From: an uncultured beta proteobacterium
GTDB taxonomy: Bacteria; Pseudomonadota; Gammaproteobacteria; Burkholderiales; Burkholderiaceae_C
Length of the DNA stretch: 59,630 nt
Direction: 5' to 3'
Assembly (NCBI GenBank): GCA_903894475.1
Contig: CAITQH010000228.1
Coordinates: forward strand, 1-59,630
Shown: piece by piece, positions 1-59,630 of the stretch
How positions within the stretch are numbered: position 1 is the first letter of the stretch
Layout: each line of letters begins with the position of its first letter
Translations under genes and position numbers: made by a program
Notes under the pieces: model-generated
Seen by the model: the letters and a program-made list of their open reading frames with translations, nothing else
What the model was told of the DNA's origin: nothing
Database searches by the model: none

Positions 1-57
1 GGCGTCCGGGATGACAGACTGGGAGTCCGGGATGACAAGATGATGGTTCGCGAGATA
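1..57. repeat. Short intergenic repeats downstream of purM
   Basis: The motif gtccgggatgaca occurs twice within the first 40 bases. It is the same half-palindrome seen in the larger repeat block at 5880-6110 and looks like the edge of a REP-type intergenic element at the 3' side of purM. No gene is visible here, and the element is cut by the window edge. Confidence 0.5.
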
Positions 58-1101
58 TCAGCTCACGACGACTGCGGCGTCGTTGTCGCGCTCGGCAATC
101 ACGCCAATCTGATAGACCTGTTCGCCAGCGGCACGCAGGGTGGCGCTGCACGCTGCGCCCTGGGCAGCGTCAATCACGACGACCATGCCAATGCCGTTGT
201 TGAACGTGCGGTTCATTTCGAAGTCATCAATGCCGGCGGTCGCTTGCAGCCAGGCAAACAGCTCCGTCTGCGGCCAACTGCCCTTGGCCAGATGCGCCGC
301 CGTGCCTTCGGGCAGCACGCGCGGAATGTTCTCCAGAAGGCCTCCGCCAGTGATATGCGCCAGCGCCTTGATCGGGTGCAGTGCCAGCGCCGCCAGCACG
401 TTCTTTACGTACAGGCGAGTCGGCTCCATGATGGCCTGCCTGAAAGGCTTGCCGTCCAGCGTGGCCGGCAGCTTGCCAGCAGCGCGCTCCAAGCACTTGC
501 GCACCAGGCTGAAACCGTTGGAGTGCACGCCGCTGGAGGCCAGGCCCAGCACCAGATCGCCGGGCTTGACGTCGGCGCCACTGAGAATCTTTGACTTCTC
601 CACGGCGCCCACGCAAAAGCCCGCCAGGTCGTACTCGCCCGCAGGGTACATGCCCGGCATCTCTGCGGTTTCGCCGCCGATCAGGGCGCAGCCTGAGAGT
701 TCGCAACCGCGCGCAATACCGCCTACCACGGCGGCGGCGGTGTCAACATCGAGTTTGCCGCAGGCAAAGTAGTCAAGAAAGAACAGGGGCTCAGCGCCTT
801 GCACCAGCACATCGTTGACGCTCATCGCGACCAGGTCGATACCAACGGTGTCGTGCATCTGCCATTCAAAGGCCAGCTTGAGCTTGGTGCCCACGCCGTC
901 GGTGCCACTCACCAGCACCGGCTCGCGGTAGCGTTTTGGCACCTCAAACAGCGCGCCAAAACCGCCGATGCCGGCCAGTACGCCCTCGCGCATGGTTCTT
1001 TTGGCCAGCGGCTTGATGCGCTCGACCAGCGCGTCACCGGCGTCAATATCGACCCCCGCGTCTTTGTAGGAAAGGGCAGTGGGGGACAGAGCGCTTGTCA
1101 T
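58..1101 (-). CDS. purM: Phosphoribosylformylglycinamidine cyclo-ligase (AIR synthetase)
   Basis: Catalyses the ATP-dependent ring closure of FGAM to 5-aminoimidazole ribonucleotide, the fifth step of de novo purine synthesis, in the cytosol. The 347-residue protein has the normal family length. It carries the conserved SGTDGVGTK loop near residue 70, the [18 protein letters not shown] segment that follows, and [12 protein letters not shown] around residue 140, all hallmarks of the PurM/AIRS fold. The ATG at 1101 faces perM across a 93-base divergent gap. It appears to be a single gene; the next gene downstream lies outside the window. Nothing is unusual in the sequence. Confidence 0.97.
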
Positions 1102-1130
1102 GTAAAGTTCGTGGTCAGGTGAGGTGGGGT

Positions 1131-1144
1131 AGGGCGAACGCCCT
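1131..1144. promoter_or_regulatory. Palindrome in the purM/perM divergent gap
   Basis: The sequence agggcgaacgccct is a perfect 6+6 palindrome with a 2-base spacer, sitting between the two divergent starts. It is followed on the plus strand by tatagaat, a possible -10 element for perM. A regulator-binding role is only inferred, and no matching -35 was found. Confidence 0.3.
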
Positions 1145-1194
1145 GTCCCTATAGAATTGCCCTCATTTTACGAGGCTTCCCACTGGTCATCTGA

Positions 1195-2277
1195 ATGCAA
1201 TTTTCGTCCCCCCAAAAAAGAGTTCTGGCCTGGGCAGCGATCACGCTGCTCATTGGCTTCGTATTGTGGTTGCTGACCCCGGTTCTGACGCCTTTTGTCG
1301 TGGCTGCGGTGCTGGCTTATGCCCTGACACCGCTGGTGGATCGCCTAGGCTCTGCCGGTAAGTTCCGGCTTCCACGCGTGCTTGCTGTGCTGCTGGTGGA
1401 ACTTGCCTTCATCATCGTTTTGCTAGGGATGCTGCTGCTGATGGTGCCCATTCTGGCCAAGGAACTACCGCAGTTGCGCGAGCAGATACCGGTGCTGCTC
1501 GACGGTGTCAACGCCTGGTTGAAACCGCTTCTGGCCCAGTTCGGCATCAAGATTTCTCTGGATCTGCCCAGCATCAAGGGCTTTTTATTGAAATACCTTA
1601 GCGCAAATGCCGAAGACACCATGAGCTCGGTTCTGAGTTCGCTGCGGCTCGGCGGCAGTGTCGCCTTTGCCATTTTCAGCAACGCAGTACTGGTGCCGGT
1701 TGCCCTGTTCTATTTGTTGATGGACTGGCACCGTCTGGTGGAACGAACGCTTGAATGGGTGCCGCCACGGGCGCGCCGGGCCTACGACAGTTTTACCAAT
1801 GAAGCAGACGCTGTGTTGGGGCAGTACCTGCGCGGTCAACTGCTGGTGATGCTGGTGCTGGCTGTGTATTACAGCGCTGGCCTGGCGCTCTTTGGTCTTG
1901 ATCTGGCGTTGCCGATCGGCATCTTTACCGGCCTGGCGGTGTTTGTGCCCTATGTTGGTTTCGGCCTCGGTCTGATCCTGGCGACGCTGGCAGGTTTGCT
2001 GGAGTTTGCCGCGACCGCAGGTGCCGCCAAGGCGCTGCTGATGGTCGGCGTGGTGTACGGCCTGGGGCAACTGATCGAAGGTTTTTTTCTGACTCCCCGG
2101 CTGGTGGGTGAACGTATCGGCCTGCATCCGTTGGCGGTGATTTTTGCCTTGTTGGCCTTTGGACAATTGCTCGGCTTTGTTGGCGTACTGATTGCTCTGC
2201 CTTCCAGTGCCGTTTTGCTGGTGGCACTGCGGCGCGCGCAAGCCCATTACCGGGCCAGCAAACTCTATCTTGGCTAG
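1195..2277 (+). CDS. AI-2E family transporter / PerM-like permease
   Basis: Polytopic inner-membrane protein of the AI-2E exporter family (PerM, YhhT, YdiK), 360 residues. Hydrophobic segments lie near residues 12-50 and 70-90, with a long group from about 150 to 345. The signature region toward the end (GQLIEGFFLTPRLVGERIGL, then HPLAVIFALLAFGQLLG and IALPSSA) is typical. Members export varied substrates, such as quorum signals or sodium, so the substrate here is unknown. It sits 8 bases upstream of hda, as in many Comamonadaceae, and the two are probably co-transcribed. Confidence 0.9.
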   Translation: MQFSSPQKRVLAWAAITLLIGFVLWLLTPVLTPFVVAAVLAYALTPLVDRLGSAGKFRLPRVLAVLLVELAFIIVLLGMLLLMVPILAKELPQLREQIPVLLDGVNAWLKPLLAQFGIKISLDLPSIKGFLLKYLSANAEDTMSSVLSSLRLGGSVAFAIFSNAVLVPVALFYLLMDWHRLVERTLEWVPPRARRAYDSFTNEADAVLGQYLRGQLLVMLVLAVYYSAGLALFGLDLALPIGIFTGLAVFVPYVGFGLGLILATLAGLLEFAATAGAAKALLMVGVVYGLGQLIEGFFLTPRLVGERIGLHPLAVIFALLAFGQLLGFVGVLIALPSSAVLLVALRRAQAHYRASKLYLG

Positions 2278-2285
2278 CGCCGGGC

Positions 2286-2975
2286 ATGAAACAGATCGCT
2301 CTTGACATCGGCCTGGCCACCGGCCCCACGCTGGCGAGTTATTTCCCGGGTCCCAACGAAGCGGCGTGGCGACACCTCGAACTTTGGGCCGGCACAACTC
2401 GGTCGGTCAACCCGGTGCGCTCACCGGTGCCGAGCTATTTGTGGGGTGCGCAGGGCAGTGGCAAGACGCATCTGCTCAAGGCGGTGCAAGCGACGCTGCG
2501 CGAGCAGGGTGCCAGAGTCGGTTGGCTCGATGCCGGCATGCTCGATCCACCGGAATTTGACGAGGGCTGGGCGGCGGTGATATTCGATGATGTGCAGTTG
2601 TACAGCGCCCTGCAGCAGCAGGTCGCCTTCAACTGGTTCGTCAACGCACAGACACACCAGCGCGCCGTGCTGGCGGCAGGTGCAGTGCCGCCATTGGAAC
2701 TCAAGTTGCGCGACGATCTGCGAACACGCCTGGGCTGGGGTAATGTCTATCAGTTGCAGTTGCTCAATGAATCAGAGCGCCGTGCGGTGCTGCGCCAGTC
2801 AGCCGATGCGCGGGGAGTCTTCCTGGGTGACGAGGTGATGGACTTCATGCTGACGCGCTTCAGCCGCGATCTGGGCAGCCTGCTGGAACTGCTGGACCTG
2901 ATTGATGAATACGCCTTGCAGACCAAGCGGGCTATCACCATTCCGCTGATCAAGTCGATGATGGAGCAATCCTGA
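2286..2975 (+). CDS. hda: DnaA regulatory inactivator Hda
   Basis: DnaA-related AAA+ protein that, bound to the sliding clamp, promotes hydrolysis of DnaA-ATP and so prevents re-initiation of replication. The 229-residue sequence starts with QIALDIGL (residues 3-10), which fits the N-terminal clamp-binding motif. It then has a Walker A loop, GAQGSGKTH, near residues 55-63 and a Walker B, VIFDDVQ, near residue 100. It lacks the DNA-binding domain IV of DnaA, as expected for Hda. It lies between perM and a HAD phosphatase gene that starts 4 bases after its stop, so it is likely part of one operon. Confidence 0.93.
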   Translation: MKQIALDIGLATGPTLASYFPGPNEAAWRHLELWAGTTRSVNPVRSPVPSYLWGAQGSGKTHLLKAVQATLREQGARVGWLDAGMLDPPEFDEGWAAVIFDDVQLYSALQQQVAFNWFVNAQTHQRAVLAAGAVPPLELKLRDDLRTRLGWGNVYQLQLLNESERRAVLRQSADARGVFLGDEVMDFMLTRFSRDLGSLLELLDLIDEYALQTKRAITIPLIKSMMEQS

Positions 2976-2979
2976 GGCC

Positions 2980-3654
2980 ATGAAACTCGCCCTGTTCGAC
3001 CTGGATCACACGCTGCTGACCATTGATTCGGATTATTCCTGGGGTGTTTTCACCACCAAAATAGGATGGACCGATCCGCTTGACTTCAATCAACGCAACG
3101 ACGAGTTCTTTGCCCACTACAAGGCCGGCACGCTCGATATTCACGACTATGTGCGTTTTGCCACCGAGGCGTTGCGGCAGCAGGGCGCCGCCAAGGCAGC
3201 CGCGGCCCATGCCGAGTTCATGCGCAGCGTCGTTCAGCCCGCTATCACTGCGCCGGCGCTGGCGCTGGTGCGTCAACATCGGGAAGCAGGTGATCAGCTC
3301 GTCATCGTCACCGCGACCAACGAGTTTGTGACCCGTCCCATCGCGCAGGCGTTTGGCGTGTCGGACTTGATCGCCGTCGAGTTGGAGCGCGACCAGAGCG
3401 CCGGTGGGACAGGCTGGATCACCGGTGAAATCCGCGGCGTGCCCTCGGCGCGCGAAGGCAAGGTGACAAGGGTTGAGCAGTGGTTGGCTGAGCGCAAATT
3501 GGGTTGGGCTGACGTCGAAAGCACTTTTTACACCGACTCCATCAACGATTTGACGCTGATGGAAAGAGTGACGCATCCGGTTGCCACCAACCCCGATGCG
3601 GCCCTGCGTGCCATCGCGCTGGCGCGCGGATGGCGCATACTTGAGTTGTTTTAG
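2980..3654 (+). CDS. HAD superfamily hydrolase, subfamily IB (phosphoserine phosphatase-like)
   Basis: A 224-residue haloacid-dehalogenase phosphatase. Motif I is FDLDHTLL with the nucleophile and acid/base aspartates at residues 7 and 9. Motif II is VTATN near residue 110, motif III the lysine in REGKVTRVEQW, and motif IV DSINDL near residue 187. The helical cap between motifs I and II is the subfamily IB type seen in SerB-like enzymes and in the CicA/HAD-IB family. The natural substrate cannot be told from the sequence. The gene follows hda by 4 bases and precedes pcnB, a common betaproteobacterial arrangement. Confidence 0.88.
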   Translation: MKLALFDLDHTLLTIDSDYSWGVFTTKIGWTDPLDFNQRNDEFFAHYKAGTLDIHDYVRFATEALRQQGAAKAAAAHAEFMRSVVQPAITAPALALVRQHREAGDQLVIVTATNEFVTRPIAQAFGVSDLIAVELERDQSAGGTGWITGEIRGVPSAREGKVTRVEQWLAERKLGWADVESTFYTDSINDLTLMERVTHPVATNPDAALRAIALARGWRILELF

Positions 3655-3681
3655 GTGATCCTCAAAACGTGCGCCTGTGAT

Positions 3682-3750
3682 GTCGTCACTGCGAGCGAAG
3701 CGCGGCAGTCCATGCATGGATCGCCACAGGCCTTCGGCCTTCGCGATGAC
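3682..3750. repeat. REP-like intergenic repeat (cactgcgagcgaagcg family)
   Basis: Palindromic intergenic element beginning gtcgtcactgcgagcg and ending ccttcgcgatgac. It contains the inner palindrome aggccttcggcct. It belongs to the same family as the copies at 15651 and 18928 and lies between the HAD phosphatase gene and pcnB. It is non-coding and could act as an mRNA 3' end stabiliser or terminator-like hairpin for the upstream operon. Confidence 0.65.
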
Positions 3751-3801
3751 AACAGTTCAGGCAGAGTGCTGCGGGTCTGTTCAATTTAGTTTCAGGTAGC
3801 A

Positions 3802-5361
3802 ATGATTAAAAGATTTATTGAAAAGCTGCTGGGCAAATCGCCTTCAGCGGCAAAAAGCAAGAAGCAGCAGTTTGGCAAGCGCGAGGAAGTGGGTGTCGCC
3901 GACCACGGGATCGACCCGACGCTGGTCGACGAACGTGCCCAAAACGTGGTGCGCACCCTCAAAACCTCCGGCTTTGAGGCGTATATCGTCGGCGGCGCCG
4001 TGCGCGACCTGATGGTCGGCTTGCGGCCCAAGGATTTTGACGTCGCCACCAACGCCACACCCGAGCAGGTCAAAGGCCTGTTTCGACGCGCTTTCATCAT
4101 CGGGCGGCGCTTTCGCATCGTGCATGTGGTCTTTGGCCGTGGCCGTGAGAACGATGTGATCGAGGTCTCGACCTTTCGCGCCTATATGGACAACGCGGCC
4201 GCCGAGCAGGTGGCCGGCAACGAGAAAACCAGCAAGAGTGAACTCGCCGGCATGAAGCATGCGGTGGACTCCACCGGGCGCGTCCTGCGTGACAACGTCT
4301 GGGGGCCGCAGGAGGAAGACGCGGTGAGGCGCGACTTCACCATCAACGCCATGTACTACGATCCCGAGACGCAGATCGTGGTCGATTATCACAACGGCAT
4401 CAAGGATGCCAAGAAGCGTGTCATTCGCATGATCGGCGACCCCGCCACGCGTTACCGCGAGGACCCGGTGCGCATCATCCGCGCCGTGCGTTTTGCCGCC
4501 AAGCTCAGTGCTCTGGGCTTTGCATTGGAAGCCAAGACGGCAGCACCGTTGATCCGGTCGCAGGAACTGCTGGCCGACGTACCGCAAAGCCGTTTGTTTG
4601 ACGAGATGCTCAAGCTGCTGCAAACCGGCCACGCCATGGCATCGATAGCGCAACTCCGGGCGCTCGGCATGGCGCGCGGCATCTATCCCTTGCTGGATGT
4701 GGTGGTGGAGCGTGCCGACCAGGTGTTCGTCAAGGCCGCGCTGCTCGATACGGATAGACGCGTTGGCGAGGGTAAACCGGTGGCGCCAAGCTTCCTGCTG
4801 GCTTGCGCCTTGTGGGCCGATGTGCGCGATGGCTGGGCGCGTCGCCTGACCGAGCACCAGCACTCGCACCCGGCCTTGCAGGACGCGATTGACGAAATTT
4901 TCAACGCCCGCATTGGTGACGTTTCAGGTCGCGGCAAACTGGCCGCCGACATGCGCGAGATCTGGATGCTGCAGCCACGCTTTGAGAAGCGCATTGGCAG
5001 CACTCCCTTCGGCCTGGTAGAGCAACCGCGTTTTCGCGCCGCTTTCGATTTCATGCGCTTGCGCGCCGATGCCGGTGAGATTGACGAGGTGCTGGCCGAC
5101 TGGTGGCAGGAGTTCAGTATGGCTGATGACAACCTGCGCCAGGACATGGTTGATCAGGTTCGCGAGGAGATGCAGCAACGACCCCGGCCAGCGCGCGCGC
5201 CGCGTGTGCACAAGGCGCCTGTAGCGGTGCAGGGCGGCGCACCGGAAGTGGCGCCAGAGGCGCTGGCAGAACCCATGGACGCGCCCAGAAAGCGCCGGCG
5301 CAGGCGTCGCAGCAGCGGTCCGCGCGAAGGCAACGAGCCGACGCCAGACGCTGGAGTTTGA
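3802..5361 (+). CDS. pcnB: Poly(A) polymerase I
   Basis: Adds 3' poly(A) tails to RNAs and so helps turn over mRNAs and regulatory RNAs. The 519-residue protein has the class II nucleotidyltransferase head: YIVGGAVRDLMVG (residues 61-73) and the metal-binding aspartates D78 and D80 in KDFDVATNATP. These are followed by the RRDFTINAMYYD and GDPATRYREDPVRIIRAVRFAAKL blocks shared with CCA-adding enzymes. A basic tail (RKRRRRRRSSG) near the C terminus is typical of bacterial PAP I rather than a CCA enzyme. The start at 3802 has no strong Shine-Dalgarno; aggtag lies a few bases upstream. Its stop region adjoins folK. Confidence 0.94.
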   Translation: MIKRFIEKLLGKSPSAAKSKKQQFGKREEVGVADHGIDPTLVDERAQNVVRTLKTSGFEAYIVGGAVRDLMVGLRPKDFDVATNATPEQVKGLFRRAFIIGRRFRIVHVVFGRGRENDVIEVSTFRAYMDNAAAEQVAGNEKTSKSELAGMKHAVDSTGRVLRDNVWGPQEEDAVRRDFTINAMYYDPETQIVVDYHNGIKDAKKRVIRMIGDPATRYREDPVRIIRAVRFAAKLSALGFALEAKTAAPLIRSQELLADVPQSRLFDEMLKLLQTGHAMASIAQLRALGMARGIYPLLDVVVERADQVFVKAALLDTDRRVGEGKPVAPSFLLACALWADVRDGWARRLTEHQHSHPALQDAIDEIFNARIGDVSGRGKLAADMREIWMLQPRFEKRIGSTPFGLVEQPRFRAAFDFMRLRADAGEIDEVLADWWQEFSMADDNLRQDMVDQVREEMQQRPRPARAPRVHKAPVAVQGGAPEVAPEALAEPMDAPRKRRRRRRSSGPREGNEPTPDAGV

Positions 5362-5369
5362 GGGCATCC

Positions 5370-5837
5370 GTGCGTGAAAGCGTAACGGCCTACGTCGCAC
5401 TGGGAGCCAACCTCGGTGATCCGGTGGCTGGCGTGCGCAAGGCGATGGACGACATTGCGGCACTTGATGGCATCGCGCTGCAGAAGCGCTCATCGCTGTA
5501 CCGCAGCGCGCCGTTGGCATCGGACGGGCCGGATTACATCAATGCCGTTGTCGAAGTTTCAACCCGCTTAAGCGCACCGGCATTGCTGTCGGCCATGCAG
5601 CAAATAGAACAGCAAGCCGGGCGCGAGCGCCCCTACCCAAACGCACCGCGCACGCTGGACCTGGACCTGCTGATTTACGGGTCTGCCAGCATGGACAGCC
5701 CGACACTGGTGTTGCCGCATCCGCGCATGTTGGATCGAGCTTTTGTGCTGCTGCCCTTGTTCGAAATTGCGCCACAGCGCGTCACTGCAGCGCAATTGCA
5801 GTCAGTAAAGGCGCAGTCCATCGTGCGGATCGATTGA
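5370..5837 (+). CDS. folK: 2-amino-4-hydroxy-6-hydroxymethyldihydropteridine pyrophosphokinase (HPPK)
   Basis: Transfers pyrophosphate from ATP to 6-hydroxymethyl-dihydropterin in folate synthesis. Recognisable features are ALGANLGDP near the N terminus, SSLYRSAPL, the INAVVEV strand, RPYPNAPRTLDLDLLIYG (the HPPK signature with its catalytic aspartates) and LPHPRMLDRAFVLLPL. I prefer the GTG at 5370 (155 residues) because aggg lies 5-6 bases upstream. A TTG at 5358, overlapping the pcnB stop, is an alternative that adds 4 residues. It is tightly coupled to pcnB and probably translated from the same mRNA. Confidence 0.92.
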   Translation: MRESVTAYVALGANLGDPVAGVRKAMDDIAALDGIALQKRSSLYRSAPLASDGPDYINAVVEVSTRLSAPALLSAMQQIEQQAGRERPYPNAPRTLDLDLLIYGSASMDSPTLVLPHPRMLDRAFVLLPLFEIAPQRVTAAQLQSVKAQSIVRID

Positions 5838-6136
5838 TCTTTTTCGGAATTCAAGACCCTGACCCATAAGGACGGATCAAGCATTGTCATTGCGGCCCCG
5901 GATCAAGTCCGGGGTTTCAGCACCCGCAATCGATGACCCCGAATGCATGGATGCCGGATCGAGTCGGGCATGACAACGGGTTGTCATTGCGGGCTCCGAC
6001 CCGCAATCCAGAGCAGGCATACCACTGGATCCCGGATCAAGTCCGGGATGACAGAAGCAGGGTCCGGGATGGCAGTTGCCGAGTTGGGCACGACAGGTAT
6101 GTGCGCTTATTCGCGTCACGATTCATGGAATGCGCA
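5838..6136. repeat. Cluster of palindromic intergenic repeats between folK and a RidA-like gene
   Basis: This 300-base convergent gap contains no credible gene. It is packed with short palindromes: ccccggatcaagtccgggg at 5896-5914, a degenerate copy gccggatcgagtcgggc at 5952-5968, an attgcggg/cccgcaat hairpin at 5986-6007, and cccggatcaagtccggg at 6031-6047. Further gtccgggatgg fragments follow to about 6075. Several units end in gggatgaca or gcatgaca, the same motif as at 1-40. The arrangement fits a REP/BIME-like array, where hairpins may terminate or stabilise the two converging transcripts. Confidence 0.75.
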
Positions 6137-6592
6137 CTAATCCAACTCGGCAATCAGTTCGATTTCAACGCAGGCGCCCAGCGGAATCTGCGCGACGCCG
6201 AAGGCACTGCGAGCATGCGCACCGGCTGCGCCAAAGACCTCGCCCAGCAATTCGCTGGCACCGTTGGTGACCAGATGCTGCTCGGTGAAATCGCCGGTTG
6301 AATTCACCAGCGACATCAGCTTGACGATGCGCTTGATGCGGTTCAGGTCGCCGGTGGCTGCGTGCAAAGTGCCGAGCAGGTCAACGGCAATGGCGCGGGC
6401 TGCCGCCTGACCCTCCTGCGTTGTCAGGTTCTTGCCCAACTGTCCAACCCAGGGCTTGCCGTCCTTCTTGGCAATGTGACCACTGACGAAAAGCAGCTTT
6501 CCGGTCTGGACAAAGGGGACGTAGGCCGCAGCCGGGACCGCAAGCGGTGGCAGGGTGATCTGGAGTTCGGCCAGTTTGGCGTAAATGTTCAT
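6137..6592 (-). CDS. RidA/YjgF family protein (non-canonical, lacks the imine-deaminase arginine)
   Basis: A 151-residue trimer-forming Rid family protein. Core strands are readable: LLFVSGHIAKKDGKPWVGQLG (residues 32-52), the helix GQAAARAIAVDLLGTLHAATGD, and HARSAFGVAQIPLGACVEIELIAELD at the end. In E. coli RidA the last block reads VARLPK and its arginine (R105) binds the carboxylate of 2-aminoacrylate. Here that position is glutamine (VAQIPL), so true imine deaminase activity is doubtful and the protein falls among Rid subgroups of unknown function. Its ATG overlaps the stop of the transglutaminase gene by 4 bases, so it is the distal gene of that operon. Confidence 0.88.
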   Translation of the reverse strand: MNIYAKLAELQITLPPLAVPAAAYVPFVQTGKLLFVSGHIAKKDGKPWVGQLGKNLTTQEGQAAARAIAVDLLGTLHAATGDLNRIKRIVKLMSLVNSTGDFTEQHLVTNGASELLGEVFGAAGAHARSAFGVAQIPLGACVEIELIAELD

Positions 6593-7572
6593 GGGATTTC
6601 CTTTGCGGTCTGGGATTGTGATTGTGATTGGCTTTGAGTCTGGCTCTGGGACGATGTTTGCGACTGCGATTGCATCTCGTCAAGCACAGGTTCGACCGTG
6701 ACGCCGACCGTCAGCGTGTGGCTGGCACCGCCATGGATGACGCCACGCAGCGGTGACACATCCGAAAAGTCGCGGCCGGTGGCCAGTGTCACATAGTCCT
6801 CGCCAGGCGAGTGCCAGCCGGCGCGGCTGTTGGTCGGGTCAAAATCGCACCAGCGCTGACCGGCTGGCAAGTCGGGGGCATACACTGCGACCCAGGCATG
6901 CGAAGCATCGCTACCGCGCAGCTTGACGGTGCCCGGTGCTGCCTGGGTCAGCAGATAGCCGCTGACATAGCGCGCCGCCAAGCCCATGCTGCGCAGACAG
7001 GCAATCATGATATGGGCGAAGTCCTGGCACACCCCTTTGCGCTGCGCCAGGGCCTGGAGCGCCGGCGTATTGATGTGGGTGCTCTGACTCTCGTAAACAA
7101 ATTCGCTGTGAATGCGCTGCATCAAGTCCTGCGCTGCTGCCAGCACACTGATGCCACTTGCAAAACTGGGTCGTGCATACGCTGCGAACTCGGGCGCCTT
7201 TGGACAAAAGGGCGACGCGAAGACAAATTCGGTGGCAGCATCAAAGGGTAGACCTGACTGGTAGCGAAACTGCTCTCGCGCCTGTTCCCAGGTGACGCGG
7301 CTCGCTGGCAGCGCACGGGTTTGCGTACTGACCACGCTGTGCGCCACCACATCGAGCACGCTGTGCGGTGTTTGCAGCGAAAAGAAACAGCGCGGGTTGC
7401 CAAAGACGTCGAGCGTCTGCGTCATTTGAGCTGGCGTCGGGCTAATCAGCAACGCGTGGCTGAGCAGGCGCTGGTACGGGTTGCTGACCGGCTGCAGGTA
7501 GGCCATGTGCTGTGCCGTCTCGACGGCAGGAGAATAGTCGTAGCGCGTCTGGTGTGTGATTCTGAGTTTCAT
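6589..7572 (-). CDS. Transglutaminase-like cysteine protease family protein with SQ-repeat tail
   Basis: A 327-residue cytosolic protein with the bacterial transglutaminase N-terminal domain (residues 1-90) and a transglutaminase-like catalytic core. The triad is visible: C182 in RKGVCQDFAH, H225 in SDASHAWVAVY, and D245 in WCDFDPTN. Members of this family sit beside ATP-grasp/alpha-E proteins and are suspected to make or process a peptide-like product, but no reaction has been assigned that I can name. The C terminus from about residue 301 is a low-complexity run of SQ/TQ dipeptides (DNA 6607-6672). The gene overlaps the ATP-grasp gene by one base and ridA-like by four. Confidence 0.9.
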   Translation of the reverse strand: MKLRITHQTRYDYSPAVETAQHMAYLQPVSNPYQRLLSHALLISPTPAQMTQTLDVFGNPRCFFSLQTPHSVLDVVAHSVVSTQTRALPASRVTWEQAREQFRYQSGLPFDAATEFVFASPFCPKAPEFAAYARPSFASGISVLAAAQDLMQRIHSEFVYESQSTHINTPALQALAQRKGVCQDFAHIMIACLRSMGLAARYVSGYLLTQAAPGTVKLRGSDASHAWVAVYAPDLPAGQRWCDFDPTNSRAGWHSPGEDYVTLATGRDFSDVSPLRGVIHGGASHTLTVGVTVEPVLDEMQSQSQTSSQSQTQSQSQSQSQTAKEIP

Positions 7573-10178
7573 CAGGTGCCCACGCTCTGCTTGGACTCCA
7601 TCGAGTGCGTGAAATACGTGGTGCTGATTTCATTGGAGACCTCGAATGCGGCACCGGTGCATTGCAGCAACAGGTCGGTCAGGGCAAAGAAATTCGGATC
7701 CTCGCATAGTTGCGTCAAACTCCAGGCGGCAGGGTCTGGCACGCGCAGCGACAGGGCACAAAGTTGGTCCGGCGCGCTGCCGGCCAGTTTGGCGAGTCGT
7801 CCGCGCAGCGTTTGCGCCACCCATGCCAGGGAACGCGGGTTGTCGCGATCGAGCACCAGCAAGTCCATCAGCGCGGCCAGATCGCGGCTTTGCTGGTACT
7901 GTGCGTGAAAGGTGATGGTGCTGTCAAACAAGGCCACCAGCGCTTCAAAGCCGCCACCGGTGTGGACCGAGCCACTCTGAAAACTGCTCAGCAGGGCTGA
8001 TGCCAGAAAGCCCAGGCGCTCGATGTGCCGTCCGATGCTGAGTAAACGCCAGCCGTCGTCGCGTGTCATGTGATCGGTCTGCGCGCCAGTGATGGCTGCC
8101 ATGTGCTCGCTGGTGGTCTTGAGAATTTGCAGGGCTTCCACCGAAGAGTAGTCACCCGCTCTGGCGGGTGTCGCAAAACGCGCAAACAGTTCTTCTTCGG
8201 CTCGCACCATGACGCGCCAGTGCTCCTGCGAAAGACGTTCGCGGACCTTGGAGCCCGTCATCTTGAGGGCGCGCAGGTAAAAGCCGACGCTGGTGGCGCC
8301 ATCGACGCTACCCAGACTTGAAATGAGTGAACGCTCAAACACCCGGCGCGCCTGCAGCACGGAGGGCACGCCCGGCAGCACCAGCGTGTTGGAGATCGCC
8401 ATTTTGCCGAGCCAGTTCAGCAAGGGCTGGGACGATTGCTCCTCGCCTTGCAGGCATTCGAGCGTCAGACGCGCCAGGCGGATGGCATTTTCCGTGCGTT
8501 CGCTGTAGCGGCCCAGCCAATACAGATTCTCTGCCGCCCGGCTCGTCACCATGCGTCTGCGCTGGGCCACCGCGGCAGGCGTGAGTTGCAGCTGCAGCAG
8601 TGTCGTGCTGTCCACTTCACCGCGTGTCAGTGCCCAGACGTCGGCGCTGCTGCCACCGCGCTGCATCGAAGTGCTGGTGGCGTCGGCTCCCATGATGCGC
8701 GCCAGACCGCCGGGCAGCACGCGCCAGGACTGCGCGCCGTCGGACACGGCAAACACCCGCAGCATGAAGGAGCGCGCTGCCAATTGCCCGGCAGCTGCGC
8801 CGTCGGCACTTTGCCAGGTTGGCATTTGCGACAGCGGCACATAAGCCTGCACGGTGTGATCTTCGCTCTGGCGCACGATGCGCCCGGCCCATTCGTCGAT
8901 TTCGCGCTCCGACAGGCTTTGCCCCCGCACCGACTCAAAACTGCTGTGGATCGGCGTGCCTGGATAAGTTGGCTTGATGACGCTCTCGCGCAGTCGTGGC
9001 AGGGCCTCTTCCATGGCCGAACGCTCACCACACCACCAGGTCGCCAGCGCGGGCAACATCAACTCCTCATTGAGCAGATGGCGCGACAGGGCCGGCAAAA
9101 ATGCCAACAGGGCGGGCGACTCCAGAAACGCCGAGCCCGGTGCATTGGCCACCAGCACGTTGCCGGCGCGGATCGCCTGCAACAGGCCCGGCACACCCAG
9201 GGTGGAGTCGGCGCGCAATTCCAGTGGATCAAGGTACTCGTCGTCAACACGCTTGATCAGACCGTGAACCGGCACCAGCCCTTTGAGTGTTTTCAGAAAG
9301 ACGTGCTGGTCGCGCACAATCAGGTCGCAACCCTCGACCAGCGTCAGGCCCAGGTAACGCGCCAGATAGGCGTGTTCAAAATAGGTCTCGTTGTACGGGC
9401 CGGGTGTCAATAGCGCCAGGTGCGAGTCGGCGCCCGCCGGGCTGGCACGTTTCAAGCTGTCCATCAAGGCTCGGTAAGTAGCGGCCAGGTGCTGCACCTG
9501 CAGCGATTGAAACGCCTGCGCAAACTGCGCAGAAATGGCCAGCCGGTTCTCCAGCAAATAGCCAAAGCCCGAGGGCGCCTGGCAGCGCTGCCCTTCGACC
9601 CACCAGTTGCCGTCGGGTCCGCGCGCCAGATCAAAGGCCGCGATGTGCAAATGGGTGCCGCCAACCGGCGCAACGCCCCGCATCGCGCGCAGGTAGCCGG
9701 GGTGGCCATGCACCAGCGCTGGAGGCAGCAAGCCACGCTCCAGCAACTGCTGGGGGCCGTAAACGTCGGCCATGATGCGCTCAAGCAGGCGCACCCGCTG
9801 CAGAATGCCGGCTTCAATCTGCTGCCAGCCTTCGGGCTCGATCAGCAGTGGAAACAGGTCAAGCGACCACGGGCGCTGCGGACCCCCTTCATCGGCATAG
9901 ACGTTGTAGGTCACTCCGTTGTCGCGAATCTGGCGCTGCAGTGTGCTGCAGCGCTGGTTCAGGTCAGGCCCATCCTGCGGCGCCGACACAGATTCAAAAA
10001 ACTGCTGCCAGAGCGCTGTCAATGGGCGTTCTGTGGCGCCTGAATGGCTTGCCGCGGCGCGCAGCTCGTCAAAATGCCCGGGGGCGGCGACGCCGCAGCG
10101 GGCCAGCGCCTGCAGCTCGGGCAGGGCGCTGGCCTTGTCACCAGAAGGGGAGGCAATAGCGTCTTTCACTGGCCCCAA
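7572..10178 (-). CDS. Circularly permuted ATP-grasp (type 2) fused to an alpha-E domain
   Basis: An 868-residue two-part protein. The N-terminal roughly 480 residues match the circularly permuted ATP-grasp type 2 family, with stretches such as RVRLLERIMADVYGPQQLLERGLLPPALVHGHPGYLRAM and KRVDDEYLDPLELRADSTLGVPGLLQAIRAGNVLVANAPGS broken across the domain. The C-terminal about 310 residues are the helical alpha-E domain (SRAAENLYWLGRYSERTENAIRLARL onward, with HIERLGFLASALL). In many genomes these are two adjacent genes; here they are one polypeptide. ATP-grasp enzymes ligate carboxylates to amines, so with the neighbouring transglutaminase-like protein a peptide ligase/peptidase pair is inferred. 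The product is unknown. Confidence 0.9.
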   Translation of the reverse strand: MGPVKDAIASPSGDKASALPELQALARCGVAAPGHFDELRAAASHSGATERPLTALWQQFFESVSAPQDGPDLNQRCSTLQRQIRDNGVTYNVYADEGGPQRPWSLDLFPLLIEPEGWQQIEAGILQRVRLLERIMADVYGPQQLLERGLLPPALVHGHPGYLRAMRGVAPVGGTHLHIAAFDLARGPDGNWWVEGQRCQAPSGFGYLLENRLAISAQFAQAFQSLQVQHLAATYRALMDSLKRASPAGADSHLALLTPGPYNETYFEHAYLARYLGLTLVEGCDLIVRDQHVFLKTLKGLVPVHGLIKRVDDEYLDPLELRADSTLGVPGLLQAIRAGNVLVANAPGSAFLESPALLAFLPALSRHLLNEELMLPALATWWCGERSAMEEALPRLRESVIKPTYPGTPIHSSFESVRGQSLSEREIDEWAGRIVRQSEDHTVQAYVPLSQMPTWQSADGAAAGQLAARSFMLRVFAVSDGAQSWRVLPGGLARIMGADATSTSMQRGGSSADVWALTRGEVDSTTLLQLQLTPAAVAQRRRMVTSRAAENLYWLGRYSERTENAIRLARLTLECLQGEEQSSQPLLNWLGKMAISNTLVLPGVPSVLQARRVFERSLISSLGSVDGATSVGFYLRALKMTGSKVRERLSQEHWRVMVRAEEELFARFATPARAGDYSSVEALQILKTTSEHMAAITGAQTDHMTRDDGWRLLSIGRHIERLGFLASALLSSFQSGSVHTGGGFEALVALFDSTITFHAQYQQSRDLAALMDLLVLDRDNPRSLAWVAQTLRGRLAKLAGSAPDQLCALSLRVPDPAAWSLTQLCEDPNFFALTDLLLQCTGAAFEVSNEISTTYFTHSMESKQSVGT

Positions 10179-10279
10179 GTATGCCAGCGCTTCGCAGACC
10201 CTGGCCGTCCACGGTAAGATGCGCGCCCTGAGCCCGCTAAATTGTCAGCCTCCCATCACCGCACTCAAAGAGGTAGCCC

Positions 10280-10861
10280 TTGAATCTCCATCGTCTCCTG
10301 TCCCCCTTCCTGTTGACCCTCGGTCTGTTGCTGTCTGCCTGTTCGCCACAGGACACGGGTAACGCTTCTGCACCGGCCAGGCGCGAGATCGCGGTCGCTA
10401 CGGTAGCGGCGCAGGCCAAAGGCTTTGCCGTGGGCTCGCTGATGAGCGCCAACACGGTCTACGTCTTTTTTGACACCCAATGTCCGCATTGCGGCCACCT
10501 CTGGGAGGCCTCCCGGGCCTTGCATGGCAAGATCAAGTTTGTCTGGATTCCGGTGGGCATGATCAACGCCATCAGTTCGGCCCAGGCAGCGGCCTTGCTG
10601 ACGGCGCTTGACCCTGGCACTTTGATGGGCGAGCACGAGGCCTCGCTGCTGGCAGGCAAGGGTGGAATTTCGGGCTCCAGCAGCGTCCCGGCAGACATTG
10701 AGAAGGCGATCAAGAGCAATACCCAGCTTCTGAACAGCTTTGGCGCCGAGGCCGTGCCTTTTGTGGTTGCCAAGAATTTGAAGACCGGTCAGACCGTGAG
10801 TCGCGATGGCGCCATGAGCACGCAGGTGCTGGCCGAATTTTTGGGTCTGGATCTGCCCTGA
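10280..10861 (+). CDS. Periplasmic thiol:disulfide interchange lipoprotein (DsbA/DsbG-like)
   Basis: A 193-residue exported protein. The N terminus is a lipoprotein signal with the lipobox LLSAC, cysteine near residue 22. The thioredoxin fold begins at VYVFFDTQCPHCGHLW, giving a CPHC active site like DsbA, and the cis-proline loop is AVPFVVAKN. It probably shuffles or reduces disulfides in the cell envelope; oxidase and isomerase roles cannot be separated from the sequence alone. The stop overlaps the ATG of the ProQ-like gene by one base, suggesting translational coupling, although no functional link between the two is obvious. Confidence 0.86.
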   Translation: MNLHRLLSPFLLTLGLLLSACSPQDTGNASAPARREIAVATVAAQAKGFAVGSLMSANTVYVFFDTQCPHCGHLWEASRALHGKIKFVWIPVGMINAISSAQAAALLTALDPGTLMGEHEASLLAGKGGISGSSSVPADIEKAIKSNTQLLNSFGAEAVPFVVAKNLKTGQTVSRDGAMSTQVLAEFLGLDLP

Positions 10862-11613
10862 TGACCCTTCCAACAGAAAATCTGCCGGCCGCTGAGACAG
10901 CTGTAGTGGCACCGGACGTAGTAGCAGTTGCGGTCGCAGCTGCGTCAGCGTCGCCTGAGGAGGCGAATCAGCGCCTCGGTCGGCGACCCTCGGTGCTGCC
11001 CGTGCTAGAGACGTTGTTCGAGCTTTATCCGCAACTGTTTGGCGCCGAGTTCCCGCCGCTCAAGCTTGGCGTCTTTCAGGAGCTATTGGCCAAGCACCCG
11101 GATCAGCTGGAACGCACCAGCCTGAAAGCGGCGCTGGGCGTACATACACGCTCGAGCGCTTACCTGCAGAGCGTCGCCGCCGGCATGCCGCGTCACGACC
11201 TGCAGGGCGCGCCGGTGCAAGCCGTCGCCCCGGAGCACGTCTATCTGGCCGTGCTGGAACTCTTTCGGCGTCGGCAAAGTCGCAGCGCGCAGGACTTGCG
11301 ACCCAAAGTGCGCAAACAAGTGTTGACTGCATTCGAGGCATCCGGGTTGAGCCGCCAGGACTACCAGGCGCGCATGCATGGCAATGACGAAGACGCCAAC
11401 GCACTGCTGGCGGACGCATTTGCCGAATACGACCAGGAGCGTGCCCGGCAGGAGGCACTGCGCCGTGCCTTCGAGGCCAGCGGCAAAACGGTCGCCGAGT
11501 TCGCTGCGATGTACGGGCTCGATGCGCGCGATGTGAATCGGGCACTGGCACGCGAGGCTATCGAAAGAAGTGAAACAGTCCCCACACCAGGACAGCCAAC
11601 TGAACAAAGTTGA
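10861..11613 (+). CDS. proQ: ProQ/FinO family RNA-binding protein
   Basis: A 250-residue RNA chaperone candidate. After an alanine/valine-rich lead (residues 1-35), the ProQ/FinO domain spans roughly residues 40-150. It includes LYPQLFGAEFPPLKLGVFQELL, the basic helices around ALGVHTRSSAYLQSVAAGMPRHDLQG, and the arginine-rich LFRRRQ. The remainder is a charged helical tail (YDQERARQEALRRAFEASGKTV) found in many betaproteobacterial members. Such proteins bind structured 3' ends and sRNAs. Its last 56 bases overlap a convergent gene model if the longer reading of that membrane protein is correct. Confidence 0.87.
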   Translation: MTLPTENLPAAETAVVAPDVVAVAVAAASASPEEANQRLGRRPSVLPVLETLFELYPQLFGAEFPPLKLGVFQELLAKHPDQLERTSLKAALGVHTRSSAYLQSVAAGMPRHDLQGAPVQAVAPEHVYLAVLELFRRRQSRSAQDLRPKVRKQVLTAFEASGLSRQDYQARMHGNDEDANALLADAFAEYDQERARQEALRRAFEASGKTVAEFAAMYGLDARDVNRALAREAIERSETVPTPGQPTEQS

Positions 11614-11968
11614 CGGCCATGCCGACGATATGAATACGGCGGAAATCAATGATGGCGCTTGAGTCTGCGCCTTCGATGCGACGCCGCAATTCGTCCATGT
11701 GCCGGAGAAGTGTTTTCCGCAGGAAGAGCGCCAGTGCAGCTATTGCAGCCATGCACACCGAGAATGCAAGTTGACCGAACAGGGCGAAACTGATCGTCGG
11801 AATGGAGGCCGTGCAGAGCACCGCAACATAGTAGGTATTGAAGAACCCGCGAATGAAGCGCGAATCCATGGGTGTGTCGTGTTTTAGAACCAGCAAGGGC
11901 AGCGAGCCCATGAAGAAATAGCCCATGCACATAAGCAATGGAATGGTGGAAAACAGCGCAGCGTTCAT
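11558..11968 (-). CDS. Small four-helix membrane protein of unknown function
   Basis: The predicted 136-residue protein has hydrophobic helices at about residues 4-26, 44-62, 64-82 and 112-134, separated by basic loops (KTLLRHMDELRRRIEG). The arrangement, with FFNTYYVAVL in the second helix and a conserved-looking RRIHIVGMAVNFVQL in the last, recalls small DUF4149/DUF1772-type membrane proteins, but I cannot assign the family firmly. The start at 11968 puts the methionine directly before the first helix; an upstream ATG at 12040 would add 24 less plausible residues. Neither start has a clear Shine-Dalgarno. The 3' end overlaps proQ on the opposite strand by 56 bases. Confidence 0.6.
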   Translation of the reverse strand: MNAALFSTIPLLMCMGYFFMGSLPLLVLKHDTPMDSRFIRGFFNTYYVAVLCTASIPTISFALFGQLAFSVCMAAIAALALFLRKTLLRHMDELRRRIEGADSSAIIDFRRIHIVGMAVNFVQLAVLVWGLFHFFR

Positions 11969-12104
11969 CGGAAGTGGGCTTGAGCCATAGTACGAATAGC
12001 GAGATATTACGCTCGACGCGAACAGACACGCGGGCGCCATCCCAAGGAGAAGAGTTGCAAGGACGGTTTATCGGCATGCAAGAATTAGACTTTGCACAGA
12101 TCTC

Positions 12105-12395
12105 ATGTTGAATCGCTACATTTACTATCGTGTGCAAGTGGAACTGACTCCATTGTTGCTGCAGCAGGTACGGCTCATGTTCAGGCAAATTCAGGATCAG
12201 ACGTCGGTCCGCTGCGAGCTTGCGCGCCGGGCGCACGCCGATCCGGGATTTCATACCTGGATGGAGATTTACCATGACATACCCGACGGCTTTGACGAAA
12301 TTCTGAGCACTATTGAAAAACAGGCCGGCTTGGCGTCCCTGATCGAGGGAACGCGCCATGTGGACGACTTCCTGTCGGGCAGCGAACTCAGTTGA
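12105..12395 (+). CDS. DUF4936 family protein
   Basis: A 96-residue soluble protein starting MLNRYIYYRVQV, with central QVRLMFRQIQDQTSVRCELARR and WMEIYHDIPDGFDEIL. This matches the small DUF4936 family of Burkholderiales, whose fold looks like a ferredoxin-type alpha/beta dimer of the stress-responsive or antibiotic-monooxygenase kind. No catalytic residues are evident and the function is unknown. It is the last ordinary gene before the phenol cluster, and its stop codon lies inside the first TTGATCAA box of the cluster's putative upstream activating region. Confidence 0.75.
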   Translation: MLNRYIYYRVQVELTPLLLQQVRLMFRQIQDQTSVRCELARRAHADPGFHTWMEIYHDIPDGFDEILSTIEKQAGLASLIEGTRHVDDFLSGSELS

Positions 12396-12525
12396 TCAAG
12401 CATCAAGTTTCCTGATCAGCGCCATTGGCGCGGGTTTTCCCTATTACTGAAATGATCAAAGAGCGCCAATTCCCGCTCTGGTTTTTCACGAATTAATCAA
12501 GCTTCCTGCTGCAATCGATTGAGCG
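12392..12525 (+). promoter_or_regulatory. Putative upstream activating region with repeated TGATCAA boxes
   Basis: Within 130 bases lie ttgatcaagcatcaag (12392-12407), ctgatcag (12412-12419), atgatcaaa (12452-12460), ttaatcaag (12493-12501) and aatcgattgag (12513-12523). Two segments resemble each other as degenerate tandem units of about 45 bases, each running from a TGATCA box through gcgcca and ggtttt to the next atcaa. XylR/DmpR-class activators bind palindromes built on TTGATCAA at roughly -130 to -240 from sigma-54 promoters. These boxes fall at about -105 to -240 from the predicted start near 12630. Binding is inferred from sequence and spacing only. Confidence 0.5.
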
Positions 12526-12603
12526 CGTCGACACCCGACAACGCGCTCCATGCCTCTCGCGCAAAGCGTCAGCGCTCGCCCAAACCGACCGACCCGCAGC
12601 AAC

Positions 12604-12619
12604 TGGCACGCGCCATGCT
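12604..12619 (+). promoter_or_regulatory. Sigma-54 (-24/-12) promoter of the phenol cluster
   Basis: The sequence TGGCACGCGCCATGCT matches the RpoN consensus TGGCACG-N4-TTGCW at every position except the first T of the -12 box. The invariant GG (12605-12606) and GC (12617-12618) are separated by exactly 10 bases. Transcription would start near 12630, giving a 70-base leader before the first gene at 12700, which has a good ribosome site (aggag at 12689-12693). A sigma-54-dependent activator gene lies at the other end of the cluster, supporting the assignment. Confidence 0.8.
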
Positions 12620-12699
12620 AGGTCATGCCTTGACCGGTTGGCGCACGAGACGCAGCCGCGCTGAAGCATGACACTTAAATACAAGTACAGGAGACCTGA

Positions 12700-14535
12700 A
12701 TGAAATTTCCCGTTCCACACGACATCAAGGCCCAGACCCTGCCCGGCACCGAAGGCTGGGAACGTATGTATCCCTACCAGTACCAGTTCGTCACCGACGA
12801 CCCGGTGCGCAACCAGTACGAGAAAGAGACTTTCTGGTTTTACGACGGCCTGCATTACCCGGAGCCGCTGTACCCGTTTGACACCATCTGGGATGAGGCC
12901 TGGTATCTGGCGCTGTCGCAGTTCAACAACCGCATCTTCATGGTGCCGCCTGTGCGCGGCGTCGATCACCGCATCATCAATGGCTACGTCTACATCTCGC
13001 CGGTTCCGGTCAAGGATCCAGCGGAAATTGGCAGCCGTGTGCCGCACTTCATGGAGCGTGCCGGCCACTACTACAAGAACTGGGACGCGCTCGAAGCCAA
13101 GTGGAAAGTGAAGATGGAAGCCACCATCCGCGAACTCGAAGCGGTGCAAATCCCCAAACTCGCCGACATGGAAGACATCTCGGTCGTGATGGATGCGGTG
13201 GGCGAATCCAAGGGCTATCACCTGCTGAAGAATTACGATGACCTGATCAATTTGGGCATCAAGTGCTGGCAGTACCACTTCGAGTTTCTCAACCTGGGTT
13301 ATGCCGCCTACGTTTTCTTTCTTGACTTTGTCCAGAAGCAATTCCCCAGCATTCCGGCGCAGCGCGTTACGCAGATGATCTCGGGCATCGACGTCATCAT
13401 GTACCGCCCCGACGAGGAACTCAAGGGTCTGGCACGCAAGGCGATCGAGCTTGGGGTGGACGCCCTGGTAACTTCCAGCCCCGAGTGGACGGCGGTGGAA
13501 GCAGCGCTCAAGGCCAACCCCAAGGGCGTCGAATGGCTGACCTCGCTGAACCTGTCACGCGAGCCCTGGTTCAATGTCTCCACCGGCACCGGCTGGTTCC
13601 ACCACGATCGTTCCTGGAACGATCAGATGAATGTGCCACTCTCAGGCATCAACACCTATATTGGCAAGCTCAAGCAAGGCGTCAACATCGAGCGCCCGAC
13701 CGAAAAAGTGCGCGCCGAGCGCGACCGCATCACGGCCGAATACCGGGGCCTGATCGAGAGCGAGGCTGATCGCAAGCAGTTCGATGAACTGCTGGGTTGT
13801 GCCAAGACCGTCTTCCCCTACGTCGAGAACCATCTGTTCTACGTCGAACACTGGTTCCATTCGGTGTTCTGGAACAAGATGCGCGAGGTCGGCGCGGTAA
13901 TGCAGGAGCACGGCGTCATCAAGGAGGTGGAGGACGTGTGGCTGCTGCGCCGCGACGAGATCAAGTCCGCGCTGTGGGACATCGTGACCGCCTGGGCCAC
14001 CGGCGTGACGCCGCGCGGCACCACCACCTGGCCGCCGGAAATCGAGTGGCGTAAAGGCGTCATGCAGAAGTTCAAGGAATGGAGCGCCCCGCCAGCGATC
14101 GGCGTGGCGCCGGAGGTGATTCAAGAGCCCTTTACCATCGTCCTTTGGGGCGTCACCAACAAATCTTTGGCGGACTGGGCGAGCGTGCAGGAGGTCAAAG
14201 ATCCCGAGACCATCACCGAACTCAAAGGTTTCGCGGGCAGTCCGGGCATTGCGGAAGGAATCGCACGGGTCTGCAAGACCGTGAACGAGGTCGGGGAATT
14301 GCAGGAGGGCGAAATTCTGGTGGCGCCTACCACATCACCCTCCTGGGCGCCCGCCTTCGCCAAGATCGGCGCTTGCGTGACCGACGTCGGTGGCGTCATG
14401 AGCCACGCTGCCATCGTCTGTCGCGAATACGGCATGCCAGCCGTGGTCGGTACCGGAATGGCCACCAAGATCATCCGCAGCGGCATGCGGATCCGGGTTG
14501 ATGGGTCTACCGGCGTCATCACCATTTCGCGCTAA
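12700..14535 (+). CDS. ppsA: Phenylphosphate synthase subunit 1 (phosphohistidine swivelling-domain protein)
   Basis: This 611-residue (about 70 kDa) protein matches in size and layout subunit 1 of Thauera phenylphosphate synthase, which accepts a phosphoryl group on histidine and passes it to phenol. The C-terminal 110 residues are the PEP-synthase-type mobile domain, with catalytic H569 in GGVMSHAAIVCREYGMPAVVG. The N-terminal 500 residues form a PEP-synthase-related but specialised central region (FWFYDGLHYPEPLYPFD, WHDLE-like and WFHHDRSWNDQMNVP segments). No PEP/pyruvate-binding barrel is present, which separates it from true PEP synthase. Its stop overlaps the subunit 2 start by one base. 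The substrate assignment to phenol is inferred from the whole cluster. Confidence 0.85.
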   Translation: MKFPVPHDIKAQTLPGTEGWERMYPYQYQFVTDDPVRNQYEKETFWFYDGLHYPEPLYPFDTIWDEAWYLALSQFNNRIFMVPPVRGVDHRIINGYVYISPVPVKDPAEIGSRVPHFMERAGHYYKNWDALEAKWKVKMEATIRELEAVQIPKLADMEDISVVMDAVGESKGYHLLKNYDDLINLGIKCWQYHFEFLNLGYAAYVFFLDFVQKQFPSIPAQRVTQMISGIDVIMYRPDEELKGLARKAIELGVDALVTSSPEWTAVEAALKANPKGVEWLTSLNLSREPWFNVSTGTGWFHHDRSWNDQMNVPLSGINTYIGKLKQGVNIERPTEKVRAERDRITAEYRGLIESEADRKQFDELLGCAKTVFPYVENHLFYVEHWFHSVFWNKMREVGAVMQEHGVIKEVEDVWLLRRDEIKSALWDIVTAWATGVTPRGTTTWPPEIEWRKGVMQKFKEWSAPPAIGVAPEVIQEPFTIVLWGVTNKSLADWASVQEVKDPETITELKGFAGSPGIAEGIARVCKTVNEVGELQEGEILVAPTTSPSWAPAFAKIGACVTDVGGVMSHAAIVCREYGMPAVVGTGMATKIIRSGMRIRVDGSTGVITISR

Positions 14536-15644
14536 TGGAAAACTCAGCGCTCATGACGGCACCAGCGGCACTCGTGCCGCTGGTGTGCTGGCTGGAGGAC
14601 TGTCACAAGGACTCGGTGGCGCTGGTCGGAGGCAAGTGCTCGTCCCTGGGTGAACTGATTCACGCAGGGGTGCGCGTGCCGCCGGGCTTTGCCCTCACCA
14701 CCGAGGGCTTTCGCCACTTTATGGACCAGTCCGGCGTGAGCGCAGCGGTTCAGTCCCTTTTGAGCGGGATTGATTGTGAGAACCTTGACGCCCTGGAGGG
14801 CATCAGCGCCCAGATTCGGTCCTTGATTGAATCGCAGTCTTTTTCCATCGAGATCGAAGACCAGGTGGCGGAGCTTTACCGAAAACTTTCCTTGCGCTGC
14901 TGCATGCCGGCCGCGCCGGTGGCGGTGCGCTCCAGCGCCACCGCCGAAGACTTGCCCGGGGCAAGTTTTGCCGGTCAGCAGGACACCTACCTGTGGGTGC
15001 GTGGGGTCGATGAGGTCTTGCAGCACATGCGTCGCTGCATATCGAGTCTGTACACCGCGCGCGCCATCGCCTACCGCGCAAACAAGGGATTTTCCGACGA
15101 CCAACTGGCCATCAGCGTCGGCGTTCAAAAGATGGCCAACTCCTACACCGCCGGCGTCATGTTCACTTTGCATCCGGGCAATGGAGACCGTTCGGTGATC
15201 GTGATCGACTCGAACTTCGGTTTTGGCGAATCGGTGGTTTCTGGCGAAGTCACGCCCGACCATTTCGTCGTCAACAAGATCACTCTTGACATCATCGACC
15301 GCACCATTTCACAAAAGCTGATCTGCTATACGGTCGACACCAAGACCCAGACTTCGCGCCTGATGGACATCCCCTTCGAGCGCCAGAAAGTGCAGTCGCT
15401 GATCGACGACGAGATCACCGAACTGGCCTGGATGGGCAAGCAGATCGAAAAGCATTACGGCTGCCCGATGGACATTGAGTGGGCCATCGACAAGGACCTG
15501 CCGGCGGGCGGCAACATCTTTATCCTGCAGGCCCGACCCGAAACCGTGTGGAGCAAGAAGCCACAGGGTCAGGGCAGCACCGCAGTGGGCTCGGCCATGG
15601 AGTACATCCTGAGTGGCATGCTGGCTGGTCGCCGAGTGAGTTGA
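14535..15644 (+). CDS. ppsB: Phenylphosphate synthase subunit 2 (ATP-binding PEP-synthase-like)
   Basis: This 369-residue (about 40 kDa) protein corresponds to the N-terminal ATP-binding part of PEP synthase/pyruvate phosphate dikinase. Landmarks are LVGGKCSSLGEL with K34, AVRSSATAEDLPGASFAGQQ with R132, QKMANSYTAGVMFTLHP, and the closing DIEWAIDKD...FILQARPET block. It should phosphorylate the histidine of subunit 1 using ATP, as in the Thauera enzyme, where both subunits are separate proteins. It overlaps ppsA by one base. A 26-base repeat begins 6 bases after its stop, separating it from the UbiD-like gene. Confidence 0.86.
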   Translation: MENSALMTAPAALVPLVCWLEDCHKDSVALVGGKCSSLGELIHAGVRVPPGFALTTEGFRHFMDQSGVSAAVQSLLSGIDCENLDALEGISAQIRSLIESQSFSIEIEDQVAELYRKLSLRCCMPAAPVAVRSSATAEDLPGASFAGQQDTYLWVRGVDEVLQHMRRCISSLYTARAIAYRANKGFSDDQLAISVGVQKMANSYTAGVMFTLHPGNGDRSVIVIDSNFGFGESVVSGEVTPDHFVVNKITLDIIDRTISQKLICYTVDTKTQTSRLMDIPFERQKVQSLIDDEITELAWMGKQIEKHYGCPMDIEWAIDKDLPAGGNIFILQARPETVWSKKPQGQGSTAVGSAMEYILSGMLAGRRVS

Positions 15645-15650
15645 CCCCCG

Positions 15651-15676
15651 GATTGCCGCGCTGCGCTCGCAATGAC
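15651..15676 (-). repeat. 26-base repeat, inverted copy 1
   Basis: This stretch (gattgccgcgctgcgc...caatgac) is the exact reverse complement of 18928-18953. It belongs to the same repeat family as 3682-3750. It sits just after the ppsB stop, and together with the second copy it brackets the UbiD-like and CoA-ligase genes. Confidence 0.85.
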
Positions 15677-15737
15677 AGAACCGATTTCACTTCCCGATTA
15701 GTCACAAACCTCAACCTATCCATCTACAGGAGAAAAC

Positions 15738-17249
15738 ATGAATGCACGTACCAACGCAGGACAAATTGACGATCTGCGCAGTTTTATCGCCGCACTGGAG
15801 GCCAACGGGCAATTGCATCGCGTCAAGACTGAAGTCGACTGGAAATTCGAGCTCTGCCACGTCTCCAAAGTCAATGAAGAGCAAAAAGGCCCAGGCCTGC
15901 TGTACGAGAACGTCAAGGGTTACGATATTCCGGTCTTCACCAGTGCCTTCACCACATCGCAGCGCCTTGCCATTGCACTGGAGCAGGATCCCTCGCTGTC
16001 GATGAGCCAGTTGTCCAAGAAGTGGATGGAGCTGACTACCAAGCAGATGATCAAGCCCACCATCGTTGAGAACCCCCCAGTGCTGGAAAACATCATCGAA
16101 GGCGACGCAGTCGATATCGAGATGTTTCCATCGCCCTGGTTCTACCCGGACGATGGCGGGCGATTCTTCGTCACGTCGGGCTACCTCGTAACCCAGGATC
16201 CCGATACCGGCTGGACCAATCTGGGCACCTATCGCGCTCAGGTACTGGGCAAGAATATCCTGGGCTCGCAGATCATCAAGGGCAAGCACGGTGACATGCA
16301 CATGAAGAAGTACGCCGAGCGCGGCGAACTGATGCCCGCCGCCTACGTCGTCGGCTGCGACCCGGTGCTGTTCCTGGCGGCCTCGACTCTGGTCAGCGCG
16401 CAGGTTGACGAGTACGACATTGCCGGCTCGCTGCGTGGGCGCCCGGTGCCTGTGTTCAAGTCCGAGCTCACCGGCCTGACACTGCCGGCCAATGCCGAAA
16501 TCATTGCCGAGGGCTTCATTGACCCGAACGAGTTGATGGAGGAGGGGCCGTTTGGCGAGTACACCGGTTACTACTCCGGCAACAAGGGCAAGGACTACCC
16601 GAAGCCGGTGCTGCGTATCAAGCGCATTCTGCACCGCAACAAGCCCATCATGTGGGCCACCACGGTGGGCAAGCCGATCAATGACATTCACATGATTCAG
16701 TCGCTCAACCGCACTGCCACGCTCTGGCACGACCTGGAGACCATGAAAGTGCCTGGCATCCAGAGCGTCTACATCCCGCCCGAGGCCTGTGGCCGCTTCT
16801 GGGTCGTGGTGTCGCTCAAACAGATGTACCCCGGGCACTCCAATCACGTCGGCAACGCGGTGATCGCGAGCACCACCGGGCACTACGGAGTCAAGGGGGT
16901 CATCACGGTCGATCACGACATAGAAGCCGACGACTGGGACCGCATCTGGTGGGCGCTGGCAACGCGCTTCGACCCGAAGCGCTCGGCCCAGATCATCGAC
17001 CGCGGCCGCTCCACGCCACTGGATCCTGGCCTGCCGATCGACGCGCGCGACATCACCAGCCGCATCATCCTGGACGCCTGCACACCCTATGAATGGAAGG
17101 ACAAGCCCAACGAGATTTTCATGGATCGCACGGTGCTGCAAAAAGTATCGGACCGCTGGAGCGAATACGGTTTCGGCGGCCCAAGCCCGGTGGCCGGCAT
17201 GATCGGCCGCCTGACCCGCCCTGAGGTCAAGGGCAAGGGCGCCAAGTAA
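15738..17249 (+). CDS. UbiD family (de)carboxylase, phenylphosphate carboxylase-type
   Basis: A 503-residue prFMN-dependent UbiD enzyme. The cofactor and metal region reads NLGTYRAQVLGKN (N161, R166) followed by KHGDMH (H184). The catalytic glutamates lie in EEGPFGEYTGYYS (E269 and E274), with the same five-residue spacing as E277/E282 of Fdc1, and R166 completing the Glu-Arg-Glu network. In this setting it most likely carboxylates phenylphosphate to 4-hydroxybenzoate. Thauera uses two UbiD-like subunits plus small gamma and delta proteins, but only one UbiD-like gene is present here. It has a strong ribosome site (caggag). Decarboxylation of a phenolic acid is an alternative role. Confidence 0.85.
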   Translation: MNARTNAGQIDDLRSFIAALEANGQLHRVKTEVDWKFELCHVSKVNEEQKGPGLLYENVKGYDIPVFTSAFTTSQRLAIALEQDPSLSMSQLSKKWMELTTKQMIKPTIVENPPVLENIIEGDAVDIEMFPSPWFYPDDGGRFFVTSGYLVTQDPDTGWTNLGTYRAQVLGKNILGSQIIKGKHGDMHMKKYAERGELMPAAYVVGCDPVLFLAASTLVSAQVDEYDIAGSLRGRPVPVFKSELTGLTLPANAEIIAEGFIDPNELMEEGPFGEYTGYYSGNKGKDYPKPVLRIKRILHRNKPIMWATTVGKPINDIHMIQSLNRTATLWHDLETMKVPGIQSVYIPPEACGRFWVVVSLKQMYPGHSNHVGNAVIASTTGHYGVKGVITVDHDIEADDWDRIWWALATRFDPKRSAQIIDRGRSTPLDPGLPIDARDITSRIILDACTPYEWKDKPNEIFMDRTVLQKVSDRWSEYGFGGPSPVAGMIGRLTRPEVKGKGAK

Positions 17250-17263
17250 GGCGCGCCAGACCT

Positions 17264-18910
17264 ATGAAAGTGCTGCGCTACACCCAGGCCATGGTGGACG
17301 AATTTGTCCGCGATGGCTACTGGACCAACGAGACTTTTTACGACTACTACGATCGCAATGCGCGCACGATCGGCGAACGCGAGGCGCTGGTCGACTCGCA
17401 GCACCGGGTGACCTGGCGCCAGGCACGCGATCTGGTCGACGCCATTGCCAGCGGCTGGGTGCAAGCGGGCATTCCCAAGAGCGCGCGCATCATCATCCAG
17501 GCGCCCAACAGCGTCTATGGTTTTCTGGCACGGGCGGCGGCTGAGCGCGCCGGCCTGGTCTCGATGACGGCCTTTGCCACGCTGCGCCAAAACGAGCTGG
17601 AAGACATTCTGGAAAGAACGCAGGCCGAGGTGGCGGTGATTCCTGCCGTCTTCCGCGGCTTTGATTATCTGGCGATGTACCGCGAACTGATGTTGCGCTT
17701 TCCGTCGCTGCGCAAGATCTATCTGTTCGATGACGAAGTGCCAGCCGACGCCCCGGCCGGCACCCTGTCGCTGACTCGCACGGCACAGGCCTTTCTGAGC
17801 AGGATCGACAGGGCAGCGCTGGACGCGCGCCGCTTCGACCCCTTCTTCGATGTCGCCCTGCTCACCACCACCTCGGGCACCACCGGTCTGCCCAAGCTGG
17901 TCGAGTGGCCGCTGGCACCCCGTGTCTGCACCTCCAAGGGTCGCATTGACCTGTGGCAGCTCGGCGCAGATGACATCACCATGGCCATCGCACCGCATGC
18001 CGGCGGCGCTGCCGGCACGCTGACCTATTTTGCGGCGCCCCTGTGCGGCGCCAAAACCGTGATGCTGGAAGACTTTAGCCCTGAACTTGCGCTGCAAACC
18101 ATCGAACGCGAGAAGGTGACTGCGATTGGCGTTGTGCCCACGCACCTGGTGCGCATGCTGGAGAAAAACGTCGAGCAGTACGACCTGTCCTCACTGCGCT
18201 TCATCCGCTCGGCTGGGGGCTACCTCTCGCCGCAGCTGGCGCAGGAAGCCGAGGCCAGACTGGGCGCCGTCATCACCTCCGATCTGGGAACACAGGACAA
18301 GGGCTCGGTCAGTGGCTGCCGAGTGAGCGATCCGGGCGAACTGCGCCGTCTCACGGTAGGCCAGATGCTGCCGGGCAACAAGGTTCGCCTGCTCGGGCCC
18401 GACGGGAAGGAAGTGCCGCCCAACGAGCCTGGTGTGCTGTGGTTCAGAGGCCCGCATTCGCCAGCCGGCTATTACCGCGACCCGGTCATGAGTGCCGAGG
18501 TGTTCGATGACGAGGGTTGGTGCACCACCGAGGACGTGGTCAAGTTCGACCAGGGCTGCTTGTGGATACTGGGCCGGCAAAAGGACGTGATCATCCGCGG
18601 CGGCCAGAACATCTACCCGGCCGAGGTGGAAGGCCTGATGAACGAGCACCCGAGCGTGGCGGCGGTAGCGGTTGTCGCGATGACTGATACCGAATATGGC
18701 GAGCGTGCCTGTGCGTTTGTTGTGTTACGCCAGGGCAAGGCACTGACGCTGGACGAGATCAAGAACTTTCTGGCCGGCAAGAACGTTGCCAAATTCAAGT
18801 GGCCTGAACGACTTGAGTTCGCTGACCAGATGCCCACGGTGGGCGACACCGGCAAGGTCGACAAGAAGGCGCTGCGAGCGCGCCTTCTTGCTGCGCAGCA
18901 GGCGGCGTGA
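17264..18910 (+). CDS. AMP-forming aryl-CoA ligase (4-hydroxybenzoate-CoA ligase candidate)
   Basis: A 548-residue ANL-superfamily acyl-adenylate enzyme. The P-loop is TTTSGTTGLPK (residues 201-211). Later landmarks are GWCTTEDVVKFD, the hinge GRQKDVIIRGGQNIYPAEVE, and the adenylation lysine K531 in GDTGKVDKK. The overall layout resembles the DhbE/EntE aryl-adenylating branch, which suggests an aromatic acid substrate. The gene follows the UbiD-like gene by 14 bases, so 4-hydroxybenzoate is the obvious candidate, giving 4-hydroxybenzoyl-CoA for the benzoyl-CoA route. Protocatechuate or another hydroxybenzoate cannot be excluded. Its Shine-Dalgarno is weak, consistent with translation following the upstream gene. 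Confidence 0.85.
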   Translation: MKVLRYTQAMVDEFVRDGYWTNETFYDYYDRNARTIGEREALVDSQHRVTWRQARDLVDAIASGWVQAGIPKSARIIIQAPNSVYGFLARAAAERAGLVSMTAFATLRQNELEDILERTQAEVAVIPAVFRGFDYLAMYRELMLRFPSLRKIYLFDDEVPADAPAGTLSLTRTAQAFLSRIDRAALDARRFDPFFDVALLTTTSGTTGLPKLVEWPLAPRVCTSKGRIDLWQLGADDITMAIAPHAGGAAGTLTYFAAPLCGAKTVMLEDFSPELALQTIEREKVTAIGVVPTHLVRMLEKNVEQYDLSSLRFIRSAGGYLSPQLAQEAEARLGAVITSDLGTQDKGSVSGCRVSDPGELRRLTVGQMLPGNKVRLLGPDGKEVPPNEPGVLWFRGPHSPAGYYRDPVMSAEVFDDEGWCTTEDVVKFDQGCLWILGRQKDVIIRGGQNIYPAEVEGLMNEHPSVAAVAVVAMTDTEYGERACAFVVLRQGKALTLDEIKNFLAGKNVAKFKWPERLEFADQMPTVGDTGKVDKKALRARLLAAQQAA

Positions 18911-18927
18911 TGGCAGCGATTGGACTT

Positions 18928-19010
18928 GTCATTGCGAGCGCAGCGCGGCAATCTATGCCTGCGGCTCGCCACGGTGGCTTGCCGCGTCGCTACGCTCCTG
19001 GCAAAGACGA
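18928..19010. repeat. REP-like element including 26-base inverted copy 2
   Basis: The first 26 bases (18928-18953) are the perfect inverted partner of 15651-15676. The element continues through gcctgcggctcgccacggtggc to about 19010, resembling the copy at 3682-3750. It fills the gap between the ligase stop and the CBS-protein start. Reading it as coding sequence upstream of the CBS gene gives an implausible N terminus. Confidence 0.75.
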
Positions 19011-19033
19011 CTACCTCAAGAAGGAGTATGGCA

Positions 19034-19474
19034 ATGATGGTGCGTAACTGGATGCAGGCCAACCCCATCACGATTACCAGCGACACGCTGGCATCCGATG
19101 CCAAACGCCTGCTGAGCGAACATAACCTGCATGCCCTGCCGGTCGTCGATCAAGGCCAATTGCGCGGCCTGGTGACGCGCGCCAACATGCTGCGCATCGG
19201 TCACTTTGTGCTGCGCACCCAGGACCCCGACGAGTTCAACTTCTTCGTCAACCGCCTGCGCGTGCGCGACGTCATGGTGCGCAGCCCGGCGACCGTGTCG
19301 GACGAGGACACCATGGTCGAATGCCTGCGTCGTGGCCGCGAACTCAGGGTAGCGCAGTTCCCGGTGATGCATGGCCAGCAGGTGGTTGGTATTATTACGG
19401 CCAATGAGATCTTCCAGTTGGCTGCGCATTGCCTGAGCAAATGGCAGGACAACGCACTGACACCTTCAACATGA
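19034..19474 (+). CDS. ppsC: Phenylphosphate synthase subunit 3-like protein (two CBS domains)
   Basis: This 146-residue protein consists of two CBS domains (roughly residues 4-60 and 75-137), with NWMQANPITITSDTLASDAKRLL and RVRDVMVRSPATVSDEDTMVECL as the two domain starts. The Thauera subunit 3 is a CBS-domain protein of about 24 kDa that stimulates phenylphosphate synthase, so this one is notably shorter. CBS pairs usually bind adenine nucleotides, which would suit energy-dependent control of an ATP-consuming step. I chose the ATG at 19034 because aaggag (19021-19026) lies 7 bases upstream; the in-frame ATG at 19028 is too close. Its stop overlaps ubiX by four bases. Confidence 0.8.
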   Translation: MMVRNWMQANPITITSDTLASDAKRLLSEHNLHALPVVDQGQLRGLVTRANMLRIGHFVLRTQDPDEFNFFVNRLRVRDVMVRSPATVSDEDTMVECLRRGRELRVAQFPVMHGQQVVGIITANEIFQLAAHCLSKWQDNALTPST

Positions 19475-20070
19475 CAGACCCAAAAAACCTGCCCCTGGTG
19501 GTGGCCATCACCGGCGCCACCGGCGTCATCTACGGCGTGGAACTGCTGCGCATCCTGCGAGATCTGGGGCAGGAGACCCATCTGGTCCTGAGCGAGGCCG
19601 CCGGTATGAATCTTGGCCTGGAGACCGATTACTCGATTGAAGAGGTGAAGGCCCTGGCCAGTGTCGTCTACAGCAACAAGGACGTTGGGGCGGCGGTTGC
19701 CAGCGGCTCGTTTCGCACGCGCGGCATGATCGTGGCACCCTGCACCGTCAAGAGCCTGTCGGCGATTGCCAACAGTTTCACTTACAACCTGGTGATCCGG
19801 GCCGCTGACGTGACGCTCAAGGAGCGTCGGCCGCTGGTGTTGATGGTCAGGGAGACACCCTTGCACAAGGGACACCTTGAGTTGATGTCACGCGTCGCCG
19901 ACATTGGCGGAATCATTCTGCCGCCGATGCCAGCGTTCTATCACAAGCCCAAGAGCGTGATGGACATCGTGCACCAGAGCCTGGGCAAGGCGCTTGACCA
20001 GGTGGGAATCGAGCACACTTTGTTTGAACGCTGGAGCGGGCGCCCCGAGCGCAGCCAGACCGGCGGGTAA
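19471..20070 (+). CDS. ubiX: Flavin prenyltransferase UbiX
   Basis: Makes prenylated FMN, the cofactor that UbiD-type enzymes need, from FMN and dimethylallyl phosphate. The 199-residue protein has the Rossmann-like start VVAITGATGVIYGVELLRIL (residues 10-29), VAPCTVKSLSAIANSFTYNLVIRAADVTLKE broken around residues 88-118, and the conserved RRPLVLMVRETPLH and ILPPMPAFYHKP blocks. The ATG at 19471 overlaps the ppsC stop (ATGA); a TTG further upstream is less likely. Having its own ubiX inside the cluster supports the idea that the UbiD-like enzyme nearby is prFMN-dependent. A housekeeping copy for ubiquinone synthesis may exist elsewhere. Confidence 0.93.
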   Translation: MTDPKNLPLVVAITGATGVIYGVELLRILRDLGQETHLVLSEAAGMNLGLETDYSIEEVKALASVVYSNKDVGAAVASGSFRTRGMIVAPCTVKSLSAIANSFTYNLVIRAADVTLKERRPLVLMVRETPLHKGHLELMSRVADIGGIILPPMPAFYHKPKSVMDIVHQSLGKALDQVGIEHTLFERWSGRPERSQTGG

Positions 20071-20075
20071 TCCGC

Positions 20076-20894
20076 ATGAGCACACTGCGCTGGCTGGCGT
20101 GTGAAAGTGAAGCGAAAGGCTCGCACGCACCCAGCCGAACGCCTCCGGGCACGGTGGTCTATGCCATCGGCGATATTCATGGTCGCAGCGACCTGCTCGA
20201 AACCCTGCTGCAGGGAATCGAGCAGGACAGCCAGGGCCGACAGGCTGCCCGCTTTGTCGTCATTTTTCTGGGCGACTACCTGAGCCGCGGCGATGACTCG
20301 TACGCCGTCGTTGAGAAGGTCATGTCATGGCGAGCCGCAACGCCCGCCAGCACCGAAGTCGTGACGCTTCGAGGCAACCATGAAGACCTTGCCCTGCGCT
20401 ATCTGCTCGGTGAGATGGAGGCAGGGCGACATTGGTTTGACTACGATGGTCTGGACGCGCTGTCCGACTACGGCGTCGTCGCAGCCGATCCCGGTGCGCG
20501 CGATGACGGCTCACTGCAGTTCCTGCGCGAGCGCTTCGCCCAGGCCCTGCCGCAGCAGCATCTGGCCTTCTTCCAGGCGTTGGCCATCAACCACCGCGAG
20601 CAGGACTACCACTTCGTGCACGCCGGCGTGCGCCCGGGCGTGCCACTGGCAGAACAGAACGCGCACGATCAGATGTGGATTCGCAAGCGCTTTCTGGAGT
20701 CTGATCTGGACCATGGCGCCGTTGTCGTGCATGGTCACTCGATCGCGCCAACACCCCAGGTGCGCCACAACCGCATCGCCATCGATACCGGCGCCTACGC
20801 CAGCGGGGTGCTCACCTGTCTGATGCTCGACGGGACGAAGCGTGCTTTCTTGCAGTCGATCGGGTTGCCCGAAAAATTACCGGATGCAGCCTAA
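20076..20894 (+). CDS. PPP-type metallophosphoesterase
   Basis: A 272-residue phosphatase of the PP1/PP2A/lambda fold. Metal and catalytic motifs are AIGDIHGRSD (D33, H35), FLGDYLSRGDD (D67), LRGNHEDLA (N101, H102), HFVHAGVRPG and VVVHGHSIAP. The second motif normally reads GDxVDRG; here the aspartate before RG is serine, although the metal ligand D67 and the arginine are kept. The gene starts 5 bases after ubiX, so it probably belongs to the phenol operon. It could release phosphate from a phosphorylated intermediate or dephosphorylate a cluster protein. Its involvement is inferred from position alone, and the 3' end converges on the PNPOx-like gene. Confidence 0.85.
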   Translation: MSTLRWLACESEAKGSHAPSRTPPGTVVYAIGDIHGRSDLLETLLQGIEQDSQGRQAARFVVIFLGDYLSRGDDSYAVVEKVMSWRAATPASTEVVTLRGNHEDLALRYLLGEMEAGRHWFDYDGLDALSDYGVVAADPGARDDGSLQFLRERFAQALPQQHLAFFQALAINHREQDYHFVHAGVRPGVPLAEQNAHDQMWIRKRFLESDLDHGAVVVHGHSIAPTPQVRHNRIAIDTGAYASGVLTCLMLDGTKRAFLQSIGLPEKLPDAA

Positions 20895-21364
20895 AGGCTG
20901 GCAATCGGAGCGCTCAGATCAAGCTCGTCACGATGGCCAAACCCGAGTGAATTGTCGATAAAGAGCAAGCGCCGCGGCGCCACCCGATACCAGCACACTT
21001 TGGCCAGGGCCTCGACAATCACCGCCGGGGCTTGCGCAAGCTTCCCAATCAAGGGGAATTTCTGGCCGTACAAGAGTTGTGCCCTCGCTTCTGCGTCACC
21101 CGTCAGTTGGTCGACCACGCCCTCAAGTTGCACGCCCTGGATGCCTGGCCAGTCGGCATGGTCGCCCTGGATCGTCACTGCAACCTGGGCGCTGTGGGTC
21201 AGGTTGAGACAGTGCCTGCTGCCCGGGGCCGACAAAAAATACAGGTCCCAGCCATCGTGAACATAAAACACCGCTGCCGCCCAGACGCCCTGCGGACCGC
21301 TGGTGGCCAGCGTGGCGACATGGTGCGCTTGCAAATGACGCTGCACCCGAGCCTGCAATGTCAT
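20891..21364 (-). CDS. Pyridoxamine 5'-phosphate oxidase-like FMN-binding split-barrel protein
   Basis: A 157-residue protein with the split beta-barrel pattern of FMN-binding PNPOx relatives: HHVATLATSGPQGVWAAAVFYVHDGWDLYFLSAPGSRHCLNL, then VAVTIQGDHADWPGIQGVQLEGVVDQL. It is too short for a true pyridoxine oxidase. Such proteins bind FMN, F420, heme or act as small reductases. Its ATG overlaps the stop of the sigma-54 regulator gene by four bases (ATGA), so it is probably translated from the regulator's mRNA. A role in flavin handling beside UbiX and UbiD is tempting but unsupported by any motif. Confidence 0.83.
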   Translation of the reverse strand: MTLQARVQRHLQAHHVATLATSGPQGVWAAAVFYVHDGWDLYFLSAPGSRHCLNLTHSAQVAVTIQGDHADWPGIQGVQLEGVVDQLTGDAEARAQLLYGQKFPLIGKLAQAPAVIVEALAKVCWYRVAPRRLLFIDNSLGFGHRDELDLSAPIASL

Positions 21365-23118
21365 ACCTTGCCTGCCGGTGCCAGCGGTGGCGCGAACCCC
21401 ACCTCTTCATGGCCAGCGCTGTCTTCTTGCAAGCGGCGCAGGCGATAGGCCAGTTGGGGCCTGGTAACACCCAGCATGCGGGCGGCAGAGGACAGATTGC
21501 CACGCGCCTTGTCGACCGCACTTTCCAGCAGCATGGTCTCGACCTGCTCGAGCGTCATCTCGCCGCTGCAGACGGCTTCGCACAAAGCCTGGCCGGTCTG
21601 AACAGACCGCGCGTTGATGGCGCCATGAACATCAAGCCCGAACTCGTCGGCCTCGCGCTCTTCGCACGCCGAAAAAATATGGTGCACCTCGATCCGTGTG
21701 CCACTGGGGGCCAGAATGACGCCACGCTCTATCATGTTCTGCAACTCGCGGATGTTGCCCGGCCACGCATAGGTCAGCAGCGCACGCTTGGCTTTGTCGG
21801 TAAAACCTTTGAGCCGCTTGCCGTGGATAGCACTGTACTTTTCCAGGAATCGCTTGGCCAGCGGCGAGATATCCTCCTGGCGCTCGCGCAAAGGCGGGAT
21901 GACGATTTGGTAGGCATTTAAACGGTAGTAGAGGTCAGAGCGAAAGCGCCCCTCCTTCACCAGCACGCGCAGGTCGACGTTGGTGGCGACGATCAGGCGC
22001 ACATTGACCTTGCGCACAGTTTGCCCGCCCAGCCTTTCTATTTCTCCCTCCTGCAGCACCCTTAGCAGTTTGGCCTGCGCGGCCAGCGGCAAGTCCCCGA
22101 TCTCATCAAGAAACAGCGTGCCACCATCGGCTCGCTCAAATCGTCCGGCGCGCGCAACCTGTGCGCCGGTGTACGCGCCTTTTTCCACACCAAACAACTC
22201 GGATTCAACCAGATCGGGTGGAATGGCCGCGCAGTTGATCGCGACAAACATGGACTTGGCGCGCGCACCGCGCTCGTGCAGGGTGCGCGCAAAAACTTCC
22301 TTGCCAACGCCGGTCTCACCCAGCAGCAGCACGGTAATCTGGGTGTTGATGGCCTGTCGCAAGAGTTCGTAGGCGGCACGAAATGCCGGTGCGTCGCCCA
22401 CCATATTCGTCGGCAATCCCTCCTTGTCGCCGATGCTGGTTCTAAGCTCGACCACCTGCGTCTGCAGTTCGATCAGCTGCTCGGCAATCGACTCCCGGTT
22501 GAAGAAGTGCGCGTACTCGCTGGCATCCTGCCACTCTTGCATCGGCTTGCCGATGATCCGGCAATGGTCGGTCCCCATGCCGGCGCATTCCACCTCCTTA
22601 TACAGAATGGGGCGCCCCATAAAGGCCGAGGTGTAGCCGCAGGCATAGCCGATCTGGGTCCAGCACACCGGTTCGTGATGGGTGCCGAAGAAGTGCCGGT
22701 GCCACTGTCCCTCCCAGGAGTTTTCCCACAGAAATTCGCCATAGAAAGTGCCGGCAGCGCGATCCAACTCGAGGCGGATCTGTGTCACCTTGACAATGCC
22801 TTCGAGCGTATGGAGTTGCGGCCCGGTCATGAAGGCTTCCAGATCGCTGAGACACTGGGCACGCGTGCGCGCCAGTTCTGCATCCCGTACGCCCGACTCA
22901 TAGCCCATGCGTGTCAGCAAACCGCGCGCCCGGTCCATCCCCAGCGTGTCAATCAATTCCTTGCGCAGCAGTGCCTGCGCCTGCGCGTGGATGAGCAGCA
23001 TGCGGTGCTCGTGCAACCAGATCTGACCGGTTTGGGCACAAAAGTGCACCTGCGAGCGCAAGTCGCTGCTCGCTGACTCAGCGTGCTGCGCATGAGTTAC
23101 CACATGAAGCTTGGTCAT
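21361..23118 (-). CDS. Sigma-54-dependent activator of the XylR/DmpR/MopR class, predicted phenol sensor
   Basis: A 585-residue enhancer-binding protein with three parts. The N-terminal aromatic-sensing XylR_N/V4R domain covers about residues 20-210, the AAA+ domain about 235-475, and a Fis-type helix-turn-helix the C-terminal part (SSAARMLGVTRPQLAYRLRR). Walker A is GETGVGKE (267-274), the sigma-54 contact loop GAYTGA (314-319; the usual form is GAFTGA) and Walker B TLFLDEIGD. Against MopR, as I recall its structure, the phenol-binding H106 and W134 correspond to H103 and W131. The zinc ligands C155, E178, C181 and C189 correspond to C152, E175, C178 and C186, a constant offset of three. The ATG at 23118 has aagggg in front. 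It should drive the sigma-54 promoter at 12604. Confidence 0.93.
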   Translation of the reverse strand: MTKLHVVTHAQHAESASSDLRSQVHFCAQTGQIWLHEHRMLLIHAQAQALLRKELIDTLGMDRARGLLTRMGYESGVRDAELARTRAQCLSDLEAFMTGPQLHTLEGIVKVTQIRLELDRAAGTFYGEFLWENSWEGQWHRHFFGTHHEPVCWTQIGYACGYTSAFMGRPILYKEVECAGMGTDHCRIIGKPMQEWQDASEYAHFFNRESIAEQLIELQTQVVELRTSIGDKEGLPTNMVGDAPAFRAAYELLRQAINTQITVLLLGETGVGKEVFARTLHERGARAKSMFVAINCAAIPPDLVESELFGVEKGAYTGAQVARAGRFERADGGTLFLDEIGDLPLAAQAKLLRVLQEGEIERLGGQTVRKVNVRLIVATNVDLRVLVKEGRFRSDLYYRLNAYQIVIPPLRERQEDISPLAKRFLEKYSAIHGKRLKGFTDKAKRALLTYAWPGNIRELQNMIERGVILAPSGTRIEVHHIFSACEEREADEFGLDVHGAINARSVQTGQALCEAVCSGEMTLEQVETMLLESAVDKARGNLSSAARMLGVTRPQLAYRLRRLQEDSAGHEEVGFAPPLAPAGKV

Positions 23119-23152
23119 TGAACCCCTTCCAAATGAACTGCTGTGAATTCAA

Positions 23153-23170
23153 GCGCCGCACGCGCGGCGC
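23153..23170. promoter_or_regulatory. GC-rich hairpin in the regulator leader
   Basis: gcgccgcacgcgcggcgc forms a perfect 7-base-pair stem with a 4-base loop, 35 bases upstream of the regulator start. It may be an operator or a leader hairpin limiting regulator synthesis. It lacks a T-run on the minus strand, so it is not a classic terminator of the regulator message. Confidence 0.35.
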
Positions 23171-23422
23171 AAAACCCGGTGTCCAAATCAGCGGCCCATT
23201 CTGACCACTTTGCACGAACTTGACAAGGGGGGGCTAAGGAAGGCAAACGAATCTACACCCCGAGCGAGCGCTCACAGCCTGGTGGATAGAGGGCGCAAAG
23301 ACGCCCAGTTTGACCCGGACATTCTTCTTGCATTGAAGAGCATGCAAACAGGGTTTCGGAACGTCGCCGCCGAGTTCCGCGACACGCATGTTGCCGCTCA
23401 ATACATCCAGTGGTGCCGACCG

Positions 23423-23698
23423 ATGGACCATCCGACCGTCACTTCAGGCAACGCGGCACCGATTCCGAAGATCATGATCGTCGACGACAGCCCCTACATT
23501 CGTCGCCTGCTGGTTGCTCTGTTATCCAGGAAATATGCAATTATTGAAGCCGATAGCAGTGTGTCTGCACTGCAACTAGCCAAAGTGGAGGCGCGCAGGC
23601 GCGGTGCTGATAGCTACTTCCTCAAGCCCTTCAGCCCATGCGCTGTTGCCGCCTGGGTGGAGAGCCGTCTGAGCTCACCAGCGCCTCTGTTGCAGTAG
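23423..23698 (+). pseudogene. Response-regulator receiver remnant with internal deletion
   Basis: The readable core starts PKIMIVDDSPYIRRLLVALLSRKYAIIEADSSVSALQLAKVE, which is the first half of a CheY-like domain including the acidic pocket. It jumps straight to ARRRGADSYFLKPFSPCAVAAWVESRL, the end of the domain. The middle 40-45 residues, holding the phosphoacceptor aspartate and the following strand with its Thr/Ser, are missing without a frameshift. The reading frame is open further upstream (ATGs at 23342 and 23210), but that part resembles no domain. It could be a decayed gene or a short protein with a non-signalling fold. No histidine kinase is nearby. Confidence 0.6.
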
Positions 23699-23798
23699 TT
23701 TTGCGCTGGCATTTCGCCTATCAGTTTTGGTCAGCATTCGACCCTGGGCAGAAACGGTAGTTACGAGTTCGGCTTAAGCCTGAGCCTGAGCCTGGAAT

Positions 23799-26700
23799 CT
23801 AGGCGCGCCGTAAATCCAGTGTGAACGGAAACTCCCGGCTCGCCGCCACGTTGATGGTGGCCGGTGGCACGACCAACGCGCCGGGCGTGTGGCCCATGGC
23901 GGCAAAGCGCGACATACGCCGGCTCTCCGCCTCATAAGCGTTGACCGGAAAAGTATCGGGGTTCAGCCCCCCCGGATGGGCCACGTGGTACTGGCAGCCG
24001 CCGAGCGAGCGCTTCATCCAGGTATCGACAATGTCAAAGGTCAGCGGGGTGTCGATGCCGATGCTCGGGTGCAATGCCGAAGGCGGATTCCATGCCTTGT
24101 AGCGCACGCCGGCGGCGTACTCGCCGGTAGTGCCGGTGGATTGCAGGGGCAGGGCGCGACCGTTGCAGGTGACCACGTAGCGGCTCTGGTTCAGGCCCGT
24201 CACATGAACTTCCATGCGCTCCAGCGACGAGTCGACGTAGCGCGCGGTGCCGCCGGGCGCACCTTCCTCGCCCATCACGTGCCAGGGTTCCAGCGCATTG
24301 CGCAGTGTGAGCTCGATGCTGGCTGCATGGACCGTGCCGACGATCGGGAAGCGGAACTCGAAGTGCGGCGCAAACCAACTCGTATCGAAAGCGTAGCCGG
24401 CGCCACGCAGCTCGGCCATGACGTCGTCAAAGTCGAGCCGGATGAAGGTTGGTAACAGGAAGCGGTCATGCAACTCGGTACCCCAGCGCGTTGCCGGTGC
24501 CTTGTACGGCGTCTTCCAGAAACGTGCCACCAGCGAGCGCAGCAGGAGTTGCTGCACCACGCTCATGCGCGGGTGGGGTGGCATCTCGAAGGCACGAAGC
24601 TCCAGCAGGCCGAGGCGTCCGGTGGCGGAGTCGGGCGAGTACATCTTGTCGATGGAGAACTCGCTGCGGTGCGTGTTGCCGGTGGCATCGATCAGGATGT
24701 TGCGCAGCGTGCGGTCCACTAACCACGGTGGCATGGGATGGCCCCCACGCTCCCCCACTTGGTGTGGGTCGCTGCCCCCCGAGGAGGCCAATTTTCCTAG
24801 GGGCGGCCCTTCGGAAAATTTGCCGTGCAGTTCGCGGTTCTTGTAGATCTGCTCGATGGCGATTTCAAGCTCGTAGAGCTGGTCGTTGCGCGCTTCGTCA
24901 ACGCGCGGTGCCTGACTCGTGGGGCCAACGAACATGCCGCTGAACAGGTAGCTCAGGCTCGGGTGGTTATGCCAGAACAGCAGCAGGCTGGCCAGCAGCT
25001 CGGGCTTGCGCAGGAACGGGCTGTCGGCCGGTGTCGCTCCGCCCATCACAAAATGGTTGCCACCGCCGGTACCGGTATGGCGTCCATCTTTCATGAACTT
25101 CTCGGCAGACAGGCGCGACGCGAAAGCCACCTGGTACAGAAACTCGGTGTTTCGGACGAGTTCGCCCCAGTTCGTCACCGCGTGAATATTGACCTCGATG
25201 ACGCCCGGGTCGGGTGTGACCTGCAGAAGCTTCAAGCGCGGGTCGCGCGGCGGCGGGTAGCCTTCGAGCACGATCTGCACGCCCAAGCTCTGCGCAGTGG
25301 CTTCGATGGCCGTGAGCAGTTCCAGATAGTCTTCCAGCTTTTCCAGTGGCGGCATGAAGATGTAGAGCACGCCAGACTTCTCGCCCACCGCTTCGGCCTT
25401 GGGGCCGCTGGCGCGGCGCGGGTCACGCACTTCCACACACAGGGCGGTGCGGGTGATCCAGTGCGCTGATTCCTGGGGTTTGGGAATGCGAGCGAAGTTC
25501 TCCGGCTCAAACTGCGCAGCGCTCTGCGCGCTAGCGGCTAGCGTACCGGTGCCTGAAGCGGTGGTGCTCTGAAATTTTCGTTCTGCCTCGATGCCAGGTC
25601 CGGTGCCGGACAGGTAAGGTGAAGCACCGGCCGGGGCGATTGCCTGCACGCTGGGTGTGTAGCGCGCCGCCAAGGCGTCATGCGCGGGCAGTGCGTCACG
25701 CGCTGCGCTCGGGTCCTGCTCCACCAGGTACGGGTAGTCGCTCTCGCTGACCCAGGGCAGCGAGTCCAGCGGCAGTCGCAGGCCCATGGGCGAGTCGCCG
25801 GGCATCAGGTACATGCGCTCGTCGCGCAGGAACCATGATCCGGTGGTCCAACCGGTGCCAGCCGAGCCCGGCTTCTCCGCCACCTTGATTGGCAACACAT
25901 AGCCGACGACGGAGTCGAGCTTTTGCTCAAAGACCCGGCGCAGGCGCGCGCGTTCCATCTCGTCGTCGAGCTTCGAATTGAATGGGTCGACGTTGGTTGG
26001 CAGACGCCGCTCCCGCCACAGGTAATACCAGACGTCTTCGTAGGCGCTTTGCATGAACTTGTCGGTAACGCCGAGCTTGGCGGCCAACGTCTGCGTGAAT
26101 CGCTTCGCATCGTCGCTGGTGTAATGGGTCGGCGCGCGTTCATCGGTAAAGAGCGCCGGGTTGGCCCACACGGCCTCGTGGTCGGCACGCCAGTAAATGT
26201 TCAAGGCCCAACGTGGCAACTGCTCGCCCGGATACCACTTGCCCTGGCCGAAGTGCAGAAAGCCGCCGCTTCCATATTCGGTGCGCAGTTTCTGCACCAA
26301 TTCGGTGGCAAAACCGCGCTTGGTGGGGCCCAGCGCCTCGGTGTTCCATTCTGGTGCGTCACGGTCATCCACCGCCACAAAAGTGGGCTCGCCGCCCATC
26401 GTCAACCGCACATCGCCGCTCTTGAGCTCCTCATCTACCGCGCTGCCCAAGGCCATGACATCGGCCCATTGTTCTTCGCTATAGGGCTTCGTGACGCGGG
26501 GTGACTCGTAGATACGGGTCACGGCCATGTGGTGGGCAAAGGTGACCTCGCACTTGTCCATGCCGCCCTCAATCGGTGCCGCGCCGGAAGGCTGTGGCGT
26601 GCAGGCGAGCGGAATATGCCCTTCACCGGCCAGCAGGCCCGAGGTGGCATCCAGGCCGACCCAGCCGGCGCCGGGCAGGTAGACCTCGCACCAGGCGTGC

Positions 26701-27383
26701 AGGTCGGTGAAGTCAACTTCGGTGCCGCTCGGACCATCGAGTGATTTCACATCAGGCTTCAACTGAATCAGGTAGCCAGACACAAAGCGCGCCGCCAGAC
26801 CGCAGTGGCGCAGCAGTTGCACCAGCAGCCAGGCCGAATCGCGGCAGGAGCCGGAACCGAGCTTGATCGTCTCGTCGGGCGACTGCACGCCGGGCTCCAT
26901 GCGGATCAAATAGCTGATGTCCTTGTGCACCATCTGGTTCACCGCCACCAGAAAATCGATGGTGCGGCGCTTGCGCCGGTCGATGCGTGCGAGGCAGGCC
27001 TTGATGCGCTTGGTCAGGTGCTCGGTTGCCAGGTAGGGCGCCAGTTCCTGCTTGAGCAGCGCTTCGTAGTTGAAAGGGTATTTCTCGGCGCTGGGCTCCA
27101 GAAAGAAGTCAAACGGGTTGTACACCGCCATTTCCACCACCAGATCCACCGTGACCTTGAACTCGCGCGTCTTCTTCTCAAAGACCAGACGGCCCTGGTA
27201 GTTGGCAAACGGATCCTGCTGCCAGTTGATGAAGTGCTGCGCCGGTTCCACCTTGAGCGAATACGAGATGATCTTGCTGCGGCAATGCGGTGCCGGGCGC
27301 AAACGGATCACCTGTGGCCCCAGATTGACCAGCCGGTCGTATTTGTAGTGCGTGACGTGGTTCAGGGCGGCGTGAATGGACAT
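23799..27383 (-). CDS. Transglutaminase-like / DUF2126 putative amidoligase protein
   Basis: A very large (1194-residue) cytosolic protein. Residues 1-290 are a transglutaminase N-terminal plus catalytic domain with C180 (GSGSCRDSAW), H229 (TDLHAWCEVY) and D245 (VGLDATSG). The remaining 900 residues are the DUF2126 region, annotated in Pfam as a putative amidoligase, with blocks LTMGGEPTFVAVDDRDAPEWN, GRHTGTGGGNHFVMGGATPADSP and TGNTHRSEFSIDKMYSPDS. Proteins like this often sit next to ATP-grasp/alpha-E and small transglutaminase genes, which here lie 13.6 kb away at 6.6-10.2 kb. A 69-base in-frame repeat insertion interrupts the DUF2126 part. The start at 27383 faces the thioesterase-GNAT gene. 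Confidence 0.9.
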   Translation of the reverse strand: MSIHAALNHVTHYKYDRLVNLGPQVIRLRPAPHCRSKIISYSLKVEPAQHFINWQQDPFANYQGRLVFEKKTREFKVTVDLVVEMAVYNPFDFFLEPSAEKYPFNYEALLKQELAPYLATEHLTKRIKACLARIDRRKRRTIDFLVAVNQMVHKDISYLIRMEPGVQSPDETIKLGSGSCRDSAWLLVQLLRHCGLAARFVSGYLIQLKPDVKSLDGPSGTEVDFTDLHAWCEVYLPGAGWVGLDATSGLLAGEGHIPLACTPQPSGAAPIEGGMDKCEVTFAHHMAVTRIYESPRVTKPYSEEQWADVMALGSAVDEELKSGDVRLTMGGEPTFVAVDDRDAPEWNTEALGPTKRGFATELVQKLRTEYGSGGFLHFGQGKWYPGEQLPRWALNIYWRADHEAVWANPALFTDERAPTHYTSDDAKRFTQTLAAKLGVTDKFMQSAYEDVWYYLWRERRLPTNVDPFNSKLDDEMERARLRRVFEQKLDSVVGYVLPIKVAEKPGSAGTGWTTGSWFLRDERMYLMPGDSPMGLRLPLDSLPWVSESDYPYLVEQDPSAARDALPAHDALAARYTPSVQAIAPAGASPYLSGTGPGIEAERKFQSTTASGTGTLAASAQSAAQFEPENFARIPKPQESAHWITRTALCVEVRDPRRASGPKAEAVGEKSGVLYIFMPPLEKLEDYLELLTAIEATAQSLGVQIVLEGYPPPRDPRLKLLQVTPDPGVIEVNIHAVTNWGELVRNTEFLYQVAFASRLSAEKFMKDGRHTGTGGGNHFVMGGATPADSPFLRKPELLASLLLFWHNHPSLSYLFSGMFVGPTSQAPRVDEARNDQLYELEIAIEQIYKNRELHGKFSEGPPLGKLASSGGSDPHQVGERGGHPMPPWLVDRTLRNILIDATGNTHRSEFSIDKMYSPDSATGRLGLLELRAFEMPPHPRMSVVQQLLLRSLVARFWKTPYKAPATRWGTELHDRFLLPTFIRLDFDDVMAELRGAGYAFDTSWFAPHFEFRFPIVGTVHAASIELTLRNALEPWHVMGEEGAPGGTARYVDSSLERMEVHVTGLNQSRYVVTCNGRALPLQSTGTTGEYAAGVRYKAWNPPSALHPSIGIDTPLTFDIVDTWMKRSLGGCQYHVAHPGGLNPDTFPVNAYEAESRRMSRFAAMGHTPGALVVPPATINVAASREFPFTLDLRRA
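24732..24800 (-). repeat. In-frame palindromic repeat inserted in the DUF2126 gene
   Basis: The 69 bases encode 23 residues (LGKLASSGGSDPHQVGERGG, then HPM) placed between ...EGPP and PPWLVDRTLRNILIDATGNTHR, which in relatives run together as I recall. The DNA is rich in c/g runs (gcccccacgctcccccactt, ggtgtgggtc, gccccccgagg), the hallmark of a Comamonadaceae intergenic repeat family. The insertion keeps the frame and creates no stop. Confidence 0.55.
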
Positions 27384-27438
27384 AATCTACTTGACTAGCA
27401 ATGTTGGTGCCATGGCAGTTTGCGTGTAGGATAAAACC

Positions 27439-28305
27439 ATGACTGATTTGACACGCACCGATTTTCGCTTCTTTCACCGCCTGCGGGTGCGCTGGGCCGA
27501 AGTGGATCTGCAAAAGATCGTTTTCAATGCCCACTATCTGATGTACTTTGACACGGCGATCGCTGACTATTGGCGAGCACTGGCATTACCCTACTACATC
27601 ACCATGCATGCATTGGAGGGTGACCTGTTCGTGAAGAAGGCGACAGTGGAATACGATGGATCAGCCAGGCTTGACGATCAACTCGATGTTGGCATCAAGT
27701 GCGCCCGCATCGGGACTTCATCGATGCTGTACCAATGCGCCATTTTTCGTGGCGAGGAGCATTTGATCCGCTGCGAACTGGTTTACGTTTTTGCCGACCC
27801 TGCGACGCAGAAATCCAAGCCGGTGCCGGCATCGTTCAAAGATATCTTGCTGGCGTATGAGGCGGGCGAGCCCATGGTCCGCATGGAAGTCGGTAGCTGG
27901 CAGCAGCTTGGCGTGGAGGCAGGCCAGCTACGCACTGAGGTGTTTGTAGAGGAGCAGCGCATCCCCGTCGAGATGGAATGGGACGCCGCCGACCAGACCG
28001 CCATCCATGCGCTGGCGCGTAACCGCATGGGCCTGGCCGTAGCCACCGGACGCCTGCTGCAACACGCCCCCGGCGTCGGCCGCATCGGCCGCATGGCCGT
28101 CAGCCGGGTGCTGCGTGGTTCCAATTTGGGACGAGAGGTTTTGCAGGCCTTGATGCGCGCAGCGACGGAGCGCGGAGATCGCGAAGTGCTGCTGCACGCG
28201 CAACGCAGCGCACGGGGTTTTTATGAGCGACTCGGTTTTGTGCCACGCGGTGAGTCCTTCGAGGAAGCCGGCATTGTGCACATCGAGATGGTGCACCCCC
28301 TTTGA
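27439..28305 (+). CDS. Fusion of YbgC-like acyl-CoA thioesterase and GNAT acetyltransferase
   Basis: A 288-residue two-domain protein. Residues 1-145 are a hotdog-fold thioesterase of the YbgC/4-hydroxybenzoyl-CoA thioesterase type, with the catalytic aspartate D23 in RVRWAEVDLQKIVFNAHYLMYFD. Residues 150-288 are a GNAT N-acetyltransferase: RTEVFVEEQRIPVEMEWDAAD at its start, RIGRMAVSRVLRGSNLGREVLQ as the acetyl-CoA loop, and ARGFYERLGFVPRG at the end. The fusion suggests sequential use of acyl-CoA substrates, but neither substrate is known. It is divergent from the DUF2126 gene across 55 bases; agga precedes the ATG. Confidence 0.88.
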   Translation: MTDLTRTDFRFFHRLRVRWAEVDLQKIVFNAHYLMYFDTAIADYWRALALPYYITMHALEGDLFVKKATVEYDGSARLDDQLDVGIKCARIGTSSMLYQCAIFRGEEHLIRCELVYVFADPATQKSKPVPASFKDILLAYEAGEPMVRMEVGSWQQLGVEAGQLRTEVFVEEQRIPVEMEWDAADQTAIHALARNRMGLAVATGRLLQHAPGVGRIGRMAVSRVLRGSNLGREVLQALMRAATERGDREVLLHAQRSARGFYERLGFVPRGESFEEAGIVHIEMVHPL

Positions 28306-28317
28306 CCCTTCGAACGA

Positions 28318-29250
28318 TCAGATGTCGGCTAGCAAAGGGTAGGGCGGCGGATTAACGACAACGGTCTGACCGCTGACTGAATCCAGGTGCAGAGCGCCAG
28401 CTTGCGCGGCAGAAAGCTGCATCGAGACGATCGCGTCATAGCCCCCTCCAGGCGCCTGCGCCGCCTGCGCCACGGTGCCGCAGGGCTGGTCCGGATCGGC
28501 CTCCTGAAATACTTCGTCGCCCGTCTTCATGGGCGCCTCTGAATGCGCCAGAAAAGCGCGGCGCTTCAGGGTGCCACGAAACTGGCTGCGCGCCACCACT
28601 TCCTGACCCGGGTAACAGCCCTTCTTGAAATTGACGCCACCCACCGACTCGTAATTGAGCATCTGCGGCACAAAAACCTGCGCTACTGGTTCGCTGATCA
28701 TGGCAATGCCGCTGCGCACCTCGCTCCAGAGCCAGTCCTGCAGACTCAGGCTCGGGCCAGCCGGTGCGTCCTTCGCCGCCGGAGCCAGCCACAAGGCGCG
28801 GGCCACGCCGTCGGCCGGGTACAGACCAAGGATCATGGCATCACCTTCGTCGCGTCGAACCCAGGGTTGCATCGGGCCATCGCTCACCGCTTCAAGCGCC
28901 GCGCCGGCGAGACCAAAGATCGCATAGTCGACGCTGGTGTCGCTCAGTTTGACCTTGGCACGCATGACGAATCGCGACAAGTTCTTGAGTGTGGTCGCCA
29001 GCAGGTCCTGGCTGCAAATCAGAAGGATTTCGGTCGGACTGCGCTTGATCGCGTAAAAGCTGGCCAGCATCCGGCCCTGCGCCGAGCAATAGGCAGCCAG
29101 CCTGGCCTCGGATGAGCCCAGCTGCAATATGTCCTGCGTCAATTGCCCATGCAGAAAGGAGGCGGCGTCAATTCCCTCGGCCCGGATAACACCCAGGTGT
29201 GCCAGTTGCACCACGCCATTGAGTTTGCTTTGCATGAGGTGAATTATCAT
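28318..29250 (-). CDS. ygfZ: Folate-binding protein YgfZ (Fe-S cluster repair)
   Basis: Tetrahydrofolate-dependent protein related to GcvT and IBA57, needed for the activity or repair of certain Fe-S enzymes under oxidative stress. The 310-residue sequence has the GcvT-like beginning LGVIRAEGIDAASFLHGQLTQDI and the diagnostic motif KGCYPGQEVVAR with its conserved cysteine. The start at 29250 is uncertain: an in-frame ATG at 29235 would remove five residues, and neither has a clear Shine-Dalgarno. It is divergent from mltG, an arrangement seen in many betaproteobacteria. Confidence 0.92.
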   Translation of the reverse strand: MIIHLMQSKLNGVVQLAHLGVIRAEGIDAASFLHGQLTQDILQLGSSEARLAAYCSAQGRMLASFYAIKRSPTEILLICSQDLLATTLKNLSRFVMRAKVKLSDTSVDYAIFGLAGAALEAVSDGPMQPWVRRDEGDAMILGLYPADGVARALWLAPAAKDAPAGPSLSLQDWLWSEVRSGIAMISEPVAQVFVPQMLNYESVGGVNFKKGCYPGQEVVARSQFRGTLKRRAFLAHSEAPMKTGDEVFQEADPDQPCGTVAQAAQAPGGGYDAIVSMQLSAAQAGALHLDSVSGQTVVVNPPPYPLLADI

Positions 29251-29282
29251 CCCCCGTCGAATTCATACAAGGCTGTAGGGCT

Positions 29283-30275
29283 GTGCGTCTTTTTTTTACT
29301 GTTGTGAAGTGGCTGCTTGCGCTGGCACTCCTGCTCGGCGGCGCCGCCGTCTGGTGGGTCAACCAGAGCCTGCGCCTGTCTGGTGAAACGGTTGATCTGT
29401 CGATCGAGCCGGGCACACCCGTGCGCGCAGTGGCGCAATTGGTCAGTGAGTCAGGCGTCGACGTGAATCCGACACTGTTGTACTGGTGGTTTCGCCTCTC
29501 AGGCCAGGCACGCCTGATCCGCGCCGGCAGCTACGAGCTTGAGGCCGATGCAAGCCCGCGAAGTCTGCTGCAAAAACTGGTGCGTGGCGAAGAGGCACTG
29601 CGCGCGGTGACGCTGGTCGAGGGCTGGACCTTCAGCCAGGTTCGCACAGCGCTGGCCAAGGCCGAGCAACTTAAACCCGAATCCAAAGGACTGCCAGACT
29701 ACATGATCATGAAGGTGCTGGGAAGGCCGGGCCTGCATCCGGAAGGTCGCTTTTTCCCGGACACCTACACCTACGCCAAGGGCAGCAGCGACCTGGCGGT
29801 GCTCAAGCGTGCCCTGCGCGCGATGGACAGGAATCTGGAGTCGGTGTGGCGTCAGCGCTCGCCCGATGCGCCGCTCAAAACGCCGGAGCAGGCGCTGATT
29901 CTGGCCAGCATCGTCGAGAAGGAGACAGGGCGCCCCAGTGACCGGCCCATGATTGCCGGTGTCTTTGCGAACCGCTTGCGTATCGGCATGATGCTGCAAA
30001 CCGATCCGACCGTGATTTACGGTATGGGTGACGCTTTTGACGGCAACCTGCGCAAGCGGGACCTGCAAGCCGACACACCCTGGAACACCTACACGCGAGC
30101 CGGCCTGCCTCCGACACCGATTGCCATGCCAGGCAAACCTGCGCTGCTGGCGGCGGTGCGACCGGCAGTCAGCAAAGCGCTGTATTTTGTGGCGCGCGGC
30201 GACGGCAGCAGCGAATTCAGTGCCAGTCTGGAAGAGCACAATCGGGCTGTCAACAAATACCAGCGCGCGCACTGA
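29283..30275 (+). CDS. mltG: Endolytic murein transglycosylase MltG
   Basis: Inner-membrane enzyme that cleaves nascent peptidoglycan strands and so sets glycan chain ends. The 330-residue protein begins at a GTG and has one N-terminal membrane anchor (residues 3-26). It is followed by a LysM-like segment (IEPGTPVRAVAQLVSESGVDV) and the catalytic YceG domain with GRFFPDTYTYAKGSSD, ILASIVEKETGRPSDRPMIAGVFANRL (containing the catalytic glutamate) and LQTDPTVIYGMG. It is upstream of tmk and holB, the usual mltG-tmk-holB operon. Confidence 0.94.
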   Translation: MRLFFTVVKWLLALALLLGGAAVWWVNQSLRLSGETVDLSIEPGTPVRAVAQLVSESGVDVNPTLLYWWFRLSGQARLIRAGSYELEADASPRSLLQKLVRGEEALRAVTLVEGWTFSQVRTALAKAEQLKPESKGLPDYMIMKVLGRPGLHPEGRFFPDTYTYAKGSSDLAVLKRALRAMDRNLESVWRQRSPDAPLKTPEQALILASIVEKETGRPSDRPMIAGVFANRLRIGMMLQTDPTVIYGMGDAFDGNLRKRDLQADTPWNTYTRAGLPPTPIAMPGKPALLAAVRPAVSKALYFVARGDGSSEFSASLEEHNRAVNKYQRAH

Positions 30276-30293
30276 CGCAGTGAATAAAGTCAT

Positions 30294-30941
30294 ATGACAA
30301 CAGGCGGCCTCTTCATCAGTTTCGAGGGCATCGACGGTGCCGGAAAATCCACCCACATCGAGGCATTGGCGCAGGCCTTTCGCGCCCATGGCAGGACGGT
30401 GACGCTGTCGCGCGAGCCCGGCGGTACGCCGCTGGCGGAAAAGCTTCGTTCTCTGGTGCTCAACGATGCGATGGACGCCATGACCGAAGCGCTGCTGGTG
30501 TTCGCGGCGCGGCGCGATCACCTGAAGCAGTTGATCGAACCGGCATTGGCGCAAGGCGCCGTTGTGCTGTGCGACCGCTTTACCGATGCCAGCTTTGCCT
30601 ACCAGGGCGCCGGGCGCGGCTTTGATTTGAAGCTGCTGTCGGTGCTGGAGCAGATGGTGCAGGCGATCCCTGGCGAGCAGAGTGACGCGATTCGCCAACC
30701 GGACCTGACGATCTGGTTTGACCTGCCGGCGCCCATCGCCGCCAGTCGCCTGGCGTTGACCCGCGCGCCTGACAAGTTCGAAGCGCAACCGCTTGAGTTT
30801 TTCAGCCGCGTTGCTGGCGGCTATTTGCAGCGCATGAACGCCAACGCTGGGCGCTTCGCCCGCATTGATGCGAACGCCTCGCGCGAGGCGGTCTGGCGCC
30901 AGGTGTTGCGGGCTGTGCAGGGCAGAGGCTGGCTGGCATGA
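30294..30941 (+). CDS. tmk: Thymidylate kinase
   Basis: Phosphorylates dTMP to dTDP for DNA synthesis. The 215-residue sequence has the P-loop [11 protein letters not shown] (residues 10-20), the conserved [14 protein letters not shown] segment that binds dTMP, and [17 protein letters not shown] in the centre. Length and motifs match the bacterial family. Its stop overlaps the holB start by four bases, so the two genes are coupled. Confidence 0.96.
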
Positions 30942-31939
30942 GCGACAGCGCAGCAGCGCCCTGGATTGTTGCGCAGTGCAAGTCTTTACTGGCCCAGCGC
31001 GGTCATGCCTGGCTGTTGGCAGGGCCTTCCGGCCTGGGTCAGTACGATCTGGCACTGGCACTGGCGCGGGCCTGGCTTTGCGAGCGGCCATCGGCGCTGG
31101 GCGCCTGCGGCCTCTGCGGTAGTTGCCACGCCATCGATGTCCGCACCCATGCGGACCTGTGTGTGCTGATGCCTGAGACCGTGATGATGGATCTTGGCTG
31201 GCCGCTCGGCGAGTCAGCGCAGTCCGACATCGATGACAAGAAGCGCAAGGCGAGCAAGGAGATCCGCGTCGAGGCGATGCGCGATGCGGTCGAGTTTTCG
31301 CAGCGCACCAGCGCCAGAGGGCGCGGCAAGGCGGTACTGGTTTTTCCTGCGGAGCGCATGAATGTGGTTGCCGCCAACGCCCTGCTCAAGACGCTTGAGG
31401 AGCCGGCCGGGGATGTCCGGTTTGTGCTGGCCAGCGACGCGGCGTACCAGTTGCTGCCGACGATTCGCAGCCGTTGTCTGGCACACGCCATGACTTGGCC
31501 GTCACTTGAGGTTTCAGTAGCCTGGCTGCTGGAAAGAGGACTGAATGAGGAGCAGGCAAGGGTGATGCTGCAGGCTGCTGGCGGCCGTCCGCAGGATGCA
31601 TTGCAGATGTTTGAGGCCAAAGCAGATGCGCAAGCCTGGATCCTGTTGCCCAAGGCGATTGCCAGCGGCGATCTTGGCGCGTTCAGGGATTGGTCCGCGC
31701 CGCAAGTGGTCAGTGCACTGCAGAAGCTCTGTCATGACATGCTCGCGCTCAAGGTAGGTTCCGACACCCGCTTTTTCGATGCTGCTGACTTGCCTGCAGG
31801 CGGCTCTATCGCGTCTCTGACGGACTGGGCAAAGGCGCTGGCTGACAGCAAGCGCACGGCTGAACATCCGTTTAATGCGGGCCTGATGATGGAAGCGCTT
31901 GTGAGTCAGGCTCAAAACGCCCTAAACTCGGGATACTAG
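30938..31939 (+). CDS. holB: DNA polymerase III subunit delta'
   Basis: Clamp-loader subunit that acts as the stator of the DnaX complex. The 333-residue protein shows a degenerate P-loop, [11 protein letters not shown], with the lysine replaced by glutamine. This is normal for delta', which does not hydrolyse ATP. A zinc-finger-like cluster of cysteines lies at [14 protein letters not shown]. The AAA+ core continues with [22 protein letters not shown] and the SRC motif in [11 protein letters not shown]. It lies between tmk and a pilZ gene. Confidence 0.94.
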
Positions 31940-31960
31940 TTACTGCCGACAAGTCCTTCG

Positions 31961-32311
31961 ATGCTATCCAGCCCGCGCCCCAGCGTCATTCAGTTGGCGA
32001 TCAAAGAAACAGCTGCCCTTTACGCGGCGTTCATCCCGCTGTTTGCAGAGGGCGGGATTTTCATTCCGTCGGTGCGTGAGTACAAATTGGGTGAGGATGT
32101 CTATGTTCTGTTGTCGCTGCCTGGCGATCCGGAGCGCTATCCGGTGGCGGGAAAAGTCGCCTGGATCACGCCTGCGAGGGCTGCCAATAGCCGCACGCAA
32201 GGGATTGGGATTCGCTTTCCCGAAGGTCCGAAGTCACAGGCGCTGAGGCAAAAAATCGAGGCGATATTGGGCAAACTGCTGGCATCGGATCGGCAAACAC
32301 AAACCATTTGA
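31961..32311 (+). CDS. pilZ: PilZ domain protein (type IV pilus type)
   Basis: A 116-residue single-domain PilZ protein: ALYAAFIPLFAEGGIFIPS, EDVYVLLSLPGDPERYPVAGKVAWITPA and QGIGIRFPEG. The position after holB is typical of the pilus-assembly PilZ, needed for twitching motility. This type often lacks the RxxxR and D/NxSxxG residues for cyclic-di-GMP, and the N terminus here shows no RxxxR, so c-di-GMP binding is doubtful. It is followed by a TatD-family gene. Confidence 0.9.
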   Translation: MLSSPRPSVIQLAIKETAALYAAFIPLFAEGGIFIPSVREYKLGEDVYVLLSLPGDPERYPVAGKVAWITPARAANSRTQGIGIRFPEGPKSQALRQKIEAILGKLLASDRQTQTI

Positions 32312-32354
32312 TCCTGCGGCTGGCTTGCAAGGGCCTGGCGTCACGTTTCCAGCC

Positions 32355-33152
32355 ATGTTCACAGATTCCCACTGCCATTTGACATTTCCCGAACTGGCAA
32401 GCCAGATGCCGGCGCTGCTTGATGCTATGCGGCTGGCCCAGGTTGACCGCGCTCTGTGCATCTGCACGACGTTGGAGGAGTTTGACAGTGTCCTTGGCCT
32501 GGCTCAGCAGCACAACAATATTTGGGCTACTGCGGGCGTGCACCCAGAAAACGAAGGCGTCGCGGAACCTGGCTTGGGCGATCTGCTGAGCATGGCTCTG
32601 CACCCGCGCGTCGTTGGCATCGGTGAAACCGGACTTGACTACTATCGCCTGGCAGAGCGCTGTGTGGCCGACATGGCCTGGCAACGGGATCGTTTTCGAA
32701 CCCATATCCGGGCGGCGCGCCAGAGCGGATTGCCGCTGGTGGTGCATACCCGGTCGGCTTCAGCGGACACGCTGGCGACCTTGCGCGAGGAGGGCGAAGA
32801 CGGTTCAGCCGGCTGTGCGGGTGGGGTGTTTCATTGTTTTACCGAAACGGCAGCCGTGGCACGGGCGGCGCTGGATATGGGGTTTTATATCTCGTTTTCG
32901 GGTATTTTGACCTTCAAAAATGCTCAGGATCTGCGCGATGTGGCCACTTTCGTGCCGCTTGATCGACTGCTGATCGAAACCGACAGTCCTTATCTGGCAC
33001 CCGTCCCATACCGCGGCAAGCCCAACAATCCTTCCTATGTGCCCTATGTCGCAGCTGAGCTGGCGCGGCTCAGGCGTTGTACTGTTGAGCAGATGGCCGA
33101 GTTGACCAGCCGCAACTTCGAAGCCCTGTTCAAGCGTGTTTTGCTTACCTGA
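32355..33152 (+). CDS. TatD family metal-dependent hydrolase (DNase)
   Basis: A 265-residue TIM-barrel metalloenzyme. MFTDSHCHLTFPE gives the HxH metal site at the very start, GIGETGLDYYR the metal-bridging glutamate, PLVVHTRSA the next histidine, GGVFHCFTE another, and LLIETDSPYLAPVP the final aspartate. TatD/YcfH-type enzymes are 3'-5' nucleases involved in DNA repair or turnover. The start at 32355 is chosen because family members begin with this motif; a TTG 30 bases upstream would only add ten unconserved residues. It is last in the mltG-tmk-holB-pilZ-tatD run. Confidence 0.92.
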   Translation: MFTDSHCHLTFPELASQMPALLDAMRLAQVDRALCICTTLEEFDSVLGLAQQHNNIWATAGVHPENEGVAEPGLGDLLSMALHPRVVGIGETGLDYYRLAERCVADMAWQRDRFRTHIRAARQSGLPLVVHTRSASADTLATLREEGEDGSAGCAGGVFHCFTETAAVARAALDMGFYISFSGILTFKNAQDLRDVATFVPLDRLLIETDSPYLAPVPYRGKPNNPSYVPYVAAELARLRRCTVEQMAELTSRNFEALFKRVLLT

Positions 33153-33171
33153 ATAACCCGTTTTTAATAGC

Positions 33172-33828
33172 ATGTATTACTTTAGATATTGCATGTATCT
33201 ATTTGTATTTATTGGATATTCAGTATGTAATGCCGGCTCTTATGACGACTTTTTCAGCGCACTCAAGAAGGATGATCCTGCGACTATCAAGATGCTGCTG
33301 GGGCGCGGTTTTGATCCGAATACAGTCAATCCTGCGGGCGAACACGGGCTGATTGTCGCGGTCCGCGAGTCATCCTTGAAGGCCATATTGGTTCTTCTCG
33401 ACGCGCCGAAGATCAATGTGGAAGTCCGTACTCTGCAGGACGAGAGCCCGCTGATGCTGGCCGCGCTGAACGGACTGAGCGATCTTTGCCGGCGACTGAT
33501 TGCCCTTGGTGGCGATGTCAACAAGCCGGGCTGGACTGCGCTCCATTACGCCGCAACCAACGGGCATCTGACAACGATGGAATTGCTGCTCGATGAGCAT
33601 GCTTACATTGACGCCACTTCGCCGAACGGCACGACGCCGCTCATGATGGCGGCGCACTATGGCACGGCGTCGGCGGTTGAGTTGCTGTTGGCTGCCGGCG
33701 CCGATCCAGCGCTCAAAAATGAGCAAGGTTTATCGGCAGTTGATTTTGCGCAGGGTGCCAGTCGGTCCGATGCCAAGGAACTGATTGCAGCTGCCATACG
33801 AGGCCGCCAGCCGAAGGGAAACTGGTGA
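33172..33828 (+). CDS. Exported ankyrin-repeat protein
   Basis: A 218-residue protein with a signal peptide (YLFVFIGYSVCNAG, cleavage probably near residue 21) followed by four to five ankyrin repeats from about residue 27 to 205. The clearest are GWTALHYAATNGHLTTMELLLDEHAYID and GTTPLMMAAHYGTASAVELLLAAGADP. It is therefore likely periplasmic and binds a protein partner, which is unknown. The first 60 bases of the gene and the sequence just after it are unusually AT-rich for this genome. It ends 68 bases before the convergent cyclase gene. Confidence 0.88.
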   Translation: MYYFRYCMYLFVFIGYSVCNAGSYDDFFSALKKDDPATIKMLLGRGFDPNTVNPAGEHGLIVAVRESSLKAILVLLDAPKINVEVRTLQDESPLMLAALNGLSDLCRRLIALGGDVNKPGWTALHYAATNGHLTTMELLLDEHAYIDATSPNGTTPLMMAAHYGTASAVELLLAAGADPALKNEQGLSAVDFAQGASRSDAKELIAAAIRGRQPKGNW

Positions 33829-33896
33829 AATGATCTCATGGATACTTTATACGATGTATATTATGTTAAGTAATATGCAGGGTTAGAAGATTCGCA

Positions 33897-34823
33897 TCAT
33901 GTTGGCTGCTGGGATACCGAGAATCGCAGCGTTGGCGCACTCAGGTCGGCGAAAGATGAACCCAGTGATACCTCGCCCTGCCCATGGAGCACGCATTCCT
34001 CACGCCGTAGCAGCAAGTCCGAGCCATCGCCTGCAAACCGCAACCAACAACCGTAGGAACTCAGGTCAACCAGAATCATGCTGCCGTTGCGCCAGTCGAT
34101 ACGCGCATGGGTCCGCGAAACCCGTGGATCATCCACTACAAATTCGGCCTGACGCAGGCGCCCAATGTGAATCGGCAGGTCAAAGGATCGAAAGGACTTT
34201 TTCACATCCATCCAGACCAACTCGATTTCCCCGCCCAGAGTGTCAACCTCTGCTGGATCAAACAGGGGAACCATGTCTGACTGCATGGTCAGCAAGGATG
34301 ATGCAGCGTCATCCTCCCAGTCCACCTGGTGCACCGTGCACGGCTCGGCGCGTCCGCGTATGTTGATGGGACCCAATACCCGAAAGCGTACGCCCTCGGC
34401 CTCGTTGATACCTTCAAGCGCGGCGTTGTTGGCCCAAATCTGGTTGGCACCCGAGAGGTCGCTCAAACGCGCAGCCACGTTGACCGCGTCGCCGTAACAG
34501 TCGCCAGCCACTATCTCGACATCGCCACAGGCCACGCCAATGCGGATCGGCAAGCGGTGCGCCACTGCCACACGAGCCATGCGCTCCTGATGCCTTCTCT
34601 GTATTTCAACCACTGCATTGATAGCGGAGCGGTTGCTCCGAAACAAGGCAAGTACGCCGTCACCCAACAGTTTGACAACCCTGCCGCCATGAGCGCCGAT
34701 GGTCGTGGCGATCCAGTTCGTTACTTGAGTGACCGCCTGAGTCGCCTGTGCATTGCCTAATGCTTCATAGACACTTGTGCTGCCGAACAGGTCGGTAAAT
34801 ACAACGGTGGCGTGAACACTCAT
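33897..34823 (-). CDS. Class III adenylate/guanylate cyclase with C-terminal FHA domain
   Basis: A 308-residue cytosolic protein. The cyclase domain (residues 1-165) keeps the metal aspartates D11 in VFTDLFGST and D55 in KLLGDGVLALF, the base-reading K51, and the transition-state N and R in GDAVNVAARLSD, so it should be active, probably on ATP. An FHA domain follows (about 213-305) with HIGRL and VSRTHARIDW, which binds phosphothreonine. This links cyclic nucleotide production to Ser/Thr kinase signalling. No kinase gene is nearby. A similar architecture occurs in other Burkholderiales. Confidence 0.9.
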   Translation of the reverse strand: MSVHATVVFTDLFGSTSVYEALGNAQATQAVTQVTNWIATTIGAHGGRVVKLLGDGVLALFRSNRSAINAVVEIQRRHQERMARVAVAHRLPIRIGVACGDVEIVAGDCYGDAVNVAARLSDLSGANQIWANNAALEGINEAEGVRFRVLGPINIRGRAEPCTVHQVDWEDDAASSLLTMQSDMVPLFDPAEVDTLGGEIELVWMDVKKSFRSFDLPIHIGRLRQAEFVVDDPRVSRTHARIDWRNGSMILVDLSSYGCWLRFAGDGSDLLLRREECVLHGQGEVSLGSSFADLSAPTLRFSVSQQPT

Positions 34824-34875
34824 TCCAGATAATTCTATTCTTTGAACCGTTGCACAGTTTAGGGCATAACAAGCC

Positions 34876-35838
34876 CTATGACGCTGGGCCCCAAAAGAGC
34901 ATGGCGTCCCGACCGTCGAGCATCAGGTCCACGCTAGCACCGACCGGCAGAAGAACCTTGGTCGCGACGTGGCCGTAGGGCAAATTGGTGACAACCGGAA
35001 CCCGGATCTGCTGGCGCAGCCAGTTGACGACGGTCGCCAGCTTGTAGCCGCGATCATGTCCGACCAGGGTGAACTCGGTGAACTGCCCCAGCACAACGGC
35101 CTTTTGGCGTGCCAAAACGCCTGCATGAAGCAGTTGTGTCAACATGCGCTCGATCCGGTAAGGATGTTCTGCGACGTCCTCCAAGAACAGGACGCCTGCT
35201 TTTACATCGGGAAAATACGGCGTCCCGAGCAGGGATGTGAGCACCGATAGATTGCCGCCCCACAGCGTTGCTTTCCTGATGTGCCTGGCTGTCAGAGCTG
35301 GATCGCCATCGCGGTTCTGACGCCAACCGGCACCCTCCCCCTGCCCGCTGGTGAGATCACCAAAACAAGCCTCCATGATGTCGTCTGGCAACTTCACTTC
35401 ACCCTGCCCGTGCCCATCCACAAGGTCGGGCTTAGCGCCCGCACCAAACCCTTCGCACAAAGCCGGGCCGGCCCAGGTGACGGCGCCCGTCCGGGCCAGC
35501 ACTGCGCTCTGAAAAGCGGTGAAGTCACTGATCCCCACAAACAGCATTCCGCGCTCCACGGCTTTGGCCACCTTCTTGTAATGGATCCCACCGAGGATGC
35601 GCGTCAGCCCATAACCGCCGCGCGAAATCACGGCGACATCCGCGCCACTGGCCACAGCGCGATGGATGGCAGCCAGGCGCGTTGCATCGTCACCGGCGAA
35701 ACGCAAATAACTGGCCAGCGCTGCAGTGTCTATTTCAACCTCATAACCAAGCGTCTGAAGCCGCGCCACGCCGCGTCGAAAAGCTGCCTTGTCGCGCACG
35801 GCGCCAGAGGGTGAATAAATGTAGATGCGCTTTTTCAT
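34876..35838 (-). CDS. ldcA: S66 family LD-carboxypeptidase (murein tetrapeptide carboxypeptidase)
   Basis: Cytosolic serine peptidase that removes the terminal D-alanine from tetrapeptides during cell-wall recycling. The 320-residue model starts at MKKRIYIYSPSG. It shows the nucleophile region GISDFTAFQSAVL, WGGNLSVLTSLLGTPYFPD, LFLEDVAEHPYRIERML and PYGHVATKVLLPVGASVDL with the catalytic histidine. I chose the ATG at 35838, 17 bases after the tadA stop; the frame is open upstream, but an earlier start would run into tadA. It probably follows tadA and paiB in one transcript. Confidence 0.91.
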   Translation of the reverse strand: MKKRIYIYSPSGAVRDKAAFRRGVARLQTLGYEVEIDTAALASYLRFAGDDATRLAAIHRAVASGADVAVISRGGYGLTRILGGIHYKKVAKAVERGMLFVGISDFTAFQSAVLARTGAVTWAGPALCEGFGAGAKPDLVDGHGQGEVKLPDDIMEACFGDLTSGQGEGAGWRQNRDGDPALTARHIRKATLWGGNLSVLTSLLGTPYFPDVKAGVLFLEDVAEHPYRIERMLTQLLHAGVLARQKAVVLGQFTEFTLVGHDRGYKLATVVNWLRQQIRVPVVTNLPYGHVATKVLLPVGASVDLMLDGRDAMLFWGPAS

Positions 35839-35854
35839 GCGTGTACAGATCAAG

Positions 35855-36951
<1,097 letters not shown>

Positions 36952-36966
36952 GGCTTTCTGACTCCG

Positions 36967-38577
36967 CTATTCCCACTCGATGGTGGCCGGTGGCTTGCTC
37001 GACACGTCATACGTCACGCGGTTGATACCGTGCACCTCGTTGATGATACGGCTCGATACCTTCTTGAGCAACGCGTAGGGCAGTTCAGCCCAGTCCGCCG
37101 TCATGAAATCGCTGGTCTGCACGGCGCGCAGGGCGACCACGTAATCGTAGGTTCGGCCATCGCCCATCACACCTACACTTTTGACTGGCAGGAACACGGT
37201 GAATGCCTGACTGGTGAGTTCATACCAGTTCTTGCCGCTTTCCTGGTCGACGAAATTTCGCAACTCTTCAATGAAAATGGCATCGGCCCGACGCAACAAA
37301 TCGGCATATTCCTTCTTGACTTCACCCAGAATCCGCACGCCCAGACCCGGGCCAGGAAATGGATGGCGGTACACCATGGCATGCGGCAAGCCAAGGGCAA
37401 CACCGAGCTCGCGCACTTCGTCCTTGAACAATTCGCGCAAGGGCTCCAGCAATTTGAGACCCAACTGCTCTGGCAAACCGCCAACGTTGTGGTGACTCTT
37501 GATGACTACCGCTTTCTTGGTCTTGCCACCACCTGACTCGATTACGTCGGGATAGATCGTGCCCTGCGCCAGCCAGGCGACGTGACGCGCCTGATCACTC
37601 TTGAGTTTGCTCGCCTCGGTCTTGAAGACCTCGACAAACTCCCGACCAATGATCTTGCGCTTGGCCTCCGGCTCACTGACGCCGGCCAGATGTCCGAGAA
37701 ACTGGTCGGCCGCGTCGACACGGATTACCTTGGCATGCAGCTTGCCAACAAACATGTCCATCACCATGTCGCCTTCATTCAGGCGCAGCAGGCCATGGTC
37801 GACAAAGACGCAGGTAAGCTGCTCGCCGATTGCCCTGTGAATGAGCGCGGCTGCGACCGATGAATCGACACCACCGGAGAGTCCCAGGATCACCTCTTCC
37901 TGCCCTACCTGAGAGCGAATTCGCTCCACCGCCTCGCTGATGTAATCCCCCATGATCCAGTCGGGGCGCGCCGCGCAAATATCCAGCACAAAGCGTTCTA
38001 TGATCGCAGCTCCCCGCTTGGTGTGAGTCACTTCCGGGTGAAATTGAACACCATAGAAGCGTCGCTCTTCATCGGCCATACCGGCGATCGGACAACTGTC
38101 GGTCGAGGCCATCAGCTTGAAACCATGGGGTAGTTCGACCACCTTGTCACCATGGCTCATCCAGACCTGCAGCATGCCGTGACCCATGGGTGTGGCGTAG
38201 TCCTGAATGCCTTCGAGCAGTTGCGTATGCCCATGAGCCCGCACATCAGCATGGCCAAATTCTCGTTGATGGCCACTTTGCACGATGCCGCCGAGCTGGT
38301 GCGCCATGGTTTGCATGCCGTAGCAAATTCCGAGTACCGGAACACCCAATTCAAAGACGCCGGGCGGCGCCTTGTCGGTGCTTTCTTCGTAGACGCTGGC
38401 GTGACTACCCGAGAGGATCACACCTCTGAGTTTGCCGTCGCTGGCATAGGCACGAATCCAGTCATCGCTGACATCACAGGGGTGAACTTCACAAAAAACA
38501 TGGGCTTCCCGAATCCGTCTGGCAATCAGTTGGGTGACCTGGGAACCAAAGTCGAGGATTAGGATTTTTTGATGCAT
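36967..38577 (-). CDS. guaA: GMP synthase (glutamine-hydrolysing)
   Basis: Aminates XMP to GMP, the last step of guanine nucleotide synthesis. The 536-residue sequence contains a class I glutamine amidotransferase with nucleophile C85 in [17 protein letters not shown] and histidine in [11 protein letters not shown]. Next comes the ATP pyrophosphatase loop [13 protein letters not shown] near residue 232. The C-terminal dimerisation part has [16 protein letters not shown] and the family-typical end [19 protein letters not shown]. guaB lies 18 bases upstream and the two probably share a transcript. Confidence 0.97.
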
Positions 38578-38595
38578 TTCAGGCCTGTCGCTCGC

Positions 38596-40065
38596 TCACT
38601 CGGCACGGTAGTTCGGCGCTTCTTTGGTAATCTGGACGTCGTGCACATGGCTCTCGCGAATGCCCGCGGTAGTAATTTCCACAAATTCCGATCGGCTCTG
38701 CAAGTCATCGATCGTGGCACAGCCGCAATAGCCCATGCTGGCGCGAACGCCACCTGCCATCTGGTAGATGATGGCTACCATGGAACCCTTGTAGGGCACA
38801 CGCCCCTCGATGCCTTCAGGGACCAACTTGTCCGCGTTCGGGTTACCGCTGGTCGATTCCTGAAAATAGCGGTCCGCACTGCCCTGCTGCATGGCGCCAA
38901 TGCTGCCCATGCCACGGTAACTCTTGTAGCTGCGCCCCTGAAACAGGATCACTTCGCCGGGCGCCTCCTCGGTACCGGCGAACATGCTGCCCATCATCAC
39001 TGAAGACGCGCCGGCCGCCAATGCTTTCGAAATATCACCGCTGTAGCGAATGCCTCCGTCAGCGATCAGTGGAATGCCGCTGCCCCGCAGCGCCGTGGCA
39101 ACGCTGTCGATGGCCATGATCTGCGGCACGCCAACGCCCGCCACGATGCGCGTCGTGCAGATGGAGCCGGGGCCAATACCGACCTTGACCGCATCGGCAC
39201 CCGCCTCGGCCAGCGCCAGCGCCGCAGCACCGGTGGCAATATTGCCGCCGATGACGTCGATCTGCGGGTAGTTCCTCTTGACCCAGCGCACACGCTCGAT
39301 GACGCCCTGGCTATGACCGTGCGCCGTATCGACCACGATAGCATCAACGCCTGCGCGCACCAGTGCTTCGACCCGCTCCTCGGTACCCTCCCCCACGCCG
39401 ACCGCTGCGCCGACCCGCAACTGGCCCTGCGCATCGCGCGCCGCATTGGGAAAACTGGTCTGTTTGGTAATGTCCTTGACAGTGATCAGTCCCTTGAGCT
39501 CAAACGCGTCGTTGACGACCAACAGGCGCTCAATCTTGTACTGGTTCAACAGCACCTTGGCTTCATCCAGCGTGGTGCCGTCCGGTACGGTCACGAGTTT
39601 GTCTCGCACCGTCATGATATGGCTGACCGGGAGATCCAAACGCGTCTCAAAACGCAGGTCCCGCCCCGTGACCAGGCCAACCACCTTGCCAGCGTCGCAG
39701 ACCGGGAAACCCGAGACCCCTAACTGTTCCGACAAGCTCATGACCTGGCGCACTGTGTGCTGTGGCGTAATCACAACCGGATCGCGCAAGACGCCTGACT
39801 CATAGCGTTTTACCTTGGCCACCTGCGCCGCCTGTTCCCGCGCCGACATATTCTTGTGAACGATACCGATGCCACCTTCCTGCGCGATGGCAATAGCCAG
39901 GCGTGCCTCTGTCACGGTATCCATGGCAGCTGAAACCAGCGGCAAATTGAGGGCGATGTTGCGGGAGAAACGGGTCGCCAGCGAGGTGTCCTTGGGCAGG
40001 ACCTGGGAGAACGCTGGCACCAACAAAACATCGTCGAAGGTGAGCGCTTTGCCGATGAGGCGCAT
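38596..40065 (-). CDS. guaB: Inosine-5'-monophosphate dehydrogenase
   Basis: Oxidises IMP to XMP with NAD. The 489-residue model starts at [15 protein letters not shown], the usual beginning of the family. An upstream ATG at 40128 in the same frame would add 21 unconserved residues. Two CBS domains interrupt the barrel between about residues 90 and 205. The active-site loop with the catalytic cysteine is [16 protein letters not shown], and the flap region is [16 protein letters not shown]. It precedes guaA in the standard guaB-guaA order. Confidence 0.96.
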
Positions 40066-40153
40066 GTTCTTGAGCTCCAAATGGTGGATTGTAGCCACGT
40101 GGCAGCGTTCGATGGTTTCTGCAAACATCTCTGCTGCAGGCTAAACTTGACTC

Positions 40154-40624
40154 ATGAATAAATTGCGCATTCTTCTTGCTGCCCTGGCCTGTCTGGTCAG
40201 CCTGCAGGCGGCCGCCCATTGGCAATGGCTGGACAAGGATGGGCGCAAGGTATTCAGCGACCGGGCACCGCCGCCTGACATTCCGGAAAAGGATATTTTG
40301 GAGCGCCCCGCCGTGCTACCCACCGCAGCCGCGCCACAGAGTGCTGCCAGTGCGCCCCGGCTCGGCGGAGTCGACAAGGAATTGACTGACAGGAAGAAGA
40401 AGGCCGAGGATCTTGAGTTGGCCAAACGCCGCGCCGAGGGCGAGAGAATCGCAAGTTCCAAAGCTGACAACTGCGCCCGTGCCAAGCGCATCAAAGCCAA
40501 CCTCGACTCCGGTCGCCCTATCGCCCGCAGCAACGAAAAAGGTGAGCCCGAGATTCTTGACGCTGCCACGCGGGCTGTTGAGTTGAACCGGGTTCAGGAC
40601 ATCATCGAAGCGGATTGCAATTGA
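40154..40624 (+). CDS. Exported DUF4124 domain protein
   Basis: A 156-residue secreted or periplasmic protein. A signal peptide (residues 1-21, ending QAAA) is followed by the DUF4124 motif HWQWLDKDGRKVFSDRAPPPDIPEKDIL, and then a long charged helical region (DKELTDRKKKAEDLELAKRRAEGERI). Similar proteins beside guaB are common in Comamonadaceae, but their function is unknown. It is divergent from guaB across about 90 bases and convergent with rnfH. Confidence 0.85.
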   Translation: MNKLRILLAALACLVSLQAAAHWQWLDKDGRKVFSDRAPPPDIPEKDILERPAVLPTAAAPQSAASAPRLGGVDKELTDRKKKAEDLELAKRRAEGERIASSKADNCARAKRIKANLDSGRPIARSNEKGEPEILDAATRAVELNRVQDIIEADCN

Positions 40625-40648
40625 TGATTTTGTTCGCCAGCATTTGAG

Positions 40649-40996
40649 TCAGCAGCCTGCCTTGGCACCGAGGCGTTTCTTGACGAAGAGGCCAGCGCTG
40701 CGTGTTCCCTGTTTTGCAAAGCGTGCTCGCCGCGCCACTTTCGGGTCGACCGCGAGCGCTCGATAGATTTCGACGCGGTCATTCTGAAGCAACTTCTGCT
40801 GCGCTGGGGCTTTGCGCCCCCATACGCCAATCAGAGGTGGCGAAGAGTCCGGCATCGCAAACAGGTTCAGCAGACCACTGGCCTGGACGGCCTGCAGAAC
40901 CGTGCTACCGGGTGCCAGCGACAGCTTGACCTCGCACACCTGGCGCGGCGCCGGCGAATAAACGACACTGACGCAAAGCGCCGGTTTACTCGCCAT
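40649..40996 (-). CDS. rnfH: RnfH/RatB family ubiquitin-fold protein
   Basis: A 115-residue beta-grasp protein: CVSVVYSPAPRQVCEVKLSLAPGSTVLQAVQASGL, FAMPDSSPPLIGVWGRKAPAQQKLLQNDRVEIYRAL, and the basic tail ARRARFAKQG. This is the UPF0125/RnfH family, located next to ratA as in many proteobacteria. Its function is not established. The start overlaps the end of ratA by 11 bases. Confidence 0.9.
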   Translation of the reverse strand: MASKPALCVSVVYSPAPRQVCEVKLSLAPGSTVLQAVQASGLLNLFAMPDSSPPLIGVWGRKAPAQQKLLQNDRVEIYRALAVDPKVARRARFAKQGTRSAGLFVKKRLGAKAGC

Positions 40997-41429
40997 AGAC
41001 CTGCCCTGCCCGCTTCACGAATGCATCGACCATGCTGCTGGCAATCTTGTCGAAAACCGGTCCAACAATCTTGCTCAATGCAGCGTTGTCAAAGCCATAG
41101 TGCAGCGTCAATTCCACCTTGCATGCGCGCTGCGTGCCGTCTCCGATCGGCAAAAAGTTCCACTCGCCATCGAGCTTGGAGAACGGACCGCTGACCAGTT
41201 TGATGGCCACCTGACGATCCTGCACATGGGTGTTGCGGGTTGTGAAGGTCTGACGGATTCCACTGAAGGAAATACCGATCTCCGCCGTCATTCCGTCCGC
41301 CTCGGAATTGACCACTCGGGCCCGATCGCACCAGGGCAGAAATTGGGGATACCGGTCTACGTCGGTCACTAGTACGTACATCTCTGCAGGTGAGTACCAG
41401 ATAAGGACGGACTTGGTTACGGTTTTCAT
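40986..41429 (-). CDS. ratA: RatA / COQ10-like START-domain protein
   Basis: A 147-residue polyketide-cyclase/START fold protein: MKTVTKSVLIWYSPAEMYVLVTDVDRYPQFLPWCDRARVV, SGIRQTFTTRNT, and LVSGPFSKLDGEWNFLPIGDG. E. coli RatA has been reported to block 70S ribosome association, while the mitochondrial relative COQ10 binds ubiquinone; the bacterial role may well be the latter. It is divergent from smpB and followed by rnfH, the conserved smpB-ratA-rnfH neighbourhood. Confidence 0.92.
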   Translation of the reverse strand: MKTVTKSVLIWYSPAEMYVLVTDVDRYPQFLPWCDRARVVNSEADGMTAEIGISFSGIRQTFTTRNTHVQDRQVAIKLVSGPFSKLDGEWNFLPIGDGTQRACKVELTLHYGFDNAALSKIVGPVFDKIASSMVDAFVKRAGQVYGE

Positions 41430-41497
41430 AGAATGGAGGTCTGCGCGGGATTGTAGACAAGCCTTGTACGCACGACTTACAACCCCACATTGACCCC

Positions 41498-41971
41498 ATG
41501 GCCAAGAAACCTGAAACCACCGCCCGCATCGCTGACAACAAAAAGGCGGCCTACAACTACTTCTTTGAAGAGCGCTTTGAGGCGGGTCTGGTCCTCGAAG
41601 GCTGGGAAGTGAAGTCGCTGCGCGAAGGCAAGGTGCAGCTGACCGACGGCTACGTGGTGATTCGCGATGGTGAACTGTTCATCATCGGGCTGCAGATCAA
41701 CCCCTTGGGCACCGCCTCCACCCACATCAGTCCGGACAAGGTGCGCACCAGGAAGCTCCTGATGCACAAGGAAGAGATCAAGCGTCTGATCGGCAAGGTG
41801 GAACAAAAAGGCTATACGCTGGTGCCCTTGAATCTGCACTGGAAGGCCGGCAAGATCAAATGCGATATTGCCCTGGCCAAAGGCAAGGCCGAGCACGACA
41901 AGCGCGACACCATCAAGGACCGGGAAGGCAAGCGAGAGGTGGAACGCGCCATGAAGGGGCGCAACCGATAG
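41498..41971 (+). CDS. smpB: SsrA-binding protein SmpB
   Basis: Partner of tmRNA in trans-translation, rescuing stalled ribosomes. The 157-residue sequence has the OB-fold core [35 protein letters not shown] and the [22 protein letters not shown] block. Its basic C-terminal tail ([28 protein letters not shown]) mimics the anticodon stem. No tmRNA gene was recognised in the window. It is convergent with the enoyl-CoA hydratase-family gene. Confidence 0.96.
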
Positions 41972-41977
41972 AGGCGT

Positions 41978-43105
41978 TCAGCCCAGATCGCGCAGTGGGT
42001 GGGCCCCTGGCGACCAGGGACTACTGAAAAAGGGCGTCACCATACTCGCCTCAACCTGCTCGATGCGTGAGGGGTTCCAGTGCGGTGTGTTGTCCTTGTC
42101 GACGGCCAGCGCGCGAATGCCCTCGACGGCCTCGCTTTGGGCGTCACCGAGGTTCAGATGACGCGGGTGAAAACAGTGATGAATCATGTCACGCTCCATG
42201 CGCAGGTCATCGGCCAGTGCCATCTGGCGGGCGCGCCTGATCTGGGCCAGTACCACATGGAGCATCAAGGGCGAGCGACGGCGCAGCGTATGCGCCGTAT
42301 GCTGCGCCCAGGCCGAATCATCCGCTTCGAGCGAATGGACGATGGCGCTTACCGTGTGCTTCCCAAAGTGCTGGTCAATTTGTGAAACAGGGGCACTCGG
42401 AGCCTCGGCCCCAGTGCTCGAGAACAGAGCGAGCCACTGATCGACCGCACCTGCACGATCGAAATCGGAAGTGCCCAGCGCGGCCCAGGCTGAAGCCAGT
42501 TGAGTTGCTTCAAAGCAGGTATCGGCCAAGCCCATTTCGAGCGCCTGACTCGATCCGATTGTTTCACCGGTCAGCGCCAGCCATTCACCGCTATGGCCCG
42601 GGCAGCGGCTTAGAAAATACCCACCACCTACATCCGGGAACAAGCCAATATTGGTTTCCGGCATGGCCATGCGTGTTCGTTCAGTGACAATACGGATCTG
42701 GGCGCCCTGGCTGATGCCCATGCCGCCGCCCATCACGATGCCATCCATGAACGCGATGTAGGGTTTGGGGTAGTTATGAATCAGATGATTGAGGGCATAT
42801 TCTTCTGTGAAGAACTGTTCCAGTTCGTCGCTCCCCGCTAGCGCTGTCTGATGAAAGAAACGAATATCACCCCCAGCACAAAAAGCGCCAAACGGCCCTG
42901 TCTTGCCGGTACCGCGAACCGCAACAGCATGCACCGTCGGGGCATGGCGCCATGACAGCAGACACTCTGTCAGACTGCGGATCATCGGCAGCGAGAGTGC
43001 ATTGAGGGCCTTCGGGCGATTGAGCGTGATCAGTCCCACATGACCATGTACTTCCGTCACAATCTCTGCTGCATTGCCTGTTGGCAGCACGGTCTTTGTA
43101 TTCAT
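41978..43105 (-). CDS. Enoyl-CoA hydratase/isomerase family protein (3-hydroxyisobutyryl-CoA hydrolase type)
   Basis: A 375-residue crotonase-superfamily protein, longer than simple enoyl-CoA hydratases and matching the ECH_2/HIBCH group. The N-terminal oxyanion segment is GLITLNRPKALNALSL and FGAFCAGGDIRFF. The second is IVMGGGMGISQGAQIRIVTERTRMAMPETNIGLFPDVGGGYFLSR, which contains the conserved glutamate and aspartate. HIBCH enzymes hydrolyse 3-hydroxyisobutyryl-CoA in valine breakdown. No other valine genes are close by, so the substrate is likely but not proven. It overlaps the upstream EamA gene by four bases. Confidence 0.87.
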   Translation of the reverse strand: MNTKTVLPTGNAAEIVTEVHGHVGLITLNRPKALNALSLPMIRSLTECLLSWRHAPTVHAVAVRGTGKTGPFGAFCAGGDIRFFHQTALAGSDELEQFFTEEYALNHLIHNYPKPYIAFMDGIVMGGGMGISQGAQIRIVTERTRMAMPETNIGLFPDVGGGYFLSRCPGHSGEWLALTGETIGSSQALEMGLADTCFEATQLASAWAALGTSDFDRAGAVDQWLALFSSTGAEAPSAPVSQIDQHFGKHTVSAIVHSLEADDSAWAQHTAHTLRRRSPLMLHVVLAQIRRARQMALADDLRMERDMIHHCFHPRHLNLGDAQSEAVEGIRALAVDKDNTPHWNPSRIEQVEASMVTPFFSSPWSPGAHPLRDLG

Positions 43106-43977
43106 CCTCTGATTCTCCAGCCGATTAACTCATTGACCACTAGCGAGCCAATGACCAGGGCGCCACCGGCCAGCACATTCGCGCCCGGCACCTCGTTAGC
43201 ACCAAGCCAAGCCAGCAGAATACCAAATATGACTTCCAGCAAAGCCAGCAAGGACACTTCAGGCGCCTTAAGTACCCGCGCGCACAAAACCGAAAGTGCA
43301 GAAGGAATTGCCAGTTGCACAACACCGAGGGCGGCCAGCAAAGCCAGATCATGGCCGGATGCCTGAAACGGAAATGCCAGCGGCAGGGTCAAAATGCAGG
43401 AAAAGACAGCGCCAATCAGGACCGCTGGTATCAGGTCAACGTCACGCCCCTGGGCGTGTGCGTGCTGTGTAACGGTCCAGTTGGCAGCACCCGAAATGGG
43501 AACACACATTGCCACCAGTGTACCGACCACGCTGACGCCCTGACTGATCTGACTGCCATACATGTAGCCAATGCCGCAACCAGCGACAACGATGGCGACC
43601 CAGGTGCGCAACGCTATTCTGTGACCAATGAAGACGCGTGATGCCAACGCGGTCAGCAAAGGGCCGATTGACATGGTCACCAATACATTGGCAACACTCG
43701 TCAGTGTGATGGCGACCATGAAGAAGGTGAACATGCCACACCAGCAGACGCCTGAGATCCATAACGCAGAGCCGCCGCCCTGCATCCGGCGAAACACATC
43801 GCGCCCCTGAAACAGCGGCAGGATCACCAACAGCGCCAGCACCGTAAAGAAGCTGCGCCAGAACGTCACCTCAAAACTGCGTGCATGCTCCAGATGTCGC
43901 GTCACGACTCCGGCGATAGACCACATCAGGGTCACCACCAGCATCAGCAGAACCGCCCGGTTGTGAGTGAGCTTCAA
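43102..43977 (-). CDS. EamA/DMT family transporter
   Basis: A 291-residue inner-membrane protein with about ten hydrophobic helices arranged as two EamA halves (roughly residues 8-140 and 150-288). Landmarks are MLVVTLMWSIAGVVTRHLEHARSFEVTFWRSFF at the start and ALLEVIFGILLAWLGANEVPG in the second half. The drug/metabolite superfamily exports amino acids, metabolites or drugs; the substrate is not evident. It lies just downstream of typA and overlaps the crotonase-family gene by four bases, so the two may be co-expressed. Confidence 0.9.
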   Translation of the reverse strand: MKLTHNRAVLLMLVVTLMWSIAGVVTRHLEHARSFEVTFWRSFFTVLALLVILPLFQGRDVFRRMQGGGSALWISGVCWCGMFTFFMVAITLTSVANVLVTMSIGPLLTALASRVFIGHRIALRTWVAIVVAGCGIGYMYGSQISQGVSVVGTLVAMCVPISGAANWTVTQHAHAQGRDVDLIPAVLIGAVFSCILTLPLAFPFQASGHDLALLAALGVVQLAIPSALSVLCARVLKAPEVSLLALLEVIFGILLAWLGANEVPGANVLAGGALVIGSLVVNELIGWRIRG

Positions 43978-43985
43978 TCCGGTCT

Positions 43986-45818
43986 CTACACCGGGCCGCG
44001 GTTGGCACGCTTGCGTTCGTTCTCAGTCAGATGGCGCTTGCGCAATCGAATCGACTTGGGCGTGATCTCAACCAGTTCGTCGTCTTCAATGAATTCAACG
44101 CCGTATTCAAGTGTGCATTCGATCGGTGGTGTGATCTTGATTGCATCTTCCTTGCCACTGACCCGAAAGTTGGTCAGTTGCTTGGTGCGCGTGGCGTTCA
44201 CCACCAGGTCATTTTCCCGGCTATGGATGCCGACGATCATGCCTTCGTACACCGGGTCGTTGGCCTTGACAAACATGCGTCCACGGTCATCGAGCTTGCC
44301 CAGTGCGTAGGTGAAGATTTCTCCTGCGTCCATGGAAATCAGCACGCCGTTCTTGCGCCCGCCGATGTCACCCTTGTGCGCCTCGTAGCTGTCGAAGATG
44401 TTGGAGATGAGGCCGGTGCCGCGCGTCAGGTTCAGAAATTCGTTGGTGAAACCGATCAGGCCGCGCGCCGGAATCCGGTACTCCAGGCGAACGCGTCCGC
44501 GACCGTCTGACTCCATGTTGAACAGGTCACCCCTGCGCTCGCCAAGGGCCTGCATCACGCCGCCCTGATGCTGTTCCTCGATATCGACAGTCACCATTTC
44601 AATGGGTTCGTGCTTTTCGCCATCAACCATCTTTAACACCACGCGTGGCTTGGACACGGCCAGTTCGTAGCCTTCGCGGCGCATATTTTCGAGCAGAATC
44701 GTAAGGTGCAGTTCGCCGCGGCCCATGACTTCAAAGATGCCTTCTTCGCCAGTTTCCTTGACGCGCAGCGCCACATTGTGCTGCAGTTCCTTTTGCAGGC
44801 GGTCCCAGATCTGGCGACTCGTGACGTACTTGCCTTCGCGCCCGGCCAGCGGGCTGGTGTTGACACAGAAGTTCATGGTCAGGGTTGGCTCGTCAACCTT
44901 GAGCATGGGTAGCGGCGCCGGATTGACCGGATCAGTGATGGTGACGCCAATGCCGATCTCGGTCAGGCCGTTGATCAACACAATTTCGCCGGGGCCAGCA
45001 TCGGTGGTTTGCACGCGCTCCAGGCCCTGAAAAGTCAACACCTGATTGACACGGCCCTTGACGATCTTGCCATCCGGACCTTCCATGACCACCACGTCCA
45101 TCATGGGCTTGATCGTTCCCTGACTGATGCGCCCAACTCCGATGCGACCCACAAAGGTTGAGAAGTCGATGGCAGAAATCTGCAGCTGCAGCGGTGCCGC
45201 CGGGTCTCCCTGCTGGTGCGGAACGTGATCGAGGATGGTATTGAAGAGTGCAGACATGTCGGGTCCCCACTGTTCACCCTGGGCACCCTCTTCCATCGAC
45301 GACCATCCATTGATGCCAGAGGCGTAAACCACCGGAAAATCCAGTTGCTCGTCGGTCGCGCCGAGTTTGTCGAATAGATCGAAAGCGGCATTGACGACCC
45401 ATTCGGGACGCGAACCTGGCTTGTCTACCTTGTTGACTACCAAGATCGGCTTGAGGCCCAGGGCCAGCGCCTTCTTGGTAACAAAGCGCGTTTGCGGCAT
45501 CGGACCTTCCTGCGCGTCGATCAGCAGCACCACGCCGTCGACCATGCTCAACGCTCGTTCTACTTCGCCGCCGAAATCGGCGTGGCCGGGCGTGTCGACA
45601 ATGTTGATGTGCGTGTCCTTCCAGGTCACGGCGCAATTCTTGGCCAGAATCGTGATGCCGCGCTCTTTCTCGATGGCGTTGTTGTCCATCACGGTGTCGA
45701 CCACCTTCTCGTGCTGGGCAAAGGTGCCGGACTGGCGCAGCAACTGGTCGACCATGGTGGTCTTGCCATGGTCCACGTGGGCGATGATGGCGATGTTGCG
45801 AATTTGTTTATGGCTCAT
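43986..45818 (-). CDS. typA: Ribosome-associated GTPase TypA/BipA
   Basis: Translational GTPase involved in 50S subunit assembly at low temperature and in stress adaptation. The 610-residue protein has the G-domain motifs [32 protein letters not shown] and [13 protein letters not shown]-like domains follow, and the C-terminal TypA-specific region has [20 protein letters not shown]. Its length fits the family. truB starts upstream on the same strand with other translation genes. Confidence 0.97.
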
Positions 45819-45827
45819 GGTTCACTT

Positions 45828-46775
45828 TCAAAATCTGTTCATTTGCTCAATCTCGACAGGACTGAGCAGTCGTGTTGGTATCAGTTCGCCCGACTTGACA
45901 TGTGCACTGCCCAGCAAGGTGCGCGGGTTGCCGGCATAAACCGCTGCCAGCGCCATATCGGCCCAGCTGCCGCGCCGGCGCAAGCCACTGAGGAATCGCC
46001 CCGAATTCTCGGCGTCAAGCTCAATTGCCGTGTGATTCCTCAGCAGGCTATCGACCGGCAACAGGCACTTCATCCGTTCTTCCTCGGACATGCTCTCAAG
46101 CGCGTCCAGTGTCACGCACTGTGGCAGGCCGAAGCCTCCGGTTTCAGTGCGACGCAATGCAATCAGGTGGGCGCCACAAGCGAGCGCTTCACCGATGTCT
46201 TCAGCCAGTGTGCGGATATAGGTTCCCTTGCTGCACCTGACCGTCATTTTAATAAGCTCTCGCCCTGATATTTCGCATTCCAGGATGGCTGCCAGTTCAA
46301 TAATCCTTACCTCACGAGCATCCCGCTCGACCTCGATCCCGGCGCGCGCGTAGTCGTACAGGGCACGCCCATCTTTCTTCAAGGCGCTGTGCATCGGCGG
46401 CGTCTGCCGGATCAAGCCAGAAAACTGCGCGACCACTCGCTTCAACTGCTCGCCATCAACCTTGACGGGCCTGGTCTCGATCACGCTGCCCTCGGCGTCT
46501 GCCGTGCTGGTCTTCACACCCAGACAAGCCACTGCCTCATAGGTCTTGTCAGCGTCAAGATGCAACTGACTGAACTTGGTAGCCGCGCCAAAACACAGAG
46601 GCAAGATCCCGCTGGCCAGCGGATCAAGCGTACCGGTGTGACCGGCCTTTTCCGCACGCAGCAACCATTTGACCTTTTGCAGCGCATCGTTGCTGCTCCA
46701 GCCCAGGGGCTTGTCCAGCAGCAGCACCCCGTGCACGGGGCGCCTGGCAACCCGTGCACGCGGCGCTTGTAGCAT
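45828..46775 (-). CDS. truB: tRNA pseudouridine-55 synthase
   Basis: Makes pseudouridine 55 in the T-loop of tRNAs. The 315-residue model starts at the ATG at 46775, one base after the rbfA stop; the open frame upstream overlaps rbfA and was discarded. Diagnostic sequence: [21 protein letters not shown], then [20 protein letters not shown] with catalytic D51, and [18 protein letters not shown]. It is the distal gene of the rimP-nusA-infB-rbfA-truB operon. Confidence 0.95.
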
Positions 46776-46776
46776 G

Positions 46777-47148
46777 CTAATCCTCGTTTTTGGAACGAGA
46801 CGCGACCGCCTGCGCAATCAAGGCGTTCATATCCGCCGCGTGCTCGGTGGTGCGATCAAAAACAAAATGCAGGGTCGGCACGGTATGGATATGCAGGCGC
46901 TTGAACAGACCGGCCCGCAGAAAGCCGGCAGCCTGATTCAAGCCCTCGGTGCATTCCTTGATGTCGCCTGCCAGCAGACTGAAAAATACCTTGGCATGCG
47001 CGTAGTCAGGCGTAACCTCTACCGCCTGGATGGTCACCATACCGACACGCGGATCCTTGAGTTCGCGCGCGATCAACTCCGTCAGATCGCGCTGGATCTG
47101 ATCGGCCACCTTGAAGCTCCGATTGGGAGTGCTTGACTTCTTGCGCAC
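46777..47148 (-). CDS. rbfA: Ribosome-binding factor A
   Basis: KH-fold maturation factor that binds the 30S subunit near the 5' end of 16S rRNA. The 123-residue sequence includes [50 protein letters not shown] and the family-typical [24 protein letters not shown]. It sits two bases after infB and one base before truB, tightly packed. Confidence 0.96.
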
Positions 47149-47150
47149 GT

Positions 47151-50078
47151 TCAGAGCGTTCTGGCGATCTCGCGGATTTCAAAGAACTCCAGCACATCAC
47201 CTTCCTGAATGTCGTTGTAGTTCTTGATATTCAAGCCGCAATCAAAGCCTTCCTTGACTTCCTTGGCGTCGTCCTTGAAACGCTTGAGCGAGTCCAGTTC
47301 ACCGGTAAAGATGACCACGTTGTCGCGCAGCAGGCGCAGACGCGAGGTACGCCGCACCAGACCCGATGTGACCATACAACCCGCGATGGAGCCGATCTTG
47401 CTGACCTTGAAGACCTGGCGAATCTCGGCAGTACCAATGACTTCTTCCTTCTTGTCCGGAGTCAGCATGCCCGACATGGCGAGTTTCAGCTCGTCAACCG
47501 CGTCATAAATGATGTCGTAGTAACGAATATCTACGCCGTTGCTCTCGGCCAGTTTGCGCGCTCCGGCGTCTGCTCTGGTATTGAAGCCGATGATGACAGC
47601 CTTGGCGGCAATCGCCAGATTCACATCCGATTCACTGATGGCACCCACGGCGGTGTAAACCATTTGCACTTTGACTTCGTCGGTGGAGAGTTTGAGCAGG
47701 GATTGCGCCAAGGCTTCCTGCGAGCCTTGCACGTCGGCCTTGACAATGATTGGCACCATCTTGACCTCGCCCGCCGCCATGTCGGTAAACATGTTTTCGA
47801 GCTTGGCTGCCTGCTGCTTGGCCAACTTGGTATGCCGGAACTTGCCGGCGCGGTAAGTGGCAATTTCACGGGCGCGGCGTTCGTCTGCCATCACCATGAA
47901 GTCGTCCCCCGCTTGCGGAACCTCGGTCAGACCCTGAATTTCGACTGGAATTGACGGTCCTGCGCTCTTGATGCTCTTGCCGTTTTCATCCAGCATAGCC
48001 CGCACGCGTCCGTAGGTCGAACCAGCCAGGACCACGTCACCGGTCTTGAGCGTGCCCGACTGCACCAGCACCGTAGCGACCGGGCCGCGTCCCTTGTCCA
48101 GTTGGGCTTCAATCACCAGACCCTTGGCCATGGCGTCGACCGGTGCACGCAGCTCAAGCACTTCAGCCTGAAGCAGCACCTGCTCCAGCAAAGCGTCAAT
48201 GCCTTCACCGGTCTTGGCCGATACGGCGATGAAGGGAGAATCGCCGCCGAATTCTTCCGGCACCACCTCTTCGACCACCAGTTCATTCTTGACCCGTTCC
48301 GGATTGGCGTCTGGTTTGTCAATCTTGTTGATTGCCACCACGATCGGCACACCGGCCGCTCTGGCGTGCTTGATGGCCTCCTTGGTTTGTGGCATCACGC
48401 CATCGTCCGCCGCCACGACCAGAATCACAATATCCGTAGCCTTGGCACCGCGAGCCCGCATGGCGGTAAAGGCCTCGTGACCTGGCGTGTCAAGGAAGGA
48501 AATGACGCCGCGCGGCGTTTCCACGTGGTAGGCACCGATGTGCTGCGTGATACCACCGGCTTCGCCAGAAGCCACTTTGGCACGCCGAATGTAATCGAGC
48601 AGCGAGGTCTTGCCATGGTCCACGTGACCCATGACGGTAACAACCGGTGCACGCGGCAAAGACTCGGACTGCTGCTTGGACACCTCGTCGTCGGTAAAGG
48701 CTTCCGGATCATCAAGCGCGGCAACGATGGCTTTATGGCCCATCTCCTCCACCACAATCATGGCGGTATCCTGATCCAGCGGCTGGTTGATGGTGACCAT
48801 TTGGCCCAGTTTCATCAGTTGCTTGATGACCTCGGAGGCCTTGACCGCCATCTTGTGTGCCAGTTCCGCAACCGTAATGGTTTCCGGCACATGGACCTCA
48901 ATAATGCGGGTTTCGACCGGCGCGGCGGGCGCCCGGTTCTCATCGCGATCACGGTCCGTGTTGCCACGCTTTCCGCGGGGGCCAGAGCGCCAATTGTTGG
49001 CACGACCCGGACCCGTAGGACCGACCGCACCACGCGTTGGTATGGCTTTCTTCTTGGCCGGATCGCCGGCCCAACTGCTGGAAAGTTTGGCCGACTTGAC
49101 CTCCTTGCCGGCACCTGCGGCTGCGCCGGCGGCTGGTGCTCCGGCAACTCCCGCGCGAACCGGCTTGGCTGGTGCTGTGCCGGCAGCCGGCTTGTGCAAT
49201 GTGCCCTTGATGCTGGCAGCCTTGGCGGCGTCTGCAGGGCCTGATTTTTTGACTTCTTCAACCTTCTTGACCGGCGGCTTCTTGGCCGGCGCCGACATCA
49301 TCAAGCGAATGGCTGCGGCCTCTGCCTCGGCCGTCCGTCTGCGCCCGGCCAGATCATCGGCGCGCGCCACATCCTCGGCAGCCTGAGTCTTGGAATCGGC
49401 AGCAGCCTTTTCACGTGCCTGCTCGAGCGCGACAGTCTGAGCCTTTTGCGCCAGTTCCAGACTATCGGCCGCCGCCTTCTCGATCGCTTCCTGGGCCAGC
49501 GGGTCGGCCGCCTTGGGCTTGCCACTCTCCAGGCTGGCCTGTAGCGCAGCTTTCTGAGCTGCGGTCTCGGCGGCCAGCGCTACGGCTGCCCGCGCATTCG
49601 CTTCCTGCTCTTCGCGCAGACGCCGGCGCTCCGAAAGCTCCTCTTCCTGACGCCGGATCAACTCGGCCTGGCGACGCGCTTGTTCCTCACGGCGTGCCAG
49701 TTCGGCGTTATCGATCAAAGGCACCGCCTCGGGCGTCTGCTCTGCCTCAGGTGCCTCGACCGGCGTCTCAACACCGTCCTCGCGCCGGACAAACGTACGC
49801 TTCTTGCGCACTTCAACCTGAATCGTTCTGGCCTTGCCAGTCGCATCCGCCTGCTTGATTTCGCTGGTTGATTTCTTGACCAACGTGATCTTCTTGCGCT
49901 CCGACCCCGCAGCGCCGTGGGTAGACTGCAAATAGGCGAGCAAACGCTGCTTGTCAGCGTCGCTGAGCTTGTCGGAGGCAGCCGATGTGGCAACCCCAGC
50001 CGACTTCAATTGCTCAAGCAGCGTATCGGTTGATTTTTTGAGTTCACTGGCAAACTCGGCGACGGTCGTACTGGACAT
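47151..50078 (-). CDS. infB: Translation initiation factor IF-2
   Basis: GTPase that brings fMet-tRNA to the 30S subunit. The 975-residue protein has the long form usual in betaproteobacteria. An N-terminal IF2N domain ([24 protein letters not shown]) comes first, then about 400 residues of alanine/lysine-rich charged linker, a second N domain ([27 protein letters not shown]), and the G domain [46 protein letters not shown]. The C-terminal domains finish with [22 protein letters not shown]. It lies downstream of nusA with an 85-base gap. Confidence 0.97.
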
Positions 50079-50163
50079 TTGTTGTGTAACCTTTAGTTCG
50101 GCATAACAAGCTCTGCGGGCATTTGTCAGCCATCACTGAAACTTTGTATTCATGACATTTACT

Positions 50164-51660
50164 TCAAGCTTGAGAAACTGCTTCATTGGCAAACCAATGT
50201 TCGCGTGCTTTCATGATCAAGATCTTGGCCTCGTCCGCAGACTGACCCGATATTTCGATGAGTTCGTCGACCGCCAGATCGGCAAGGTCGTCTCGGGTGT
50301 GAACTCCGGCTTCGGCCAGCTTGGCTATCAGTTCGGGGGTCACGCCTTCAAGGTCGCGCAAATCGAGCGACACTGCCTGCACGCTCTCCTCCAGTGCGAT
50401 CTCCATGGTCAGCAGCGCGTCTTTGGCACGGGTGCGAAGCTCGTTGACCGTATCCTCGTCGAAGCTCTCGATTTCGAGCATTTCCTCCAGCGGCACATAG
50501 GCCACCTGTTCCAGACTGGTAAAGCCCTCGGCTATCAGCAGGTCGGCAATTTCCTCGTCCACGTCCAGCTTTTCCATGAACAGCTTACGGCCAGAGTCGG
50601 TCTCACTGGCCTGTTTTTGTGCAGATTCCGCAGCGTCCAGAATATTGATTTTCCAACCCGTCAGCTCAGACGCCAGGCGCACATTCTGGCCACCGCGACC
50701 AATGGCAATGGCCAGGTTTTCTTCGTCCACCACGACATCCATGGCGTGGCGCTCTTCGTCCACCACGATCGATGACACATTGGCCGGAGCCAGTGCACCA
50801 ATCACGAACTGGGCCGGGTCCTCGCTCCACAGCACAATATCAACACGCTCGCCTGCCAACTCATTGGTGACACCGTTAACCCGCGTGCCACGAACGCCGA
50901 CACAAGTGCCGATGGGGTCGACCCTCTTGTCATGCGACAGGACGGCGATCTTGGCGCGAGAACCGACGTCTCGAGCGCAGGATTTGATTTCCAGAAGGCC
51001 TTGCTCGATCTCCGGGACTTCCTGTCGAAACAGTTCAATCATGAATTCCGGTGCCGAGCGCGACAGGATGATGGGCGCACCACGCAGCGTGAGGTCAACC
51101 TCCATGATCATGGCGCGGACGCGGTCACCCATGCGCAGGTTCTCTTTCGGAATCATCTCGCCACGGCGCAGACGACCTTCGACCCGACCACTTTCGACAA
51201 TGATGTCGCCCTTGTCCATGCGCTTGACCGTACCGACAAATATCTTGTCGCCACGCGACATGAAATCATTCAGCAACATTTCCCGCTCGGCATCCCTGAT
51301 CTTCTGCAGGATGACCTGCTTGGCTGCCATTGCGCCAATGCGCCCGATAGGCACCGATTCGACGGTTTCTTCGATGTACTCATCGACTTCGATATCGGCA
51401 ATCTGCTCTTTGGCCTCGAACAACAGGACTTCCTGGTCAGGCAATTGCAGGCCATCCTCGTCCGGCACGACGTGCCAGCGCCGGAAGGTTTCATAGGCAC
51501 CGCTGTCGCGATCAACCGCCACCCGGATGTCGACATCGCCTGGGTAAAGTTTCTTGGTCGCCTGTGCCAGCGCTGCCTCAACTGCGCCGAATACAACATC
51601 GCGTTCCACGTTCTTCTCGCGCGAGATAGCTTCCACCAGCATTAACATTTCGCGATTCAT
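50164..51660 (-). CDS. nusA: Transcription termination/antitermination factor NusA
   Basis: RNA polymerase-associated factor affecting pausing, termination and rRNA antitermination. The 498-residue model starts at [18 protein letters not shown]; the reading frame extends 26 codons upstream, but that part is unconserved and overlaps rimP. Domains in order: NTD (1-125), S1 (about 135-200, [23 protein letters not shown]), KH1/KH2 ([46 protein letters not shown]) and two C-terminal AR2 helix-hairpin repeats rich in acidic residues. Confidence 0.96.
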
Positions 51661-51682
51661 GCCATGACTCTCCTGTTTCAAT

Positions 51683-52309
51683 TCAATCTGTGTTCGACTC
51701 TGTGCTTCCCCTGGAAGCACGACCTTTGAAGCTGACAATCGGCGCCAGACGCGCCTCTCTTACCTCATCGAGCGTAAAACCCAAGGCCCGCATCGGTGCT
51801 GGCGGCCTTTTCTTGCTCACTCTCTGACCCGGTTTGACGCCTGGCGCATCGGTCCAGACGATCTGCCAGCCCGGCGTTGCCTCTTGGCCGTCTTCGCCTT
51901 GCCTGCGCTCAAGCCTGCCCTGAAACTTCTTTCGACTGGCGCTGACTTGTCCGTCCGCGACCAGCGTTCCGACCGGCTCCTTCAGCGTCACATCAATCAC
52001 GTGACCGGCAAAGCGTTCAAAATCCTTCTCGCTGCGCAAGGGGCGGTCAATTCCCGGTGAAGAGACCTCCAGTCGCTTGAAGTCAATCCCATCGACTTCC
52101 AGTACAAACAGTAACTGGCGCGTGACCTTTTCGCAGTCTTCAACTGTCACAAACTGCTCCGAACCCGTAAGCACGGCGCCTGCCTCGGTTGCTCCACCCC
52201 AAAGCAGATCAATCGTGACGCGAAGCAGGCCAGCAGCGGAACGTTGAATTTCCACCAGCTCATAGCCCAATCCGGCTACCGTCTGTTCAATAACTTCTTT
52301 CAGTGCCAC
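51683..52309 (-). CDS. rimP: Ribosome maturation factor RimP
   Basis: 30S assembly factor. The 208-residue protein begins [34 protein letters not shown], followed by [56 protein letters not shown], which is the family core. The C terminus is somewhat longer than the E. coli protein, with a basic [17 protein letters not shown] stretch. It heads the rimP-nusA-infB-rbfA-truB operon; its promoter should lie in the 120 bases upstream, which also hold a terminator for the M16 peptidase gene. Confidence 0.94.
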
Positions 52310-52341
52310 TTGTGTACGGATGCAAGCAAAAACAATCGACC

Positions 52342-52373
52342 AAAAAAAACGGGCGGTAGATACCCGCCCGTTT
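52342..52373 (-). terminator. Rho-independent terminator after the M16 peptidase gene
   Basis: On the minus strand this reads AAACGGGCGG, a 7-base loop, then CCGCCCGTTT followed by a run of T residues. The 10-base-pair GC-rich stem and terminal T-run fit a classic intrinsic terminator. It lies between the peptidase stop (52433) and the rimP start (52309), so it separates that gene from the rimP operon. Confidence 0.85.
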
Positions 52374-52432
52374 GGTCGTGAAACTGGATTGTATCTTAAA
52401 ACGTCGTAAATACCATGATTTTCAAGGCAATT

Positions 52433-55174
52433 CTACGGCAGGGTGCCGGCCTTTACCAGAATCATCTGGTCGGGCTTGAGATACTTCCGGATCGCAGCGT
52501 TGACATGCTCCAGCGTCAGCGCGTTGACTCGCGAGGGGAAGTTGTCAAGCCAGTCGAGTTCGTAACCTCGATTCACGGCAGCCAACAGTGTGCTGGCCAT
52601 GCCTTCACTGGTTGCCAGATCCACCTTGAATGCGCCGATCAAACTGCTCTTTCGTGCCTCTACTTCAGCAGCAGTGACGCCGCCCTCGTGCCAGAGCGCA
52701 AGCTGTCGTCGGGTCGATGCAATGCCCTGATCGAGCATGGCCGGCGCAAAAGACGCCGTGATTCTCCAGTCGCCAGCATGCAACATGTCATTGCCCAACC
52801 TGGCACCCACATCGTAGGTCAAGCCCTCCTTGTCACGAACATTGGCCATCAGGCGACCAGTAAAGCCACTGCCCAGAATGGCGGTGCCAAGACGCAATGC
52901 CTGGTAATCCGGATCGCTGTAGTGCAAGCCGCTGGTCTGCCCCAAAACGACCGAAACGCTGGTCTTTTCGGCAATCGCTACTTCCTGATTTTGTGGCACT
53001 TTGCCAGAATCCTTCAAGGCGCTGCGCACCGCCCGCCTGCCCCCCTGCCAGCCCGCAAACGCCTTGCCAAGTTCCGCCTGAAATCGATCCAGGTCGAGAT
53101 CGCCGACCATGACCAGCGTCATCTGCTCCGGCCCGTAGTAGGCTTTGTGGAAGGCCAGCACGTCTTCCAGTCCGGCTGACTCAATCGCTGCCAGCAAGTC
53201 ATCGGGCGCGGGATTCCTGTTGGGGTGGCCAAGCGGATAGACGGCCCTGGAAAAAGTATCACCGGCCCGGAAGTCGGTGTTCTCCAGACTGCGCCTGACA
53301 CTTCCGGCAAACTGTTTCTTGGCTTTGGCGAATTCCTCTGCCGAGAAAGCCGGAATTCGCAATTGCTCGGCGATCAGACTGATAAGCAGCGGCACATCCT
53401 TGCTCAGTGACTTGGCGCTGATCTCCAGCAAGTCTGCTCCCACCCTGAACTGGATGCTGGCACCGACCGCTTCAAGTTTTTCGGCAATCGCAAACTTGTC
53501 CTGCTTCTGGGTTCCTTGGTCCAGCAGCATGCCGGTCAGTGTTGGAATGCCTGGGTTTGCGGTCGCGCCAGCCCCCTTGCCTGCAGGCAAGGAAGCTCGC
53601 AGCGAAACCACGTTCTTCACACCTGTTGGGTAGGCTATGACATCAATGCCGGCAATCTTCATCCGCTTTGCTTTGGGGGCAATCCTGGTTCCCGTGTCCG
53701 TGATCGAAGCGCCGCCCGGCAATGCCTGCTCCGCTGCAGCGATGGAGCTCTCGGGGCTCTCTGGATGATGGTAGTAATACGGCCCGTCAACGCGAGATGC
53801 TTTGCTCTTCTCCGCGCCTGCCCCACCAGGTGTCGTCGGTACGAACCAGCCGGTGGTACTCTGCTCTTCATTTAGGTAAAGCTTGGCAACACGCTGTATG
53901 TCGGCCGTTGTGACCTTTTGCGTCGCGTCATCCAGCGAATAAAAAAGCGCCCAGTCACCAGCAGCAATGCACTCGTTGAGATTACCTGCAATGGCAAACG
54001 AGCCATCCCGTTTGAAAGCTGCGTCGGCCAGGGTTTTTGCAATGGCCGCCTTGAGTTCAGTCTCCGAAACACCTTGAGCCTTGAGCTGCTCGATCTCCTG
54101 CAGGATCACTTTTTCAACTTCATCATGCTTGGCGCCGGGGGCCAGCGGCGCAAAAATGATATGCAAGGACGGATCGCTGTTAAAGCCGGCGTCAGCCTCC
54201 ACCTCAGTGGCCAGATTCTTGTCGGTAACCGCTTTGTACAAGCGACTGTTCTTCCCGTCGGTCAGGATGGCGCTAAGCAGTGCGAGTGCGGGATAGTCGG
54301 CATGCGTTGCAGCCGGAATCTTGTGGGCGATGGCAAGCACACCGAGCTGTCCCGCACGTTTGACTGTGACGCGTCGCTGACCGGACTGCGCGGGCTCCTG
54401 CGTGTACACCGTCGGGATGGGCTTGGGCGAACGCGGGTAAACGCCGAAGGACTTCTTGACCAGGGTCAGAGCCTGGACCGCTTCAAAGTCGCCAATGATG
54501 GAGATCGTCGTATTGTTCGGCCAATAATAAGTGTCGTAAAACTCGCGCAACTTTTCAATCGAGACCTTTTCTATGTCGCTGCGATGCCCAATGGTGCTGT
54601 GATGGTAGGGATGCGCCACAAAAGCGGCCTGGTAGATCTCCTTGTACAAAGCCTGCAGAGGTGAATTCTCACCACGCTCAAACTCGTTGCGCACCACCGT
54701 CATCTCCGGTTGACGATCCTCATCGCGCAGCAGCAGCTTGCGCATGCGATCAGCCTCCATGTCAACCACGGTCGCGAGGTGCTCGCTGCCCAGATTCTCA
54801 TAATAGTTGGTGCGGTCAAGCCAGGTCGTAGCGTTGTATCTGGCACCTGTGCGTTCAAGCAATTGATCAACGTTATTGCCCTTGCTGCGGTCGCGCTCGG
54901 AAGTGCCCTTGAACATCATGTGTTCGAGAATGTGGGTGGCACCGGTACTGCCGGTGACCTCATTTTTCGAACCTACCCGGTAAGTCACCATGAAAGTCAG
55001 CGTCGGGCTGGAATGCTCGGGTAGCAGCAGCACCTGCAAGCCGTTTGAATTGAGCGTGTATTCCTCGATGCTGTTGACTGACTTTACATGGGTGAAGCCC
55101 TCCACCGCCACAGGACCGGCCTGCAGTCCATGTGTGGCAAGCAACAACCCGAGAAGCGCAAGACAACGTTTCAT
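52433..55174 (-). CDS. M16 family zinc metallopeptidase, double-domain, exported
   Basis: A 913-residue insulinase/pitrilysin-family protease. The start at 55174 gives a signal peptide (KRCLALLGLLLATHGLQAG, cleavage about residue 20), so it should be periplasmic; the open frame runs 44 codons further upstream but without a plausible leader. The N-terminal half is active: HILEH (H81, E84, H85) and the third ligand E164 in NEFERGEN, 79 residues later, in the usual range. The C-terminal half is a second, probably inactive M16 domain starting at VIAYPTGVKNVVSLRASLPAGKG. Its substrate is unknown. Confidence 0.93.
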   Translation of the reverse strand: MKRCLALLGLLLATHGLQAGPVAVEGFTHVKSVNSIEEYTLNSNGLQVLLLPEHSSPTLTFMVTYRVGSKNEVTGSTGATHILEHMMFKGTSERDRSKGNNVDQLLERTGARYNATTWLDRTNYYENLGSEHLATVVDMEADRMRKLLLRDEDRQPEMTVVRNEFERGENSPLQALYKEIYQAAFVAHPYHHSTIGHRSDIEKVSIEKLREFYDTYYWPNNTTISIIGDFEAVQALTLVKKSFGVYPRSPKPIPTVYTQEPAQSGQRRVTVKRAGQLGVLAIAHKIPAATHADYPALALLSAILTDGKNSRLYKAVTDKNLATEVEADAGFNSDPSLHIIFAPLAPGAKHDEVEKVILQEIEQLKAQGVSETELKAAIAKTLADAAFKRDGSFAIAGNLNECIAAGDWALFYSLDDATQKVTTADIQRVAKLYLNEEQSTTGWFVPTTPGGAGAEKSKASRVDGPYYYHHPESPESSIAAAEQALPGGASITDTGTRIAPKAKRMKIAGIDVIAYPTGVKNVVSLRASLPAGKGAGATANPGIPTLTGMLLDQGTQKQDKFAIAEKLEAVGASIQFRVGADLLEISAKSLSKDVPLLISLIAEQLRIPAFSAEEFAKAKKQFAGSVRRSLENTDFRAGDTFSRAVYPLGHPNRNPAPDDLLAAIESAGLEDVLAFHKAYYGPEQMTLVMVGDLDLDRFQAELGKAFAGWQGGRRAVRSALKDSGKVPQNQEVAIAEKTSVSVVLGQTSGLHYSDPDYQALRLGTAILGSGFTGRLMANVRDKEGLTYDVGARLGNDMLHAGDWRITASFAPAMLDQGIASTRRQLALWHEGGVTAAEVEARKSSLIGAFKVDLATSEGMASTLLAAVNRGYELDWLDNFPSRVNALTLEHVNAAIRKYLKPDQMILVKAGTLP

Positions 55175-55320
55175 AAATTCACCACGAAGAGAAAACCTAA
55201 CCTTAGCATACTGCCACGCCGGCGCATCTTGCGGACCGCAAGTCACTGCGACGCGTGCGACAATTCCGCAACGGCAACATGAATCGTGTGCCAAACTGCC
55301 TGTCAATCTAAGAGGAAGAT

Positions 55321-56115
55321 ATGGGATTTCTGAGCGGAAAGAAACTGCTGATAACCGGTGTATTGTCCAAGCGTTCCATCGCTTACGGCATCGCGCAGGC
55401 CTGTCGCGAACAGGGTGCGGAACTGGCCTTCAGCTACGTGGGCGAACGATTCAAAGAGCGAATCACCGAGTTTGCAGCTGATTTTGACTCCAACCTGGTA
55501 TTTGATTGCGATGTTGCAGAGGACGCGCAGATCGAGAAACTGTTTGGCGACCTGGGCCGGTCCTGGCCACGCTTCGATGGCTTTGTCCATAGCATTGGCT
55601 ACGCCCCGCGCGAGGCGATCGCTGGCAACTTTCTGGACGGTCTGAGCCGCGAAAATTTCCGCATCGCCCACGACATCAGTGCCTACAGTTTTCCGGCCCT
55701 GGCCAAAGCGGCCCTGCCCTATCTCAATGACCGTGCGTCCCTGCTTACCCTGACCTACCTGGGCGGCGTGCGTGTTGTGCCTAGTTACAACACCATGGGA
55801 CTTGCCAAGGCATCGCTGGAGTCTTCGGTGCGCTACCTTGCCGATGCGGTCGGGCCGCAGGGCATCCGAGTGAACGGCCTGAGCGCCGGCGCGATCAAGA
55901 CTCTGGCCGCAAGCGGCATCAAGGATTTTGGACGCCTGCTATCTATTTCAGCCAGCGCCTCCCCGCTAAGGCGCAATGTAACGATCGAGGAGGTCGGCAA
56001 TGTCGCGGCATTTCTGCTCAGCGATCTGGCCTCCGGAATGACAGGACAGATTTCCTATGTTGACTGCGGTGTCAGCCAGACCGCGGTGGCCGTCGTAGAG
56101 ACTGCGGCAGACTGA
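55321..56115 (+). CDS. fabI: Enoyl-[acyl-carrier-protein] reductase (NADH)
   Basis: Last reductive step of each fatty-acid elongation cycle. The 264-residue short-chain dehydrogenase relative begins MGFLSGKKLLITGVLSKRSIAYGIAQ, the FabI form of the NAD loop. It has the catalytic tyrosine/lysine pair Y156 and K163 in SYNTMGLAKASLE, and the C-terminal SPLRRNVTIEEVGNVAAFLLSDLASG block. A good ribosome site (gagga) precedes the ATG. It is divergent from the M16 peptidase gene and convergent with the decarboxylase gene. Confidence 0.96.
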   Translation: MGFLSGKKLLITGVLSKRSIAYGIAQACREQGAELAFSYVGERFKERITEFAADFDSNLVFDCDVAEDAQIEKLFGDLGRSWPRFDGFVHSIGYAPREAIAGNFLDGLSRENFRIAHDISAYSFPALAKAALPYLNDRASLLTLTYLGGVRVVPSYNTMGLAKASLESSVRYLADAVGPQGIRVNGLSAGAIKTLAASGIKDFGRLLSISASASPLRRNVTIEEVGNVAAFLLSDLASGMTGQISYVDCGVSQTAVAVVETAAD

Positions 56116-56132
56116 GGAAGATGGCATGAGAG

Positions 56133-58418
56133 CTAGGCCATGACGCAATCTGCGTAGTAGTGACGGTGTCCGTCCCCGTCTTCTTCTACCAGACCGTGGA
56201 TGTCGGTCTCGAAGCCGGGGCAGCGCTCGTTGAACTCACGTGAGAACTTTAGATAGTCAACAATCTTCCGGTTGAAAACCTCACCCGGTATCAGTAGCGG
56301 GATACCCGGCGGGTAAGGGGTGACCAGTCCCACCGTGATCCGTCCTTCCAGGTCGTCAATTTCAACGCGTTCAGTCTTGCGCAGCGCAATATGGGCGTAC
56401 GCATCACTGGGTTTCATGGCCGGCAACAGGTCGCTCAGGTACATATCGGTCGTCAAGCGGGCGATATCGTACTTGGCGTAAAGCTGGTGAATATGCTGAC
56501 ACAAGTCGGCCAACCCCATGTTTTCGTATTTCGGGTACTTTTGACAAAACTCCGGGAGTATTCGCCACATCGGCTGATTCTTGGCATAGTCATCCTTGAA
56601 CTGCTGCAAGGCAGTCAACATGCTATTCCAGCGACCTTTGGTGATGCCAATGGTGAACATAATGAAGAAACTGTAGAGTCCGGTTTTTTCGACCACGACG
56701 CCGTGCTCGGACAGAAACTTGGTCACAACGCTGGCCGGTATACCGGTCTTGGCAAACTTGCCACTCAGGTCCATGCCAGGGGTCACGATGGTGGACTTGA
56801 TTGGATCAAGCATGTTGAAACCGGCAGCCATCTTGCCGAAACCGTGCCAATTGACGCCGGCCTTCGCTTTGGCTGATTCGCCCTTGATGATCCAGGCGTC
56901 AGCGCGACCGATACCCTCGTCGACCAGCTTTTCTGGCCCCCAGACCTTGAACCACCAGTCGTCACCGTACTCCTCATCAACCTTGCGCATGGCACGGCGA
57001 AAGTCCAGCGCCTCTGCGATGCTCTCCTCGACCAGAGCGGTGCCGCCCGGTGGCTCCATCATGGCAGCCGCAACGTCGCAACTGGCAATGATGCTGTACT
57101 GCGGACTGGTGCTGGTATGCATCAGGTAGGCCTCGTTGAACAGATGTTTGTCAAGCTTCACGGTTTGCGAGTCCTGCACCAGAACGTGGCTCGCCTGGCT
57201 GATGCCGGCGAGCAACTTGTGCAAGGACTGTGTGGCATAGACCATGGCATGCTTCGGACGGGCCCTGTTCTTCCCCATCGCGTGATAACTGCCGTAAAAA
57301 GGATGAAAGGCAGCGTGTGGCAACCATGCTTCATCAAAGTGGATGTTTTCCACGTAGCCATCGAGCAAGCCCTTCACGGTCTCGGTGTTGTACAACACTC
57401 CGTCGTAAGTTGACTGCGTCAGCGTCAGCACGCGTGGCTTGATGTCACCGGCATCTGATCCCTGCAGGTGCTGGCGAATCAGGGGATTGGTCCTGATCTT
57501 GTTCTTGATCGCTTCCGGCTCAAATTCGCCCCTGGGGATCGGCCCGATGATGCCGAAGTGATTACGCGTTGGCTTCAGGAAAACCGGAATGGCTCCGGTC
57601 ATGATGATGGCATGAAGTATCGACTTGTGGCAGTTCCGGTCGACCACCACCACGTCATTTGGAGCCACGGTGTGATGCCACACCATTTTGTTGCTGGTGC
57701 TGGTGCCGTTGGTAACAAAAAAGCAATGGTCGGCATTAAAGATGCGCGCTGCATTGCGCTCACTCTTTCCAATAGCCCCATCGTGGTCCAGCAGTTGGCC
57801 CAGTTCTTCGACGGCGTTGCAAACATCGGCCCGCAACATGTTCTCGCCATAAAACTGGTGATACATCTGTCCGACAGGGCTCTTCAGGAAAGCCACGCCA
57901 CCGGAATGGCCCGGGCAATGCCATGAGTAGGAGCCGTCTTCAGCGTAGTCCAGCAATGCCTTGAAGAACGGTGGTTGTACGCCTTCGAGGTAGCTCTTGG
58001 CTTCACGGATGATGTGGCGGGCGACAAATTCCGGTGTGTCCTCAAACATGTGGATGAAACCATGCAGCTCACGCAGAATGTCGTTGGGAAGATGACGAGA
58101 AGTCTTCGTCTCCCCGTAAATATAGATCGGAACATCCAGGTTCTTGCGTCGCACCTCCTCAATGAAGTGGCGCAAGTTCAGCACTGCTGGATCCAGATCA
58201 GGTCCGGGCGTAAATTCTTCGTCGTCAATCGAGAGAATAAATGCACTGGCGCGGCTCTGCTGTTGAGCAAACTGGCTGAGATCGCCGTAGCTGGTTACTC
58301 CAAGCACTTCAAATCCTTCTGATTCAATGGCCTGAGCCAGCGCGCGAATGCCAAGGCCGGAAGTATTCTCGGAACGGAAGTCTTCATCGATGATGACGAT
58401 GGGGAAACGAAACTTCAT
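56133..58418 (-). CDS. Arginine/lysine/ornithine decarboxylase (fold-type I PLP)
   Basis: A 761-residue PLP enzyme of the biodegradative basic amino acid decarboxylase family. An N-terminal response-regulator-like wing domain (KFRFPIVIIDEDFRSEN) is followed by the PLP core. This has SWHCPGHSGGVAFLKSPVG, VDRNCHKSILHAIIMTGAIP, NIHFDEAWLPHAAFHPFYG with the PLP aspartate, and the Schiff-base lysine in TQSLHKLLAG. The start at 58418 is taken because members begin with this motif; an ATG 24 bases upstream exists. Whether arginine, lysine or ornithine is preferred cannot be read from the sequence. It likely contributes polyamine synthesis or acid resistance. Confidence 0.9.
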   Translation of the reverse strand: MKFRFPIVIIDEDFRSENTSGLGIRALAQAIESEGFEVLGVTSYGDLSQFAQQQSRASAFILSIDDEEFTPGPDLDPAVLNLRHFIEEVRRKNLDVPIYIYGETKTSRHLPNDILRELHGFIHMFEDTPEFVARHIIREAKSYLEGVQPPFFKALLDYAEDGSYSWHCPGHSGGVAFLKSPVGQMYHQFYGENMLRADVCNAVEELGQLLDHDGAIGKSERNAARIFNADHCFFVTNGTSTSNKMVWHHTVAPNDVVVVDRNCHKSILHAIIMTGAIPVFLKPTRNHFGIIGPIPRGEFEPEAIKNKIRTNPLIRQHLQGSDAGDIKPRVLTLTQSTYDGVLYNTETVKGLLDGYVENIHFDEAWLPHAAFHPFYGSYHAMGKNRARPKHAMVYATQSLHKLLAGISQASHVLVQDSQTVKLDKHLFNEAYLMHTSTSPQYSIIASCDVAAAMMEPPGGTALVEESIAEALDFRRAMRKVDEEYGDDWWFKVWGPEKLVDEGIGRADAWIIKGESAKAKAGVNWHGFGKMAAGFNMLDPIKSTIVTPGMDLSGKFAKTGIPASVVTKFLSEHGVVVEKTGLYSFFIMFTIGITKGRWNSMLTALQQFKDDYAKNQPMWRILPEFCQKYPKYENMGLADLCQHIHQLYAKYDIARLTTDMYLSDLLPAMKPSDAYAHIALRKTERVEIDDLEGRITVGLVTPYPPGIPLLIPGEVFNRKIVDYLKFSREFNERCPGFETDIHGLVEEDGDGHRHYYADCVMA

Positions 58419-58548
58419 TGAAATCTCCAGCCAGGCGCACAAATAAATACAAAACAGGCGCGAAGTGTACGGACTAATTCAGTCTCGCCCTTGGGCCCAA
58501 CCAGCTTTTAGCGCAAAATGTGGCGATACCAACACAACTGAGGCAAAT

Positions 58549-58974
58549 ATGAGCCAAGCCACAATCTGGTGGGTGTTTGCAGGGGTGCTTGTTGCTGCTG
58601 AACTCATGACAGGCACCTTCTACCTGCTGATGGTTGCCACCGGCTTGGCTGCAGCCGCGATCGCAGCGCATCTGGGTGTCGGCCTGGTTGCCCAGTGGGT
58701 GGTCGCTGCCGCTGTTGGCGGTTGCTCGGTCATCGCCTGGCGCCGCTACCGGCAAATCCAGCCTACTGCGGCGCCGGCGGGCGCCAATCGTGACGTGAAC
58801 CTCGATATTGGAGAGACAGTGCAGGTTGACGCGTGGGACGCCGACGGTAACAGCAAGGTGAAATATCGAGGTGCCAGTTGGAATGTTTCTCTGCTACCCG
58901 GTGCCAGTGGCGCACCGGGCAAGCACTGCATTGTCGAAGTGATCGGCAGCCGGTTGATAGTCAGAAAAATGTGA
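58549..58974 (+). CDS. NfeD family membrane protein
   Basis: A 141-residue protein with three N-terminal hydrophobic segments (about residues 4-65) and a C-terminal OB-fold domain (GETVQVDAWDADGNSKVKYRGASWNVSL...KHCIVEVIGSRLIVRKM). It is the short NfeD1b form without the protease domain. Such genes are usually paired with a stomatin/SPFH gene, as here, where the next gene starts 12 bases later. The pair is thought to act on membrane-protein quality or lipid microdomains. I chose the ATG at 58549 because it opens on the first helix. Confidence 0.9.
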   Translation: MSQATIWWVFAGVLVAAELMTGTFYLLMVATGLAAAAIAAHLGVGLVAQWVVAAAVGGCSVIAWRRYRQIQPTAAPAGANRDVNLDIGETVQVDAWDADGNSKVKYRGASWNVSLLPGASGAPGKHCIVEVIGSRLIVRKM

Positions 58975-58986
58975 CAGGAGAAATTA

Positions 58987-59630
58987 ATGGAAATCGCCCT
59001 TGTTTTGTTCTTCATCGCTGTCGTCTTCATCACGCAGTCGGTCAAGGTCGTGCCACAACAGCACGCCTGGGTCGTCGAGCGACTTGGGAAATACAACGGC
59101 ACGCTGACCCCGGGCCTGAGTTTTCTGATGCCGTTCGTGGACAAAGTGGCCTACAAGCACGTTCTCAAGGAAATCCCGCTGGACATCGCCAGCCAGGTTT
59201 GCATCACGCGTGACAACACGCAGTTACAGGTCGACGGCATCCTGTATTTTCAGGTAACCGATGCGATGCGGGCCAGCTACGGTTCAAGCAACTACATTAC
59301 CGCGATCTCCCAACTGGCTCAGACCTCTCTTCGTTCGGTGATCGGCAAACTCGAGCTCGACAAGACGTTTGAAGAGAGAGACATTATCAATGCGCAGGTT
59401 GTACAGGCCATTGACGAGGCCGCCTTGAACTGGGGCGTCAAGGTGCTGCGCTACGAGATCAAGGATCTGACACCTCCCAAGGAAATATTGCACGCCATGC
59501 AGCAGCAAATTACAGCCGAGCGTGAAAAACGCGCACTGATTGCCGCTTCCGAGGGGCGGCGTCAGGAGCAAATCAACATTGCAACGGGCGAGCGCGAGGC
59601 ATTCATTCAGCGTTCCGAAGGCGAAAAACA
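58987..59630 (+). CDS. SPFH/stomatin-like membrane protein (QmcA-type), 3' end outside window
   Basis: The visible 214 codons give an N-terminal membrane anchor (MEIALVLFFIAVVFITQSV) followed by the SPFH/band 7 domain. Landmarks are VVPQQHAWVVERLGKYNGTLTPGLSFLMPFVDKV, LQVDGILYFQVTDAMRASYG, the FEERDIINAQVVQAIDEAALNWGVKVLRYEIKDLTPP core and the start of the coiled-coil region (QQITAEREKRALIAASEGRRQEQI). It forms an operon with the NfeD gene and probably makes large membrane-bound assemblies. The C terminus is cut by the window edge. Confidence 0.93.
   Translation, partial: MEIALVLFFIAVVFITQSVKVVPQQHAWVVERLGKYNGTLTPGLSFLMPFVDKVAYKHVLKEIPLDIASQVCITRDNTQLQVDGILYFQVTDAMRASYGSSNYITAISQLAQTSLRSVIGKLELDKTFEERDIINAQVVQAIDEAALNWGVKVLRYEIKDLTPPKEILHAMQQQITAEREKRALIAASEGRRQEQINIATGEREAFIQRSEGEK

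Follow-up and report, generated by a model that had tools for sequence, protein, structure and literature searches.

The textbook pathway of anaerobic phenol breakdown relies on four carboxylase genes (PpcABCD). For Geobacter metallireducens, work by Schleinitz in 2009 reportedly noted a homologue of ppcD in the vicinity and detected carboxylase activity by assay, and it is said to have left open whether the alpha, gamma and delta subunits are dispensable in that organism. Passages of one published account place the phenylphosphate synthase and carboxylase homologues of G. metallireducens in a three-gene putative operon, Gmet_2100-2102 (PMC1924859), and passages of a second record no gamma homologue there (PMC6114531). 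The second account also describes, in part, the phe cluster of Desulfatiglans anilini, with PpsA, PpsB, PpcB and a UbiX-like gene, and a phenol-induced 2,3-dihydroxybenzoate-AMP ligase gene of unknown function whose locus number adjoins that of ppcB; in the passages concerned, the dispensability of alpha, gamma and delta is unresolved for Desulfatiglans (PMC6114531). One-UbiD phenol clusters are already known, in Geobacter and Desulfatiglans, and the novelty that a sequence-only reading of the present DNA had seen in the lack of gamma does not stand, as parts of the same account report this lack for both D. anilini and G. metallireducens (PMC6114531).

Gene content of the cluster

The window is the whole stretch of DNA that was analysed (59,630 nucleotides). 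Behind a sigma-54-type site, it carries on the + strand the order PpsA-PpsB-PpcB-AMP ligase-short CBS protein-UbiX-metallophosphatase, followed on the - strand by a PNPOx gene and then a PheR-like regulator:

12603..12619, + strand: sigma-54 type promoter site CTGGCACGCGCCATGCT, 97 nt upstream of ppsA
12700..14535, + strand: ppsA-like, phenylphosphate synthase subunit with phospho-histidine domain (His569); PEP-utilizers Pfam domain
14535..15644, + strand: ppsB-like, ATP-binding subunit of phenylphosphate synthase; PPDK_N Pfam, 384 bits
15738..17249, + strand: ppcB, predicted single UbiD-type phenylphosphate carboxylase; TIGR02724, 580 bits
17264..18910, + strand: EntE/DhbE-like AMP-forming aryl-acid ligase; AMP-binding Pfam
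19028..19474, + strand: ppsC-like two-CBS-domain protein, short form, 148 aa; CBS Pfam, two stretches
19471..20070, + strand: ubiX, flavin prenyltransferase for the prFMN cofactor; TIGR00421, 245 bits vs cut-off 109
20076..20894, + strand: PPP-type metallophosphatase (ApaH-like), accessory gene; Metallophos Pfam
20891..21364, - strand: PNPOx-family protein, paired with the regulator; PNPOx_N Pfam
21361..23118, - strand: PheR/PoxR-like sigma-54 activator; Pfam XylR_N, V4R, AAA and HTH_8

All seven genes of the phenol-activation cluster that the sequence-only reading had placed on one strand are present and open, but its span (12396-23118) also covers the two - strand genes, and the operon begins close to the promoter site at 12603 instead of at 12396. 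The source is a MAG of 5.2 Mb in 536 contigs, 98.49% complete and 7.08% contaminated. No tRNA was found in the window and no 13-mer common to 10100-12700 and 22900-24000, so that an insertion mechanism was not found.

The phospho-His, ATP-binding and CBS subunits expected of a split PEP-synthase type of phenylphosphate synthase are all present. The PpsA-like protein shares 79% identity with its Azoarcus KH32C counterpart and 87% with the PpsA of another classical genome (G083), and it carries His at position 569, the number given for Thauera PpsA in a source seen in excerpt (PMC7500099). PpsB is 72% and UbiX 55% identical to the KH32C proteins. The CBS subunit is there, as had been claimed, but it is short (148 aa vs 222 aa in KH32C PpsC, to whose first 138 residues it is 61% identical).

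PpcB scores above the cut-off of the NCBI beta model TIGR02724 (580 vs 469 bits) and below that of the alpha model TIGR02723 (199 vs 565 bits). It is 54% identical to KH32C PpcB and 78-99% identical to the relatives in its own tree group of 61. The R166/E269/E274 set, already read as intact from the letters, is invariant in a 6-row alignment and present in 73/73 one-UbiD rows (window included) and all five classical PpcB rows compared; with this R-E-E triad and a dedicated UbiX, PpcB has the features of the prFMN-dependent UbiD family. A plasmid search with the PpcB protein returned 22 records, and among the 20 listed one was a classical cluster (Azoarcus KH32C, 54%) and the others were 31-36% identical.

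Carboxylase subunits in the source genome and its relatives

The cluster itself contains no gene for alpha, gamma or delta, and in the whole MAG the UbiD Pfam has one match at E <= 0.001, PpcB itself, so the earlier observation of a single UbiD-like gene extends to the genome. No alpha (second UbiD) was found in the MAG, the sole UbiD match being the one that falls short on the alpha model. The search for ppcC and ppcD that had been proposed gave a clear result for gamma (TIGR02725; not found, best match 13 bits vs cut-off 136) and a less clear one for delta (TIGR02726), for which the best match in the MAG reached 108 bits vs cut-off 282, a KdsC-level score. The delta model also gives sub-cut-off matches in 11/14 control genomes. 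An ordinary ubiquinone UbiD was likewise not found in the MAG, which may therefore miss genes.

We also searched 47 genomes chosen from 77 one-UbiD loci, with three classical genomes as controls. Neither the alpha model (E <= 1e-100) nor the gamma model (E <= 0.001) found a match in any of the 47, and each was positive in all three controls. Delta exceeded its cut-off in 0/47 and in two of the three controls; the third (L102), which has ppcD, stopped at 168 bits, a level that several one-UbiD genomes also reach, and the genome of L040 came to 222. Because the delta model overlaps with KdsC-like proteins, absence of delta is not counted as proof. Furthermore, the search for all UbiD proteins covered the window genome only, the alpha model being the sole UbiD search in the 47 relatives; these may therefore have a second UbiD of another kind. 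Two loci (L052 and L062) hold a further UbiD-like gene (34-36%).

Lineage of the cluster

Of the 80 loci that matched best, 77 are of the one-UbiD type, among them those of Geobacter argillaceus and Geotalea, and none of the 77 has a local alpha, gamma or delta; G. metallireducens itself is absent from the 80 listed, and other Geobacteraceae are present. The window has the composition of a Geobacter/Desulfatiglans-type cluster (ppsA, ppsB, a single ppcB and no alpha or gamma), and L077 has a 92%-identical cluster whose gene content agrees up to the end of its contig. In the proposed UbiD tree check, PpcB of the window was placed apart from classical PpcB, within a wide one-UbiD lineage. The cluster had been described as reduced in a Comamonadaceae background, which this wider membership does not support; recent gene loss inside a classical Comamonadaceae cluster is rejected on the PpcB tree together with approximately unbiased (AU) tests.

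The PpsA tree gives a different picture, with the five classical loci scattered over five positions between one-UbiD loci (L103 with L032/L037/L038, for example, and L019 with L059). A single clade of all five was rejected for PpsA (p-AU 7e-45), as was holding the three beta classical sequences together (p-AU 8e-6), and for PpcB the PpsA-like groupings were rejected (p-AU 1e-43 and 1e-39); the trees were quick ones with SH-aLRT support only, and the pairwise groupings were picked for testing after the tree had been seen. Carboxylase and PpsA have been reassorted, and this strong conflict means that the same synthase lineages occur with either carboxylase type, as expected if both types catalyse the same reaction. 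It appears from the trees that the carboxylase type was exchanged on a common phenylphosphate-synthase backbone.

The slot after PpcB

In most relatives the slot after PpcB is occupied by a UPF0261 (Tm-1-like) gene, and the window has an EntE-like ligase instead; this is new here. Slot genes were compared across loci by tblastn. UPF0261 occurs alone in 60/77 one-UbiD loci (57 downstream of PpcB within 4.5 kb, three at other places in the locus); seven loci have the ligase alone, seven have both and three have neither, two of these three (L061 and L079) being cut by contig ends. L092 counts as ligase-only, and an ORF in it that reads as HD/HAD-like, not UPF0261, was left out of the count. Ligase orthologues lie immediately 3' of PpcB in 13 of the 77, and when the six ligase-only loci of the beta group were tested for a single origin, the outcome was borderline (p-AU 0.026). 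No UPF0261 was found in the source genome at E <= 0.001.

The nearest solved relatives of the ligase are salicylate- and 2,3-dihydroxybenzoate-AMP ligases. It has the motifs TTSGTTGLPK and GKVDK, with DLGTQD at the A5 region in 11/11 aligned, and since the nucleotide-binding and C-terminal lysine motifs are kept it looks like an enzyme. UPF0261 belongs to an unrelated Pfam family, and the two co-occur in several lineages. In the openly licensed literature, searches for UPF0261 with phenol, or Tm-1-like ATP-binding with aromatic, gave nothing relevant, and none of the papers mentioning UPF0261, judged by title, concerned phenol clusters.

Promoter, regulator and accessory genes

YTGGCACNNNNNNTGCW has one exact match in the window, which alone is weak because 0.43 are expected by chance and 38/100 shuffles have one. 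The weight for the sigma-54-type site rests on its conservation upstream of ppsA, where the best site reaches at least 12/14 in 41/69 loci (38/66 once three twice-fetched genomes are removed) compared with 0.14% of shuffled-letter upstream stretches. The regulator has the PheR/DmpR-type domain set (XylR_N, V4R, sigma-54 AAA and HTH) and is 72% identical to the one beside the KH32C pps-ppc genes; its best NCBIfam model is MobR, at 600 bits and below the cut-off of 999. It reads GAYTGA where the consensus is GAFTGA, which was not found exactly in the regulator. Going by MopR motifs, its putative phenol-anchoring His and Trp are likely H103 and W131. The PNPOx and regulator pair also adjoins the classical cluster of KH32C, and PNPOx occurs in 38/77 one-UbiD loci, many of which end at contig ends.

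Metallophosphatase homologues adjoin both one-UbiD and classical clusters, and were seen in 19/77 one-UbiD loci, again with many ending at contig ends. The suggestion that this PPP-type phosphatase stands in for delta is rejected, as homologues co-occur with ppcD in L019 and L103.

Discussion

We consider it probable that this is a one-UbiD phenol-activation cluster, apparently complete for the first steps of anaerobic phenol breakdown, in which PpcB yields 4-hydroxybenzoate without alpha, gamma or delta. The PheR-like activator would sense phenol and turn on the sigma-54 promoter, and PpsA and PpsB, with the CBS protein, would convert phenol and ATP to phenylphosphate via His569. UbiX, from the neighbouring gene, would make the prenylated FMN carried by PpcB, which alone or as a homo-oligomer would put CO2 at the para position in exchange for the phosphate, giving 4-hydroxybenzoate without Thauera-type partner subunits. 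The AMP-forming ligase next door probably traps this product as its CoA ester, which would be consumed by 4-hydroxybenzoyl-CoA reductase and a benzoyl-CoA pathway encoded elsewhere in the genome. That the cluster feeds a 4-hydroxybenzoyl-CoA route, as previously proposed, fits the presence in the same MAG of Hcr alpha (4-hydroxybenzoyl-CoA reductase alpha, contig C198) and of a benzoyl-CoA ring-opening region (Oah, Had, dienoyl-CoA hydratase and an AFOR-type subunit, contig C201), although both contigs could be part of the 7% contamination. Related gene sets in many bacteria, together with the swapped family trees, suggest that alpha, gamma and delta may be dispensable.

According to passages of one report, two UbiD-like subunits of D. 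anilini had to be combined to turn phenylphosphoamidate into 4-aminobenzoate in vitro, and this pair did not convert phenylphosphate (PMC7500099). Passages of another state that phenylphosphate carboxylase activity was not demonstrable in D. anilini extracts and that delta is required for phenylphosphate carboxylation in Thauera (PMC6114531). The two-UbiD and delta requirements were counted against the proposal, as were the extra UbiD-like genes of L052 and L062 and the incompleteness of the MAG.

Among other explanations, the one that we would rank as possible, if somewhat unlikely, is that PpcB is one part of an enzyme in which an unrelated partner (the ligase, UPF0261 or the CBS protein) replaces alpha, gamma or delta structurally or in maturation. 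Nearly all of the 77 one-UbiD loci do have a slot gene, and precedents are described in part elsewhere, as VdcC needs VdcD and LpdD is a prFMN chaperone for UbiD (PMC10865409); yet the ligase retains the motifs of an enzyme, and membership of unrelated families that co-occur would be odd for a common structural role. A narrower version, in which the one-UbiD carboxylase depends on an ATP-binding slot partner, UPF0261 in most lineages and the EntE-like ligase in that of the window, strikes us as rather doubtful. If it were true, UPF0261 would depend on ATP to trap aryl acids, to assist maturation or to handle phosphate, and a family uncharacterised in Pfam would gain a function.

It is distinctly unlikely that the substrate is another phenolic (catechol, cresol, aniline or a lignin phenol). 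PpsA-like enzymes do act on other compounds, such as aniline in D. anilini (PMC7500099, in the passages concerned), and the slot ligase resembles salicylate and dihydroxybenzoate ligases, but PpsA is 79% and 87% identical to that of two clusters called classical by sequence (KH32C and G083), classical PpsA is interspersed among its relatives, the regulator closely resembles that of KH32C and the beta model is passed. That ppcA, ppcC and ppcD fell into an assembly gap of an ordinary Thauera-type phenol degrader is highly improbable. The fragmentation of the MAG and its lack of a ubiquinone-type UbiD would permit this, but alpha and gamma were found in none of the 47 related genomes searched and in all three controls, PpcB is of the one-UbiD lineage, and the L077 cluster repeats the same genes to its contig end.

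The occurrence of the same synthase lineages with either carboxylase type, with no alpha or gamma found in the 47 one-UbiD genomes searched, amounts to a natural exchange experiment. An aromatic carboxylase encoded by a single gene and supplied by its own UbiX would offer the simplest setting in which to study how phosphate drives the para-carboxylation of phenol with CO2, and the slot that holds UPF0261 or the ligase suggests a candidate partner.

In summary, the cluster resembles the pps-ppc systems (PpsABC, PpcABCD) of Thauera, Aromatoleum and Azoarcus in its synthase genes (72-79% identical to KH32C) and, for KH32C, in its PheR-like regulator with a PNPOx partner, its UbiX and a homologous PpcB. 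Unlike them, the window is without PpcA, PpcC, PpcD or a second UbiD, its PpcB lies between PpsB and PpsC, and an AMP ligase of another family lies directly 3' of PpcB. It is like the one-UbiD cluster of G. metallireducens (Gmet_2100-2102) in combining synthase and carboxylase homologues without gamma, although the Geobacteraceae loci L063, L067, L068 and L097 have UPF0261 in the slot where the window has the ligase. Finally, matched by description only, it resembles the phe cluster of D. anilini in PpsA, PpsB, PpcB, UbiX and a dihydroxybenzoate-type AMP ligase; D. anilini differs in having a further PpcB-like gene elsewhere in its genome and in that its PpsC-like and delta-like genes lie apart from the cluster.

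Results

The MAG that carries the window is 5.2 Mb in size (98.49% complete, 7.08% contaminated), and the window is its entire contig C228 (59630 bases). Seven genes on the + strand occupy 12.6-20.9 kb.

Genes of the phenol cluster, in order
+ strand: PpsA-like protein, PEP-utilizers domain
+ strand: PpsB-like protein, PPDK_N domain, 384 bits
15738-17249, + strand: UbiD protein (PpcB), alpha model 199 bits (cut-off 565), beta model 580 bits (cut-off 469); both are NCBI models, and the beta model's name, phenylphosphate carboxylase, is an annotation and no test of the protein's function
17264-18910, + strand: AMP-forming ligase, directly after UbiD
+ strand: two-CBS-domain protein, after the ligase
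+ strand: UbiX, after the CBS protein
+ strand: metallophosphatase, last of the seven
Minus strand: PNPOx protein, beyond the metallophosphatase
Minus strand: sigma-54 activator (XylR_N/V4R), beyond the PNPOx gene

The UbiD residues R166, E269 and E274 are kept in 73/73 PpcB rows from clusters with a single PpcB-type UbiD (one-UbiD; the window counted in) and in all five rows compared from classical clusters (PpcABCD). The window's PpsA has a histidine at residue 569, the number stated for Thauera PpsA in PMC7500099. Upstream of ppsA, at 97 nt, is a sigma-54 type site; the match is weak alone, as one was present in 38/100 shuffled windows. Sites with at least 12/14 matches were found upstream of ppsA in 41/69 loci scanned (38/66 minus three genomes fetched twice), and 0.14% of letter-shuffled upstream stretches reached this level.

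The sequence-only reading had noted one UbiD-like gene and neither small subunit in the cluster. In the MAG as a whole, the UbiD Pfam model matches once, at the window's PpcB; an ordinary ubiquinone-pathway UbiD is therefore also missing, which may reflect incomplete assembly, the use of a different decarboxylase or PpcB serving in both pathways. The gamma model finds no real match in the MAG (best 13 bits), and the top delta match there scores 108 bits against a cut-off of 282. That reading had also called for a search for downstream reductases. The 4-hydroxybenzoyl-CoA reductase alpha gene was indeed found over cut-off, on contig C198, and for benzoyl-CoA reductase there is a candidate region on contig C201 (L120:2-13384), although the same-cell origin of both contigs is presumed. 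The C201 region holds 6-oxocyclohex-1-ene-1-carbonyl-CoA hydrolase (Oah), the matching dehydrogenase (Had) and dienoyl-CoA hydratase, all over cut-off, along with AFOR-type, FlpD-type and NuoF-like proteins and a large FAD/4Fe-4S protein, which we take to be HdrA-like; the region has the appearance of a class II (Bam-type, tungsten) benzoyl-CoA reductase cluster. Class II enzymes are typical of strict anaerobes, and such a region would be unusual for a betaproteobacterium.

Over 399 genomes of the order, the beta model was positive in five, the window's among them; by neighbourhood four are one-UbiD, and one (G083), which has PpcA, PpcC and PpcD, is classical. A wider contig scan took at least 592 stretches and confirmed at least 508 relatives, of which the best 80 were kept; as these were ranked by match to the window's protein, the sample favours the one-UbiD type: in 77 the PpcB is closer to that of the window, and three are classical. 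Among these best 80 of at least 508, a local alpha, gamma or delta gene occurs in 0/77 one-UbiD loci but in 3/3 classical loci, and PpsA is nearby in 68/77, with many loci truncated where the contig stops; in some distant members it is weak or absent. The label one-UbiD refers to the cluster, and L052 and L062 hold a further UbiD-like gene (34-36%) within the locus. Hosts include Ramlibacter lithotrophicus, Geobacter argillaceus, Geotalea toluenoxydans and Polaromonas, as well as MAGs labelled Spirochaetota, Myxococcota, Bacillota and Archaeoglobi.

Whole genomes were searched with the alpha, gamma and delta models in 47 of the 77, chosen by us, and in three classical controls. Neither alpha nor gamma was detected in any of the 47, whereas all three controls were positive for both, one of them above the curated gamma cut-off. 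The delta test is weak: 0/47 one-UbiD genomes and 2/3 controls exceeded the cut-off, and the third control scored 168 bits, comparable to several one-UbiD genomes. The L040 genome, one of the one-UbiD set, encodes a delta-like HAD protein (G415:C63:1149-1646, L112) whose score of 222 bits exceeds the KdsC-like level but falls short of the PpcD cut-off of 282.

Most one-UbiD loci have a UPF0261 (Tm-1-like) gene in the slot that separates PpcB from the CBS protein; both Pfam domains scored far above cut-off in the two proteins examined, and relatives of solved structure are Tm-1 and a UPF0261 protein. Among the 77 one-UbiD loci (best 80 of at least 508), 60 have UPF0261 only, 57 of them within 4.5 kb downstream of PpcB (elsewhere in L073, L080 and L081), seven have the ligase only (the L094 contig stops within the ligase, and UPF0261 is possible further on), seven have both (weak and upstream in L091), and three, namely two contig ends and an archaeon, have neither. 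UPF0261 had no match in the window's genome, where the ligase holds this slot. The betaproteobacterial ligase-only loci are nested in the UPF0261-only group, and their single origin was borderline rejected (p-AU 0.026). The slot ligases keep the nucleotide-binding and C-terminal lysine motifs, and their A5 region reads DLGTQD in 11/11 aligned; most such AMP-forming enzymes have glutamate in this region.

The phenol region is flanked by an ATP-grasp/alpha-E gene (7572-10178) and a DUF2126/transglutaminase gene (23799-27383), and interrupts a series of DUF2126, circularly permuted ATP-grasp and transglutaminase genes that is unbroken in Caballeronia sp. Sq4a (L121; one annotated record), where the same flank genes adjoin, 37 bp apart. 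In the L077 MAG the cluster is present with 92% DNA identity over a stretch that runs from 12077 almost to the end of the L077 contig, and to the left the ORFs differ from the window's. Together, the adjoining flanks and differing ORFs suggest that the cluster moved into its present place; neither repeats nor a tRNA were found at the region's ends. A short repeat, TTGCGAGCGCAGCGCGGCAATC, lies at 15651-15672 (-), 18932-18953 (+) and 3689-3710 (+, 3 mismatches), three copies against 0.01 expected; the two exact copies are within intergenic gaps of the operon. A related stretch in L077 occupies another of this operon's gaps, as if a small element had moved.

Discussion

One pattern concerns a probable carboxylase exchange. 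In quick trees with SH-aLRT support only, one-UbiD and classical PpcB proteins separate, the whole classical group being poorly supported because of L102. In the PpsA tree, five classical loci take five positions among one-UbiD loci, L103 with L032/L037/L038 (97) and L019 with L059 (98). A single PpsA clade of all five was rejected (p-AU 7e-45), as was holding the three betaproteobacterial classical loci together (p-AU 8e-6). Conversely, forcing the PpcB of L103 or of L019 into a group with its one-UbiD partners, groupings picked after the PpsA tree was seen, was also rejected (p-AU 1e-43 and 1e-39). Read most simply, these trees point to more than one reassortment between carboxylase module and phenylphosphate synthase, which would imply that phenylphosphate is accepted by both modules.

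The slot ligase would trap 4-hydroxybenzoate, its putative substrate. It is possible that UPF0261 and the ligase are interchangeable, but several lineages have both, which speaks against the two being simply equivalent.

Our literature searches found no account of genome-wide subunit absence across many genomes, of carboxylase module exchange, of a slot filled by UPF0261 or a ligase, or of the variant ligase. The one-UbiD, no-gamma cluster of Geobacter metallireducens was reportedly described by Schleinitz in 2009. Such clusters are in print for G. metallireducens and Desulfatiglans anilini (PMC6114531; PMC1924859), and D. anilini has a phenol-induced 2,3-dihydroxybenzoate-AMP ligase with a locus number adjoining ppcB (PMC6114531). 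The sequence-only reading had proposed a possible one-subunit carboxylase; the main evidence against it comes from the same organism, whose phenylphosphoamidate carboxylase, according to PMC7500099, required two UbiD subunits in vitro, the pair being inactive on phenylphosphate.
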